From contig CAIIXF020000005.1 of the NCBI GenBank assembly GCA_903813345.2, positions 29,579,375 through 29,643,374 of the forward strand: a DNA stretch of 64,000 nucleotides. Reading direction: 5' to 3'. The translations under genes and the position numbers were made by a program. Numbering within the stretch: position 1 is the first letter of the stretch; the number at the start of each line of letters is the position of its first letter. This DNA is from Owenia fusiformis. Taxonomy: Eukaryota; Annelida; Polychaeta; Sabellida; Oweniidae. The notes under the pieces are model-generated. The model worked only from the letters and a program-made list of their open reading frames with translations. It searched no databases and was not told the DNA's origin. Below are positions 1-64,000 of this stretch, one piece after another.

Positions 1-1095
1 AGGGCTAAAGAATAAGCGACAAAAGGGTTCTGAACAATTACTAAAGTGAATACGATCACCTCGGTAGGTGGACTGTAGCATAAACCTGGTTATTCAAGAT
101 TTATGTTGTTAAAGTCTTTTAAGTTCCCCATACATAATATTTTCGTTTGGCATTAACAAAAGAATAACATTTAAATTGAAAGTGCTTGACTCTCTGATCT
201 TATTACCATCGTTTTTTTCAAAACAGCTGTTTTACGTAATCTCGGAAAGTGTCAAAATGGTGGGTATTGTGTTTCTCCATATATGCACTACGTAATGACG
301 TTAATCAAAACCGCTAATAGCTGCGATTCTCACCCTAAATAACCCCAATGAACGGTATGTGACTTACACAATTAATATATGGCTTATTTTATGTAGTTTG
401 TAGAAGTTGTAATTATAAAGGAGTTGTGCAAGGTTCACTTACGCTAGTGCAATACTACTCAAATGAATTGGACATCATTAGTTCTAATTTTCTATAAATT
501 CATTTTCTATAAGTTATAATTAGATAGGGGTTTAGCAAGGTTCATTCCTGGAACCATTCTTATTATATATATAACCCTAATAATTTAAAATCATTAGTCA
601 GCTGTTTTATAATTCAGAATCTACATCCAATAATGTACATTAACAGATTCAATTCGTATAAATGTAACTGTAGCCGAGAGAACTAAAATCCCTTCTGATG
701 AGGCGTTTTGTCAGAGAATCATCAGGGCGAAATATTTAGTCGTTTTGAGGATGTGGGGTGTTGCTGGAGATTTACTAATTATGTAGTTTTACTTTGAAGT
801 ACTTGCTGATGACTTCTTCTTTCCAAAGGCTATTAGGTGAGTGGTTCTGTGTGGGCAGGGTGATTTTTGAGAATTGAATCAATACCCATGGATATTTTTT
901 CACATATTTATCATGACACCTGTATACTTGTTTACCTGCCTTCTTGGGGGGGGGGGGGTACCTAACATTATCTGATAATTTGATTCAAAGATCATCACAG
1001 ATGCTGAATTTTATCCATACATCTTGCATGTTGAATCTTCTTTCAGGCCCTATCTTGCCTAGTTAGTTGGGTTATATACGTATTTCCTCATAATC
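1..1095. other. Stretch without recognisable gene
   Basis: AT-rich sequence with stop codons in all frames and no coding signature. A poly-G run of about 12 lies near 947-958. No repeat family shared with the rest of the window was noticed. Confidence 0.5.
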
Positions 1096-1320
1096 TCACA
1101 GTGCAGACTTTTTCCTGGACCAATTTTCCTTTATTCTCTTCACCAGCCTTTGACAAAGACGTATAGCTTCCGAACCAATTCCACCTTTGGGAACTGTTCC
1201 TATGCTGTTAATATGATGAAGTATACATTTAGCTTGAGACAGGGCAATAAAGGGCACCACTTTATCCCTGAGGATGTAGAAACACTCGTCTCTTGAGCTG
1301 TTTCTCCCTGTTGATGACAC
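1096..1320 (-). CDS. Possible coding exon or pseudogene fragment
   Basis: An open frame of 74 codons with protein-like composition: hydrophobic segment K-V-V-P-F-I-A-L-S, then G-T-V-P-K-G-G-I-G-S-E-A and a basic end, K-R-I-K-E-N-W-S-R-K-K. The frame stays open upstream of its first ATG for several codons, as an internal exon would. No family is recognised and no matching exon was found nearby. It could be chance. Confidence 0.22.
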   Translation of the reverse strand: MSSTGRNSSRDECFYILRDKVVPFIALSQAKCILHHINSIGTVPKGGIGSEAIRLCQRLVKRIKENWSRKKSAL

Positions 1321-2475
1321 TGTTCTGGTCGAAGAGGTTTATACTATTTGCCTAGACACTTGATAAAGTTATACTCGATGGTTCCAGTTTTTCGATTCCC
1401 ACCAGGGTGAAGTGACTTTTTCACATCAGCCCTTAGCATGGGATTTGATCCTATGTTTCAGATTAACTCATTGTATTCTCGATCAGGCGTTTCGATTTCT
1501 TAGATTTGAGGGTCTGGTATTGCACAATATTCTCACTAATAATCACGTCAAATTTGCTCCACGGTTAGAATAAGGCTCCTCAAACAGTCTGACATCTTTT
1601 AATGGTATTTTAAGTGTTTCGTTCTATTCGTACATATTTATACATCTTAAATGCTTACTGATCATTACATGTATTATTCAATTTGTGTATTCATCACACT
1701 CAGGAATAACATTTTACTCGTTCTATTGTCAATATTCATAGGCCTACGGGAAAGACAGCATCTTCAATTCTCTTGCGATGAGGATTTAAATGAATCGACA
1801 ATGATGAAGTATTTTTTTTTACTTAAGACACATATTCTCTTAGGCGGTCGTACGCCAGCCGTAGCTTCAAATATCGATATTTCTCTTGATTCTGGGAAGC
1901 TACATGTACGGCCGCCGTATGGTTGCCGTAGATGAAACGTGACTGAGGCCAAGTATATTTTCGTAATCAAAATGAAATTTTAACTGCACTGTTATTTCGA
2001 TACCAAAAAATAACGTACTACTAGGTATCGCCCTGAAAACGAACTTTGGTGCTATTCTAAATCGGTATACAAAATGGCATATATTGTATCAAAGAGGAAG
2101 GAAGAGGAAGAGCGTGTGATATATTGGAAGCAATATCCATAAACATGTCAGTATGTCACTTACCAACTCCTTTATATTGAAAACGGATTTAAGATACATG
2201 GTACGTAATTAAGTACGTAATCAAGATTGAATGTACTTATATGTATTGGATATCTATATTTTAATCCCCTATTAAGAGGGATATTGCATGGGTATAAAAA
2301 GGAGGCTGGTTAAGGGAACAGCCAAAATAACAGAATATCTGATATTTTCACAAAGTTTGCCAGTTATCTCTTTCATGTTGACTTTCATGTTGAAAATGTA
2401 TTGCTTCCAATTTTGCTTTGACATTCGTATTCTGCAGTTAGATTTTAACTTTATAGATTGTCGAGATGTAATATA
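1321..2475. other. Stretch without recognisable gene
   Basis: AT-rich non-coding sequence. A short imperfect hairpin pairs GGCGGTCGTACG near 1842 with CGTACGGCCGCC near 1910. Overlapping open frames on both strands at 1651-1970 share that hairpin and look accidental. Confidence 0.4.
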
Positions 2476-3926
2476 CGAGGGTTGATCCAAAAGTTCTGCA
2501 CCATTTGCTCAAAAAATCTTAATTCTTTATGAATATTGTTCATATTTGGCCTAAACCGCCCCAATAGTTTATTTAAATAAATGAATTTTAACCAGTAACA
2601 GAGGTATCTGGTTACCATAGCAACATGACAACAGGGTATGTGAAGCAAGAGCTCAACACATTGTAGAGGTGAAAAGATTTGACACTAAAACGGTGTTACA
2701 CCAAATTTATTAAAGGTATCAGTCATGCCTTTTTATCAGTTATTTTTTCATCAGACCAAGCTGTTTGTGTAATATAACATATGCTATAGTTGGTAACTGT
2801 GATGTCATTTACCTTAAAAATGCCTTGCACCAAAAGCAGCCCAATAAGGATAAAATCCAGTTCCATTTCGACAATGCGCCATTTCATACCCCAACAATAC
2901 ATGTAATTGCTCACACTACCATGAAAATATGTGCATAACACATGTGCCCTTCACACCTGATCTGGCTCCCTCTGACCTTTATCTCTATGGTAAACTGAAG
3001 AACACTACGAGGACAGGACATGTTTTTGAACGGTAAAACGAAGTCTGTCCTGCTGTCCTCGAGTGACTTTTTGAGACGGGAAATTGAAAATTGTACGATT
3101 TATTTGATCAGTAGGTAAGCAAACATACCAAGTGTATATGGGGGAAAGAGAATATTTTGCGAAACCAGATTAAGACCTAACAATAAAATACGGTCGAAAC
3201 CAGATTAAGAACTAACAATAAAATACGGTCAAATTGAAAAACAAGTGATGAACGGGCATGACTGACACACTTGAAATCTGGTACCTGGTTCATCCTTTAA
3301 ATGTCAACATTTTTTCCAATGAGTCGTACTCTTGCTCCGCATACCCTATTGTCATGTTACTATGGACACATATTTTACTGGTCAAATTTGAAACTATTAT
3401 GTATAGAGTGTACTATCCCCACTCGGTTTGTTTATTTCGTGGTAAGAGGAAAATAATCTTAGTTCTATATGAAACCTGTTTGGGAACTTTAATGGTATAC
3501 TACAGCACCATCTTTGGATTGAATACTCTAATTTGCAGACATATAGTGTACATAATAGCTGGGAAACATGTACGATTTTTTCTGCGGATGGATGTGTTTG
3601 GTAGTGGTGAATTGGTCAAAATACACGATGACATATTGGCACTCCAACTATTTAAGAGAGCAGAACTTTTGATTTTCGTGGGACAGTTTTATTGAATTTT
3701 TTTACATGAAGGTGAGATATTTGCGGTGTTTCTCTGAAATTCTTTGAAAATCCATGGGCTGCGATTTGAGAAAATCTAATATGAACTTTGTCAATTTAAA
3801 GTGCATCTCAATGGTACAAAAAGGAAGGCTATTTCTTCCATAGGATGGTTGAGGCAAAATATGAACAATGTTCATAAAATTTAGGTTTTTAAAGCAAACG
3901 GTGCAAAACTTTTGAATCAACCCTCG
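2476..3926 (+). mobile_element. Degenerate mariner transposon with TA target duplication
   Basis: The ends are inverted repeats: CGAGGGTTGATCCAAAAGTT on the left and its diverged complement on the right, flanked by TA at 2474-2475 and 3927-3928. The similarity runs inward for about 90 bp. Inside, on the plus strand, are transposase remnants: H-F-D-N-A-P-F-H at about 2863-2886 and P-F-T-P-D-L-A-P-S-D at 2947-2976. The two aspartates are about 34 codons apart, as in DD34D mariners, but lie in different frames with stops between them. The 145-codon open frame at 3258-3695 does not resemble transposase. A 35-bp sequence is duplicated in tandem near 3160-3231. Confidence 0.85.
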
Positions 3927-3929
3927 TAC

Positions 3930-4645
3930 ATTTAAAATCAGTAATAATAGTTTTTAAAAATCCTCGAGCTTACTTATATACTTACTTATCCTGATTTTCT
4001 GTGCCATGGTCAAGTGTAACAAGATCTTTTAATGTGAATTGCTAGCAAGTTTGAAATCCCCTTTAAGCATTGTGAACATCGATCTGATCTGTTCAGTGCC
4101 CCTCCCAGAATGGTACATTATATATTATGGTAAATTATACCAGCGAGTATAATTTAATAATCATATATTCTACAGTTTATTACATGTATTTTCAAATCAA
4201 TACGTTGGATCCTTATATCCTTGAATTTCTTCACATACCTTATTTGAATCACTGTTGCTTCCTTTAGCTCGCAGTCCCCCTATACAATTGCAAGACACCG
4301 CTGAAATTAACTGATTCGTTTTAGTTTCATTTCAAATAATTAAGTAATCTCACTACTAACTGATTTACTTAAACTAATGGCCAATAAATCTTGTGGTTCA
4401 ATGCTATTTCGAATAACAATCGCACATATAATCGTATAAATCAAAAAACTCGCAAGAAGATATCCGTTTGGATAAAAGAATAGTTGCTATCTTTATGTTA
4501 AGTGCCACATGGGGATCACATGCAGATGACCCTTGTGTTAGGCTTATCTTACATTTGGAAACTGATATAGGATAATATTAGTCGATTCAGTAATCCAAGA
4601 TGGTATTTTGTTGGAGAATCCTCAGTCTGATATGGATCTTTTAGC
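3930..4645. other. Stretch without recognisable gene
   Basis: AT-rich non-coding sequence with no long frame. A related sequence block (phrases such as TTATCTTTATGTTA and CACATGGG) recurs around 8070-8110, suggesting an old dispersed duplication of 4290-4560 and 7880-8130. Confidence 0.35.
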
Positions 4646-4649
4646 TAAC

Positions 4650-4834
4650 CTTGTATTCGTGAATGCAACTTCCGGCTGTCGGCTACAGGATTAACCTACT
4701 ATTTTGTGACCAACTCATTTGAATATGAATGGAATAGTGGCAGGTACTATGCTATTCATATTTAAATAAGTTGTCCATAAAATAGTAAATTAATCCCGTA
4801 GCCAGTAGTCGTTATTTGCATTCGCAAATATAAG
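4650..4834. repeat. Palindromic fold-back element (MITE)
   Basis: The left arm TTGTATTCGTGAATGCAACT and following bases pair with the right arm ending in TTGCATTCGCAAATATAAG. The arms also share CCGGCTGTCGGCTACAGGAT and ATTTGAATATGAAT. A half copy of the same family lies at about 7165-7292. No coding capacity. Confidence 0.65.
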
Positions 4835-4897
4835 CCAGAAAGACTCTAAAGAACGGTTGATCGAGACCTAATGTCGAGAATACAAGGTCATTTCTTT

Positions 4898-6110
4898 AAG
4901 CTACGTTCACACCAACGGCGAATGTCACGCTTTAAATCGGCGAGCAAAGCGGCACCAAAGCATGGCGCTTTAAAGGGACTTGTAAAGCGGCACCAAAGCG
5001 TAACAAAGCTTGATTAAAGCGTCGGGGTCGTAATAGGTCGTAGAAAAGCTCGAAGTAAAGCGGGGTGTTCGGCAAGAGCGCCAAAATTTTTTAAACTGTT
5101 TAAAAATTGTGGGTTCTCCGCTACGAATTGATTAAAGCGCCGAGAGCGTATCAAAGCTTAACAAACCGTAACAAAGCTCAGCAAAGCTTGACCCAAAGCG
5201 TAGGAAAGTTTAACAGAGCTTGGTTCAAAGCGGGGACCCCAGTTTCTTCACGGTTTCTGACACGCTTCGTTTAGATGTCTCAAGCTTTGCTACGATCTGG
5301 CATGAAGATCTGACACGAGGTCAGACGCTTTCATCAATATCTGACACTCTTTGTTACGCTTTCATGAAGGAGTCTCAAGCTTTTTAACGAATTGAGACGC
5401 TTTAATCAAAGATTGAAACGCTTTGTTAAGCTTTGCTACGCTTGACAAGCTTCCTCACGCTTTCTCACGCTCTTTCACGCCGTGTGACAAACATCATGTC
5501 TTCTTCAGATAGGTCATGATCTGGTCCATCTGGAAATTCTGGATCTTGTTGTTCTGCCATCGTCTTCTCGAGTCACAGATGTAATGGTTTTATGGATCTA
5601 CTGCATTTTTATACAGCCATTTGATCAAAAGCGTCATGTTAAAGGCGATCTCGAAAATGCACAACAGAGCTTGGCAATCGTATCAGAGCCTGATTAAAGC
5701 GTCATAATCGCATCAAAGCGTAATAATGCTTACCAAAGCTTATCAAAGCGTAATTTTAAGCGTAACAAAGCCTGGTCGAAGCGAGATCATAGCGTGAGGA
5801 ACCGTAACAAGTCGGGAAATCAGAGCGTATCAGAGCTTATCAGAGCATTACTTAGGAGATCGTGATATTTTTGGAAAAGTAAACATAAATGACAGCGCCT
5901 TGCTCGCCGATTTAAAGCGTGGCATTCGCCGTTGGTGTGAGAGTAGCTTTAAAACTGTTTGGCGCTCTTGCCGAATATCCCGCTTTACTCCGAGCTTTTC
6001 TACGACCTATTACGACCCCGACGCTTTATTCAAGCTTTGTTACGCTTTGGTGCCGCTTTACAAGTAACTTTAAAGCGCCATCAAAGCGCCGTTGGTGTGA
6101 ACGTAGCTTT
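4898..6110. mobile_element. 1.2-kb inverted-repeat element made of AAAGCG words
   Basis: The ends are AGCTACGTTCACACCAACGG and its complement. The first 200 bp pair almost throughout with the last 160 bp, through phrases such as GTAAAGCGGCACCAAAGCG and GACCTATTACGACCCCGACG. A second copy of the terminal 50 bp lies internally at about 5893-5945, inverted relative to the left end. The interior is a patchwork of AAGCTT and AAAGCG words. Flanking TTA on both sides could be a 3-bp target duplication. No transposase. Open frames at 5919-6177 are part of the repeat. Confidence 0.75.
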
Positions 6111-6252
6111 AGGAATGGAAACTGATTTGAAATGTGACCATAATACATTTTCTGAATTTCAAACTGTCATCATTTAACCTTGCAAGATACCACATAGAAC
6201 TATGCCACATATAACTATTTTCAAAAGTTGGCCGAAATCAAAATTAGTTGGC

Positions 6253-6353
6253 TAAGTTCACACCGACGGCGCTTGGATAGCGCTTTAAAGCGCCGTGCAA
6301 AGCCGCTTTGCACGCCTCTTTAAAGCGCCATCAAAGCGCTATTGGTGTGAATT
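6253..6353. repeat. 100-bp near-perfect palindromic MITE of the same family
   Basis: Starts AAGTTCACACCGACGGCGC and ends in the complement GCGCTATTGGTGTGAATT. The halves pair through CGCTTTAAAGCGCC and GCAAAGCCGCTTTGC at the centre. The terminal phrase matches the ends of the 1.2-kb element upstream, so this is a minimal deletion derivative. Confidence 0.75.
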
Positions 6354-6530
6354 TGAATGTGCTTTTTAAATATGTCAATTACATCTTTTTGATTCTTGGT
6401 AGTCATGTCAACTCCCTGAGGTCAATTCCTGATGATCCTTAATTGTTAAGCCACACTATATCAAAATGTTTTCGAATTTCAAAGGAACCTGGGTCCTGGG
6501 ATAACCCTATTCAGATAATATGAGAGAGTT

Positions 6531-6640
6531 AAAGCTACGTTCACACCGACGGCGCTTTGATGGCGCTTTAATGCGGCGTGCGAAGCGGCTTTGCACGTCG
6601 CATTAAAGCGCCATCAAAGCGCCGTTTTTTTCACAACGTA
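6531..6640. repeat. Second short palindromic MITE copy
   Basis: Starts AAAGCTACGTTCACACCGAC. The arms 6550-6581 and 6594-6624 are almost perfect complements, with CGGCGCTTTGATGGCGCTTT on the left. The right end is damaged: a T run replaces the expected TTGGTGTGAACGTAGC. An open frame at 6591-6791 begins in it and is accidental. Confidence 0.72.
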
Positions 6641-7164
6641 TAACAGAAAGTACATGAATCAATATATAGGATATGCGATTCAAGCGCTTTTAGTCTACTT
6701 CAGGTGCCCGTTCCACTTCAGTTTCGTGTTTAGAAAGGGAAATTTCAAACTTCACGTTGGTGTCAACGGGAATCATTTTACTCGCGATTGATTTGTATAG
6801 GTTGCTGTTTCGATTTTATATACAAGCTTAAAGTCTCTAATATCATTACTAGATGCGTACAATGTCATGTATTGTAATATGATTGATTTACAAGCGTAGG
6901 TAAGAGCCAATAACTATCATGTTTTATTATGCAATCCTACTAATATTCGCATAATTGTGTGGTAGCCAATATGTAGTTGTGTACCAAGGGACTTATAACA
7001 GTCAGGGAGACTCACTTGTTGACATGTGGCAAATTAATTATTTTACAAATGATAGATGATGGGTTTATCTTGAACGGCGCTTTAGTATAAGCATTTCACA
7101 ATTTTTAGCAAATATATTTAATATTAATGATAAGCAATTAACTCAATACGATACCTTACACGTC

Positions 7165-7292
7165 GGAAGTTACAAAACGGAATATAGTGGCGGGTACTAT
7201 TCATATTTAAATGAGTTGCCCAATGGCATGAAATAGCAGCCGGGTAAATCCGGTAGCCGACCGGCGTTAGTTGCATTTGCGAATACAAGCTT
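7165..7292. repeat. Half copy of the 4650-4834 palindromic element
   Basis: Shares GCGGGTACTATTCATATTTA, then the phrase AAATCCGGTAGCCG and TGCATTTGCGAATACAAGC with the right half of the element at 4650-4834. The left arm is mostly missing. Confidence 0.5.
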
Positions 7293-7299
7293 ATAGTCT

Positions 7300-8640
7300 T
7301 TATTGAATAGTTACTGCATTAGATCAACATCTAGTAATGCATCATGGTTTGTATGGGAAGGTTAGGTCGAATTAAAGATATGTTCGTTGCCTAAAATGAC
7401 CATTCTACCGCCCTACACCAATATACTCCGTTTTTGCTCATTTATCTATGTTGTAGTTAATTTTTATTTATTATTACACCCTTATACTCTTATTCAAGAT
7501 TCAGAGATTAATATATTAATGTACTCCCCATTTATGAAAAGCATAAAGATATCATATATATTTTATTAATGTCACCAAGTTGAGCAATATGTCTTTTGAT
7601 GTGTTTTTTTAATAAAGGAGTGCGCAATTTCATTTTTACTTTTGTTCAGGCAATGAATCAAATCGACAATATGTAATAGAGGTGTACATGCAATTATCAT
7701 ATCACATTCTTTGATAACATTAATATAACCGTTTTTCAAAATCATTTTCCAAATTAATAGGTTTCATTTTTATACCTTTTCATTAATCCAGCCTCTTTTA
7801 TAATTGATGCTTTCTTGAGCTCTCCATATCACTTAAGTCATTCTATCTTAACTTTCAAGACAACTAGGAAATGAACTGTTCGTTTTCAGTTTCATTTCAA
7901 CTAAATTAAGTTAATACTGTTGCGAGCCATGGCGATACGAATGATTTACTAAACTTGCAGCCAATAAATCCAATGGCACCCTGTTAAAATTGAAATAGAA
8001 GCTGACATATAATCTTATAATTACAAAATTCCCCAGAATATATCCATTCTGATGAAGGAAAAGTAGTTATCTTTATGTTATGTGTCACATGGGATTCGTA
8101 AACAGGAGACTCTTGTGTTAGGGCTTATCGTAAATGGAAAGGATATGAAACTGACAAGGTGATCCCAAATGATAAATGGTATCTACATGCAGTATATCTA
8201 TAAAGAATTGTCTAACAGAGAGAACTTTTTACCGAAGACAAAGACTGAAATTGCACGTCTCTCATTTTGAAAAGTACTTAATAAAGTCGATAATCTAATT
8301 GCTTGATTTATTTTATTTTATTTGTTTTAAAATGAACACTTAAATATATACAGTGCGTATTGACAACAATCCAAATCCAGAATTTATAATTTTATTATTG
8401 CAAGCTGAGGATTTATAAAATGTGGCCCGAAATAAGATGTAGCCCGTTAGAAATATACCATTTTGTGAAAATCAATTCGGAGCTACTTGGCATATAACGC
8501 TGTTAGCAACCTTAAACTGTGAATTGCAAAAAGGTGCAAAAAGTGATGAAGTTGACTGAGTCACCTCGCCTCACAAAATGGAAAAGACCAAAAATTGTTG
8601 CAAAACACAGGAAGAAAAAAAGAAAACGTCCAGTGGTTCA
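7300..8640. other. Stretch without recognisable gene
   Basis: AT-rich non-coding DNA. The block around 7880-8130 resembles 4290-4560 in wording. No splice-supported coding segment was found. Confidence 0.4.
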
Positions 8641-8679
8641 CCATCATAAGGAAAAAATAACAAGGCATTAACATGACAA

Positions 8680-9330
8680 AATGTCACCACCTAGTTGCTC
8701 ACAATATTATGAGTTCAATCTTAAGTCAGATTTGAATTTCTGAGAACTTGTAGATGATTTTGAAAAAATAAACTGGTCAATTTGAAGCAAGTTGACAACA
8801 TACCTTTTTTGACCCTGAGAAGGTCATTGAAGGTGAAATCATTTTTGACCTTGAGAATGTCATTGAAGGTCAAATCTATAGTAAGATTTGAACTGTTTAG
8901 AACTTGTAGATGATTTCGAAAAAAGTCAATTTAAAACAAGTTGAAAAAAGACCTTTTGACCATTTTTTGACCTTGAGAAGGCTTTGGAGGTCAAATCTAA
9001 AATCTAAAGTCAGATATGAACTTCTGATAACTTGTAGATGATTTTAAAAAGTACTGGTCAATTTGAAGCAAGTTGAAAAATACATTTTTGACCCTTTTTG
9101 ACCTTGAAAAGGTCATTGAAGGTCAAATCTCAAATATAAAGTCAGATTTCTGAAAACATGTAGATGATTTTGGAAAACATTGAAGTCAGCCTAAACAGTA
9201 TTTGTTAAGTTGTTGGAAGTTGTAAGAATTTGTTACAGACGCCGATCGCCAACCGACAACCACCAACCGCCGTCAAAAAACGGACACCTTAACAATATGT
9301 CACCACTTTTTGATGGTGACATAACAAACG
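8680..9330. repeat. About 130-bp minisatellite (four copies) with terminal hairpin
   Basis: About four diverged units between 8724 and 9190 share AACTTGTAGATGATTTTGAA, CAATTTGAAGCAAGTTGA and TTGACCTTGAGAAGGTCATT. After them come a CCG-rich stretch (9236-9280) and a hairpin at about 9297-9326, where TATGTCACCA pairs with TGGTGACATA. The layout (tandem core, GC-rich patch, terminal stem-loop) recalls non-autonomous rolling-circle elements with tandem cores. Confidence 0.65.
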
Positions 9331-9339
9331 ACAACAATC

Positions 9340-10660
9340 CTAGACCATAATCTAACGTGAGAAGAATCAATGTCTAATACCCCTCCCCATTCAAGTTCCA
9401 TTACTACAATCCGAGACCATAACACCAAGGGACATTCCATTCAAACAGAAGCCATTATATTAAAATATAATATTGAGGAATGATATTTAGAAGTTATGTC
9501 ACTATTAGGTGAAATATGCCTGAGTTATGCCAATATAGGTGGACCTTGGGAGGTTCTATATTTTGGCAAGAACGAAGGCATATTTCACGTCATAGTTACC
9601 TGATTGGTTAATTTGGTACCATGTGGTCAAAAAAACCTTAGCATATACCACACTCCTCACAATTTTTGGATTGCAAAAGATGTATTGCCGGCATATTTCC
9701 CTTACTGATTCAAGATTGGGTCTTCTGTATAGTATTGGTGTATTATCTTTGCTGTAAAGGTGTCAGCATCCGACAACCATGAACAACTGATATAACGCAA
9801 GGCGTTGGTTGGTAGTGGTTCTAATCTCCTCTATACTGACCTAACACGTACCCTCTAACGAAGTTTAGAAAACCAAAGATTGAGAGTCCTTCAAGATTTG
9901 TGGATAATTGGTACTCACAAATCTCCATAAATTAAAGTATAAGTCCAATGAAGTAAAGTATCACTGATATTCATATTAAATCAAATCAAATCATGACATT
10001 ATTCATAAAGGAAGTTGATTTGCAGTTATTAACCAGATAAAAAGCATGTAGAATAAAACGAAATCCTGTTGATCGATATAGCTTTAAATTATATAGAGCA
10101 TTCTAACTTGAAATAGCTGAGGTGAGACCAGGCTATCATGGTTTACTAATGCATTGTTTCATTTGCCGAGAGCACGCAATGTTTTGAGTGGCAAATGAAA
10201 TTTTGATATTAGACTTAGATATTGCGGAACAAATAAAACACTTTGGATCATTCCCCGTCATTAATAATGGCGTTAATAACAGGAACTTACTTTATTTCGG
10301 GCATATCGTTATCAGTAAATTTGTGGTTAATGTCATATACGACCTCAGCTTTTCCCGTCTCTATTTCATGTCAAATAGTGTAATATTCTAATCCATTATG
10401 TGGTGTGGAGATGAAAGGGATATGGTAAAAACAAACAAGAAATTATCTTCCTTTATTACCATTTTTTCCACTGAAACAGTGAAAAACTAACAAATTAGTA
10501 CAGTATATCCTGTTGTTCGAGATTAATGTCAGTATCATGACACGATAGCGGTCGTTACCTTCTTTTTTCAAAATGGCGGACATGTCGATTTGTAACTTTT
10601 TCACTGAATTAAATCACTTTGCCATGGATATTTGACTTTGGATAACGTCTTTAACATACT
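9340..10660. other. Stretch without recognisable gene
   Basis: Non-coding. The phrase TCTAACGTGAGAAGAATCAA followed by GTCTAATACCCCTCCCC near 9350-9390 recurs in diverged form at about 34750-34795 inside the sushi gene, indicating a dispersed repeat. Nothing else was seen. Confidence 0.4.
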
Positions 10661-10662
10661 GT

Positions 10663-11092
10663 ATATGTACCAAGTAAAATACAGTACCTTTTACGACATA
10701 TAAACCCTACAAACCTAGTTCCTCTCCCACACGCTACGACCAAAGAATATATGTACCAAGTAGAATATAGAACCTTTTACGACATATAAACCCTACAAGC
10801 CTAGTTCCTCTCCCACACGCTACAACCAAAGAATATATGTACCAAGTAGAATATAGAACCTTTTACGACATATAAACCCTACAAACCTAGTTCCTCTCCC
10901 ACACGCTACGACCAAAGAATATATGTACCAAGTAGAATATAGAACATTTTACGACATATAAACCCTACAAGCCTAGTTCCTCTCCCACACGCTACAACCA
11001 AAGAATATATGTACCAAGTAGAATATAGAACCTTTTACGACATATAAACCCTACAACCCTAATTCCTCTCCCACACGCTACGACCAAAGAAT
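10663..11092. repeat. 86-bp minisatellite, five copies
   Basis: Units begin ATATGTACCAAGTAGAATAT at 10663, 10749, 10835, 10921 and 11007, exactly 86 bp apart, and each contains TACGACATATAAACCC and CTCTCCCACACGCTAC. Copies differ at only a few positions, so the array is young. Confidence 0.92.
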
Positions 11093-11548
11093 ATCTTTTC
11101 AATTCCATGTAGAATATACTTTGTAGTGTGAATCCTTTGCACGCTCAGTGACAATCGAACTCATTACTGATTATACGTTAACGTCAAGGGGGAGCAATGG
11201 GATGTAAGGTGTACTAATTCAGGTTGCAATATTGTTGTAATCGTTTTTCAATGAATTAAGTAGATATTGTAACTATTGAATACTGGTTTTTTTTCAATGC
11301 CATATGCCACGTGTTTGAAATATTCTTTTAAACATAGCAGAAACTTTAACTAATATAATTGTAATTCAATTGGGTAATAAATATGCGAGTTAGGAATGTT
11401 AAGGTTGAGTACCACTAACATGCCTCTCAAACAATACGTTTATCCCAAGATGTATAAAGTATGAAACAAAAACTTATTAATAGTGAATTTTGAGAAAACT
11501 CTTTTCAAAACATCAGAATAAATGGTTTACATCAATCAGGCTATAGTA

Positions 11549-13046
11549 CAGGGTGTTCCTTATGTTTTAGGAATGATGCTGTATTTTATTGATCTCCTTT
11601 TCAATCTCACTGAACTTTTAACAAATTGTGTCCAAATATGTTGTGACTATTTTGGGAAAGTTTCATATCATGAAGGTAAGTAGACTTTTTTTTTTTTTTT
11701 TTTTTTATTAAAATCAATGTAACATATTTACAGGTTGTAGTGACTTAATAATATGGTTGCCATAGTTACCCAGGGGTAGGGTAGGTGGGGCAGGTGTAAC
11801 AACGCGCAAAACGTTTGAAATATTCTTAAAAATAGTCATTTTTGTATGAATTGTAAAAATGTCACTTGGTGACATTAAAATTGAAACATCTGAAATGTCA
11901 TGAGTTACAAAGGAAAATGGTCAGAGGTTATTTTGGCTGAGTGGCCATCTTGAAAGTTGAAATGTCATCAGGAAAGGAAAAACTTTGACTTAGGCAATGC
12001 ACAACAGTCCAAGATTGTGAAAATCATGGTTTCTGCAGCAGAAACAAATAAATTCCTTAGGAGTGCATATGGGGAATCAATAATGGCAACCTCTAGAGAG
12101 TATCAGTGGTACCGGTTCAAATCTAGAAGGGAAACTGAGACCAATAATCCAAAATGTGGATGTCCAAAAATACTTCTGCAGATCCCGAGTATCCCGATCC
12201 TACAGTACGATTTTCAAAATGGATGTCATTAGTGATGTTAGTTCCACATTTTGCTTTATTTTCGACATAGGTGCAACTAATTATAATTATACTTCATACA
12301 AAAAACTACTATTTTTACAAATATTTATATGTTTGAGCGTTGTTGCATCTGCTCCACCTACCCTAACCCTGGGTTACCATAGTTTACTCGAGTCTCTAGT
12401 CAATTTCTTGGCTAGAGGTAATTTCATCTGGAATACTGTGAACTGCATTTGAAAAAAGCTGGCCGGCGTGTCAAAAATTCATTGAATATTCTAAAAATCA
12501 CCAGATAAATAAATCATTAATTAAAATGGGACCGGCTCAGCTCTTTGATGAGATATTGTTATTGTATGATTTCGTCAGGATTTCGTCTAGAATTAAAACA
12601 AAATGGCGATATTCGAAAACTGGACGAAATGTCGTTATGTCTGACATTAGTAACTGGCTGTAAATTCTAAGTTAGCGATCCAGAAGATGTGAACTAATAC
12701 ATTGATCACTTCATGTGTGTTTTGGAATTTTGGTGAGGTAATAAGACCAAAACTTGCAATTCAAATTGTGATGTGGAAAAATGGCGGACATTTGATTTCA
12801 AATTTTATGATTACGTCATGACCCGTTATACATGCAGGAATTTATCTTTGGACGAAGGCCACGATACAGTGGCCTTAGAAGAAGGTAAACAATAGTAACC
12901 ATATTATTGAGTCTATTAGCTTTCGTGATATGAAACTTTCCCAATTTATTTACAACATATTTGGACACATTTTGTCAAAAAATCAGCTAGATTGAAAAGA
13001 AACCCAATCAAATACAGCATTATTCCTGAAACAATTGAACACCCTG
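11549..13046 (+). mobile_element. Degenerate mariner-like element with long imperfect TIRs
   Basis: Left end CAGGGTGTTCCTTATGTTTT and right end complement to CAGGGTGTTCAATTGTTTC, each next to TA (11547-11548 and 13047-13048). The arms match for over 120 bp. A second inverted pair lies inside: CCCAGGGGTAGGGTAGGTGG at about 11770 and its complement near 12355. At 11957-12165 on the plus strand a mariner-like N-terminal helix-turn-helix relic reads F-L-R-S-A-Y-G-E-S, Y-Q-W-Y-R-F-K-S-R-R-E-T and P-K-C-G-C-P-K. The catalytic half is missing. A T24 run sits at about 11683-11706. Confidence 0.78.
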
Positions 13047-13613
13047 TATTTTAAATTGGAGTTACTGGTCATCCTCGATACGACGAATCTTCGATTCGTG
13101 CTTTATAGTCGGATTTCCGGATTGATTTTTTGGAGTAAATTTGAATTAATTTACCACCTAAATCTCATTAATGTACTATTACAGACAAAAATCATAATTA
13201 ATTGAACTCGTGAAACAGCAAGATAACACAAAGATATTTCATTAATCTTAAATATGATCTATTTTTCAATACTTTCAAAAACTGAAGCGACTCTCCCTTC
13301 ATGTGATTAGATGCAATTTATAAAACCTTAATTGCAAGCAAGGGTAAACATTATTAGAAGATAGTAAGATTGAGTAATAAAGCACTGTCAAGAAAATGGA
13401 GCGATAATGAAGGATATCAGCGGATTGTTATTTTTAGATCGTATAAGTAAATGAATGCGGATTATATCCTCCCATCCTGTTTTCAAAAACGTGCATATTA
13501 TCCCGTCTTCCCCACCAACGCAGCCGGAATATCAATTAGAATCAGAAAAACAGATAACGTAAACAGATGGGATCGAACGATAGCTCTAGATGGAGAAATG
13601 AAGAGAAAATACC

Positions 13614-13982
13614 CTCTTGCCATAATGATATGGTTGTTAAAGTTAATTATAAACTATCAATGCATTTGAAAAAATGAAAAAACTGTTCTCTTGCCATGAT
13701 GATATGGTTGTTAAAGTTAATTATAAAGTATCAATACATTTGAAAAAATGGAGAAAACTGTCTTCTTGCCATGATGACATGGTTGTTAAAGTTAATTAAA
13801 AACTATCAATACATTTGAAAAAATGGAGAAAACTGTTCTCTTGCCATGATGATATGGTTGTTAAAGTTAATTAAAAACGATCAATGCATTTGAAGAAAAT
13901 GGAGAAAACTGTCTTCTTGCCATGATGATATGGTTGTAAAGTTAACCATAAACTATCAATACATTTGAAAAAATGAGAATAT
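13614..13982. repeat. 74-bp minisatellite, five copies
   Basis: Units share CTTGCCATGATGATATGGTT, GTTAAAGTTAATTATAAA and CATTTGAAAAAATGGAGAAA, spaced 74-75 bp. The first unit overlaps the end of a chance open frame (13451-13669). Confidence 0.9.
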
Positions 13983-13989
13983 GTTATCT

Positions 13990-15290
13990 TTGATCATTTA
14001 CAAATGCATAGTTAATATCAAGAAGGCTGTAAGGAAGGAAGAAGGAAGTAACGTCATAAAATCATCTGAAGATTGTTTTGATATTGTTCAGAGTTTAAAT
14101 TATACATTACATATAATTTGTCTTCATTTCATATAACTTGGCAAGCCTTATATAATGCTCTATGATTAGGACGTATGGCTAAGTTTACGAATAACTGAAT
14201 TTCTGAAGCTCTCCTTGCTACTATCTACTATAGAATTATCATAAACAATGGCTAGTGACATTACTTCAAAGTCAGTTTTGAAAGATGACTGTACTGCAGA
14301 TGACTGCAGGTCGTTCAATAAGTTTATGCAAAAACATTCTCATGTTTTTATTTTTCAATGTTTTTCCTTGAAATTTTCACAAATCATAGAAAAATACATA
14401 CCCATTGAAAAACAAAAAATAATTAACTTTCTTTTGATTGGTCAAACATTAATTGGAGTAGAGTATTTCTTTTAAGGTTTCTTTGCGACCTTTTACTTTT
14501 GACAGTTGTCATCAAAATCATTTTTATCAATCTCGTTCTTTCTCTTTGTTATCGTTTAATTATATATGCCAAAAATTTGTGTTATAACTCAATGTGTTTT
14601 TATTCCATAGTATCATCATACGAGGGTTGCCCCAGAAGTAATGCACTATATGCTCTTACTTTTTTTAATATACTTCAATTCAGCTGTTCAAAATGTAATG
14701 TCAACAGTGGTAAAAAGGCAAACATTGAATTAGAAAGCGAAGACCAAACAACATGCTGAACCATAATTCTAATAACGTAAGAGGTTGTATAATGCGATAT
14801 TATGGTCTTAGTAAACTTACTCATAATGGTGTAGATGATATAATAAATCAAAGATTAAATTTACTTATCTTATAGTAAACAAGCGGTATGTCATAGAATG
14901 TTACCGACATAAGATGTTTTTTAGTATCTGTAAACGACCGGATGCTTTTAAGGAATATTAGTAGACAATCTGATATTGTCTGGGGTTTCAAAATGACTTA
15001 AAATCCACATTATATATAATACGCCGGAAGTAGCTGTAGATTAAAGTACGTGCCATAAAATAAAACACTATCTGTCGCCCTGCTAGCTAATACTGTGGTC
15101 ATTGAAGTGGTCCCAAACCGAATCTAAATAATGCACCATTATACAGGTATGGGACATGGCTGTATCTTGTTGGATCCACTGTTGCATATCAATGTTTCTA
15201 ATTCTCCTTGTACCTTGGACTTGAGGTATCATTGAAAGATGAACAGGTATTCACCTCAATAGTATAAAATATTTGTATGACATCATTTTT
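13990..15290. other. Mostly featureless; one solo mariner-type end at 14621
   Basis: At 14621 the sequence CGAGGGTTGCCCCAGAAGTA, preceded by TA, has the form of a mariner terminal repeat. No opposite end or transposase was found, so this is a truncated remnant about 140 bp long. The rest is AT-rich without coding signals. Confidence 0.45.
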
Positions 15291-15379
15291 GTCCGTATCA
15301 CTTAAATTCTGATACTACTACGACCAAGAGAGGCAAATAGCGAAAACGATTATCACCACTGAACCCAAGCCAAAGAGGC

Positions 15380-17715
15380 GCATGAACTCAAAACTATCTC
15401 ATCAATTGATCAACTCAATAAATCTGATAAAAACTATTGGAGGTTAATTAAATCATTCCTTGGTAACAATTTACATAAAAATGATATTTCTAGTATCTAT
15501 GACGATGTCTCTGGACACGACTTGATATAGCTAACCGATTTATGAGTTTCTTTGCCTCAAAAAATCATACTGATGCAACTTTTGATCAATTGCCCCATTT
15601 CCTAATTAGGACTAATTCTCTTCTAATTTCCGCCCAGACCGATCAATTCGAGGTTATGAAAATAATTTTGTCCTTAGACACCTCAAAGGCATGTGGCCCA
15701 GATAACATCACCAACAAAATGTTGAATTTGACAGCCCATACCATTTCAAAACCTTTATCCAACTTATTCAACAAACTTTTATCAAAGTGTACCTACCCGG
15801 ATATCTGGAAAATTGGAAATGTTTGCCCAATTTTTAAGAAGAATGACAAATCAAACATCAACAATTAAAGACCTATCACTCTTTTAAGATGTATCTCTAA
15901 GGTATTTGAAAAAGTTTTAGCTGATCGGATCAGGAAGTATTTAATTGACAATAATCTTCTTTTCAAACATCAGTCCGGATTCTTACCAGGTCATAGTACT
16001 ATTCATCAACTTTTATCGATTGAACATTTTCTTCAGAGCACATTCGAACAAGGAAAAGCTTCCAAAACACTTTTTCTAGATATAGCGGCAGCATTTGACA
16101 GAGTACCACATAAGCTACTACTTCATAAACTTTCAGCATATGGCTTCCAAGGGCAAATTCAAAAAATTATCAAATCTAACCTTACTAACAGAAAAATTGC
16201 TGTACAGATATCTGGGGAAATTTCAAATTATTCTGAAAATGAATTTATCAATTGTGGTGTCCCCCAGGGCTCAATACTTGGACCAATATTATTTCTCCTT
16301 TACATTAATGACCTTCCCGACAATCTGGAGGGGCATTGCTATATTTATGCGAATGACAGTTCTCTACATCAACCTTTTGACCCTAAGCATCCACAAGAAG
16401 TAGATTCAATAGTCAGATCTAACCTAATTAAAATTGAAAAATGGTCTGACACCTGGAAATTAGAGTTTAAACCTGAAAAGAGGTCTGAAATGATATTCCA
16501 CTCATCCAGATCTAAAGTCGATAATGTTTCTGTCTCAAAGTTAAACAATGTTGAAATTACCAGAGATCACGAGCACAAACATCTGCCTATCATATGACAA
16601 GCATATTGGAGAAATTATATCAAAAATACGAAAAATGTTGAACCCTTTAAAGAAACTTAAATACAAGTTAGGTAGCAAGCATCTAGAAACCATATTTAAG
16701 TCCTTTATTTTACCCCATTTTGACTATGGTGCTATCATGTACAGCACAGCCTCAAAATTCCTATTACAACGACTCGACAGTCTTTATTACAAAGCTGCAC
16801 TTTATTGTTCTGGGTGTATCCAAGAGAGCAGTTCAAAAAAGGTTTTAAACCTACTCAATTGGCCAACTCTTGAATCAAGACGCATTATCCAGATTAACAA
16901 CGTTATGTTCAAAATTGTAAATGGTACAAGTCTTCCCTATGTAACTGATATTTTTGACAAATTTAGAAACCATGCAAACAGAGTATTGAGATATAATGAA
17001 GCATTTAAAATGCCCATTAGATGTTCAAATAGATTCTCCACCTCAGCAATACCAGCTGCAATTTCAAATTGGATCAATCTTCCACCTGCTTTTAAATCTA
17101 TGAATACTCTTTCGAATTTAAAAAAACACCAAAGAGTACATTTCCAAAAAACGCCCTCGATTTTGTCTACAAGCCAGCTTAATCTAACAAGGGATCAAGA
17201 AATAGTTCTCAATAAAGTGAGAGCCGACCTATACTTTAAAGCCCAGTTCTACGCTCACAACTTTCAGTCTATTGACAGCCCTAATTGCACTTGTGGAAAA
17301 CCACAAACTCTGAAACATTTTCTCTTTCAATGTGACTTACTTACTTTACAAAGACAGCAGTTCAAGGACAAACTCACTGATCTCGAACCAAACATCTTCA
17401 GTCATAATCTCACTCAAACTGATTTCATGGCTATTTTGAAAACAGGAATTCCCAAATTAAACATAGATGCAAATTCCAAAATACTACTTCTCATTGTTAA
17501 TTTTATCAAGACAATAGCTAATTCCCTCCTTCTTATCCATCTTTAGTATCCTATAGTCCCGTCACACTTGCCCTAGTCCAAGACCCTGCCTGCTCTGCCA
17601 CTTCTACTTCCACCTGCCCCCTATTCTTATATAATGCCATTGTGGCGATTTAAGAATTTACATGTCTGTGTATTTACACTTTTTTGTATTCTATTGAAAT
17701 AAATTTAATAATAAT
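15380..17715 (+). mobile_element. 5-prime truncated non-LTR retrotransposon (LINE) with broken reverse transcriptase
   Basis: A jockey/CR1-like reverse transcriptase on the plus strand. Seen in order: N-Y-W-R-L-I-K linker (about 15430), S-L-D-T-S-K-A-C-G-P-D-N (15670), R-P-I-T-L-L (15870), the catalytic L-F-L-D-I-A-A-A-F-D (16070), C-G-V-P-Q-G-S-I-L-G-P (16255), and Y-I-Y-A-N-D-S where Y/F-A-D-D is expected (16340). The C-terminal part, 16548-17546, ends with a C-x-C-G-x8-H-x4-C zinc motif typical of these ORF2 proteins. Disruptions: a frameshift near 15522, an in-frame TAA at 15866-15868 in place of Tyr, the D-to-N change in the catalytic site, and a frameshift near 16590. The 3-prime end has AATAAATTTAATAATAATAA at about 17698, a simple-repeat tail. 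No endonuclease or ORF1 remains. Confidence 0.92.
15542..17546 (+). pseudogene. Reverse transcriptase ORF2 remnant of the LINE
   Basis: The readable coding core of the element. Frame 2 runs 15542-16585 interrupted by one TAA (15866-15868), then frame 3 runs 16548-17546. Because the active-site aspartate pair is A-N-D rather than A-D-D, the enzyme would be inactive even without the frame breaks. Confidence 0.88.
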
Positions 17716-18070
17716 AAAAAACTGAACCCAGGACCCTTTTCATTGAATTCGGGGAAATTTTGGTCAAAGTGATGTCATATTTGGAATCTATATATGTACA
17801 TGTAAAAGTATAATTCTAAGTTCGGGGAGATACCCAGTAGACCAAATGTTAAAAAATCACAAAAAGTGAAATATTTTTTCTTGCATTGGACAGATAACAT
17901 TTTCTTTTACTGGACTTATTTCAATTTGCATAACTATTCACTGTGACTATTAGATACATAAGAAAATTGAACCACTAAAACAAATGAATATTTAAGTTAA
18001 AGGGAACTTTCTCCTATACCCGCTATGCCATCTGACCCGAACGAGACACCTGGTGGTGAAACTGGTAACT
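17716..18070. other. Short stretch without gene
   Basis: Non-coding AT-rich sequence following the LINE tail; nothing recognised. Confidence 0.4.
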
Positions 18071-18079
18071 GCCTACTCC

Positions 18080-18440
18080 GCATCTGCTTTATTCAGGAAA
18101 ACGTTTGGGATAGAGTCTAATAGTAATAATTATTAGCACTGTCAAAGAACCATGGGAAACGTTCGGGACCATAGTTGTCAAATTAAAAATCATCACCCTT
18201 GTCATGGAACTATGTGAAACGTTTTGAGAACATAATACGAGATATAGTAGCCAAATAGCAATAATTATCAACACCCTTGTCATTTAACTCATGGAGAGAA
18301 TGGCGACCATTAGAGTCAAATAGCTGTTTTTGGCATCCTTGTCATGGAACTCGGGGAAACGCTTATGACAAAGAGAGTCAAATAGCAATAATTCTCAGCA
18401 ACCTTTGTCATAGAATTCAGGGAACGCTTGTGAAAAGGAC
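18080..18440. repeat. Degenerate tandem repeat, about 60-74 bp, five copies
   Basis: Copies share CCTTGTCATGGAACTCGGGG, GAAACG and TCAAATAGCAATAATTATCA. They start near 18137, 18195, 18269, 18332 and 18399, with variable spacing. Open frames on both strands here come from the repeat. Confidence 0.75.
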
Positions 18441-18499
18441 CTTGAGATTCAACGTCTTTGACAAGGTTTTAATATCTAAAAAATAATACATATTGATGA

Positions 18500-19230
18500 T
18501 AACTAGAAATCGCCATCCTGTCATTATAATCTGATTAATGTCGAAGTAATTAATCAAAGTTTAGTTCTCATATTGAATAAATTGATGAATTACAAAACTA
18601 CGGGGGTAAAATTACAGAGGAATCTGCAAAAGTTAAGTAGGCTCATGTACCTAATGGCTAATATATCATTAGCGACGGTTCACGTCGTTAATCACCTATG
18701 AGTCCTTATTTATAGAGATGGAGACTTTTCAATCATTTTCTCGGGGATTATAATTTTGTTTTTCATTGAGGTTATTTATGACATTCTTACACATACAAAC
18801 TACTTTCTATACTTTATGAGTTCGGTCAACTATTATTCATAACTGATTCTTAGGTTACTTTTTGACTTGAAACCTATTATTACACTAGTTTTTATTTCTT
18901 TATGGTCAAATGCCAATTCCTATTAAAGCTACTTTATAGCATTTTAAGTATAGGTGTATTTGTTTCCTATTTTTCAGTTCATTTCTTTAAAAACAAAGAC
19001 ATTTAGACATGATTATGTCCCCTCCATTTTAAAGATAAATAATATTTAGTTTAAGTATCTTAGAATAAAGTCAAGAGTAACTATAAGTCTAATTAAGGAC
19101 TTTTCAAAATATAATTGCATACAAATAATTACAGTAGTAGCTATGGTCCATAAATGGTCGTTACCTTATAAGGGTCATCATCGGTTAAAGGGGAATATAC
19201 ATAAACATCGGGATGTGAACTTCGTTTTCA
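18500..19230. other. Stretch without recognisable gene
   Basis: AT-rich, no coding or repeat signal noticed. Confidence 0.4.
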
Positions 19231-19237
19231 TATATCT

Positions 19238-19691
19238 CACTGGTGATCCACTTGATTACGCTGGTTACCGAAACGGTTCGTTTCGGTAGCAAAATGTGGG
19301 AACTTTGAAGGTACGACTTCATTTTTTCATTTCCCGCGTTGTTTAAGAAAATGTACATGTTTGCGAACAAAGAGTTCATAAGAATCGTCGATTTAATACC
19401 TCGCTATTGTTACATAAACGGAACGGGTTAGAAGTGCAGATCTTAACCGTTTTGAAGTTCCGTCTACGTAACAAAAGTAAGGTATTAAATCGACGATTCT
19501 GTTGTCTTCTGAACTATTTGTTTGCAAACATGTGCATTTTCTTAGACATATGATACTGATGCACGTTTGGGATAAAATGTCGGAGGAATTCTGCATACAA
19601 CGCGTGAAATAAGGAAAAAATTAAAATCGTACCTTCCGAGGTTTCGACATCTTGTTACCGAAACGAACCGTAATTGAGTTGTTCACTAGTG
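19238..19691. repeat. Fold-back MITE, about 450 bp
   Basis: A long imperfect palindrome centred near 19440. The left arm has CGGTTCGTTTCGGTAGC, GAAGGTACGA, AAGAAAATGTACATGTTTGC and AATCGTCGATTTAATACC; the right arm carries the complements in reverse order. The ends are CACTGGTGATCCACTTGATT and the complement of CACTAGTGAACAACTCAATT, resembling hAT-type termini, but no clean 8-bp target duplication was found. A 13-bp insertion, CTGGTTACCGAAA, disturbs the left arm. No coding capacity. Confidence 0.78.
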
Positions 19692-19699
19692 TAAGATCT

Positions 19700-20600
19700 A
19701 GAAACCTACTGCAAGATTCCGACTCGTATATAAAGAGTTCTTTATTCATTTAGTTGACACTTACAAGTCACTGGACTGCAAAAGTGTCAATCTAGCTTTG
19801 ACCTAGGATTTTAAACCTTGAAACTTGAAAATATTTGTATTAACCATGCAAAAATTTCAACGATGTAAAACTATATTGAATCACATACTCCGTTCCATTT
19901 AAGTTGTTAATATTATGTTAGACTTAATAACAAAATGTCTGAGATTATAAGTTAAAGAAATCCACAAAATATATTTTAGGTGAAAATTTTACACAAGTAA
20001 GACACATGTGTGAACGGGAATGGTTGAATTGCATTCCCACTATTCCTAGCATGACTACTTAACTTAGGTACCCCATACATGTATCCATCGGTGTAGATAT
20101 CTTAGTATAGTCATTCTATACACTGTTTGCGTAGCCTACAATTAGTGAATTAGCCATTTTTATATTTTAAGAGGAATATACAGTCAACAAAAATACGGCT
20201 TTTTGATGGTGAATTTTAAAGTATAGCAATGATGCCGTTTATTGAATCAATCAGAAAAGGTATTTTCTGTTCTGAGAGCTAAACATGTCCGCCTTCCATG
20301 ATCACGGTCTTTCTCTTGTCACCATCAAAGTATAGTAGCCTCCACACAGCTACCTATTCCTATTTCGTAAACATTTATGAGGTCACCATTTTGCTATCGG
20401 AGAAAGTGATGTTTAATCGCTCTTTGTTTAAGCTTTGCCTGTGAACGAATTATTGAATGATAATTATCTTTGTCAGTGTTAGATTATTGGCATTGTGGTC
20501 ATTTTATAGTTTCGTAGTATATAATTCGTGTATAAAAATTGTAATTGTCGTGGTGATGAAGATGACGTTCTCGTTCTAGTTCCCGGTTTCTTGCCCGCGA
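19700..20600. other. Non-coding, likely 3-prime of the sushi gene
   Basis: No sushi-type exon seen. TTTTTGATGGTGA near 20200 and TCACCATCAAAG near 20317 are a short inverted pair reminiscent of the hairpin at 9297-9326. An AAATAAAT-type simple repeat lies at 20661-20700. Confidence 0.4.
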
Positions 20601-20638
20601 TGTCCACCTTTGCCAGCGTATCCCGGCCTGGTTTGACA

Positions 20639-20658
20639 TTAGCACGTGCTTCGGTCAA
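20639..20658 (-). CDS. Speculative terminal coding exon 35
   Basis: A T-rich tract ending in AG lies just above 20658 on the plus axis. Joined in phase 1 to exon 34, it reads F-D-R-S-T-C then TAA. This would end the protein with a free cysteine soon after the last sushi module. A clear polyadenylation signal was not found nearby. The true last exon may lie elsewhere. Confidence 0.2.
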
Positions 20659-20981
20659 CTATTAAATAAATAAAATAAATAAAAATAAAATAAATAAAAT
20701 AACATAATATCATAGGTTAGGATAAAGTCAATGATTTCAAAGAAAACAAAGACCAAATCATTATATTAAATATCTCTGAGGTAAATAGTTCAACACTTTA
20801 TCTGAGCTTTGCAGTCTCTCATTCGTGTAATACGGCCAACATAATATGTATCTTACTCTTTATGATTTGTGATTTATAAATAAGATAAGATTCATAAAAT
20901 AAGATGCTTTACTAACTGAATTCCTGAATATGTTCTTTAATACGGTATCAGGACAGCCTTCACAGAGTGAATTCTACTTAC

Positions 20982-21161
20982 AAACGCAGGTAGGAAAAGT
21001 GCCACCATGGTTATACAGGCCATCACTTTGACAGATAATGATTGGTTTTCCTACAAGTCTATAACATCGATCGCAGGTATAAACTGCTCTATCCCCACAG
21101 TCAGTGCCAAAGTAAGTGACCCTACCATTTTGGGGCCTTATGGGGTCTGCACATACCACAG
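20982..21161 (-). CDS. Exon 34, sushi module 27 (six-cysteine)
   Basis: A 60-codon exon in phase 1-1 with acceptor GTTATAG and a consensus GTAAGT donor, so the transcript must continue. It shows V-C-A-D-P-I-R-P-Q-N-G, G-T-D-C-G-D-R-A-V-Y-T-C-D-R-C-Y and ends P-T-C-V. Six cysteines. It lies 3.65 kb beyond exon 33, across an intron holding a MITE and a degenerate repeat. Confidence 0.85.
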
Positions 21162-24100
21162 CTATAACAATAGTTACATTTAGCGTTAATACAAACATAC
21201 ATCATATGAAATATATTACTACCGCTGCAAGTCAAAGTGAGGCCAAGTCTTCAACATTTGAGAAATACTATATCGCAGGATAGAACAAGAATGAATGCTG
21301 ATTTCCTTAATTTCGTCATCTCATGTTGTCTCAAATGTGGTCATTACTAAACAACATTGTCCGTGACACTAATTCAACTGAACATGTAGATGTACTACTC
21401 GTATTTTGAAACTTTATACAATGGGGTTTGGGCACAAAGGGCCAAAGTTCATAAAAACTATGTCATGTTGTATAGCTTACTTTGGCAAGATGGAAAATTT
21501 GTCCCCCACGATCCCTCCTCACTGCAAGTTATATTTCTTGGTCCAACTAACTGCCAACAATCCACGCATCCAAATGCCGCAACGCTTCCGCAGTTGAATG
21601 AATCGGAAAGAGTTAGTTGTCCTGGGGAATCCACTCTGATCCTTTGACAGGTTTTAACTGAAATTATGTTTTAAGACGTCAAATAAATACCGTGTGAATC
21701 TATTACCCAAGTGTGATGTTGAAATATAGTATTAAGTACCAATAGATTGGAATCATATGTCCTTATAAAACTACAGAAAATGCTGGATTTTTTTCTTCTA
21801 TGTCATGATAACATATATATTTTTATTCATTTATCTACTATGTTGACATAACCAACTCCTATAAATCACCAATAGTAATACCGGATATATACAGTGTACA
21901 TCCTGTTTTTATTGATACAGTTTAATGAAGTTTTATTGAGTATTTGAGAAAACAAAAAGTATTGTTATATAACATTATGTAATTCATAAAATACGTCATC
22001 ATATTATAATAGCAACAACAAACCTACTTAGTTTTGCCTATCAAAGAGTGCAAGTACCCAGAACATTACAGCTTCATGAATACAGTGTGCTTTATAATGA
22101 CCGTCCCAATCCACAGCCAATTCTAATCACATATGGTCCATGGATCTACACTCCCCTCCATAAGTTTGGCAATCTTTGCTCCCCCATTGAAATACGTGTT
22201 AAAGCCTCTTTATATTTGACTTTTTTATTTACTTAACCTGCGATGAAAATACTATTGATGGAACCGTAATTTGACTTTATTTCCAATCCCTCCAAATTTT
22301 CTGTATTTTCCTCAATTACAATAGGTCGAAAATTGATGATAAAGATAAATTTTTGAAAATCGACATTCCCATGTTAACCAATGGGAAATGGTAGGTTTGC
22401 CGCAAGTCATATGGCAGAAGATCCATCCATCCGAGTCATTGCAAAAAATACAAGTTGGGTAGGCAATTGAATTTGCTAACTTTATTTACCCAAAAATTGA
22501 TACGTTTCTTCAGGTTCAACAAAGTTATAGGTCTTTAAAGTCAAAATTGTTTTTCAAAAAACTCTCCCATTGAAGTAACACAGGAGCCGGAAAATGATTT
22601 TCAAAAATGACTTTGAAGCTCTGTAGCATTAGTATTCATCAAGTAAACTAAACACTTAATGTACAAAAAAATTTAAACAATTCAATTTTCTATATAAAAA
22701 TATTTTTTTGCTTAATCTTTTACTGAATAGATATCCTGATTTCTGATTTGCCCCGAACCCGCCATTTCCCATTGGTTTACATTAAAAATTCATCAAATTT
22801 ATCATCAATTTTTGACCTATTGTAATTGAGGAAAAAAAATTGAGAAAATTTGGAGGTATTGGAGATAAAGTCAAATTACGTTCTTTCCATTAATAGTAAA
22901 AAAGTATTTCCACCGCAGGTTAAGTAAATAAAAATTCAAAAGTAAAGAGGCTAGTTCAATTGGGGAGCAAAGGTTGCCAAACTTATGGAGGGGAGTGTAT
23001 GTATCATTACAACGCCTTTTCAATTCTAGACATATTTGCTAAATCCTGCCATGATTGATCATTTTGGAACATAATTTATGGACTAATGTTTGGTTGTCAC
23101 CATAACCCTAAATGTGCTAGATTTATGGTCGCTATTTGTAACTGATACATTACTGTAGATAGTACAATGGTGTTCCGAGAATTGGTTATCATTGCTTTTA
23201 ACAGCTGGGTATATGGCTTATTTATGAAAATGTCAAGAATTGAACGAGCTTTCATATGATATATAACACATGGAGGTACGTATATGCCATCTAGGATTGA
23301 TGATTGACGTGTTAGGCAGTCATTATGAAACACCCTGTATAATGTTACTTATATTTAGTTCATGTTACTGTCATTACATGAACAAGACATTAATTTCCCA
23401 AGAACATAACACTGTTCGTTGAAGGTAAGTAGCTATTACCTTGGGAGACTCACGTTTTTATTGTGGAAAATAGAATGTCATGTGAAACGTCAAAAACTAA
23501 CACGAAGATCCTAGAGTTGTAATGAAACATGTCACTATAGAAATACTTTATGGCATTATACTATGAAAAATGTATTGCTCCCATTAACCTGTCACGTTGA
23601 TTTATAAAATAAATAGCTAAAATATTCTTATCAAAGTGATAGTAATTATAAAAGTTACTTAAAAAGACAATTTACCATTAAGCACTAGCTTCTTTAATGG
23701 GTGTGATTAGACACCCACCCTGAGGCCCATAGCTTATTTATGCCTCGGTCATATTATTAAGCTCTACGGTCATTTGCTATATTGTGATCTCTACTTCGGT
23801 TTTTCTTAACCCTACTATCACATCAAACTAGTTCTCACTACATGTACGTACTCGAAACCGGGCTTTAACTGTCCAGGTTTGACGTACTAAGACGTTTGGT
23901 GTCTGTTTACAAACTACCCAAACGAGTAGGTCACTCAGACCTTAGAGCATGCTCAAAATTTTCTGGTAGCGTTTCTGGTGACTTCACGTTCTGCAATCAG
24001 AACGAGTGACAACGTACTTAAGACGACCTAGACGCACTGGGGACACACTACGAACTGAACTGTCAGATTTCAATCCTAGTAATGCGTCAATTAGGGACGC

Positions 24101-27100
24101 ATTACGTCGTTGTGCAGTCAGGCGGAAATTGCAGTTGTGAGTACACCATTTGTAGTTTATGAATGAATTAACAAAGATAGCCATCACACCAAAAAAGTCG
24201 TCACTGCGTTCTTTAAAACGTTGCCGAACTGGTTTTAAACTGTGTGCGAACTGGCTGATCCTTGCTACAACGCTCTATGGTCTATTTACGAACTTAATGG
24301 ACTTGCCCGGATGGGGAAGGTGATTGAGAATTTTGAATCAACTAAAAGTTCGATAGCGACATGGGGGTTCTGTTATCAGATCGTCTGACAACGTACTTCA
24401 AACGAGATGACCTACTAGACCATGAACGTAATTGCCGTACTTCAACCCTACTAGAGTCATTATACGACGTTTTGCAATCAGATATCTATGGTTGGCCTAT
24501 TAGTATAAAGAATGCATGCGTTGTTTACGGGTGTGTAGGCGTTAATTACGCTCGTGTAGATGTAAAATTACGCCCGTGCTGACGAAAAATTACGCCTGTG
24601 TAGGCGTAAATTACGCCCGTGAAGAAGTAAATTCTACGGGCGTTCAGAATACATTTACAGGCGTGAACTTACGGCGTTAAAATTATTAATTACGGGCGTT
24701 AAGACTGTTATCTTAGGACTGGAGAAGAATGGTTAAAAACTAGTTTGGTGTGATAGGGGGAGGGGGTTACCAGCCCGTCCCTTGGAGTGAAAAAATCGTT
24801 TAGATAACTCACCTGTACACGTTGGACCGGAAAACGGTGACCATCTCTTAGTCGGCATACACGTTTTGCTTTCTGAACCACTGAATATATAACAAGGTGG
24901 ATTGACACAAGAGTACGTCACAGTAGAACCACACGTTCGAGCTGATCCTGTAACAACAGTGTCTGGACGGAATGGTGGCTCTGAGCACGTTTTAACTGCA
25001 ATATAATTATGTCTCTGCTTAAATGAAAATGGCATTGATAATTGAACCGGTGACTGTACATCTGATTCTTTGACATTGAACGACTGGGATTTAGCTTTAA
25101 TTGAGTACTAGAACATGATCTAGGAATACGAACGTTGACAGGTAGGTGGGTTTATAGGGCTCCACTGTCCGTCATTTCCACACGTTCTTGTGGGCGAGCC
25201 AATTAGTTCGTAGCATTCCTCGCAGGAGTATGTCAATGTTGTTCCACATACCGTTTCATCTGTATCGATGAATCCATGTTCAGGGGCAGACGGTTGTGGG
25301 CCACATATATGCACTAGAGATATAAACAAATGACGGGTGGTGATATTGAGATGAATTGTTGAATGAATATTTTATTGACTGAATGATATTCAAAAATAAC
25401 GCAAGCTAATAGTTGCATATCGAATAAACAATTTATCGTATTTTAAGCTAGCGAGGGGATTTTGAATTTTGACGCGTTCCTTCATAACCCATCGTCTTGC
25501 AAATATTCGATATATTTCACGTGACTATAAATAATAAAAAGCTCCAAATATCATACAAGTGCACGTGGGTAAAGCAGACCATCTCCCATCCAATCCACAC
25601 TCAACCAGATTACTGCCATCTATCCCGTAGCAATTATCGCAGGCATACTCCAGTACGTCGCCTGTTACATAGGTATCAGTTGGATCTCTCAACCCAGAAA
25701 TAATCTCGCCATTCTCGAGTTGGACCTCAACAGGACATTCCCCAACTGCGATCAAAAAGATAAACTTATTGATAAAAGCATTAATTGTATATAAATAAAT
25801 TTAAAAAAAAATAAACATATACCACGCTGTAAATAAAAAATTATAAATGTAGTTAAGGGGGCTTTGTTTTTTCTAATATACGCTTTGCGTCAAATTGAAT
25901 TTGATTACATGTAACATGTTAAGATTGGAATAAACTTAAACTTATAACTTGACTATCATTTGCCTCGGTAATTATCATATTTAATTTAGTACATACCTCT
26001 GCATTCCGGTTCCTGTTTATTCCAAGTACCATCAACTTCACATGTTATTTTCTGAGCACCTATCAGGTTTTTATCCTCTTCACAAAAGAACGAAACCGAA
26101 TCACCACATACATTACCATCTGCCGTTCCATCTTCAATACCACCGCCCGCAGGTACCAAGACAGTCGGACACACATTCACTTTAAAAAAAACATTGATTT
26201 AAACAAGTATTTGAGTTTTATAGAAGTCAGAACTCGTGAAATTCATATCAAATTATCTTGAATGAATTCGATCATACATACAAATGCATTGTTGTGTATT
26301 ATGATCCCATATCGCCATAGCACCCTCTTGGACGCACGTTGCATTTTCTCGGCCTTGTAACATACGACATTTGTCGCATTCGTAAGTAATTGTAGAACCG
26401 CATTCAAAATTCTTGGGCCTAAATCTTCCGTTTTCTATGGTAGGTGGTGCATCACATACCAATACTACAGGCAATAAGAATAAATTCCCTTACTTTTGTT
26501 CATAAGAATGATCTTTTGCAATCAGTTTTGATCCAGCATATGTCCCGCATACTTCATTCTCGAGGATTTCGTAACGCCTATATTTTGTTTCGTCCGTTAA
26601 CTTTTTAATGCTGACTTTCTAATGACGTTCTTTTTTATTTTTGTGTAAAAAGCCATCCCCAGTCGGGATTATGTGGTTCGACTTTTGGAATAAATACGGG
26701 TTATGTACTGGGAGGTTTTGGAAATGGGGTTTATCCAGAGGGAGATACTGTATGCATATCTACCTGAGGGACCGTATGGACCGAAGGTAGATGTGCATAT
26801 CTCACGAGGGATGAACCCAATATCCAAACCGACCGTACATAACTGTTTTATCCTATACCAAGTAGAGTTTTCTAATTTTGTTTCATTTTTTCATTTTTTT
26901 TTTTATTTTTCAATTTTTCACATTTTTCAATTTTTTCCAATTTTTCAAATTTTTTTCTATTTTTTATTCTTTTTTCAATTTTGTATTTTTTCACATTTTT
27001 TCTTTTTTTCAATTTTTTCAATTTTTTTTTTGAAGCGGGAAGATATGCCCTGGAGCGGGAGATATGGCTGGAGATATGGAGGTTCAGGATATGGAAACCT

Positions 27101-30100
27101 CAAAGTCAGGATACGGGATATATCTTTCCAACTTATCTCCCTAAAACTCTACCTGGCATAGGATAATATATCATATCCATCCAAGATAAACCCAATAATA
27201 ACCCCTCACTAGGTATGGCCTCTATATATTAACGCGTCAACAGTACATGTACATACGTTCACATGGTATTGGTTCGATATCCCATACCCCACCCGTCTGG
27301 CATGTAAGAGATTGGATGACCTGGCCTCCCGCAGCATGACAATCATCGCATCTGACCTCTATGACGTCACCGGGAAAGTAAATGCCGTCTATTTTTTCAC
27401 CGGATAGTACTTCACTTTTTTCAGGTGTTGTAAATGCTTGACAAGGTATTTCTACAAGGCAATACATGTTTAAAGTAACTTTCTATGATTTCATCTAAAA
27501 ATTAAAACCTTTGGAAATACTAAATATGGTTTAGGTGCCATATATAAAAATTTATTTTAGAAATATTGTGGATCAAAATGAAAAAAAAACAAAAATAAAG
27601 AATAAAAACATATTCCACTGGAGGGATTTGAACCCAGATCTGTTGGAATAAAAGTCTGTTTGAGCCCAAAGCTCTAACCACTACACCAAACTGCCAAAGC
27701 TTCCTGAAGGAAGCAATTCTTTATCTATATAATCATGGACGAAAAAAGTCTTATTTACATGCTTAAATATCTTAAAAATGATCAGCATTACTACTAATAA
27801 TAACATTTTGCATGTCTGAGTAAGTATTTTGATCTACATTTAGGATAAAGGTTGTTTTATTCAGTTTTCATTTTGGGTATGACTTCCTGTCAAAACAGTG
27901 CTAAAAATGCAGGGCTCAACAAAAAATTTCAATTAGAAAATGATATATATCCTTTGATCAGCTGTTTTTGGCACCTGGACTCATCCTACTAGAAAGGTAA
28001 GAGCATTTTCTTGAGACATATGGCTCGAAATCTCACATTTCTTCTTCTAAGTCTTAGAAAGACACGTTAATATGTCAAACGTATTTCGATTCTTTTCAGC
28101 AGACACATAAGGACATCCCTCGCATATAGGGGAATCCAATAGACGCAGCCTTAGTGTCAACCCAAAAATTTCTTTAAGACGTTATGTTCTGTTCCAGAAC
28201 CCTTGTTTTCAATGCTTTGAAACAGTAATATAGACAAACTTTGATTGTTAAGTTTTTTAGAGTTAAACAGCGGTCGTTTTATGAGCAACTCCCTAACAAA
28301 AATCCCGTTCAGTAATTCACTGAGATATACTGTAACCCCTTTTATGGGTAACCACACACTTTGCTACTAGGAAAACATAAAATGGTCATTTATTGATTTA
28401 TTTTGGCCATGATCAGGTCAATGAATTAAAATATATGAAAGCAATTTAGGGTGTAAGCAGTGGTCTATTTTTATATTAAGTTTGATATACGTTTATTTTC
28501 TTTCACAGAAATCTCCCCAAGGTTTGTAACCGTTTTTTAACTTTCTCGTTTCCCATGGGTAAAATAATCTTAACAACAATTAGCTAATATCATTTAGTTC
28601 TTTAAAAACAAAAAGATAAAATTTGGCATTATTTGATACCTTCTAGATAAAAATTGTTATCCAAAATGGGGATGATATCTAGTAAGAAGGTCATAGATTA
28701 AAAATATAAAATATGACAATAACCAGTAGGAAGGGATATGATGAAAACAGCATTTGATAATAACAGCATTTTTCTGACATTGTACGGTTCTTAATGATAT
28801 ATTTTATGTCAAATGATTGTGTATATTGTGTAAAAATTTCTTTTGAAAATATTTTCAATTAATTCTTGAAAATCGCCCCTTGCTGAAATCCTCCATTAAT
28901 TTTCCGAAAGATTTGCTTTAAAAACAGGAGTCGGTAATGTAATATATCAATACAAAAGTCCAAGTAAGAATAAAAAACTAAGGTTCTTCAACATGACATT
29001 TTCCAGATTTTCTGGGGTTTTGGTCACTTCTAATATTCTTTTCAGCAAACACATGAAGGCCTCCTCAGACTAGGTGGGGCAACATTAAACGCAACCTTGC
29101 GAACTGTGTCAATTTTTCAATTTTGGCAAGATGACGTCGGGGGTTTTCGCCTATGTGTGAAGAGGCCTTAAAGGCAGCATATACGTGATGACTTCATGAC
29201 GTTCGTTATAACAGTCACTGATCCATTCATAATATAATTTCCGTGAATCAATATGATAGTATCATAATTACGTTTACAGGACGGGAACGGATTACTCCAA
29301 CCAAGGCCTGAGCAGGTTAACGAACTTTCTCCCTCAATCATATATCCTTCACTACATACGAATAGTAGCGCACTCCCACACGTTCTGGATATATTCCCAC
29401 CATCGTTTATAATACCATTTTCAAAAGGAGGTATCTCAGAACAAGTTCTCGCTGAAAGTGGAATATTTAGTTAATTTGATTAATTTCTTCACAGCATGAA
29501 CACATGATCATTGACTCTTAGACATAACGACACTTGCACCGTAATGTTGCACCTGCTATCTGTTATTTTTCAATAAATGTATTTTGAACGAGCTATCTTG
29601 TCAAAGGAGCACATGCCGGATACATCTCAAATTGGCAATATGGAGAACCTTAACATCATTTACCTTGACAAGTCGGTGATTCACTCCATCCATCCTCACT
29701 ACAAGTGATTTGTTCCTCTCCGATAAGATCAAAACAATCACTTTTACAAGTTACATTTATTGCCGAACCACATCTGTTATCAACATCCGATGCAAATAAA
29801 CCATCTTGCGGTGGGTCAATGTCCTCGCAGGTTTTAACTGAAGCAAGTGCCACTTATTTAACAAAGTAAGTTGAATACTGTATACATCTTCGCTATTAGG
29901 GAAAATGTTACTATGGAAAACACTTTGACCAAAAGAGCTCAAAATATTTAAAGCACTAGTTTTTTCATCTCTTAATAAAATTTTTATCACCGTCTAGGAA
30001 CCCTATAGGGTTATATTATATAATGACGTTTTAAATTACCTTTACAAACAGGCCTCGCGCCAGTCCAGGTGCCATCAGCTCTGCAGATAATAGTCATCTG

Positions 30101-33100
30101 ATCTTCGCTGGTTCCACCCTCGAACTCATAACAAGTATCACAGGTGTATGTCAAAGAATTTCCCCTTGTAAACGTTTCTTGTACTTCACCTATTACCCGA
30201 CCGTTGGCAACGTCCCCGGGATTCACACAGTCTACATCTGAAACTGTAAAAGAAATTATTAAACGTCATGATTAAACGTCAACAGTATACTGTACAGTAT
30301 ATAATTGATATACAATTCTATATTTTAGTTAATTATTTAAAGACACTTACGTATGCAGATTCGATCCGATTGTTCCCATCCATCTTCTGTACACTGGATG
30401 ACGATTGGGCCAAAGCCAGATAGTTCATAAAGACTGTCACAGGAATATGAAGCATTGTCTCCGCAGTTGTTCCCGCCAATCAATGCGCCATTATTCACCA
30501 CCAGTCGTTCACATGTTTTAACTAAAGAAACAGAAAAACATATAGGGACGAGTGTTGAAAGGGTAACTTACCAGGAGTATTACAAGAAGAAAACCTAAGT
30601 AGACAAAGAAAACAAAACATCATATACATGGAGTCACCAATACATTTCGAAAGCGATCCCTGGCACATATGAAGTTCACATACCATCAACACATATTTGA
30701 AAAAGCAAACTTTATAACCAATCCGTGCTTTAAATATGTTTGGCATGATCTGTTGATCATTGATCGACCCTGCTTTACACGTTTTATGACTTGATATTTA
30801 CTTGTGCACACTGGTGTTGCTGCAGTCCAAGTGCCATCAGCCTTACAAGTAAGTGTCACTTGCAGGCTGGTTCCATTCTTGAACTCGTAACAAGGGTCAC
30901 AAGTATATGAAACGTCGTCTTCGACTATGAAAGGACCTCCACTCGAGATTGTGTCACCATTGGAAATCACTCCTGGATCGGGGCAATTAGGCGCTGGAAG
31001 AATCAGTTATTATGAATAAAAAATGTACTCTTGTTATTATTGAAAATAATGACGATTGTCAGGCTGCTTAAATAAAAAAATAAACACAGATAACTTACAG
31101 CATAACTGAGTTGGATCTTCCCATCCATCAGGGGTGCATCTAGATGTAGGGGAACCAGGTCCAGATAGGTAGAAGTTTTCATTGCAGGAATATGTCACTG
31201 TTTCACCACAATTAGTACCCCCACTGACAATGCCATTCTCAATGAGCAAGGGTCCACATGATTTAACTTAAATGCGGAAATCAGATTGACATTTCTTAAC
31301 AATTAAAATCTCAAAAAGAATAGCTGATATCAAGTTCAACTCATTTACGATAAAATGCAACATTAGATGATAGTTCAATAAAACTAGTATCGAATGTAAT
31401 AGTAACATAAACAACAACTGAATGTCGAATAACATAACATTAGCATTATTGTGTAATATTAATATATTACCTTTACAGACAGGTACAACACCAGTCCAAG
31501 TGCCATCAGCGTTACAGGTGATTGTCACCTGTCCATCGCTGGTTCCACTCTCGAATTCGTAGCAGTCGTCACATACAAATGAAACGTCATCTCCGACTCT
31601 GAAAGGACCTCCACTCGAAGATACTTTACCATTTGGAATTAATCCTGGATCTGGACAGTTTGGTGCTGTAAAGTTAAATATACACTTATTAACCATTCTA
31701 TTTTTGTTGCAACCAATTTTTATCAATTGGAAACAACTAGAAAGCAATAAGAACGTAAATGAATTCTAAGAAGATACACTGTTTACAATTAAAGATCTGT
31801 TAAAATATTGCAATCGAGTTAGGACGAAAAAGATATAAAATATGTACCGCATATTTGAGTTGGATCTTCCCATCCATCAGGGGTGCAATTAGATGTAGGA
31901 GAACCAGGTCCAGATAAGTAGAAGTTTTCATTGCAGGAATATGTCACTGTGTCACCACAATTAGTTCCCCCACTGACAACGCCATTCTCAATAATCAAGG
32001 GTCCACATGATTTAACTGTAAATGTACAAAGCAGATTGGATGTTTTGCTATTTACTATCAATTGTTATTTCAACATTTCATTAACAACAACTGTCAGTTG
32101 ATATCAAAATCAATTCTCTACCTATTTAATTTTATCATCTTAATTATATAATATAGCCTAAGGCCTATTATGATGTTGAATATAAAATAAAGATATTGTG
32201 TAAAAAATACCACCTTACAGATAGGCCCGTAAGATTATAGCCAAACATTATCATTATAGTGTATGATGGTAACATATTAAATATGAAATAACATTACATT
32301 AGCATTCATGAATAATATAAGCGTATTACCTTTACAGACAGGTACAACACCAGTCCAAGTGCCATCAGCGTTACAGGTAATTGTCACCTGTTCATCGCTG
32401 GTTCCACTCTCGAATTCGTAGCAGTCGTCACATACAAATGAAACGTCCTCTCCGACTCTGAAAGGACTCCCACTCGACGACGTTTTCCCATTGGGGAACA
32501 TTCCTAGGTCTGGACAATTTGGCACTACAAAACAGGAATTGTTAATTAAAGGCAGAATCAGATCTATGGGGGTGACATAATTACAAGCAACATGTACAAT
32601 TGACCTCCCGATATATTCCTTACAATATCAAATACAATATCTCTCAAGAGATTCACGATATGTAATAAATTGGTGAAGTTATAATGGTTTCAAGGTGCAA
32701 AAATGGGTGAAAAATGTTTAAATCCTCCTAAATAATAAGAATGGTAACCATTCTTATAGAAAAATACTACATTATTGTAAAACTCTTTAGTTTTCCTGAA
32801 TTAAAGTGCGCATTTTTGGTGATTTTTAGAAAATAGTCATGAAAAGGAATGACATTAGCCAGAAATATTCTAAATGACTGCTCGCTATATCTGATTCTCT
32901 CTTTAAACTCAGCCAAAGACTCTTTAGTTTGTAATATAAATACAAACACTGGTATCACTCAAAAGCAAACTACTTACTGAATCGATTAAAACTTACAACA
33001 TATTTGTGTTGGCTCTTCCCATCCATCAGGGGTGCAATTAGTTGTAGGAGAACCAGGTCCAGATAGGTAGAAATTCTCATTGCAGGAATATGTCGCTGTG

Positions 33101-36100
33101 TCACCACAATCAGAACCCCCACTGACAACGCCATTCTCAATGATCAAGGGTCCACATGACTTAACTGAGGTAATCGGAAATTCGATGTTATTATGCATAT
33201 ACAATGAATAAAGTTATGTTGGTTATTGAGTCAACAACTTATAATTTACTACGTCCAGTCTTCTACATGCAAATTCCATCGAACAAAACATCCGTTTTCA
33301 AATCAATCCCCTCTTAGAATTACCTTGACAAACAGGAAAAACGTCTGTCCAGGAGCCATCAGGATTACAGGTGATTGACACCTGGTCTTCGCTGGTTCCA
33401 TCTCTGAACTCGTAGCAGGGGTCACATGTAAACGTTAAGGTATCGCCCTGTGTAAATGGGCCCTGTGGACCTGTTGTTTCGCCGTTGTCAATCTGCCCCG
33501 GATCAGGACACTTTGTTGCTGCGAAATAATATTTCAATCATGTTTTTCATGCATTTAATCTTTTTTGACATTACATTGAAAACATAAATGCCTGTAGTAA
33601 TAATAATGTTCTAACCATTTCGATTTACCCCATGTATTTCTTCTGTATATACACGAAATTTGAAAATCAAATCTGGTATGGTTGTAAAACACTTTCTGAC
33701 AAGACAAATTGTAATTGTTTGGTTCAGCTTTAATTTGAATCACTTCACTTTTCCTATAAATAATTTATTATATTATTTATATGAAAAGTGAAGTTTTCTC
33801 TGATTCCATTAACCAGCATCAAATAACTAGGACAGTATTTTGAGAAACCATGCGAGAATGCAGTGGAATTGTCAGAGACTTAAGTTCAACATATTATATC
33901 TTAGATACCATCGGATTACGTGGTCTTGATTTCATAAGTTCCATGTCAGAAAGTAGTTTTACTAGACCCATACATGTACCTTCCATGCCAGAAGCAATAT
34001 ATCTGGGTGCTAAGGGTTGTATTTTTTGTTTACACTGTATGCAACTTGATTTATTTTTTAAAGTATCCTTTCACAAAAACAGTTTATACAGGATCGTATT
34101 CGATGTTCAATCTAATTATCATTCTATGTTATAAAAAAACCGCGTCTTATATTTTTTCACGAGTACTGTAATATTAATACCCACCCAAACACACAAAAAT
34201 CGGTATTGGGTTTTCCCATCCATCACTCGTACACCTTACAGTTGGGGAACCTGACCCAACCAATTCGAATCCCAGGTCACATGTATAGGTAGCCGTGTCT
34301 CCACAATTGGTTCCACCAATAACAGACCCATTGTCTATTTCTATTGATCCGCAGGTTCTTACTGAAAATGACAATGAATTTTATGCAGTTAAACAGATTA
34401 CTCATACCCTTTGCATTCGTTTGACTTCGCTTCTTAAAAGAGAGCTTAGACTCTGTACGCAGGGTAGATTACTCACTAATTCCCCATCACACAAAACTAA
34501 CTCTCAAACTCTCAAAGTGACGAATCAACTATCTTATGCATCATAAAAAATGAAATAAATAATATTTTAGTTAGGAAGAAATGGCATAAGGCATCAAGTG
34601 TTTTAATAGTGACTCCGTGTAAGACTTAATCAGACATAAAACAACAAATGTGTAGTGCCTACGGGAAATACAAAAAACAGAGTAGCAAGAAGAAGTTACA
34701 TCTAAAAGTACACAAGTCATAAGACCCAAATCACAAGTCCCAAATCGTCATCTAACGTAAAAAGAACACTGTCTAATTTCCCCTCCCCAACCGTCCGAGT
34801 ACCAAAATCACAAATATTGCTTTGAAATGTATTTACTTTTACAAACCAATGACGGCTCAGTCCAGATGCCATCAGCGGTACAGGTGACTGTTATCTGTTC
34901 ACTGGTTCCATCTTCAAATTCGTAGCATGAGTTGCAAGCATAGCGGACCGTGTCACCAAAAGCATATTGACTGCGTTTTTCTTCAATCGCACCATTATCA
35001 ATTGATTCAGGCTCAGGGCATTTTACTCCTATTGCAATTAGTAAAACAATATGACTATAACTAACTGATCATCCAATCTGCCATATTGGCTATGTATCGA
35101 CAAACTTACAATATTTATATTCACATTCCCATCTAAAGATGTCAGGAAGCAACATTTCATTGAGTCAGACAACAATGTAATTACATGTCATAGGGATACT
35201 AGATAGGGATGTCAAAAATGTATTATTCTGCATCAAATATACTACACGCTTTTCATCTATGTAACCAAGGAACAGTTTTAACACATCCTCTGTGTTAACC
35301 TTTAAAATACAAAAGTTTTCTATAGTTAGATACACACAAGAAAATAGTTGAAACTATTTATTGCACATGGTCTTGTTAGCAAAATATGATAAAATACTTA
35401 GACTTACTTGAACATGTCTGTCGATGTCTCTCCCATCCACTATCTGTACAGAGTACTGAAACTGGTTCAGTGTTTGATAGCTCATATCCAGAATTACAAG
35501 AGAGAGTTACGCTGTCGCCACAATCCGTTCCACCAGACGCTTCCCCATTTTCAATTAGAAGAGTGCCACACGATTTTACTAAAATAAGTTAAATAATTAT
35601 TGTCAAAGCGTTTAAAGAATACACTTCGGTGAATTCTTTCCTAAATAAGGAGAAACAGCAGTGCCACTCAAACGCTTATGCGTTTGACGGATGGCTACAC
35701 AGTTGTTTCGTTGCTTAAATTATCATTGGTATGCTATATAAATTATATACACGTCGTAATTACGATTGACATGTAAGTACGGTCCATCCATGCAAGTTAT
35801 AGGACCTAGACAGTAGACACCACTTACTTGTACAACGTGGTACTGCATCACTCCAGGTGCCATCAGCGTCACAGGTGATTCTAACCTGGCCTTCGCTGGT
35901 TCCATCTCCGAAATCGTAGCAGTTGTCACATGTAAATATCAGATTGTCCTCGTATAAAAATGGGGAAGTTGCACCAGTTACTTCCCCGTTCTCGATATCC
36001 CCTATATCTGGGCAGCCTACGCCTGTATTTGAAATATTGGAATGACGTTGCTTTAGATCGACACCCCAGTGGAAATACATTGTGCTACTAGATTTAGTAA

Positions 36101-39100
36101 ATACAAAGAATAAACTTCGTTCAACGCTAAGCTATTTTGTATACCGAAGACCGCCGTTGACTTACGCCTGCAAAAATGTGCCTCTTGTTCCCATCCTTCT
36201 GGCGTACACTGAAGTGTCTGAGGGCCTGGTCCGTTATTTGTTTCAAAGCCTTCGTCGCAAGTGAATTCCACAGTGTCGCCACAGTTATTACCGCCAGTCA
36301 CATCTCCATTTTTGATCTGCAGCGGTCCACAAGATCTAACTAAATGAAAAGCAACCAGTAATAAAGGTGACCAGTGTCATAACATTCTACCGACGCTGCA
36401 CGGAATTTAGCCATGTAAGTTGTCTGAATGACCTGGGTAATGTAGTATATCATGTTCGATGAACAATAAACCTACTCTTGCAAGTTGGTGCTACGTCGTT
36501 CCAAGTGCCATCAGCAGTGCAGGTAATTGTCACCTGATCTTCGCTGGTTCCATCTTCAAACTCGTAGCAATCATCACATGTGAATGTAAGTGTATCTCCA
36601 TCACGAAAAGGACCCTTTGGACCAGTCACATTTCCATGTTTAAATTCCCCGGGGTCTGGACAACGTAAACGCTTATCAACTGAAAGACAAGTAGAGTTTT
36701 GTTACCATATAATGTTATTGATAAAATGTTGGAATTGCTCCACGTCACATCATTTCATCTCTTGGGCATCACTAAAATCAGCAAAACAAGCAAAGAAAAC
36801 TAAAAAAGAAGTGTTCCTTTTTGTAAATGAAGGTTAGTGAAAGTTATTTTAACAATATGGGGTGATATATTAACATATTATGAAGATATGCATTTACACT
36901 TTTTAAAGAGATCGGGTCTCCCAAAAACACAATTAGAGTAACCCCCTGCTTTTTTCGTGTTATTTGATGTAAAACAAGTTTGTTTATCAACTTATCAATT
37001 CTAAGGCTTGAATTAATTCGTTAACAGTATCAATTCGATGATTGTTCCTAGCCATGAATTTCCACTTGTAGAAATTTAAATTTAAATTTAAAAAGCCCAC
37101 TCAAATTTGTTCCAGTCTGATTGGCTTTTTCCTTCAGATTATTTTGGCTTAGAGAAGCCATATTTATTACTTCTAAGGGGTTACAATATAGATAAATCCC
37201 CCAAAAACATTGTATTCTGATTTCGACTTATATGCATTCAATTCTGACAGTTGGTTGTTCTTTTGATTGTCCTGTTGATATCCTCAATATATTGTCGATA
37301 TCGTGCTTATAATTTGGTCTCAAGATATATCTAAGGTATATATTATGTTTTATGAGCAATAATATTGGGACATTACTGATTGTCCAGAATAGAAATCTGG
37401 ACGACTCGATCTCTTTAAGAAAGTTTGATTTCATTTATGGTTGATACAGGGAACCAAAGTCACATGACCCGAGACAAAACTGAAAAATATCATATTGTTA
37501 CGTGGCGTTATTGTAATTTTTCGTTATCGTAATTCACATTGCACATCACCAGTGTTTTTAATTACTTTACTAAAATCTCGGGGAGGGCATACGATAATTT
37601 TACGACATTACGATATTTTTCCAATTAACCAATCGTCCCCAGTTTAGTACATACCACATACTTGTGAAGGGGTTTCCCATCCTTTTGTAGTACATTTGAC
37701 ACTTGGGCTTCCAGGTCCGACGAGTTCGAAGCCAGTCACACAGGTATATGTAAGCGTATCGCCGCAGTTAGTGCCTCCATTTACAATAGCATTCTCAATA
37801 AGAAGCGGTCCACATGACTTTACTGCAGATGTTAAATTGATAAGAAACATATCAGAAGTCCTAAATATGAAGCTCTAGAATATAACCAAGGCATATGAAC
37901 AAAACTATATCTTGTTACAACGAGGGTATATCTTCGCGTCTTGAATTCCCTTGACAAATCCGTATATGTACTTGGACTTGGGTACATTGTGGCTAAAAAT
38001 ACAATAACTCAATACTTATCCAATAATTCTAATCCTTGATGAATTAAAAAATAAACAATTAATCGGGCTCACTTTTACATTTTGGTGGATCATCCGACCA
38101 GGTCCCCTTAATGCTATTCTTGATACTATCAATGCACGTTATGGTGGAGCTGCCAACTAGATCATAGCACGGATCACAAGCATAGTTCACTGTGTCCCTA
38201 CATTGATTATTTTTTGAATCTACGGATCCAAACTTTGGAGCTTTTGGCTTTGGGTTACATTCGATAACTTAAAGAAAATCAAAATGAAATACTATATTTA
38301 GTGTTTTACAATTGGCTAATGAAATGACAAAAGGTTATAACTTTGAAGGCTATACAAAAAAACTTTTAGTACAATACATACCCCAATGTTTAAGAATCTA
38401 AAACTTGAGAATACAAATACAATTTAATACCTTTGCATTTCGGGAGTTTAGCCCATCCAGCATATCCTTCTTCATCCAACCGGCATTTGACTCTAAGTCT
38501 CTTCAAGAATTTGACTCCGCGACAGTCATCACAGGTATATTGAGAGATGGAATCAATCGGATATTTAGATTCTGGGTCAAATGTCTCGCCAACACCGATA
38601 TCAATCTTGGGACCAATGATGACGTTAACAAACGTGCCATTGATGATATCTTCGGTGACTTCGCCACAATGAGCAGATTCTACATAAGAATTGAGAAAAT
38701 GAATGTAAGCAAGTTAGAGTAGGGTAGGCGATTAATTAACTTCATAAACCACATTTTTTCGATCCTGTTCAACATACTCACCTTTTGATATACTATTTTA
38801 ATTGAAATGAAAAAAATCATAGCTAGTTAATCTCTGTTAGATCATTCTACCAAAGCACATTATTAAATGTGATTATTAAATACGGTAGTTGTCTAGAAAT
38901 GCCCATGCCTCTATCATATAATTGCCACAGGCACGATATCTGAGCCGAAGCTATATTATATTGAAGACTATGGATTGCATTTGGGAAAAAACTCAATGAA
39001 CGACCTAGTTAAAAAGAACTCACTGCATGCGTTTAGTCTACAGTACGCCCTACTCACCTAAACACGTGTCACCAACAGGACACTCTTCAAACATCGCCTC

Positions 39101-42100
39101 GTCATCAGCTTTACATTCGTGCATCGGATTTTTCTTCACGAGCTTTTCGTCCAGAACACAAGAACGAGTCCTCTTCCGATGGCATTTCCCTTTTGGATTG
39201 TATGTACATTCAGACCATTCCGACCAACTCTCCCAATTCATCGGAGCTGTAAAGATAGTGTCAATTTTATATTTAGATAATTCTTCCTTAACAAATACTA
39301 TGTGAAGTGTCAAGGAGATAAAACAGGTAGGATAGCATTGACCAAAAACGCTTAACTATTTATTTTATTCTAATTACACATCACAACTAATGTTGAATTA
39401 GCATGGGATGAGCAAATTATATGAAATGTTCAAATATAAGTATAGAAAATATCTCGATGGAACTATTTCGTATCTTCTCTCGGTTTACACAAAAGTTTGA
39501 TATAAGATATCTCTCGTGCTTCGTGCTCGATATTTTTAATTACCGTTCGTAGAAATCTGAGTTTGATTTATGTAATCTTGCATTTAAATATTAGGAATTT
39601 TAATTACCTATACATTTTATCGTGCAATCTTCACCCTCTTTAGAAAGGCAGTTGCAAATATTGGCATCAAATCCGTTGATATCGCAACAACGTTGTCGTT
39701 CCCGTAAGCATTTGTTGTCACAAGTGAACCATTGGCTCCAAACACCATAGACAGTGCCAGCACCTGCTTATTTAAGTCAGTGTATATCTTAATTTCCAAC
39801 ATTGATATCATACATTATTGCTTTTTACAGGTCGCTCCCTACTGTCAGTATTGACTAGAAAATAATGATCTCTATACTTGAATAAAGACATGGTGAGTTC
39901 AGCGAAAATTACGAGTAAACTACGAATAAATAGAATAGATGTCATAACCTTCAAGTTGAGAAAGAAAACCAAACCATCAGTGTCTGTTCAATATTTTATC
40001 CAAAAGACACGTGTACACAATTACAGAAAAGGCAAAAGTGATTTGACTCTATTGATTAAAGACTATGTTCGATTCAGGGTGGGAAAAATGGGTCAACAAC
40101 ATACATTCTGTTTAAAAGACATAAAAAATGTCATAGAAATAGGGTAATATACATTTTGAACATTTCTGTACATATATTAATTCCAAATCAAAACATAAAA
40201 TTTTATATCAAACAATGGCCGTTTTCATTACCCTTCCTTCTCGAAATAACCTCGAAAAACAGTTTTTGATTTTGCAGACTTTTTATACAGGGTGACCCAA
40301 AAAAATGCAACCCTCCATTTCGTCAATATTTTTCTTAAATGGAGGTAAATTGCTCTGAGATTTGGCACACAAGGACTTCATTCTATGTGGGATCCTTTGG
40401 CAAAGTTTTAATAATCATAGCCTTATATTGATAGAGTTATGGTTGTTTCAAAATATGCTCCAGATGTCATCAATTTCGCTGAAAACAAACTTGCAATGTT
40501 CAAGGAAAACTGTTCATAACATGTATGCATTCTTCCCCATGGGTATGGCTCAAATTTTTGCAGTCATTGCTTATTGGAGTTCTGCAATTGCGGTACGGTT
40601 ATTTTCATACACATTAACCTTTAAATAACCCCGTATATAGAAGTCAGAGGCATTGAGATCAAGACTGTGGGATGACCATGGGTCATCCATCCTAGGAGAG
40701 ATAATCTTCTCATAGAAATGACTAGTGAGCCAGGCTATGCTATCATTAGAAGTGTGAGGAGTAGCTCCATCCTTCTAGAACCACTGTTCTTGTCTATTGA
40801 AGCCTCTGTGTCACTCTAAAACTGCCTGGGAACGCCAATATTGCGCTGTGTGTTAACAGTAACAGTGTTGCCATTATCAACCTCAAACCAAAAGGGGCTG
40901 ATGATTTCATGTTTGGAAATTGGCAGCCCAAGCTGTGCATTTAACAGCATGTAGGGGCCTGTGAAGCACTTTATCTGGAATTTGTGATCCCAGAACACAT
41001 TATTCCTTGAGTCTACATGTTCAGAAAGAAGGGAATGTGACTCATCCGAAAACCTAACATTGGAAATGGACGACATTTGGAGCATATTTTGGAACGACCT
41101 AACTCTATCAATATAAGACAATGATTATTGAAACTTTGCCAGAGGATCCCACATTGAATGAAGTCCTTGTGTGCCAAATTTCAGAGCAATTAACCTCCAT
41201 TTAAGAAAAATATTCGAGAAATGGAGGGTTGCATTTTTTTGGGTCACCCTGTACTTAAGATTACTATAGTTTTAGGTACAATTCTTTATTTCCCCTCATT
41301 TCATCATTTTAATCTTACACCTCGCCAAAAAATAGAATGATGACTACATTTTGATTTTTCATTATAGAAACTAACGTTTAATTGGCACATCGGGCCCATA
41401 GCCAGGGGGTCGAGCCCCAAAAGTTCTTTCAAAATCCTGCAATTTTCCACCATTCTGAGCACTTTTCTAGTGATTTTTTGCCTTTTTTAGGCCAAAGTTG
41501 TCAAAAGTGAACTCCTTTGGAATTTTTTGAGAAGTGAGACTCTCTTGGCAAATCCTGGCTACAGGCCTGTACAGCGCTATTTTATTAGTTTTCAAAAAAG
41601 TCTGATAATCAAGGCTACTCTGCAAAAATTGAACAACGTAATTGATGGTAGGTTGGCTCGGGAATATAAAAATCCTTCCAATGGTATATAATACCATTAT
41701 TTTACTAGGATCGAATTGTGATGTACAATTCTTGGCCATGTTTTATCTTTCTCACTCTGTATATATTTTAGAAGATATTCCCTGTTCTATTATCTTCACC
41801 TTTCTCACATCCAGATGTACCTTCACCACATTCGTCAATTTTTTCTTCTGTGAAACCATATTCAGAATCAAGATTGTATCTCGTATTGTTTTCAGCTATC
41901 CGACATGGTACAGGTGGAATCTAAATAGAAATATTATTAGATCGTATGGTAATACAACAGATGAGCAGCAAATACATTGCATAATAGACACTGAAAGAGA
42001 TACATATCAATGAAATCATTGAAGTATGAATAAATCGTTATCAATTTTAAAACAAAAGCTCAATAAATTATGAAATTAAGGTTTAGTCTGACTTTCAGAA

Positions 42101-44457
42101 AGGTTCTGCCTGATGTCTATCGGATTTAAGATCGAATCTTCTGTAGGCATTCTGATAGGCATCGTCTGGCTGACGACTCGCTTGGTTCTTGTCTTACACC
42201 GTTCGACAATGACTTAAGAGCCATTAATTGGTAATATCTCGAAGCTTATTTTAAAGATGTCCTTACATTTTGGCATATCAAACAGTATCATCCATTGGTG
42301 AGAAAATACGTGTCAAGAAGCGGAATACCTTTTCGGGACACCCGATATTTTGGCAGTTGGTGTCAAAGAGCCTTTGGTAAAAACATCGAACAATTAACAT
42401 GACTAGCAAAATATTATGAACAAAACCCTGTAACCAGTCATATCAACATATTATTCGTGTGTCAAACAATATACCATGTATATCCAAAAAGATATAATTG
42501 TACTAACGACTACAATACCTTCCTCTTAAGGAAATGCTCTATTACCTCATTCGAAGTTTTGAACTTGCAGCGTCGTAAATATTTTTGTAAACACCCTTTT
42601 GAAGTTTGCTTTCCAGTACCAAACGGGTAGCCGTTGTGATCAGTGAAGCAAGGTCCGACTGGGGACCACTTCGACCACTCGGGGAAATTGCTAGGATCTA
42701 CAATGAACAAGTCCAACTCCTAATACGTACTCAATATTTACGTAAAACTATACTGTAACATATATATTTCAAATGAACAATAACAATCTCTTGTCTCATG
42801 AAGTGATTAATGATCTCAAATGTTATACAATAAATATCCTTTTATTTTTTCATTACTACACGTATGGTTTATTTATGCTTCATAATGGCTTGATTGTTTC
42901 ACATCCATTCCATGAATAATAACCATTCTGTTTTCTAATGGTATGGATGGTGAAGCGTACATGTGTTTTATACTGCTATAGTTCAGACAGATTCAGATAA
43001 ATAAATGGCGAGGCAAATACATAAATCAGTTAATCAGCTATTGACAGGTATTGTGTGGTAGTCTTCTTTATATCATCAAAAACGATAAAGCAACAGTCCA
43101 TGATATTTATCAATAATACCATTAAATGAGAGAAAATGTCACACCCTTCGACCAAATCAATTGTTTATAAGGAACATTTATATTGTCTCCAACTCGTGTC
43201 TAGAAAAGTTCTTTGCGATATTTTTACTCTTCACTCCTACCTGTGTTAGGGCAGTCACTGTCCACTTCACAACCTCTGAACCGTTTTTGCAAACCATTAA
43301 TAGATGTTCTGTTTCTACTTCTTATTCCATAGCAGTCGCATTCACTCCAGCGTCCCCACGAAGTCCATGGTTTGTATTCTAAATACATTTAGGATTTTCT
43401 TAAATTCTAGATAAGATCAAATTATTTTGATCAAATAGTAATATTGAATATAATATTATATATATTAAATTATTCAAATAAGATCATTCCTACCAAAAGA
43501 TCTAGACTATTTTAAACAGTATTTTCCCAATTCTTAATGTATCGTCAAGTTACGCTTACCCAGGTTGTCTTGGAGTATATAGCAGGTACATAGAGGTTAT
43601 TTAATGGGAGATAATTATTCACCTCAACGGGAGATATAAATATTACCTGCTCACCTCAGATATCAATTATATTCCCACGTATTAATGACCTATAACACTA
43701 CTAAGTATGGGGTAAAAACGTATACATACCTATTGAAAATGATTCTATTGGTCTAGGGAGTAGAGGTTTATTTGGCGGTGGGGGAAGGAAAATTACGTCG
43801 TCCCGTTTTCGCACATAAGCACTATATGTTCCTACAATGAAAATCCAAATTAAGTACAATCGTTTTCTAAATCTGAAATTAAAGTTCCTAGGGAACCAGT
43901 ATCAATCAATGACACAACTTCTAGAAAGTAAATAGATATGATTTGTAAACTCTGTTTCAATTTTGTTGATTAGTATAGTTAACAATCATATCCTGTCAGT
44001 ATAATGTGAGAAAATGTCCCAAAATGCAATACAAAACAATTTCGAGTAACAGTGTTGACACAAGTACTTCTACTGCACTTGATAATCTCAAATAATGTTT
44101 AATTTTTCAAAAACATTTACGTTACGATTAAATTGTACGAGTAAAAACAAATTTTGTAAGGGAATTCGTTGAACCTGAGTTCAGTGTGTGACACCAGGTC
44201 AGCTCGTTATTGTCTGATTAAAAAAACAAAAATAAATATGAATGTTCATTAATCAATTAAATCATGATCACCTTAATTGATAATTTAGTAAACTGACCAT
44301 ATAAATGAATAAACATTATGTTTGGTGAGTAGAAATTGTAGTGATAAATAAACATATACACAGGTAGGGCAAAGATGATTCAACATTAAAATTGACATAC
44401 CTGTTACATACAATGAGATAAATAAGAGAAACAGCCAACCTTGCTAGTGACGGACAT
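20982..44457 (-). CDS. Multi-exon gene: TSP1 (x4) plus sushi/CCP (x27) extracellular protein
   Basis: Gene-level span; exons are listed separately and numbered in the direction of transcription. The 33 supported coding exons have matching acceptors and donors, and nearly all junctions are phase 1, so the reading frame continues from 43.8 kb to 20.98 kb. The product starts with a candidate signal peptide and a proline-rich linker, continues with four thrombospondin type 1-like modules (W-x-x-W motifs, R-x-R, cysteines) and ends with 27 sushi modules (N-G near the start, T-Y-x-C, D-G-x-W, terminal P-x-C). Proteins with these modules are extracellular and act in adhesion, complement regulation or lectin pathways. 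That role is inferred here from modules only. No protease, lectin or membrane-spanning domain is visible. The C-terminal exon is not established and the ATG exon is doubtful. Introns carry several transposons. Confidence 0.9.
22149..22997. mobile_element. 849-bp MITE with about 250-bp inverted repeats and TA duplication
   Basis: Lies in the intron between exons 33 and 34. The ends are CACTCCCCTCCATAAGTTTG and its complement, flanked by TA at 22147-22148 and 22998-22999. The arms match for about 250 bp through CAGGTTAAGTAAATAAA-type, TCAAATTACG-type and CAATTACAATAGGTC-type phrases, up to CCAATGGGAAATGG. No transposase. TA insertion points to a Tc1/mariner-mobilised element. Confidence 0.85.
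23098..23336. repeat. One-ended mariner-type remnant
   Basis: On the minus strand, CAGGGTGTTTCATAATGACT follows a TA at 23337-23338 and has the form of a mariner terminal repeat. The sequence beyond it is a 78-codon open frame of no recognised family. The other end was not found. Confidence 0.35.
23980..24500. repeat. Diverged direct duplication in an intron
   Basis: Two blocks about 385 bp apart share AGTGACAACGTACTTAAGAC / TCTGACAACGTACTTCAAAC, a following GACCTA and later TACGTCGTTGTGCAGTCAG / TACGACGTTTTGCAATCAG. Purpose unknown. Confidence 0.45.
24528..24705. repeat. Degenerate short tandem repeat of GCGTAAATTACGCCCGTG
   Basis: Copies of about 25 bp of the type TAGGCGTAAATTACGCCCGT, several with internal dyad symmetry (GGCGTAATTTACGCC). 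The last copies are inverted (TACGGGCGTT). It lies in the intron between exons 33 and 34. Confidence 0.7.
24813..24995 (-). CDS. Exon 33, sushi module 26 (six-cysteine)
   Basis: A 61-codon exon in phase 1-1 with donor GTGAGTT: K-T-C-S-E-P-P-F-R-P-D, A-R-T-C-G-S-T-V-T-Y-S-C-V-N-P-P-C-Y, K-T-C-M-P-T, ending P-T-C-T. Six cysteines. The second extra pair has spacing C-x4-C instead of C-x-x-C. Confidence 0.88.
25134..25313 (-). CDS. Exon 32, sushi module 25 (six-cysteine)
   Basis: A 60-codon module: I-C-G-P-Q-P-S-A-P-E-H-G, E-T-V-C-G-T-T-L-T-Y-S-C-E-E-C-Y-E-L, T-C-G-N-D-G-Q-W, P-T-C-Q. Six cysteines. To keep phase 1 the donor must be GTTCGT; the better-looking GTATTC four bases on would shift the frame of exon 33. 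The low end is therefore the least certain of the internal exons. Confidence 0.82.
25557..25745 (-). CDS. Exon 31, sushi module 24 (type B)
   Basis: A 63-codon exon in phase 1-1: G-E-C-P-V-E-V-Q-L-E-N-G-E, E-Y-A-C-D-N-C-Y-G, V-E-C-G-L-D-G-R-W, ending P-T-C-T. Five cysteines, with the extra one in C-D-N-C. Partner of exon 30. Confidence 0.88.
25997..26179 (-). CDS. Exon 30, sushi module 23 (type A)
   Basis: A 61-codon exon in phase 1-1: N-V-C-P-T-V, a glycine-rich loop, G-N-V-C-G-D-S-V-S-F-F-C-E-E, I-T-C-E-V-D-G-T-W, ending P-E-C-R. Five cysteines, with no C-x-x-C. Confidence 0.88.
26282..26464 (-). CDS. Exon 29, sushi module 22 (six-cysteine)
   Basis: A 61-codon exon in phase 1-1: V-C-D-A-P-P-T-I-E-N-G, N-F-E-C-G-S-T-I-T-Y-E-C-D-K-C, A-T-C-V-Q-E-G, ending Q-Q-C-I. 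Six cysteines. A-I-W-D-H replaces the usual D-G-T-W region. Confidence 0.88.
26880..27030. repeat. T-rich low-complexity tract
   Basis: About 150 bp of T runs with interspersed CAATTTTT, in the intron between exons 28 and 29. The open frames over it (26703-27166, plus) are artefacts. Confidence 0.85.
27257..27451 (-). CDS. Exon 28, sushi module 21 (type B)
   Basis: A 65-codon exon in phase 1-1: I-P-C-Q-A-F-T-T-P-E, then E-V-R-C-D-D-C-H, L-T-C-Q-T-G-G-V-W and P-I-P-C-E. Five cysteines, with the extra one in C-D-D-C. Partner of exon 27, from which it is separated by an 1.8-kb intron holding a tRNA-derived element. Confidence 0.87.
27614..27697 (-). repeat. tRNA-derived element (SINE head or tRNA pseudogene)
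   Basis: On the minus strand the sequence has a Pol III A box, TGGTGTAGTGG, and a perfect-looking B box, GGTTCAAATCC, about 45 bp apart. A T-rich run follows that could terminate transcription. The acceptor and D stems do not pair, so it is not a working tRNA. It lies in the intron between exons 27 and 28. Confidence 0.65.
27700..29200. other. Intron 27 remainder, no further exon seen
   Basis: AT-rich intron. Blocks near 27965-28160 and 28980-29110 share wording (for example CTTTTCAGC followed by ACACAT and a CCTC), suggesting an old internal duplication. No sushi motif was found. Confidence 0.4.
29272..29451 (-). CDS. Exon 27, sushi module 20 (type A)
   Basis: A 60-codon exon in phase 1-1. 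It starts R-T-C-S-E-I-P-P-F-E-N-G, has S-R-T-C-G-S as the extra-cysteine site, then L-F-V-C-S-E-G-Y, and ends P-S-C-K. Five cysteines. Not visible as a long open frame because a stop falls in the next intron, but splice sites and motifs are clear. Confidence 0.87.
29664..29837 (-). CDS. Exon 26, sushi module 19 (six-cysteine)
   Basis: A 58-codon exon in phase 1-1. Both extra cysteines are present, D-N-R-C-G-S before Cys2 and C-K-S-D-C-F after it, with three residues between instead of two less one. It ends S-P-T-C-Q. It breaks the A-B series with a self-contained module. Confidence 0.88.
30040..30243 (-). CDS. Exon 25, sushi module 18 (type B)
   Basis: A 68-codon exon in phase 1-1: D-C-V-N-P-G-D-V-A-N-G, T-Y-T-C-D-T-C-Y-E-F, G-G-T-S-E-D-Q and A-D-G-T-W-T-G, ending P-V-C-K. 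Five cysteines. Last B module of the eight consecutive dyads. Confidence 0.9.
30351..30521 (-). CDS. Exon 24, sushi module 17 (type A)
   Basis: A 57-codon exon in phase 1-1. It starts K-T-C-E-R-L-V-V-N-N-G, has G-G-N-N-C-G-D-N as the extra-cysteine site, then S-Y-S-C, and ends R-I-C-I. Five cysteines. Confidence 0.9.
30802..30993 (-). CDS. Exon 23, sushi module 16 (type B)
   Basis: A 64-codon exon in phase 1-1: N-C-P-D-P-G-V-I-S-N-G-D, S-Y-T-C-D-P-C-Y-E-F, K-N-G-T-S and A-D-G-T-W-T-A, ending P-V-C-T. Five cysteines. Partner of exon 22. Confidence 0.9.
31099..31266 (-). CDS. Exon 22, sushi module 15 (type A)
   Basis: A 56-codon exon in phase 1-1 with a strong GTAAGTT donor. It has G-G-T-N-C-G-E-T-V-T-Y-S-C and ends T-Q-L-C. 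Closely matches exons 18 and 20. Five cysteines. Confidence 0.92.
31471..31665 (-). CDS. Exon 21, sushi module 14 (type B)
   Basis: A 65-codon exon in phase 1-1: N-C-P-D-P-G-L-I-P-N-G, S-F-V-C-D-D-C-Y-E-F, E-S-G-T-S-D-G-Q, ending P-V-C-K. Duplicate of exon 19, including part of the flanking intron. Partner of exon 20. Confidence 0.92.
31848..32015 (-). CDS. Exon 20, sushi module 13 (type A)
   Basis: A 56-codon exon in phase 1-1, almost the same protein as exons 18 and 22: G-G-T-N-C-G-D-T-V-T-Y-S-C, F-Y-L-S-G-P-G-S-P, ending T-Q-I-C. Five cysteines. The acceptor and donor are conserved with its duplicates. Confidence 0.92.
32330..32524 (-). CDS. Exon 19, sushi module 12 (type B)
   Basis: A 65-codon exon in phase 1-1. 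It shows N-C-P-D-L-G, S-F-V-C-D-D-C-Y-E-F, E-S-G-T-S-D-E-Q and A-D-G-T-W-T-G, ending P-V-C-K. Its sequence and the adjacent intron sequence closely match exon 21. Confidence 0.92.
32997..33164 (-). CDS. Exon 18, sushi module 11 (type A)
   Basis: A 56-codon exon in phase 1-1. It reads K-S-C-G-P-L-I-I-E-N-G, extra cysteine in G-G-S-D-C-G-D, then T-Y-S-C-N-E-N-F-Y-L. It is nearly identical to exons 20 and 22, so these are recent duplicates. Confidence 0.92.
33324..33518 (-). CDS. Exon 17, sushi module 10 (type B)
   Basis: A 65-codon exon in phase 1-1. It shows K-C-P-D-P-G-Q-I-D-N-G, T-F-T-C-D-P-C-Y-E-F, R-D-G-T-S-E-D-Q and P-D-G-S-W, ending P-V-C-Q. Five cysteines. Partner of exon 16. Confidence 0.9.
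34185..34361 (-). CDS. Exon 16, sushi module 9 (type A)
   Basis: A 59-codon exon in phase 1-1. It starts R-T-C-G-S-I-E-I-D-N-G, with the extra cysteine in G-G-T-N-C-G-D, then T-Y-T-C, and ends I-F-V-C-L. The donor is GTGGGT, weaker than the others but the only one that keeps phase 1. Confidence 0.87.
34700..34800. repeat. Dispersed repeat copy in intron 15
   Basis: Contains TCTAACGTAAAAAGAACA and GTCTAATTTCCCCTCCCC, a diverged match to about 9350-9390. Extent and class unknown. Confidence 0.4.
34837..35028 (-). CDS. Exon 15, sushi module 8 (type B)
   Basis: A 64-codon exon in phase 1-1. It shows K-C-P-E-P-E-S-I-D-N-G, R-Y-A-C-N-S-C-Y-E-F and E-D-G-T-S-E-Q, ending L-V-C-K. G-I-W replaces the usual G-T-W. 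Five cysteines. Partner of exon 14. Confidence 0.9.
35408..35578 (-). CDS. Exon 14, sushi module 7 (type A)
   Basis: A 57-codon exon in phase 1-1 with donor GTAAGTC. It starts K-S-C-G-T-L-L-I-E-N-G, has G-G-T-D-C-G-D-S as the extra-cysteine site, then T-L-S-C, and ends R-Q-T-C-S. The G-P-G-S-P turn of other A modules is replaced by S-N-T-E-P. Confidence 0.9.
35828..36022 (-). CDS. Exon 13, sushi module 6 (type B)
   Basis: A 65-codon exon in phase 1-1 with donor GTAAGTG. It shows C-P-D-I-G-D-I-E-N-G, I-F-T-C-D-N-C-Y-D-F, G-D-G-T-S-E-G-Q and A-D-G-T-W-S, ending P-R-C-T. Five cysteines. Partner of exon 12. Confidence 0.9.
36166..36339 (-). CDS. Exon 12, sushi module 5 (type A)
   Basis: A 58-codon exon in phase 1-1 with a strong GTAAGT donor. 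It starts R-S-C-G-P-L-Q-I-K-N-G, has the extra cysteine in G-G-N-N-C-G-D, then E-F-T-C, and ends H-F-C-R. Five cysteines. Confidence 0.9.
36476..36679 (-). CDS. Exon 11, sushi module 4 (type B)
   Basis: A 68-codon exon in phase 1-1. It shows C-P-D-P-G, T-F-T-C-D-D-C-Y-E-F, E-D-G-T-S-E-D-Q and A-D-G-T-W. Five cysteines, with the extra one in C-D-D-C. Partner of exon 10. Confidence 0.9.
36840..37620. other. Intron 10, nothing recognised
   Basis: AT-rich intron sequence with a perfect AAATTTAAATTTAAATTT palindrome at about 37075-37092. Open frames here are accidental. Confidence 0.4.
37655..37822 (-). CDS. Exon 10, sushi module 3 (type A)
   Basis: A 56-codon exon in phase 1-1. It starts K-S-C-G-P-L-L-I-E-N, has the extra cysteine in G-G-T-N-C-G-D, then T-Y-T-C and a G-P-G-S-P turn, and ends S-Q-V-C. 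Five cysteines, with no C-x-x-C. It is the first A module of the eight consecutive A-B dyads. Confidence 0.9.
38073..38267 (-). CDS. Exon 9, sushi module 2 (six-cysteine)
   Basis: A 65-codon exon in phase 1-1. It has both extra cysteines, N-N-Q-C-R-D before Cys2 and C-D-P-C-Y after it, so it looks self-contained with three disulfides. The usual loop between Cys3 and the conserved G-T-W is expanded. Ends P-P-K-C-K. Confidence 0.87.
38431..38679 (-). CDS. Exon 8, sushi module 1 (long, type B)
   Basis: An 83-codon exon in phase 1-1, the longest sushi module here because of an insertion of about 20 residues before Cys2. Cys1 is in A-H-C-G, Cys2 in Q-Y-T-C, an extra cysteine follows in C-D-D-C, Cys3 is in V-K-C and Cys4 in P-K-C-K. 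Five cysteines mark it as type B, but no type A module precedes it, so one cysteine has no obvious partner. Confidence 0.8.
39058..39246 (-). CDS. Exon 7, TSP1-like module 4
   Basis: A 63-codon exon in phase 1-1 with acceptor TTTACAG and donor GTGAGTA. It has N-W-E-S-W-S-E-W-S-E-C, then K-C-H-R-K-R-T-R-S-C, and a C-terminal part with E-E-C-P-V-G-D-T-C. It contains six cysteines, the standard TSP1 number. It is the most canonical TSP1 module of the four and the last before the sushi array. Confidence 0.88.
39608..39766 (-). CDS. Exon 6, cysteine-rich TSP1-like module 3
   Basis: A 53-codon exon in phase 1-1. It reads V-Y-G-V-W-S-Q-W-F-T-C, then C-L-R-E-R-Q-R-C-C, and ends with four further cysteines (eight in all). 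The WSxW start and the R-E-R-Q-R strand identify a divergent TSP1 module. The adjacent Cys-Cys is unusual for the family. Confidence 0.8.
40288..41251 (-). mobile_element. Degenerate Tc1/mariner-like transposon with 160-bp TIRs
   Basis: Lies in the intron between exons 5 and 6. The ends are CAGGGTGACCCAAAAAAATG and its complement, next to TA at 40286-40287 and 41252-41253. The TIRs match for about 160 bp, including AAATGGAGGTAAATTGCTCT-type sequence. On the minus strand the transposase relic shows V-R-F-S-D-E-S-H, N-N-V-F-W-D-H, then W-L-T-S-H-F-Y-E, then S-S-H-S-L-D-L-N-A-S-D-F and G-Y-L-K-V-N-V-Y. Stops and frame changes interrupt it. At 964 bp it is shorter than an intact element, so it is internally deleted. 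Confidence 0.88.
41390..41569. repeat. Small MITE with GGCCCGTAGCCAGG-type ends
   Basis: Left end CGGGCCCATAGCCAGGGGGT and right end AATCCTGGCTACAGGCCTG are inverted repeats. The body has CCACCATTCTGAGCACTTTT and GGCCAAAGTTGTC in common with the copies at 57283-57427 and 62341-62543. Lies in the intron between exons 5 and 6. Confidence 0.72.
41800..41920 (-). CDS. Exon 5, second part of TSP1-like module 2
   Basis: A 121-nt exon, phase 0 in and phase 1 out, with acceptor TATTTAG and donor GTGAAG. It begins I-P-P-V-P-C-R, has an acidic middle, and ends D-E-C-G-E-G-T-S-G-C-E-K, giving the last three cysteines of the module opened in exon 4. It is the only phase-0 junction in the modular part of the gene. 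The long intron after it holds a mariner-like insertion at 40288-41251 and a small MITE at 41390-41569. Confidence 0.8.
42519..42697 (-). CDS. Exon 4, first part of TSP1-like module 2
   Basis: Enters in phase 1 and reads F-P-E-W-S-K-W-S-P-V-G-P-C, a longer loop than usual, then K-G-C-L-Q-K-Y-L-R-R-C. It ends in phase 0. Two phase-0 donors are possible: GTATTG at the listed end, or GTAATA 27 nt earlier (exon low end 42546), which removes nine residues. The module is completed by exon 5. Together they contain six cysteines. Confidence 0.8.
43241..43378 (-). CDS. Exon 3, TSP1-like module 1
   Basis: A 46-codon exon in phase 1-1 with acceptor ATTTAG and donor GTAGGAG. It shows the TSP1 signature: W-T-S-W-G-R-W-S-E-C, then C-Y-G-I-R-S-R-N-R, then two more cysteines (four in total). 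The three-tryptophan ladder and the basic R-x-R-x-R strand are the usual glycosaminoglycan-binding, C-mannosylated features of the family. Confidence 0.85.
43730..43821 (-). CDS. Exon 2, short basic and proline-rich linker
   Basis: A 92-nt exon read as AYVRKRDDVIFLPPPPNKPL followed by a short basic and serine tail. It enters in phase 2 (acceptor ATATAG) and leaves in phase 1 (donor GTATGT). An alternative acceptor 10 nt upstream would give a different entry frame. It contains no cysteine and links the signal peptide to the first TSP1 module. The frame continues into exon 3. Confidence 0.6.
44401..44457 (-). CDS. Candidate exon 1, signal peptide (start uncertain)
   Basis: On the minus strand an AG|GTATGT donor lies just below 44401. 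Before it is a hydrophobic stretch, ARLAVSLIYLIVCN, typical of a signal peptide, ending in phase 2 and joining exon 2 in frame. An ATG lies at 44457-44455 but is one frame off the hydrophobic reading. The hydrophobic frame itself has an upstream stop and no ATG. A one-base indel near the start codon, or a further 5-prime exon, would reconcile this. The placement is an inference. Confidence 0.35.
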
Positions 44458-46970
44458 AAGGCTTTCGCGTTGATGCCGTCGATTTACAACGTAATATATT
44501 GATACTCTGTCAGAATTACTTTTGCCAAATAAAATCGGTTAAATTAATTGGTCATTTGGTTGGACTGTGGTATCACTGTACATCTGACTGAATCCTCAAT
44601 ATCGTGTAAAGCTTTGTCAGAAGCTTAGTCAGCCCACAGAGGAAATATAGGTCATTTATTTTGCGAACTGACCACCGTTTACAATTATCCATTAGGTTTC
44701 ATTCCCCGGTGATACATGTATTTTAACCATGGTTCTACATGGTTTAAGTAGCATGGGACTACACTTTGCTGCGGTCTACAACACAAATGGGTTTGTGTCT
44801 TTTTGAACCGTTCTGAAAAATGACAACTTTTCTTACTATTGCTTATTTTCCGCTAATACACAACCTATTTCATTAAATTACAATTTAGGAACAGTTCCAT
44901 AATTGAGCATTTCATATATCTCACCAAGAAGTTCGAATAATCAGCTATTTTAAGCCAATAGCCAACCGAAGAGAGTTGTATCAAAGACAATCAATCTCCT
45001 GTATTCTTCATAAAGGTACATATAATAAAATTGCTATTTTATCGTTGATTTAAAAGTTTAACACAAGGTTAGTGTGGTATGGGTCAGTTTTATGAGGTAT
45101 ACGGCTCGTACATGAATATCCATCTCAAATATCATTCCATCGATTCATGTTCAGTATTGTCATTGCTCATAATGTTATACAGACATGTAAAACACTTTTA
45201 ACCTTTTTAAATATGTAGGTTTATCATCAATATAATAACACCGTGAAATGTACCATGTTTAACATGGAAATTCAATTATCTTTTTAAATAATTATACTAA
45301 AATGTGAAATGTTCGAAATTAATGCATTTCATGTTCAATGTACGGTTTCTGTTGCCCTGTGTATGTATATACCAGGTCGATCAATAAGTTGTAAGTCTAT
45401 CAAATAAAAACGGTTTTAAAAAATTTCTACTTGAAAGGTATTGTAAGTATTGTAGGTAGGTAATATTATGACACTCATCAATATGCCTGGTTTTTGACTC
45501 TCGGTCTTTTTGGAAAGACGTGTGGTTACTATGGCAACTCGTGTATGAGATCATTTAATAAACCCTACAGTTATATTACTGTTAAAATGTATATTCAGCT
45601 TTAGAGATAGATGATTAGTTTAGATAAAATTGTTAACATTATTCAAGTTAAACTATATTTTTCAAAACACTTTATATGCTGTTTAATTCATTTCTGGTTG
45701 GCATTGGCCCACTTAGAAAATAGTTTTTATTGTATTGTATTGTCTTTTTATTGTCTCATTTATAAGATATATACGAGGATAAGATTAAATTATGTAATAA
45801 AAAGTTGTTAGTTTGGAAAACAGAAATAAATTGATATAGAAATTACATGTTGAGCACAACAACCAGATTGGCCTTGTGATTGTATATTTTGTGTGTATAC
45901 AGTATAATGACACAATTATTACACGTGTCACATGAAATATCTGAAAGACCTAAAACTTTCTTCGTTAAACTCATAGTGTCACCATGACAGTCAAAGGCTT
46001 CAAATATGTTTATATGCTTTTATGAGTCATACATTGGGCATCGATATATTTAATATTAAGTGCTCAATTGTTTCAGTTTCGCAACGGTTACGATTATAAC
46101 ATAAATGTACAAATAAACACAGGTGTTACATTTACATTCGCTTTTAAATTAAGATATAGCAATTTGTTATTGATATGAATTAATAAAACTAACGTTCATC
46201 TCGTGAACACTAATTACATAATAAATCACAAAGTTTAAACCCCAAAGTATTGCTAATTTTAAATGATGGTTAACGAGATGATAATTATACCCATTAGGAA
46301 CAGTCTCATTTAAATAAATGTTTTAATTCGGAATTTCATGGTTAAAAATGTTCGTTTCACAGATTCTTAGATTTATTGTTGATTTGACTCACGGTATAAT
46401 TCCAATGCGTGACATAGATTCGGATGAATTGAATGTTAAATATACAACAAACCAAATGAAAACAATTATAGACTTTTTTTACAAGACATGTACTCGAGTG
46501 TAGATTGATGATACTAATTGTGTAATATAGATTTTAAAATATGGCTTTTTAAAAATGTTATTAAATTAAGTACACACAAGTATATCATAACTGTCAAAGC
46601 AGCCTGTATCGATACCGTTGCACAATAGAATGACATTTATAACCCACAGAGGTCAATCATTTGATAGATGGGGTCATTATTGATTCAATTTCACAATGTG
46701 CTATTGATTTGAAAAAAGGGTTTACCATTTGATAATCTTTTAATTTGAGACCGAATACTCCTTTTGTAAGAATACTTCATTATTCTATATGTACATTGCA
46801 ATAACCTCAGAATGGATACCATTGTGGTTTCAAAAGGATATGATTCTGAGTAGAGATGGGCGCTATTCAATATTTCTTTGTATATTAGATCATCGCTTTT
46901 GATTATACGTTCATATAACCGATTGTGCTCGCATCTACTCGATGTGTTCAACATTTTAGCCTGTTTCTAT
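44458..46970. other. Upstream region of the sushi gene, no gene seen
   Basis: Should contain the promoter and possibly a 5-prime exon, but no convincing TATA box or initiator was identified. At 45372, CCAGGTCGATCAATAAGTTG after a TA looks like a solo mariner end. The rest is AT-rich, with chance open frames. Confidence 0.4.
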
Positions 46971-46979
46971 CTAGTTTTG

Positions 46980-47600
46980 CCCCTCTTATCAAAATCCTAA
47001 TTCCTGATGGATTGATGGTTTCCCTTGTAATGCTGAAACCTTTCCTCCACCCCTTATCTTCCCAACTGCTCCAATCCTCGCGTTAGATAAATAACCTTCA
47101 CTCATTTCCCCATTTTCTGGTGTGACGGACACGTGTTCCCTTAATGTGCCTATTTCCTTTACCCCTCCTATATCCCTGTTATCCCAGTCATCCGGACCCC
47201 GTTTGACAAATTGATTCTGGACCCCTCATAATGCTTCCCTTTTATCTACCGCTCCTTTACCCCAATTGTCCAACCCTAACATTTGAAAAATTGCTTCCGT
47301 TTTCCTCATACTGCTCCTCCTTTCATCCAACCCCCCCCCCCCCCCTATTGCTACATCCTCACATTTGAAATAATTGCTTCCCTTTTTCCTTATACTGCTT
47401 TCCCTTCATCTAAAACCCCTCTTCTTCCATTGCCCCGTCCTCACATTTGACCTTAAGTACTTCTGTTTTCCCCCTAATGCTACCCTTTCATCTACCGCTC
47501 CCCTTCCCTCATTTGCCCCATATTCACATATTTCTTCCGTTTCCCCGTAATGCTACCATTTTATTCATACCACTTCTTTTACCCACTTGCTATATTTGTA
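46980..47600. repeat. C/T-rich degenerate tandem repeat
   Basis: Repeated phrases such as CATTTGAAAAATTGCTTCC, CCTCATAATGCTTCCC and CTTTCATCTACCGCTCC recur about every 80-90 bp, with a C run at about 47331-47345. The 108-codon open frame at 47447-47773 is low-complexity and not convincing. Confidence 0.65.
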
Positions 47601-47779
47601 ACTTCACATTTTATTATGCAACAATTACAATGTTCTTAATTCAAAATAAAGAATTAATCGACTCACCTACTAATACTGTGACTAAAACTAATGCTTTTGA
47701 TATAATCCTCATCCTAAAACAAACAAAAAACCTACAAATACAAATATTGAAGTCTTACGAGAGAAATGATTAAGATAGA

Positions 47780-48460
47780 TCTAATACTAATAATGTAAGC
47801 AAAGTCACGACCAGGTTTCTTAATATATAAATAAGCAAGCGAATGTGACATTTTGAAACTCTTTACTTAAGACGTTGACATTAAGTTAATGAGCCATTAT
47901 GACAAACACACATTGTCTATTCCCTACATGTATATTACCATCTATTAAAACTTTACCTTTGGGTGTCTAAAAGAACCCCAAATTAAAAACACACCCAGAA
48001 ACTTAAAATTGATTTGTGTGTTTCATAATATAATTAAAGTACAAGAACTTACCTAAAAGGTTACTAATCTTTACATTATTGTGCGGAGATAAAATAGGTC
48101 CATGGATATTAATGAGGGCACTGCTAGACGAGACGACACTTTTAGTTCCTATTAAGCAGCATCCCCTTCGTTCACACAAATCCTGTTAAAGTGGGCTATT
48201 TCAAGTAGCGGATGAGGCAAATGCTAAATATCTCATTAATTTAGATAACAAAACAATTTTCAAATGATGCAGATATTATCTCCAATGACTTTTAAAACAA
48301 ACCCTGACAGGACGGTCAATACCGTGTATGCAGGCTATGTAGTTTCACAATATTTACCCTGAGCAACGGTATAGTTAATAAATTAGTATCGTTTGTAATA
48401 AAAAACTATATGTTCTTTGACCTAGCACTGGTCACGAGTAATCTATCATCGAATATGTCG
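47780..48460. other. Stretch without recognisable gene
   Basis: AT-rich, no coding or repeat signal noticed. Confidence 0.4.
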
Positions 48461-49117
48461 ATATTTTATTGGAAATGACATTAATCAAAAGCCTATATAC
48501 ATTATCAAAGCATGTAAGACATGTAAAGGCTAGGATTCCATTTTACACTGTCTGTTCTGTAATATCTGCCTTACCATATTTAACACCCATTGCACAACCA
48601 TTATGGACAATGTATCCAATAAGTAGGTCTCCCATTTTGTCAAAATTTAAGGAACCTTGCTTCAATTTTTTCAGCATGTCTAAAAATGTAATTGTTAATC
48701 GTTTAAAAATATTCAAAGCACATGACCTCCAAACAATGAAATTATAGTTGCCATAGCAATTTGGTGAGTAGTGCGTTGACAACAACATCAATTTTACTCA
48801 ATTCTGATGAAAAGATTATTATATGATTGGGTTATCATGATTTCGATCTATGTATTCTCCATCAAAATGCAAGTTGGTTATTCTAAATATGTTCCGTATA
48901 GCATTTTTACATTCATACGGTAGTATGTCATCATAACAATCCTTGGTTAGAAGAAGATATTTTGGAAGTCTGTCTCCTCCATGAGTTTTAGTGTGAAGAT
49001 CTGCCGAAGTTTTAAAAAAGTCATTGAGAAAACAGTTGTAACCTGTAACATTACAATGCGTGTCATACTGCAAAGTTGACAACAGAGAGCATGCACGAAA
49101 TGTAGTCTCGGATTAAG

Positions 49118-49524
49118 ATATGTAGACATCGCTTAGATTTCCATGTTTCTGGACGTCTAAAGAGTCGGTTTCATTATGACGAAACAATTGATAGACTATT
49201 TTTAAGAATTTAGTGGAGTTTTGTAAAAGACTAGTCTCGGTTTGGAGCTCATCAGTCATCAGTCTATTGCACGTTACGGCTGCTTTGGACAATTTTGATA
49301 TTTTTACATATTGTAGACTTACACACACGTATGCTCACTAGTGAAACTATAAGGGCACTTAGGCTACCCCTACTTGCACACCCTCCATATTCCCCAGACC
49401 TTGCATCCAATGACTTTTACTTATATGCAGAACTCCATTATATGCAGAACTCCATTATTTCTTAATCGTCATAATGAAACCGACTCTTTAGACGTCCAGA
49501 AACATGGAAATCTAAGCGATGTTT
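49118..49524. repeat. Inverted duplication around a mariner catalytic remnant
   Basis: The segment at about 49129-49182 (ATCGCTTAGATTTCCATGTT, then GACGTCTAAAGAGTCGG) recurs inverted at 49464-49523. Between them, on the plus strand at 49369-49428, is H-P-P-Y-S-P-D-L-A-S-N-D-F-Y-L-Y, a mariner transposase catalytic signature (normally P-D-L-A-P-S-D). The tandem phrase TATATGCAGAACTCCATTA is duplicated right after it. Confidence 0.72.
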
Positions 49525-50584
49525 AAGTGTGTAAATGTCCTCTTTTGAATATTCATAATTTATTTTGGGTGATGTTTCTATATTTCTCACATAAATGATT
49601 ATTAGCCCAGGTGACTGTTCTCCAAACCTAGACTTGTTCTTTCACTATGTTGAAATCGTCTTTAAGATAAAATGATCCGTTTACAATGATTCTGTAAATA
49701 CCAGGAGAGTGAATTATCCAAAGAATGCACGTGCATCAGCCAATATAAATCCTTGTGACAATCCAAAGTGCCTTGTTTTATTTACAGGACATTTCGTCAG
49801 ACCATGCTATGTGTCGATCAATACATAATGGGAAAATCTAAAAGTCAAGTTTTCCTTTTAAACAATAATAGAAGATCCTGAAACTTCACACATAAATTGT
49901 GAAATTTATTTGTCAAAATGAAAATCTCATTTTATAATGCATGTGTGACGATCTATACTTGTATATCCCTACATAAACAGGCAGAGGTATTTACGCAGTA
50001 ACTTCACGGTGTTATAGCATGACGGTTACGTCAAGGCGATTTGCAAAATGCTGCGGTAACGATGGGAAATACAGCTGCATGTCCTCTTTCTCGCCTGTAG
50101 GCAAGATTCACAGATAAGATTTCCTTTTCAACTAGTTCCATTCGGTTACGTATATATGGATAGATGGTTATAAAGACTGGGTCAAATCTGGTTTACTAGA
50201 AGCAGAATATAAGCTGTAAACTTACCGACTGAGATATCCAAGTTCATTATTTTTAGTCCATTCTCGTGTTTTCTCAGTATATGTGCCTCAGAGTCAATCA
50301 AACTATTTACTGTAAGTAAACTGTGTATAAACAAGTCATACAATGACAAATCCAGAACAGGAACGTGGTGTATATTGTAAATAATAAGGTTTCAAACGCA
50401 ATGTCGTTAGACGACTACGTATGAATTCTATGGACGGTAACGTATTGTATTAACTTTACAATAGATATTTAGCGGACGGCTACGTGCATGTACACCTTTC
50501 AAGTCAAGGTTGCTACATGTAGTTCTGATAGTCTCTTCCCATGTCATTGAAATGGAATATTGAATTGCTTATATTTGTTTTTAG
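49525..50584. other. Stretch without recognisable gene
   Basis: Non-coding. A TATAGCATGACGGTTACG word at 50013-50030 has an exact inverted copy at 50909-50926; these could be ends of an unrecognised element of about 915 bp. Confidence 0.4.
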
Positions 50585-50787
50585 GCAAGAGACGCTCTTG
50601 TTTGTGCCTCTATAGGGCAATGAAAAATTGTGTCCTTGCTTTATTTATGAAACCAATGAAAGTAAAAAAGAAAGCAATGGAGAGGCGAAAAGAAGAATTA
50701 GCATTAAGTACTGATGAATATGACAAAATTAATGACAATGAATCGGGAATACATATTGAACGAGGTTCGCGTAACCGTCCATCATGA
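50585..50787 (+). CDS. Possible orphan terminal exon, charged cytoplasmic-type tail
   Basis: A strong acceptor (pyrimidine-rich tract, TTTTTAG) precedes an open frame that runs to TGA at 50785-50787. The reading is K-R-R-S-C-L-C-L-Y-R, a short hydrophobic segment C-V-L-A-L-F-M-K-P, then M-E-R-R-K-E-E-L-A and an acidic D-E-Y-D-K-I-N-D-N-E. An AATAAA lies about 70 bp past the stop, at 50855. The composition resembles the end of a membrane protein. No upstream exons were recognised, and the last codons overlap a repeated GTAACCGTCC word, so it may belong to a transposon or be chance. Confidence 0.3.
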
Positions 50788-51365
50788 TCGTATGTAGGTT
50801 ACATCTATGTACCCCGAGGTCGTTAAGCAATGTAGACCATGTCCTATCGACAAAAATAAACAAATTGGATAAATCAGCCGTCCAACCTCGTTTAATTTTC
50901 AGAGGTGGCGTAACCGTCATGCTATAGCAGGGTGAACCTCAACCTGTGAACTCTTGAGTATTATTTCGGGATCGCGCCTTTTATACCAAATGATGAGCAG
51001 CACCAAAAACGAGCGTTCGGTTTGCTAAACGATATATGCGTTACCTTTTTACATCACGAGCCTCGACACCAGAATAATCTATACTTCATACATTTATTCT
51101 TATTTTTCACTTTTTCTCACATGTATAATTTTGGCCATAATAGAGTCATTTACGAGGTATTGCCTAGTATTGCCTACCCCTCGTCAGTTAATCAAATGTG
51201 ACCTAGGAACTGTAACAAAGATGCTAAAGTTTTCATCCACATTGCATATTTGATATAAGAATCCAAATAATGATTTGTGGTAGTTTTCACTATTTTACAT
51301 AATCAATTTTCCTTACACCGATTGTGTACTTTCTAATTTTGATAACGATGTGCTCACTCGTATAT

Positions 51366-53722
51366 GTATACTAGTACCCCGGACAGGTTGAATGATGCAG
51401 TCGTGTTTTTACTCTATATTTGCAACGGAACAACCATTCTTATTGAAATTTTCAGGATTTATTCTAGAGACAATATCCAACATTGGAAATAGATATTTTA
51501 TCAAAATTTCCAATTTTATAATTTTGACAGGCTTTTTTCAAAAACACTACACTGTCAATAAAACTACAGTTTTTTACACAATTGAACTTATAACGTCATT
51601 TCAATTATTGTCTGAGCATGGTACAATTTACGTGCCACAGGGTTGCATGCTGAGTGACGATGGCGGAAAAACCCAGTGGCAAAAAGGTGCGTTATCAGAG
51701 GAAACGTGACCGAGAGCGTTTTTACTCTATATTTGCAACGGAACAACCATTCTTATTGAAATTTTCAGGATTTATTCTAGAGACAATATCCAACATAGGA
51801 AATAGATATTTTATCAAAATTTCCAATTTTATGATTTTGACAGGCTTTTTTCAAAAACACTACACTGTCAATAAAACTACAGTTTTTTACACAATTGAAC
51901 TTATGACGTCATTTCAATTATTGTCTGACTATTGAATTTTCGGCCGCCTAAAGTCTTTCCAGATATATCTGTTGCAATATTAATAATTATGGCTGATTAT
52001 TGTTATTCACTTCAGTCATATTCAATATTATTACAGTGCATTAGGCCAATAAAAACCTTGTTGCTCTGGGTCTCGTTTTGTGAAGCGTTCCCTAGATTAA
52101 GCCTAGATAGAGGAGGTCAACCTTCTTGTCCACGGACACGAGTTCAACCCTATTGAACTGTTCAATACTGTCCAAAATGAAGTAAAACATTACGAATCTC
52201 CAACTTCAAGTATTCCCGGCATTGATCCTTCAGAGATGTTAATATACAATAATCAGCCATTATTAATATGGCATCAAACACATTTGGAAAGACTTTAGGT
52301 GGCCAAAAATTCAATAGCTAGACAATCTTGGAAATGACGTTAAAAGTTCAATTATTCAAGCAAAAACCTGTATTTTATTGACAGTGGAGAGTTTTTGAAA
52401 AAAAGCCTATCAAAATCATAAAATTAGGAATTTCGTTATATATGTGACAAATTTTATCATGAAATTGACAGGGAAACTTGACATTTTCAAAGCATGGTAC
52501 AATTTACGTGCCACAGGGTTGCATGCTGAGTGACGGTGGCGGAAAAACCCAGTGGCAAAAAGGTGCGTTATCAGAGGAAACGTGATCGAGAGTGACAAGT
52601 TTTTCATTGGCCTAATGTACTGTAATAATATTAGGCCCATCGAATATGACAAAAATGAATAACAATAACCAGCCATTATTAATATGGCATCAAACACATT
52701 TGGAAAGACTTTAGGTGGCCAAAAATTCAATAGCTAGACAATCTTGGAAATGACGTTAAAAGTTCAATTATTCAAGCAAAAACCTGTATTTTATTGACAG
52801 TGGAGAGTTTTTGAAAAAAGCCTATCAAAATCATAAAATTAGGAATTTCGTTATAATATTTTTTCCCATGTTGGAAACTGTCTCCAGAATAAAATATGAA
52901 AATTTCAATAAGAATGGTTGTTCTATTGCAAATATAGAGTAACAACGCACAGACGTGAACAATATCGTACCTAAAACACAGCATTGTGGTCTTGTTGACC
53001 AAGAAAGCAAAATGGCCACAGAAAAGTTAATCAGCTCTAGAACCTATCACTGTGTAACATAATATGTAAAAATTTGAACGGTTTGGCTGGAAACCTGTAG
53101 ACAAGTCTTGAAAGTAAAGATTTTAGGACGGAAAATCCAAAATGGCCACCTTAAAATTTACCCAGAATGCCCAAAAACTAATCAGTTCTTGACGTTGATA
53201 TGTAGAAACATCCCTGAAAATTTCAGATGAATCCCTCAAATGGTTTGGCTGAAAACCTGTAGACAAGTCTTGAAAGTGAAGATTTTAGGACGCAAAATCC
53301 AAAATGGCCACCTTAAAATTTACCCAGAATGCCCAAAAACTAATCAGTTCTTGAAGTTGATATGTAGAAACATCCCTGAAAATTTCAGATGAATCCCTCA
53401 AATGGTTTGGCTGGAAACCTGTAGACAAGTCTTGAAAGTAAAGATTTTAGGACGGAAAATCCAAAATGGCCACCTTAAAATTTACCCAGAATGCCCAAAA
53501 ACTAATCAGTTCTTGACGTTGATATGTAAAAACATCCCTGAAAATTTCAGATGAATCCCTCAAATGGTTTGGCTGGAAACCTGTAGACAAGCTGAAAAGT
53601 GAGACGCCGCCCGCCGCCCGCCCGCCCGCCGCCCGTCAAGCTGACTACAATATCGTACCTCTTGTTAGGTACGATAAAAACACGACTGCATCATCCAACC
53701 TGTCCGGGGTACTATAGTATGC
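51366..53722. mobile_element. 2.35-kb inverted-repeat composite transposon
   Basis: The terminal inverted repeats share TACCCCGGACAGGTTG, followed by ATGATGCAGTCGTGTTTTT, about 45 bp in all. Inside, a block of about 220 bp (starting TTTTTACTCTATATTTGCAA) occurs directly repeated at 51404 and 51718. Inverted copies or parts lie at 52300-52440 and 52725-52945. A second block (CTAAAGTCTTTCCAGATATA, 51947) also has inverted copies at about 52270 and 52690. Two copies of a short frame start, M-A-E-K-P-S-G-K-K-V-R-Y-Q-R-K-R, lie at 51660 and 52540, the second mutated at the start codon. No complete transposase. Confidence 0.75.
52960..53680. repeat. About 178-bp minisatellite (three-plus copies) with GC-rich patch and hairpin
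   Basis: Units share GGTTTGGCTGGAAACCTGTA, GATTTTAGGACGGAAAATCC, AAAATGGCCACCTTAAAATT and CAGAATGCCCAAAAACTAAT. After the last unit comes a CCGCCCGCCCG patch (53601-53637) and a hairpin in which TATCGTACC pairs with GGTACGATA (53651-53676). The left side also has AATATCGTACCTA at about 52963. It sits inside the right half of the 51366-53722 element. Confidence 0.85.
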
Positions 53723-53729
53723 AATTTTG

Positions 53730-55560
53730 TAATATTCGGGAGTGAACCGAGAAACCCATGGCAAGACTACATCTCAGTGAGGCAAAAAATATTGACAAGA
53801 TGTATGATAAAGATCGGAAACATGAGAAAATACGGGGAAACATTTTCAATATCGACATCAGGGTATATAGAGACAAAACCTCATTAAATCTCTTTTAAAG
53901 CTTTCGTTCAAAACTTGAATATTTTATAGAACTGCATGAAGTCTTTTTAACCTTTCAAAGATATGACATTTAATCATCCTCCATTAATGTTATATCAGTT
54001 TTATCTCTGGGTCATACAAACCCTATAAAAAAGACGATCATAAAAAAGTCTTTACGTTACTCCGTAAATCATTACAAGTAGAAAGCGTAAGATTACATAA
54101 CAATTTAAAGCCTTGGAATGGTTATCATAGACGGGGATTTGATACCCGTAACATTATAAGATGTTATACCATTACCCCTTCGAACTCCATGGATTGTCAG
54201 GATGAATGTAATATTCGTGAAATATTTTGTTTTTTATCACCATCGGATTGTGAAATTAAGCATCGGTTCGAAATTAACAAATGTCTGAAATGATGTTATG
54301 AAAAAATAAACACTCGAATAACTCTCTCTGTCTTTGGCACAAACAAACATATTAGTATTATAAACAAACAGATTTTGATTCATAATTTATAAGATATGTG
54401 TTCAACCATAACCAATTTCAACCCATAAGAGAGTATCAGCCCCTTATCTGTTCAAATCAACGTAAAAAACGTTGATAAAATACCTATAATATATCAACCA
54501 TGTAATAAGTAAAGAATTTGTTATTCATTTTCTATTTATTATTATCATTGTACATTATTAGAGATTGTATCTTTGAAATTGCCCATTGGAATTATTGAGA
54601 AATTGATATAAAGATGGACTTCGAGAGATTCTATCTACTTCAGAACAAAACAAACGGGTACGTATGAAGTTTATTTGCTAGTTTATTATGGATATATAAA
54701 GAAATAGTGGCGTCGTCAAAATCAACAATGTCGTGGTATAGGGAAATAAAAAAGTAATTTTTCACGTCAGTGGATATCGCTATTTCTCCAAATCGGCTAG
54801 AAGTCATGCTAAAATCGCTAAAACGCAGAAGAAGTGAGCTTTAAAAATTTAGCTGGACAATACATTGAACTCTTCAATGGTTTTATTTTGTCGCACTTTA
54901 AATGATAAAACTAAAGATGTTTTTACTGTATAAATGTTTGTTCTTTACCACCTCGTATGGACCCTAATTTAAACTCCCTAGGAGGGGGGGGGGGTACAAA
55001 AGGCCCACAGTTAAGTGTTTTCTATGAAACTTTTGGTAGGATTTTCAAATTCTTTGTAGCTAAAGTCATGTATATAAAAATCAGCACAATTGTACATAGG
55101 ATAATTAATTCATTGTGATGTAATTTTCGGCTCCAACTGACAAAATCAAATATACCTAGCACTATCATATGTGTTTTCTTTACATTGAAATTATGCGATA
55201 TTATATCATCAAAGTTGTTAAAGTTATTACTCCGTGTAGTTGAATGAAGTATATTTGGGGAAAGTTTTAACATCCTAGCTTTACTTATAAAGATTTTACA
55301 AGTGGGGAGGGGGGATGTGTACCCCCCCCCCCCCCCATCCCCTTGTGTACATTTTATATTCTTTGGGACTCTGAGGTTATATATTCATATAGCACGCTCA
55401 ATCCATAAGCTTTATTAAATCTCTGCTCGTGTACATGTACGATTTTGTGGTTTTGCAAATAATTCAAATCTAAAAACTACGGAAAGCGATAGGGGACATG
55501 CGCATAATTCAAAATCGAATGGAGTTTCAACATGGGAGTGATATCACACACCGCGGCCCA
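53730..55560. other. Stretch without recognisable gene
   Basis: AT-rich. G run at about 54983-54993. At 55295-55345 a G-rich segment and a C run of about 16 flank TGTGTA, giving an imperfect GC hairpin. No coding signal. Confidence 0.4.
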
Positions 55561-55574
55561 GTCAGATAGATTCC

Positions 55575-55830
55575 ATCGCGCACTGAATGAATTACAGGGG
55601 CCGCGTTGTGCAAAGTTAATTAAAATAAAGTGCGCAGAAATTCCGGCATTCAGTGCGCGATGAAAAAATGATTATCTGTGAATAAATAACGAATAAAAAT
55701 TCGTGGCACCACGAATTTGATTCTTTCGAAAGACTGCGGAGTGAACCAGCGAAATGACAATTTTGGATAATATTGATGGCTCTAACGAGGAGAACTTTGA
55801 GATTTCCCGATTCTAGCGCGCAGCACATCC
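55575..55830. repeat. Left arm of the inverted repeat flanking the pentanucleotide array
   Basis: The phrases CACGAATTTGATTCTTTCGA, AAGACTGCGGAG, GCGAAAT and CAATTTTGGAT appear in the same order on the complement at 57590-57765. At its outer edge CATCGCGCACTGAATG (55575) pairs with CATTCAGTGCGCGATG (55647) in a separate hairpin. Confidence 0.7.
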
Positions 55831-56089
55831 AGGACATGCGCACTTTTATCAGATTTGATTCTAATATGGTTTCAAAGATAATGTTCATTAAAAGAGGGCG
55901 TATGCATACAGATTACACGTGGCGTTATGTTGAAGTGACCCTTGCAAAGGGTTCCATTGAAAATATATTATTTTGGGCCATTTCATATCTTTTAATTGAT
56001 ATTGTATAAAATATTTTCAATGTTTGAAAATTATAATCTTATAAATAACATTTTATGTAATAAAACTGTAACGAAATGGTAAATACGGA

Positions 56090-57055
56090 ATATGATGCAA
56101 TACAATGCAGTGCAATATGATGTTATACAATGCAGTGCAATATGATGCAATACAATGTGGTGCAATATGATGTAATACAATGCGGTGCAATATGATGTAA
56201 TACAATGCATAGCAATATGATGCAATACAATGCAGTGCAATATGATGCAATACAATGTAGTGTAATATGATGCAATACAAAGCAGTGTTATATGATGCAA
56301 AAAATGCAGTGCAATATGATACAATACAATGTAGTGCAATATCATACAATAAAATGCAGTGCAATACGATGCAATACAATACAGTGCAATATAATGCAAT
56401 ACAATGCAGTGCAATACAATACAATGCAAAACAATGCCGTGCAGTGCAATACAATGTAGTTCATTTCAATACAATGCAGTGCAATACAATGTGGTACAGT
56501 GCAATACAATGCAGTGCAATAAAATGCAATACAGTTACAATGTAGTTCATTTCAATACAATGCAGTGCAATACAATGTGGTACAGTGCAATACAATGCAG
56601 TGCAATACAATACATCGCAGTTCAATACAGTGCAGTGCAATACAATACAGTGCAATACAATACAGTGCAATATAATGCAATACAATGCAGTGCAATACGA
56701 TGCAATACAATACAGTACAATATAATGCAATACAATGCAGTGCAATACAATACAATGCAAAACAATGCCGTGCAGTGCAATACAATGTAGTTCATTTCAA
56801 TACAATGCAGTGCAATACAATGTGGTACAGTGCAATACAATGCAGTGCAATACAATACATCGCAGTCCAATACAGTGCAATACAATGTAGTGCAATGCAG
56901 TGCAATAAAATACAATACAGTGCAATTCAATACAATGCAATACAACACAATGCAATACAATACAATGCTGTGCAATACAATAAAATGCAGTACAATACAA
57001 TACAATGATGTGCTATACAATACAATACAATGCAATGAAATGCAATTTAATGCTA
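56090..57055. repeat. Pentanucleotide satellite array, about 965 bp
   Basis: Made of 5-bp words of the form GCAAT, ACAAT, GCAGT, GTAGT and (in the first 300 bp) ATGAT. Larger internal duplications exist: ACAATGCAGTGCAATACAAT at 56401 recurs with its following 120 bp about 331 bp downstream. The motif TAGTTCATTTCAATACAATG occurs three times (about 56456, 56540, 56787). The array lacks stop codons in most frames, which produces long spurious open frames on both strands with 5-residue periodicity. Confidence 0.95.
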
Positions 57056-57282
57056 TGAATGTACACCTTCTACAGTCAAATAAACACAGATAAAATTGTA
57101 ATAGTATGTTAGTGTATGGAGTTTGAAGTGGGTGGGGGATACAATTACCAGTCTGCTGATTGATGACTTAATAACTTAGAAAAGATCTGCTAGTTTTTAA
57201 CAGGTGGCACTTATGTCTACCTTATGTTCTTGAACAATTTCGTCTAAGAATACAGACCCGTATCCTTGATTAACCTGGGGGA

Positions 57283-57427
57283 GTGGTTTTACCAAGAGGG
57301 GGGAGCTTTTTGACAGTTATGGCAAAAAAATCATGCGAAAAGTGCTAAGAATAATGGTGAAAAACTGCATGATTTTGAACGAATATTTGGCAAGGGGGAG
57401 GGGGTGAGGCCCCCTGGCTACGGCCAT
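57283..57427. repeat. Partial MITE copy of the GGCCCGTAGCCAGG family
   Basis: Contains AATGGTGAAAAACTGCATGA, GATTTTGAACGA and ends CCCCCTGGCTACGGCC. It matches 62341-62543 through most of its length. The left terminus is eroded. Confidence 0.65.
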
Positions 57428-57589
57428 GGAATACATATAGGAACTTTCCTTCTCCCAGAATAAATGGTATACAGGTCAATCATTCTGGTATTTTGTATAC
57501 GAAGGTCTGTAGTACACACTTTATTGAAAGATGGCAGTGTACACTGTGTACTACCATTTTGAGGTCAGTTTGACTTTATAATTCTGCGC

Positions 57590-57790
57590 ACTATAATCTG
57601 TAATTCTCATAGATATCCTCTCTAGAGGCATCACTGTGATCCAAAATTACAATTTCGCAGGTCAAGTCTGCAGTCTTTCGAAAAAAGTTGAATTCGTTGT
57701 GCTACCCTTTCTTGTTGGGCATTTATTAACAGAAAACTATATTTACATCGCGCCAGCATATACAAGCTTCAGCGCGATATTTTGAGTGTG
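57590..57790. repeat. Right arm of the inverted repeat flanking the pentanucleotide array
   Basis: Complementary to the left arm at 55650-55830: CAAAATTACAATTTCGCAGG, GCAGTCTTTCGAAAAAAGTT and GAATTCGTTGTGC in reverse order. The outer part holds GATATTTTGAGTGTG and a second AATAAATAAAGTGCG word, also present at the left edge. Confidence 0.7.
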
Positions 57791-57944
57791 TTAATAAATA
57801 AAGTGCGTATATCCCCTTTCGCTTTCCGTAAAAAACGTACTTTTCTCAATCACATTAATTTTCAAAGAAAAATTGGATTCGGAAAAATACATCCATGATA
57901 CAATAAAGGTCAATTGATATAAGGATAACACATGACTGACAACA

Positions 57945-58065
57945 CAGCAAAAAATGCGTATGAATACAATGAATCCTGACATCAGGATTCATACAGGATA
58001 TGCACGCAGTGTGCCAATCCTGTATAAATCCTGACGCCTGGTTTCATGCAGGATATGCACACAGT
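57945..58065. repeat. Copy of the AATCCTGTATAAATCCTGAC palindromic repeat
   Basis: CAGCAAAAAATGCGTATGAA, ATCCTGACATCAGGATTCAT and CAGTGTGCCAATCCTGTAT appear in the same order, inverted, at about 63800-63940. The local palindrome is TCCTGACATCAGGA. Confidence 0.75.
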
Positions 58066-58079
58066 CGGTGGCTTTGTTG

Positions 58080-58510
58080 ATTAGTTGCATGGTTTGTTGT
58101 TTGCTTACTTAGTTTTCTGCTTGGATGGTCGTTTGCTTGCTTTGTTGATTACTTGTGTGGTTCGTTGCTGGGCTAGTTGCTTGATTACTTGGAAGCTTGT
58201 TTAGTTGCTTGCTTGATTGATTGGATTTTTGTTGTTCATTTGCTTGCTTACGTGTATTTGCATGTATAGTTACTTAATTAGCTGCTTGCTTGGTTCCTCG
58301 CTTTGTTTGTTGCTTATATGGTTGCACACTTGCTTGGTTGCTTGCTTTGTTTTTGCTTGGTCAGTTTCTTGCGTTCTGTTGACTGGTGATTGCAAAGTTG
58401 GTCGCTTCCTTTGAAAGTTGGTTGCTTGGATGTTTTGTAGTTTACTTGATTAGTCGATCGATGGGTAGGTGGTTCCCCGGGGGTGGTTCAGTCGGTTGGT
58501 CAATTGGTTA
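58080..58510. repeat. Degenerate TTGC/TTGG tetranucleotide tract
   Basis: About 400 bp of 4-bp words of the types TTGC, TTGG, TTGT and TTAC on the plus strand. The open frame at 58217-58414 is derived from it. Confidence 0.88.
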
Positions 58511-58519
58511 GAGTATCGA

Positions 58520-59330
58520 TAATTTTATTTGTATCAAGTTTATATCTGGTATTTTTCTATTTATATTTTTCTGCTGTGGCATTGACTTCTGGATTTATCA
58601 TGGGGATATCATTATATCAGTTTTGAGACCGGAAGTCAGATTTCTATCATGATTGCAGATGGGGGGAGGGGGTACGTATATGATCAGATTTGATGACGAA
58701 TATGCAACATGTTAAAATGCCCAGGGTTTAAATATTTGACACTACATGAAAGTATTAATGATAAGAATATGAAATATGATCTCAATTTTGGATTTTGGAT
58801 GTAAATCAAGATTACATGTATTTCTTTGCATCTAGTCTATTGGGAAAATAAAACTTTTATCAATCTCAGAGGCTGATATGGACATCCTGGTATTTTACTA
58901 TCCTACTACTGTAGCGTCTCTTTTCCTTGTAGCATGTATCTCAAACAAGGACAATGGGGGCACTATCAAGAAGCGGACCATAAAGCAGATTTCTCAAACG
59001 GCTATCTGTTGTAGGATCGTGAATTGTTTTGTTTAGTTCTTCAACTGTTGCCTTTTGTGCATATCCAGAATAGAATATTTAATCTCATTTGTTCCACCTT
59101 TCGTTTCGCTCAGTTCTGCAAAATTATGTTGACATATCAACGTTTTTGGGTTGTTTCATTTGCGAAATAATTAGATAGGGGGGGTGAGTTTGAATTGATT
59201 CTTTTCACAGGATTTGATATACACAGCTGTAAGGAGCATACTCGTTTCCCAGTTTGATTTTCAATCAAAACATCATACCTTGGAAATCCAAGACAAATTA
59301 ATGCTGTAAGTAACTAATATTAAATGATAA
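58520..59330. other. Stretch without recognisable gene
   Basis: AT-rich, no coding or repeat signal noticed. Confidence 0.4.
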
Positions 59331-59560
59331 CAAAAGATTAATTACTTAGTCTATGTCTTTGTTTTTATAACTGCGGAAGTGTACCAAAACCACCTTGATT
59401 ACGGAAGAGATCATCGAGGAATTACTTTAGATTTATTAATTACTTAATTACTTAGTTATTAATTACTTAGTCTATGTCTTTGTTTTTATAACTGCGGAAG
59501 TGTACCAAAACCACCTTGATTACAGAAGAGATCATCGAGGAATTACTTTAGATTTTATGA
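59330..59560. repeat. Two-copy direct repeat, about 120 bp
   Basis: ACTTAGTCTATGTCTTTGTT through GAGGAATTACTTTAGATTT occurs at about 59343-59436 and 59465-59556 with one base difference. The copies are separated by a TTAATTACTTAA stutter. Confidence 0.93.
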
Positions 59561-59569
59561 TTATAATTA

Positions 59570-60670
59570 TTCTTTGCCTCTAGTCTCATTTCTTAAACCG
59601 GCCTCTATTTGCGTATTTAATATTTGTGACAAACTATTTCAGCTATTTGACACAACTAAAAGTTACTACATTATAGTCCCCCCTTGCACTGTCGAAGTCT
59701 ACGTCTGTTTTTAAGTCCCGGGCCCACTATGGGCGATATATGTAGAGTATGCATTTAGATTTGTTACTTGGAGAGGCACACAGAAGCAAACTGACTGGAG
59801 ACATTGATAGATAACCAGGATTGAGAGTAAATGGTGAATACACGGGGCATTGTACCTGGGGCATTGTGTTCTTCGTTTTCAAATATATGATTCGGATTCG
59901 GAGAGTTTTTCTAATCCCGGGTTTCTAATCAAATTATTACTCCTATAATGATGCAAGACAACAATACACATCATATTCTGTTTTTGAACATTGGGAACAT
60001 AAGACTGTGACATCAACCGGGCGTAACGTGCAGATGTAAAGTACATGTTCATCATCCATCCTCGCGTGATGCATATGTATGTCATTGTCGCCATTTAGTA
60101 TGTACAGTTAAAAATTATGACATCAAATGATAATCAAATGATTTTCAAAATATAATTTACTGTTAGTCAAGATGCTAGAAAAGCATCTTTATTTCAGATT
60201 TCATTTTCCCATGGCTTTACAAATCTGAGAACTGATGATTAGTAACATTGCGCATACGCCGTCTGCTTGTAGTATTTGTTAAAATTACATCCGAACTAGA
60301 CGACATGTATAAATAATCCAATATGCTTTGATAACATATACAATATATATTATATATTTGTTTTCAGACATTTCTTATCCTTAACAATAAGTATTAGCCC
60401 CAACTCTGATCATGATAACTCCCCCCCCCCCTCCACTCCATGTGATGCCTTTCAATTATTCATTTTTTCATAAATAACATAGAACCTTAAATATGCGCCC
60501 TGGAATGTGCGTTGCGTCTACAAATGCATCTAGGCACCAGTCGACGAAATCGAGACAAACCAAATTCTTCCAACTGATACACAAAAGCACGGTCAATTGA
60601 AAAATCCTGACCCGGGATCCTGACTATGGAACTCCTTCTATATTGAACCTATTCTCCCTGTTTGAATATA
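59570..60670. other. Stretch without recognisable gene
   Basis: AT-rich, C run at about 60421-60430. Chance open frames only. Confidence 0.4.
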
Positions 60671-60674
60671 CAAT

Positions 60675-61434
60675 AGGGTTTGTGTAAAACACCGGGTGAC
60701 CGGGTAACCGGGTACCCGGTCGACCGGGTACCTAACGTTCCTAGCAGGGTTACCAACTTTCAAAGTTCCACATTTCCCCCGATATATAGTCGCTAATTGA
60801 CTTGACAGACTTAGCCTACCGAGTGCACTGCTGTTCGATATTTTTACCCTATACGAGACAGAGCACTTTTTAAAATAATCGATCCAGTAAACAGTGACGT
60901 GACCCATGTCACGTTGTTCATAAGTAGCATATAAGTTCCTAGAAGACGTTGCACATTTTCGTTCTTTACACATCGAGGCAACGTAAACATGAGACATCTA
61001 TTGATGGTATAAAAAGAACGTTGTTGCAACGTGTCCGTAAATTTCGTTAGTGTGGAAAACATAACAAACAGGAACGTTTGATTTTTTACTACATTGGTCC
61101 ATATGTGACGTAACTCAAACGTTAAAATTCAACGTTGTCAAAACAGGCTTTTAATATCAAAAGATATTTGTTGGTGGAAATAAAACATGACAACAACTTT
61201 TTGTTCTCACTAAGTCGGTTCATTTCCGACGTATTGTTAACGTTAAAATTTAACGTTGTCGAAACGTTTTTTCGATTTGAAATAACCTCAAAACGTGACG
61301 TCGAAAATAACGTACATGTATCGTCCAGATCCAACGTTATAAATAAAACAAATTTCTAACCCTGCTAGGAACGTTAAGTACCCGGTCACCCGGTTACCCG
61401 GTTACCCGGTCACCCGGTTTTTTACACAAACCCT
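60675..61434. mobile_element. 760-bp TIR element with CCGGGTAACCGGGT subrepeats and 7-bp target duplication
   Basis: Starts AGGGTTTGTGTAAAACACCG and ends in the complement, with direct ATACAAT at 60668-60674 and 61435-61441. Next to each end are four or five CCGGGTNACCGGGTAAC words, and then CGTTCCTAGCAGGGTTA and its complement, giving inverted repeats of about 80 bp. The interior has many AACGTT words but no transposase motif. Outer AGGG/CCCT and a 7-8 bp duplication fit a hAT-like non-autonomous element. Confidence 0.88.
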
Positions 61435-61816
61435 ATACAATATTAAGGAAATGGATACGTTATTAGGTCAAAGAGTCACCATGTTAATGGGGAAGGAACG
61501 TGTAGAACCAAATAATTATATCAGCCATAGTATTTGAGACTGATTTGAGATACATTTCATTCCATTTAAACTGTTTCCCTTGCGCATTTGAAATTATAGT
61601 AGTCAGGCATCACATTGGAGGAGGAGGGGGGGGGGGGCTGAGCATTAACATAATCAGATTTTAGGATGCATTTGCAAATTGTATTTTAAATTCGCATGGG
61701 AAGGAAAGGAGGAAAATGGGTCTTAAAAGTTGACACTCACTCATGGAAATAGCATGATGCCTGAAAACAAGTGCAATCAAAAAATCTTGCCTCCAGACTA
61801 TCCCCCTCTATTTCAG

Positions 61817-61993
61817 CCAAAACTCACACACTCATGGCGGGGCTTGTAGCTAAATTATCAATCATCATTAGTGAATTTGAATTATCACTGGTATTAATAG
61901 CAATTATAACAATAGCAATTATCCTTTCAATAGTTTTAGCTTATCAAAATAAGAGAGTTCATCTGTTGCTTCTTTTACCATCTGAACTCCAGA
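61817..61993 (+). CDS. Possible coding exon with a transmembrane segment
   Basis: An acceptor-like CCCCCTCTATTTCAG precedes the sequence. An ATG at 61834 opens M-A-G-L-V-A-K-L-S, then a strongly hydrophobic run L-V-L-I-A-I-I-T-I-A-I-I-L-S-I-V-L, then basic Y-Q-N-K-R-V-H. A phase-1 donor, CAGA|GTAAAC, lies at 61993; without splicing the frame stops at 62002-62004. It could be the first coding exon of a small membrane protein. No partner exon was found downstream within the window. Confidence 0.25.
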
Positions 61994-62340
61994 GTAAACG
62001 ATAATAATGTATAAGGGTTCTCTATCCCCGATTAAAGCTTCATCAATAATCGCAAAATAATAAACTCAATATTATATATCATATGACAGTTCAAACCGTG
62101 AGAATGTTGGCAACGGAGTGGTAGAGCGGTGACAAAATGCATGGCGAGAAGCCGTGCAGCTTAGGGGTTTGGATACCATATACATTATTTTGACTAAGCC
62201 AGGGGCCTACTGTACAGTAGTTCTTTCCCTTTTAAATACAATTTTATCTACTGGTTACTATAAGTTAACCTCCGGGTCATGGGTATTCAGAGGCACGCCT
62301 CTCTAGCGAAAGCCCGGAGTTTTAGCCATACAGTATGACG

Positions 62341-62543
62341 CAGGCCCGTAGCCAGGATTTGCCATGGGAGGTTCACTTCTTGAAAAATTCCAAGGGGGGT
62401 TTACTTGTGCCAATTTTGGTCCAAAAATGGCCGAAATCTCCTTAAAAGTGTTCAGAATGGTGAAAAACCGCATGATTTTGAAAGATTTTTTTGCCAGGGG
62501 GGGGGGTAAATCGAACCCATCGAACCCCCTGGCTACGTGCCTG
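62341..62543. repeat. Complete MITE of the GGCCCGTAGCCAGG family
   Basis: Ends CAGGCCCGTAGCCAGGATTT and CCCCCTGGCTACGTGCCTG are inverted repeats. The body shares GTTCAGAATGGTGAAAAACC and GCATGATTTTGAAAGA with 57283-57427 and, in diverged form, with 41390-41569. The open frames on both strands here are spurious. Confidence 0.82.
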
Positions 62544-62559
62544 TGACGTGCCTGATATC

Positions 62560-63480
62560 TAGAGGGGGCTTGATAATGATCAGGGGTGCTGGGTAAACAA
62601 ATTCTTATTCCCCGTCGAACATGAATACAATTATATTTGCATGGAGATGATGGGCTGACGCAAGTGAAGTTAATTTGTTGTTGTATCATATTGGCTAAAT
62701 CATAAGTAAATAAGTCCAGAAATACATGGACAAAATGTAATCAGAAAGGTGGACTAATTCGTATTATTTGTTTTGATTAATGATTATACATAACTAAAAC
62801 GCTATGTTAGATGTCTGTAATCCCCCCCCCCCTGACCAAGGGCTATGCATTGTTTCAAGTGATATAAAATCTAGATTCGTAGAACATTGATAAAAAAGCC
62901 TCGTCACGTTTGGAACATACCTGTACTACGTATTTCGTACTTTCGCACATTAACAATTTATCACAAAATGTCATGTTGACCTTGATTTGACCCTTTTGAC
63001 CTACCTTTTGAAAAACAATACTTTTTTGAAGCGCTAATTGAATATTAAAGGGTTGCAAAATACCAACAATATTGAAAACAGATAAGTAATAATTAAATCG
63101 CCGGGGGAATTCCAAATATCCAAATCCCTCCACCATTGCGACTATGTGTTCTAATGGGTTATAATGGGCTTTTAATTGAAAGTCTGTTATAAAAAGGTTG
63201 CAGACATTAGGCTCTTTAAAAGTATGTCATATTGCTATTTATATACCATTTGTCTTCTATAGCTTCTTAAGCATCAAATATCAAATCACAATAGTCCAGG
63301 GAAAAAACAATAACGTGAATAATGGTAAAATGTTCATTCTTAATTTAATGAAATTCCCTTTTGGATACTAGTACTTTTGAAAGTAGATTATTTGTTTGAT
63401 TGAGAAAATTGTTTTTCTATCAAATTAACATGGATTTTTTAAAGAATTATGTCATATATGTTAGTAACAATAGCAATCAA
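62560..63480. other. Stretch without recognisable gene
   Basis: AT-rich, C run at about 62822-62832. No convincing exon. Confidence 0.4.
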
Positions 63481-63489
63481 TACTTTGTA

Positions 63490-63940
63490 AATTATGTACA
63501 CAGTGTGCCAATCTTGTATGTATCCAGGCGTCAGGATTCATACAGGATTGGCACACTGCGAGCGTATCCTGTATGAATCCAGGAGGCAGGATTTATACTG
63601 AATTCCTACATTCGCAAATCCTGTATAAATCCTGACACAGGATATGTACATTGTGTGACAATCCTGTATGTATCCAGGCGTCAGGATTTATACAGGATTG
63701 GCACACTGCGAGTGTATCCTGTATGAATCCAGATGCAGGATTTCTACTGGATTCCTACACGCGCCAATCCTGTATAAATCCTGACACAGGATATGTACAG
63801 GATATGTACATTCGGTGCCAATCCTGTATGTATATATCCAGGCGTCAGGATTCATACAGGTTTGGCACACTGGGTGCATATCCTGTATGTATCCCTGACG
63901 TCAGGATTCGTTGTATTCGTACACAATTTTTGCTGTGCAA
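63490..63940. repeat. Palindromic minisatellite, about 75-80 bp units
   Basis: Five or six units alternate TCCTGTATGTATCCAGGCGT, CAGGATTTATACAGGATTGG and CACACTGCGAG. Many units are self-complementary through ATCCTGTATAAATCC. The right end, CGTTGTATTCGTACACAATT plus GCTGTG, is the inverted counterpart of the 57945-58065 copy. Confidence 0.88.
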
Positions 63941-64000
63941 ATTAAACTTTAAACGTTACATTTTTCTGAAATCTAATTGTCACCATAGCGATTTACTGGT

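Follow-up and report, generated by a model that had tools for sequence, protein, structure and literature searches.

In the selectin-type SCR, which has the presence of six cysteines per module in common with some of the modules described here, the extra cysteines are at other positions and are paired internally. The E-selectin chain 4c16 (Z 9.5) is one of the top matches to the fold; unlike in the selectin-type SCR, the extra cysteines of the present array are located at Cys2-8 and Cys2+3, and either of them occurs without the other. The closest tandem arrangements, with the same module fold (PF00084), are the arrays of factor H, CR1 and CR2. According to the available text of PMC10518620, known CCP arrays have two disulfides per module and linkers of 2-8 residues that permit many orientations, and the linkers found here are within that range. 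Unlike factor H, CR1 and CR2, the array described here has fifth and sixth cysteines at the junctions between modules, where they are present as both or neither, and the junctions having both are nearly always spanned by a linker of 4 residues.

The window, which is the whole stretch of 64,000 nucleotides analyzed from Owenia fusiformis (contig CAIIXF020000005.1, positions 29,579,375 to 29,643,374), contains a minus-strand gene with 28 sushi exons, numbered 8-35 (Table 1). The gene encodes 28 sushi (CCP) modules in a row, presumably extracellular. A new derivation of exons 9-34 gave phase 1-1 exons on the minus strand with plausible splice sites, the splicing being predicted from the sequence; the range 24813-37822, which the first-pass annotation gave for exons 9-34, actually corresponds to exons 33 to 10. 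The four canonical cysteines are invariant in the 28 exons, and the tryptophan between Cys3 and Cys4 is nearly invariant, being replaced by tyrosine in exon 35. Five of the 28 exons were scanned with Pfam, of which exons 10, 11, 26 and 35 passed the Sushi (PF00084) cut-off of 20.7 bits, and exon 8 gave no Sushi match. Against a sushi model built without it, exon 8 scored 10.7 bits (E 0.064), as a divergent sushi, and its AlphaFold2 model had a pLDDT of 59.7. The AlphaFold2 model of exon 32 has the CCP fold, superposing on CCP modules of the PDB with an rmsd of 1.0 over 56 residues. Upstream of the sushi array, a cysteine-rich stretch is perhaps a candidate thrombospondin type 1 domain, its match to Pfam TSP1_CFP_C (E 0.0023, 18.8 bits) being below the family cut-off of 27.

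Table 1. Predicted exons of the sushi array and the stretch upstream of it (L and R, extra cysteines as defined in the text)
Feature	Position in the window	Strand	Remarks
Cysteine-rich stretch upstream of the sushi array	39053..39355	-	Open frame; exon ends undefined; Pfam TSP1_CFP_C
Exon 8: first sushi-like module, R only	38431..38679	-	Weak when left out of model; low-confidence fold
Exon 9: sushi, L + R	38073..38267	-	
Exon 10: sushi, L only (type A)	37655..37822	-	Pfam Sushi 30 bits
Exon 11: sushi, R only (type B)	36476..36679	-	Pfam Sushi 48.7 bits
Exon 12: sushi, L only	36166..36339	-	
Exon 13: sushi, R only	35828..36022	-	
Exon 14: sushi, L only	35408..35578	-	
Exon 15: sushi, R only	34837..35028	-	
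Exon 16: sushi, L only	34185..34361	-	
Exon 17: sushi, R only	33324..33518	-	
Exon 18: sushi, L only	32997..33164	-	
Exon 19: sushi, R only	32330..32524	-	
Exon 20: sushi, L only	31848..32015	-	
Exon 21: sushi, R only	31471..31665	-	
Exon 22: sushi, L only	31099..31266	-	
Exon 23: sushi, R only	30802..30993	-	
Exon 24: sushi, L only	30351..30521	-	
Exon 25: sushi, R only	30040..30237	-	
Exon 26: sushi, L + R (R at Cys2+4)	29664..29837	-	Pfam Sushi 22.3 bits
Exon 27: sushi, L only	29272..29451	-	
Exon 28: sushi, R only	27257..27451	-	
Exon 29: sushi, L + R	26282..26464	-	
Exon 30: sushi, L only	25997..26179	-	
Exon 31: sushi, R only	25557..25745	-	
Exon 32: sushi, L + R	25134..25313	-	AlphaFold2 pLDDT 94.7; PDB CCP matches to Z 9.8
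Exon 33: sushi, L + R (R at Cys2+5)	24813..24995	-	
Exon 34: sushi, L + R	21481..21657	-	
Exon 35: last sushi found, L + R; no L partner found for R	20982..21161	-	Pfam Sushi 33.9 bits

The whole array has 147 cysteines, 35 of which are extra, and each of the 28 modules has one or two of these (just one in 21 modules). The extra cysteines are found at two positions, L, at Cys2-8, and R, at Cys2+3 (+4 or +5 in two exons), and modules with L only are named type A, those with R only type B, and those with both LR. L is at exactly -8 in the 17 modules that carry it, and R is at +3 throughout the window except in exons 26 and 33. The count of cysteines by position in all modules confirmed the pattern of the first-pass annotation, including its exon lists for exons 9-34 (10 A, 10 B and 6 with both, of 26) and the direct succession of every A by a B. 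The reported N/T-x-C-G site about 8 residues before Cys2 is right in distance and loose as a motif (QCR in exon 9, ECG in exon 29), and the reported C-x-x-C just after Cys2 has the spacing of +3 in most modules, those of exons 26 and 33 departing from it. That a B is always preceded by an A is correct within exons 9-34; the R-only exon 8, outside that range, has no A before it. Read in the other direction, each B in exons 9-34 is followed by an A or LR module, and the array starts with an R-only module, the last module found, exon 35, being an LR one. Two further sushi arrays of this genome, ordinary ones with 48 and 13 modules, are devoid of both L and R throughout. Growth by duplication of an A+B unit is clear in exons 10-25, with the greatest likeness around exons 18-22.

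All 27 junctions of the window are consistent with a rule in which R of module n goes with L of module n+1, 17 of them having both, 10 neither and none being mismatched; when the order of modules was shuffled, which ignores their relatedness, agreement at 27 of 27 was reached in 0 of 10,000 trials. Across all the arrays covered, 174 of 176 readable junctions agree (114 both, 60 neither, 2 mismatched), compared to a mean agreement of 0.581 and a maximum of 0.699 in shuffled arrays (10,000 trials), the arrays being kin to one another and the junction counts therefore not independent. This tally includes 11 arrays with 205 modules and 194 junctions, 18 of them unreadable; L cannot be scored where a split exon is represented by its second half alone. 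The arrays came from 150 scored candidates of 981 and 150 of 402 and cover the C5 cluster in part, with half exons merged into single modules once in C5B and once in C5A, and a 9.4 kb gap in C5D omitted. Sushi matches with E > 1, the partial tandem copies C5:9495600-9498400, the C11 matches 28342667 and 28347514 (judged translated flanks), as well as two C1:12.97M modules, were left out; one of the latter is plain and the other has R along with further extra cysteines. In the two mismatches (C5:9447368 and C5:9630633), R is followed by a module whose fifth cysteine is not at -8 but at -14 or -16, and scoring these displaced cysteines as L gives 116 junctions with both, 60 with neither and none with one half only. 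Within a single module, L and R are uncoupled (both in 55, neither in 17 and only one in 112, of 184 modules). A pattern search of viral contigs matched 13 stretches, none of which was confirmed.

The linker differs between the two kinds of junctions. In the window it has 4 residues in the 17 R+L junctions, whereas at the A-B junctions it has 3 to 6 residues, with 6 of the 10 having 4 residues (Fisher P 0.012). In six paralogue stretches, 60 of 62 measured R+L junctions have the 4-residue linker, versus 14 of 21 junctions with neither cysteine (Fisher P 7.1e-4).

The structure of factor H offers a geometry for these positions. In the available text of PMC4068365 and PMC2806952, residues 661-664 of CCP11 pack on residues 710-712 of CCP12, and a check of letters and numbering places residue 662 exactly at the R position of CCP11 and residue 711 exactly at the L position of CCP12, and R(n) and L(n+1) thus share this interface. 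This contact is non-covalent in factor H (662 is Arg, 711 is Tyr), whereas both positions are cysteine in the array of the window. The same available text describes the L-position residue as meeting the preceding module at factor H junctions 10-11, 11-12 and 12-13, with His651 (CCP11) and His773 (CCP13) touching it at Cys2+5 and +7. Of the three cited junctions, 11-12 is the one whose named interface residues include the R position (not 10-11 or 12-13). The crystal interface of factor H 18-19 uses other residues in the accessible part of PMC3289644. The cited factor H pairs show a tilt of roughly 80-90 degrees or greater. Within a module, the Cys1-Cys3 bond holds one end of the sheet and the Cys2-Cys4 bond the other, as described for one CCP-like domain in the available portion of PMC9163516. 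In the exon 32 model, residues 2 (next to Cys1) and 21 (next to L) are isolated bridge residues, and two short strands, 36-37 and 57-58, are near R and Cys4; in our reading of the model, residue 2 would pair with residue 21, and strand 36-37 with strand 57-58. With L and R at opposite ends of the module, L of A and R of B would lie at the far ends of an A-B pair.

Here it is proposed that R of module n very likely pairs with L of module n+1, forming a disulfide staple across the sushi junction. The proposal builds on the observed cysteine positions, their co-occurrence at junctions, the grammar of the arrays and the near-constant linker, with the closeness of the two positions taken from the published factor H structure; the disulfides and the stiffening of the chain by them are inferred. 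R, close behind Cys2 near the C-terminus of module n, would bond to L near the N-terminus of module n+1, and each junction would have both halves (locked) or neither (an ordinary bendable hinge). Runs of R(LR)nL would be covalently locked units of two modules (B-A), three modules (R-LR-L) and up to 11 modules (in the C11 paralogue), although such a locked unit may itself be bent, and the hinges would be the A to B junctions or those between plain neighbours. In the window, the stapled junctions would be 8-9, 9-10, 11-12, 13-14 and so on to 25-26, and also 26-27, 28-29, 29-30, 31-32, 32-33, 33-34 and 34-35, pairing 34 of the 35 extra cysteines. As the R(n)-L(n+1) rule fits better, the A-B pair is inferred to be an unstapled hinge, and the rigid units would be pairs of the B-A kind together with R(LR)nL rods of greater length.

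The bonds could also be formed between chains, giving multimers or a cross-linked matrix in which R of one chain meets L of another at aligned junctions. The sequence is compatible with this, and the leftover cysteines at the ends of some arrays (exon 35 and C12b-d) could bond another chain; however, the both-or-neither pattern links neighbouring modules of one and the same chain in nearly all of the readable junctions (174 of 176), and the R and L positions are already together within one factor H chain. Interchain bonds are considered very unlikely.

In the pairing given by the first-pass annotation, LR modules are bonded internally and L of A is bonded to R of B, producing rigid A-B dyads. 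Its recognition that the extra cysteines are complementary and best paired between neighbours is retained here, with R(n) and L(n+1) as the partners in place of those of the A-B pair. The strict alternation inside arrays fits that scheme equally well, every A in exons 9-34 being followed by a B, and it pairs as many of the extra cysteines of the window as the staple rule does; both schemes leave one unpaired, and the choice therefore rests on other arrays, linkers and geometry. The complete paralogous arrays C11 (0-R-LRx9-L-R-L-R-L-R-LR-LR-LR-L) and C12a (R-LRx5-L) open with an R-only module (preceded by a single plain module in C11) and close with an L-only one. Bonding inside modules and in A-B pairs would therefore leave two cysteines free in each array, whereas R(n)-L(n+1) pairing leaves none. 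In C12b and C12c (LR-L-0-0-0-0-0-R-L-R), which are close relatives of each other, five plain modules separate the L module from the next R module, making an A-B bond impossible there, and R(n)-L(n+1) neighbours are present in both. In addition, the location of L and R at opposite ends of a module would put the two cysteines of an A-B pair far apart, the factor H 11-12 geometry puts R(n) and L(n+1) in a common interface, and the linkers are constant in B-A and variable in A-B junctions. Under the A-B scheme, L and R would also have to fit two geometries that are unrelated to each other; under the staple rule, one is enough. The A-B pairing is very probably wrong, and rigid A-B dyads with internally bonded LR modules are very unlikely. 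A mixed scheme, with LR modules bonded internally and R-only modules bonded to the next L-only module, was rejected, as the R-only and L-only modules on either side of the long LR run are 10 (C11) and 6 (C12a) positions apart. That the alternation is a by-product of A+B exon-pair duplication, with no bond between the extra cysteines, is very unlikely: exons 10-25 do resemble a duplicated A+B unit, but the R(n)-L(n+1) rule also holds for R-LR-L, R-LR-LR-L and R-LRx9-L units and across plain modules.

With the staple rule, no L partner was found for R of exon 35, and therefore one of the cysteines of the array is left over. HMM, tblastn, pattern and exon scans of the remaining 21 kb of the window downstream of exon 35, and HMM, tblastn and pattern scans of the next 10 kb past it, found no sushi module; the counterpart of exon 35 in C11 is followed by an L-only module. 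The frame read past exon 35 ends in TCVCK-stop, and its cysteine may be a tail cysteine or a mere translated splice donor (GTAAGT). The arrays C12b, C12c and C12d also end in R, with no L after it in the DNA covered (only 1.3 kb beyond the array for C12b). A trypsin-like ORF is present after the C12c array, and the first module of C12b and C12c has seven cysteines in all, including one at -7 for which no partner was found.

An LR profile gave 95 PDB matches, the best 60 of which were listed, and in the partial alignments of five of these no cysteine is present at both positions; one C11 LR module used as query gave 67 matches, the best 60 of which were listed without alignments. A literature search, mostly of text outside subscription papers, retrieved no paper describing a disulfide that joins adjacent sushi modules, and the papers pairing "interdomain disulfide" with a sushi or CCP term were, in their accessible text, unrelated (peptidase domains, other proteins, reference lists).

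The linkers of sushi arrays allow a wide range of orientations, as stated in the available part of PMC10518620, and this makes the shapes of the arrays hard to predict. If the junctions are stapled, the locked pairs and bends would be partly readable from the sequence, with the A-B pair corrected from a rigid unit to a hinge. It is an evenly balanced possibility that these arrays carry a covalent stiffness code, in which junctions are locked (R+L) or free, the lengths of the units and the hinges are set exon by exon, and gene families diversified by shifting locks and hinges. If the proposal is true, Owenia fusiformis would have built, out of a module noted for flexible linkers, a multi-module superstructure that is cross-linked covalently.

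In the window, which lies at C5:29579375-29643374, one gene on the minus strand has 28 sushi-like exons (exons 8 to 35), every one compatible with phase 1-1 and encoding one module. Exon 8 is a poor sushi (E 0.064 once left out of the model; predicted fold pLDDT 59.7), and when all six frames of the window were scanned with a model built from these modules, no further sushi module scored above threshold. Upstream of the sushi exons lie cysteine-rich stretches, thrombospondin type 1-like by eye; of the three tested, one matches Pfam weakly, below the cut-off (E 0.0023). The window also contains a repeat of low complexity that stays open in multiple frames of either strand and yields cysteine-rich false ORFs, as well as an ORF that resembles part of a retrotransposon reverse transcriptase.

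The array has 147 cysteines in all, each module having the four canonical ones (Cys1 to Cys4) and one or two more. These include L, found eight residues before Cys2 in 17/17 modules that have it, and R, found at Cys2+3 in 16 of the 18 modules that have it and at +4 or +5 in exons 26 and 33. Modules are here called A (L only), B (R only), LR (both) or plain (0, neither). With cysteines placed by position, the assignments of the first-pass annotation for exons 9 to 34 are borne out in 26/26 modules. Two ordinary sushi arrays of this genome, with 48 and 13 modules, served as controls; no module of either had L or R.

Sushi arrays and other features in the window and elsewhere in the genome (C1, C5, C11 and C12, assembly sequences; module states in order along each array)
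Feature	Location	Module states or content
Window array, exons 8 to 35	window 38679 to 20982 (-)	R, LR, L, R, L, R, L, R, L, R, L, R, L, R, L, R, L, R, LR, L, R, LR, L, R, LR, LR, LR, LR
Frame past exon 35 donor	window 20982	ends TCVCK-stop
ORF	window 16548-17546 (+)	332 residues
Low-complexity repeat	window 56031-57167	
C11 array	C11:28342789-28355730	0, R, LR x9, L, R, L, R, L, R, LR, LR, LR, L
C12a array	C12:4364144-4356728	R, LR x5, L
C12b and C12c arrays, close relatives of each other		LR, L, 0, 0, 0, 0, 0, R, L, R
First C12b/C12c modules covered	C12:30139547; C12:5081710	seven cysteines each
Trypsin-like ORF after C12c	near C12:5074.5k	Pfam Trypsin, E 3.8e-11
C5 cluster (partly covered)	C5:9.44-9.66 Mb	largely R-LR-L, R-LR-LR-L and R-L blocks
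Mismatched modules	C5:9447368; C5:9630633	
Tandem repeat	C5:9495438-9498361	172-base unit x17, 98%
Sushi-like exon	C5:9655702-9655866	L kept; Cys2 and Cys4 absent
Control array	C1:21970151-21978388	single 2766-residue open frame, no introns, ~47 ordinary four-cysteine modules

A genome search with one LR module gave at least 139 matches (best 150 of 402 candidates scored), and fifteen loci in six stretches, then seven more, were examined. In total, 11 arrays bearing extra cysteines were counted (that of the window and ten others, C5D of the C5 cluster being split at a 9.4 kb gap), with 205 modules and 194 junctions, 176 of them readable on both sides. The distribution of L and R indicates that the R of one module very probably pairs with the L of the next: both were present at 114 readable junctions, both absent at 60, and only 2 were mismatched, the junctions being non-independent events since the arrays share ancestry. 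The observed agreement was 0.989; shuffling module order within arrays gave 0.581 on average and 0.699 at most, so that 0 of 10,000 shuffles reached the observed value. Taken separately, the window (27/27 junctions) and C11 (20/20) agree throughout, which 0 and 2 of 10,000 shuffles matched, respectively. Within modules, L and R are uncoupled: 55 modules have both, 17 have neither, 62 have just L and 50 just R. Both mismatches consist of an R module followed by one with its fifth cysteine not at -8 but at -14 or -16, as would be expected if L had been displaced by an insertion.

The first-pass annotation had proposed that L pairs forward to R, within the LR modules or from A to the following B. 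With L and R in alternation throughout, both schemes fit the interior of the arrays equally well, and either leaves one cysteine over in the window; they differ, and were tested, on array ends, plain modules, linker constraint and geometry. Since C11 and C12a start with an R-only module (in C11 after one plain module) and end with an L-only one, pairing to the next module uses every extra cysteine, whereas the earlier scheme leaves two free in each. Similarly, in the C5 cluster, C5A and C5B finish with L, and C5B and C5C begin with R, an end being defined from DNA, not transcripts, as the point after which the genomic DNA covered holds no further module. Exon 8, through which the window array starts R-only, is a poor sushi, so C11 and C12a carry most of the weight where array ends are concerned. 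In C12b and C12c, five plain modules separate an L from the next R, so that these cannot be A-B partners, and any R with a further sushi module behind it is directly followed by an L.

Linker length also falls on the side of module-to-next-module pairing. In the window, junctions with both R and L (here termed stapled) have exactly four residues from Cys4 to the next Cys1 in 17/17 cases, the second usually aliphatic, and the ten A-B linkers have 6, 4, 4, 4, 3, 3, 3, 4, 4 and 4 residues (Fisher P 0.012 versus stapled); the constant length is thus found at the junction predicted to be locked and not at the A-B junction. In the paralogues C11, C12a and C5A-D, with splice sites chosen by script, four-residue linkers were found at 60/62 stapled versus 14/21 unstapled junctions (P 7.1e-4), the unstapled junctions of C11 alone likewise having four residues (4/4).

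The exon 32 module was predicted by AlphaFold2 with pLDDT 94.7 (alignment of the 28 window exons), and matches of CCP modules to this model reach Z 9.8, with an rmsd of 1.0 across 56 residues; the geometry of L and R was taken from published work. In the NMR structure of factor H 10-12, Pro661, Arg662, Phe663 and Leu664 of CCP11 pack on Tyr710, Tyr711 and Gly712 of CCP12, and His651 of CCP11 contacts strand E of CCP10 (Thr602, Val604) (PMC4068365). Mapped on the PDB sequence, Arg662 is the R position and His651 the L position of CCP11 (Cys2 = 659), and Tyr711 is the L position of CCP12 (Cys2 = 719). For factor H 12-13, the interface residues described for CCP13 include His773, opposite strand E of CCP12 (PMC2806952); this is the L position (Cys2 = 781), and the facing CCP12 residues are Cys2+5 and +7. 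Of these three cited junctions, 3/3 have the L-position residue at the interface, and for 1/3 the R-position residue is listed there as well. The kinked crystal interface of factor H 18-19 uses other residues (PMC3289644), which counts against universality of these positions. Cys1-Cys3 and Cys2-Cys4 are reported to fix opposite sheet ends in one CCP-like domain (PMC9163516), and a review puts the length of a CCP module at 3.6 nm (PMC10518620), which places L and R of one module at opposite ends; the L of an A and the R of its B would lie about two modules apart. The earlier pairing, which fits the array interior equally well, is very probably wrong in its A-B and intramodule partners, given ends, plain spacers, linkers and geometry. 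As the cited factor H pairs are strongly tilted, stapling may well give a bent unit and does not imply a straight one.

Some cysteines do not fit. No L partner for the R of exon 35 was found in 31 kb downstream, and in C11 an L-only module follows the counterpart of this exon; a partner exon may no longer exist or may have escaped detection, or a tail cysteine may have taken its place. If exon 35 is terminal, the reading frame would add a cysteine in the tail, at Cys4+2, which could be the partner. Likewise, C12b, C12c and C12d end with an R lacking a partner; the trypsin-like ORF that follows C12c, one of three related arrays, could supply it there. A sushi array with such an ORF is reminiscent of horseshoe crab factor C or of complement proteases. 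The first modules covered in C12b and C12c have one cysteine at -7 without a partner seen. In these modules two extra cysteines, separated by a few residues, precede Cys2 and may form a local bond of a third kind. In the C5 cluster, the tandem repeat holds most of an LR sushi exon, without its end, and is a satellite that arose from a coding-exon fragment, and another sushi-like exon lacks one bonded cysteine pair, as if one disulfide had been dropped as a unit, or may be decayed.

A non-exhaustive literature search, in the parts of the papers available, found no described disulfide between neighbouring sushi modules, and none was seen in the PDB alignments inspected, also non-exhaustively, among the matches listed. 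Apart from the added cysteines, the window modules are of the ordinary CCP type, and the array is thus a variant of CCP arrays. The bond itself and a stiffening of the chain are inferred: each junction would either carry a single R(n)-L(n+1) disulfide as a lock or stay free. This would explain the B after every A, since an absent lock means that both halves are absent, leaving an L-only module before an R-only one. In the window gene, 17/27 junctions are predicted to be locked, giving the units 8-9-10, 25-26-27, 28-29-30 and 31 to 35 and seven pairs (11-12, 13-14, 15-16, 17-18, 19-20, 21-22 and 23-24), with hinges that would lie at the ten A-B junctions.
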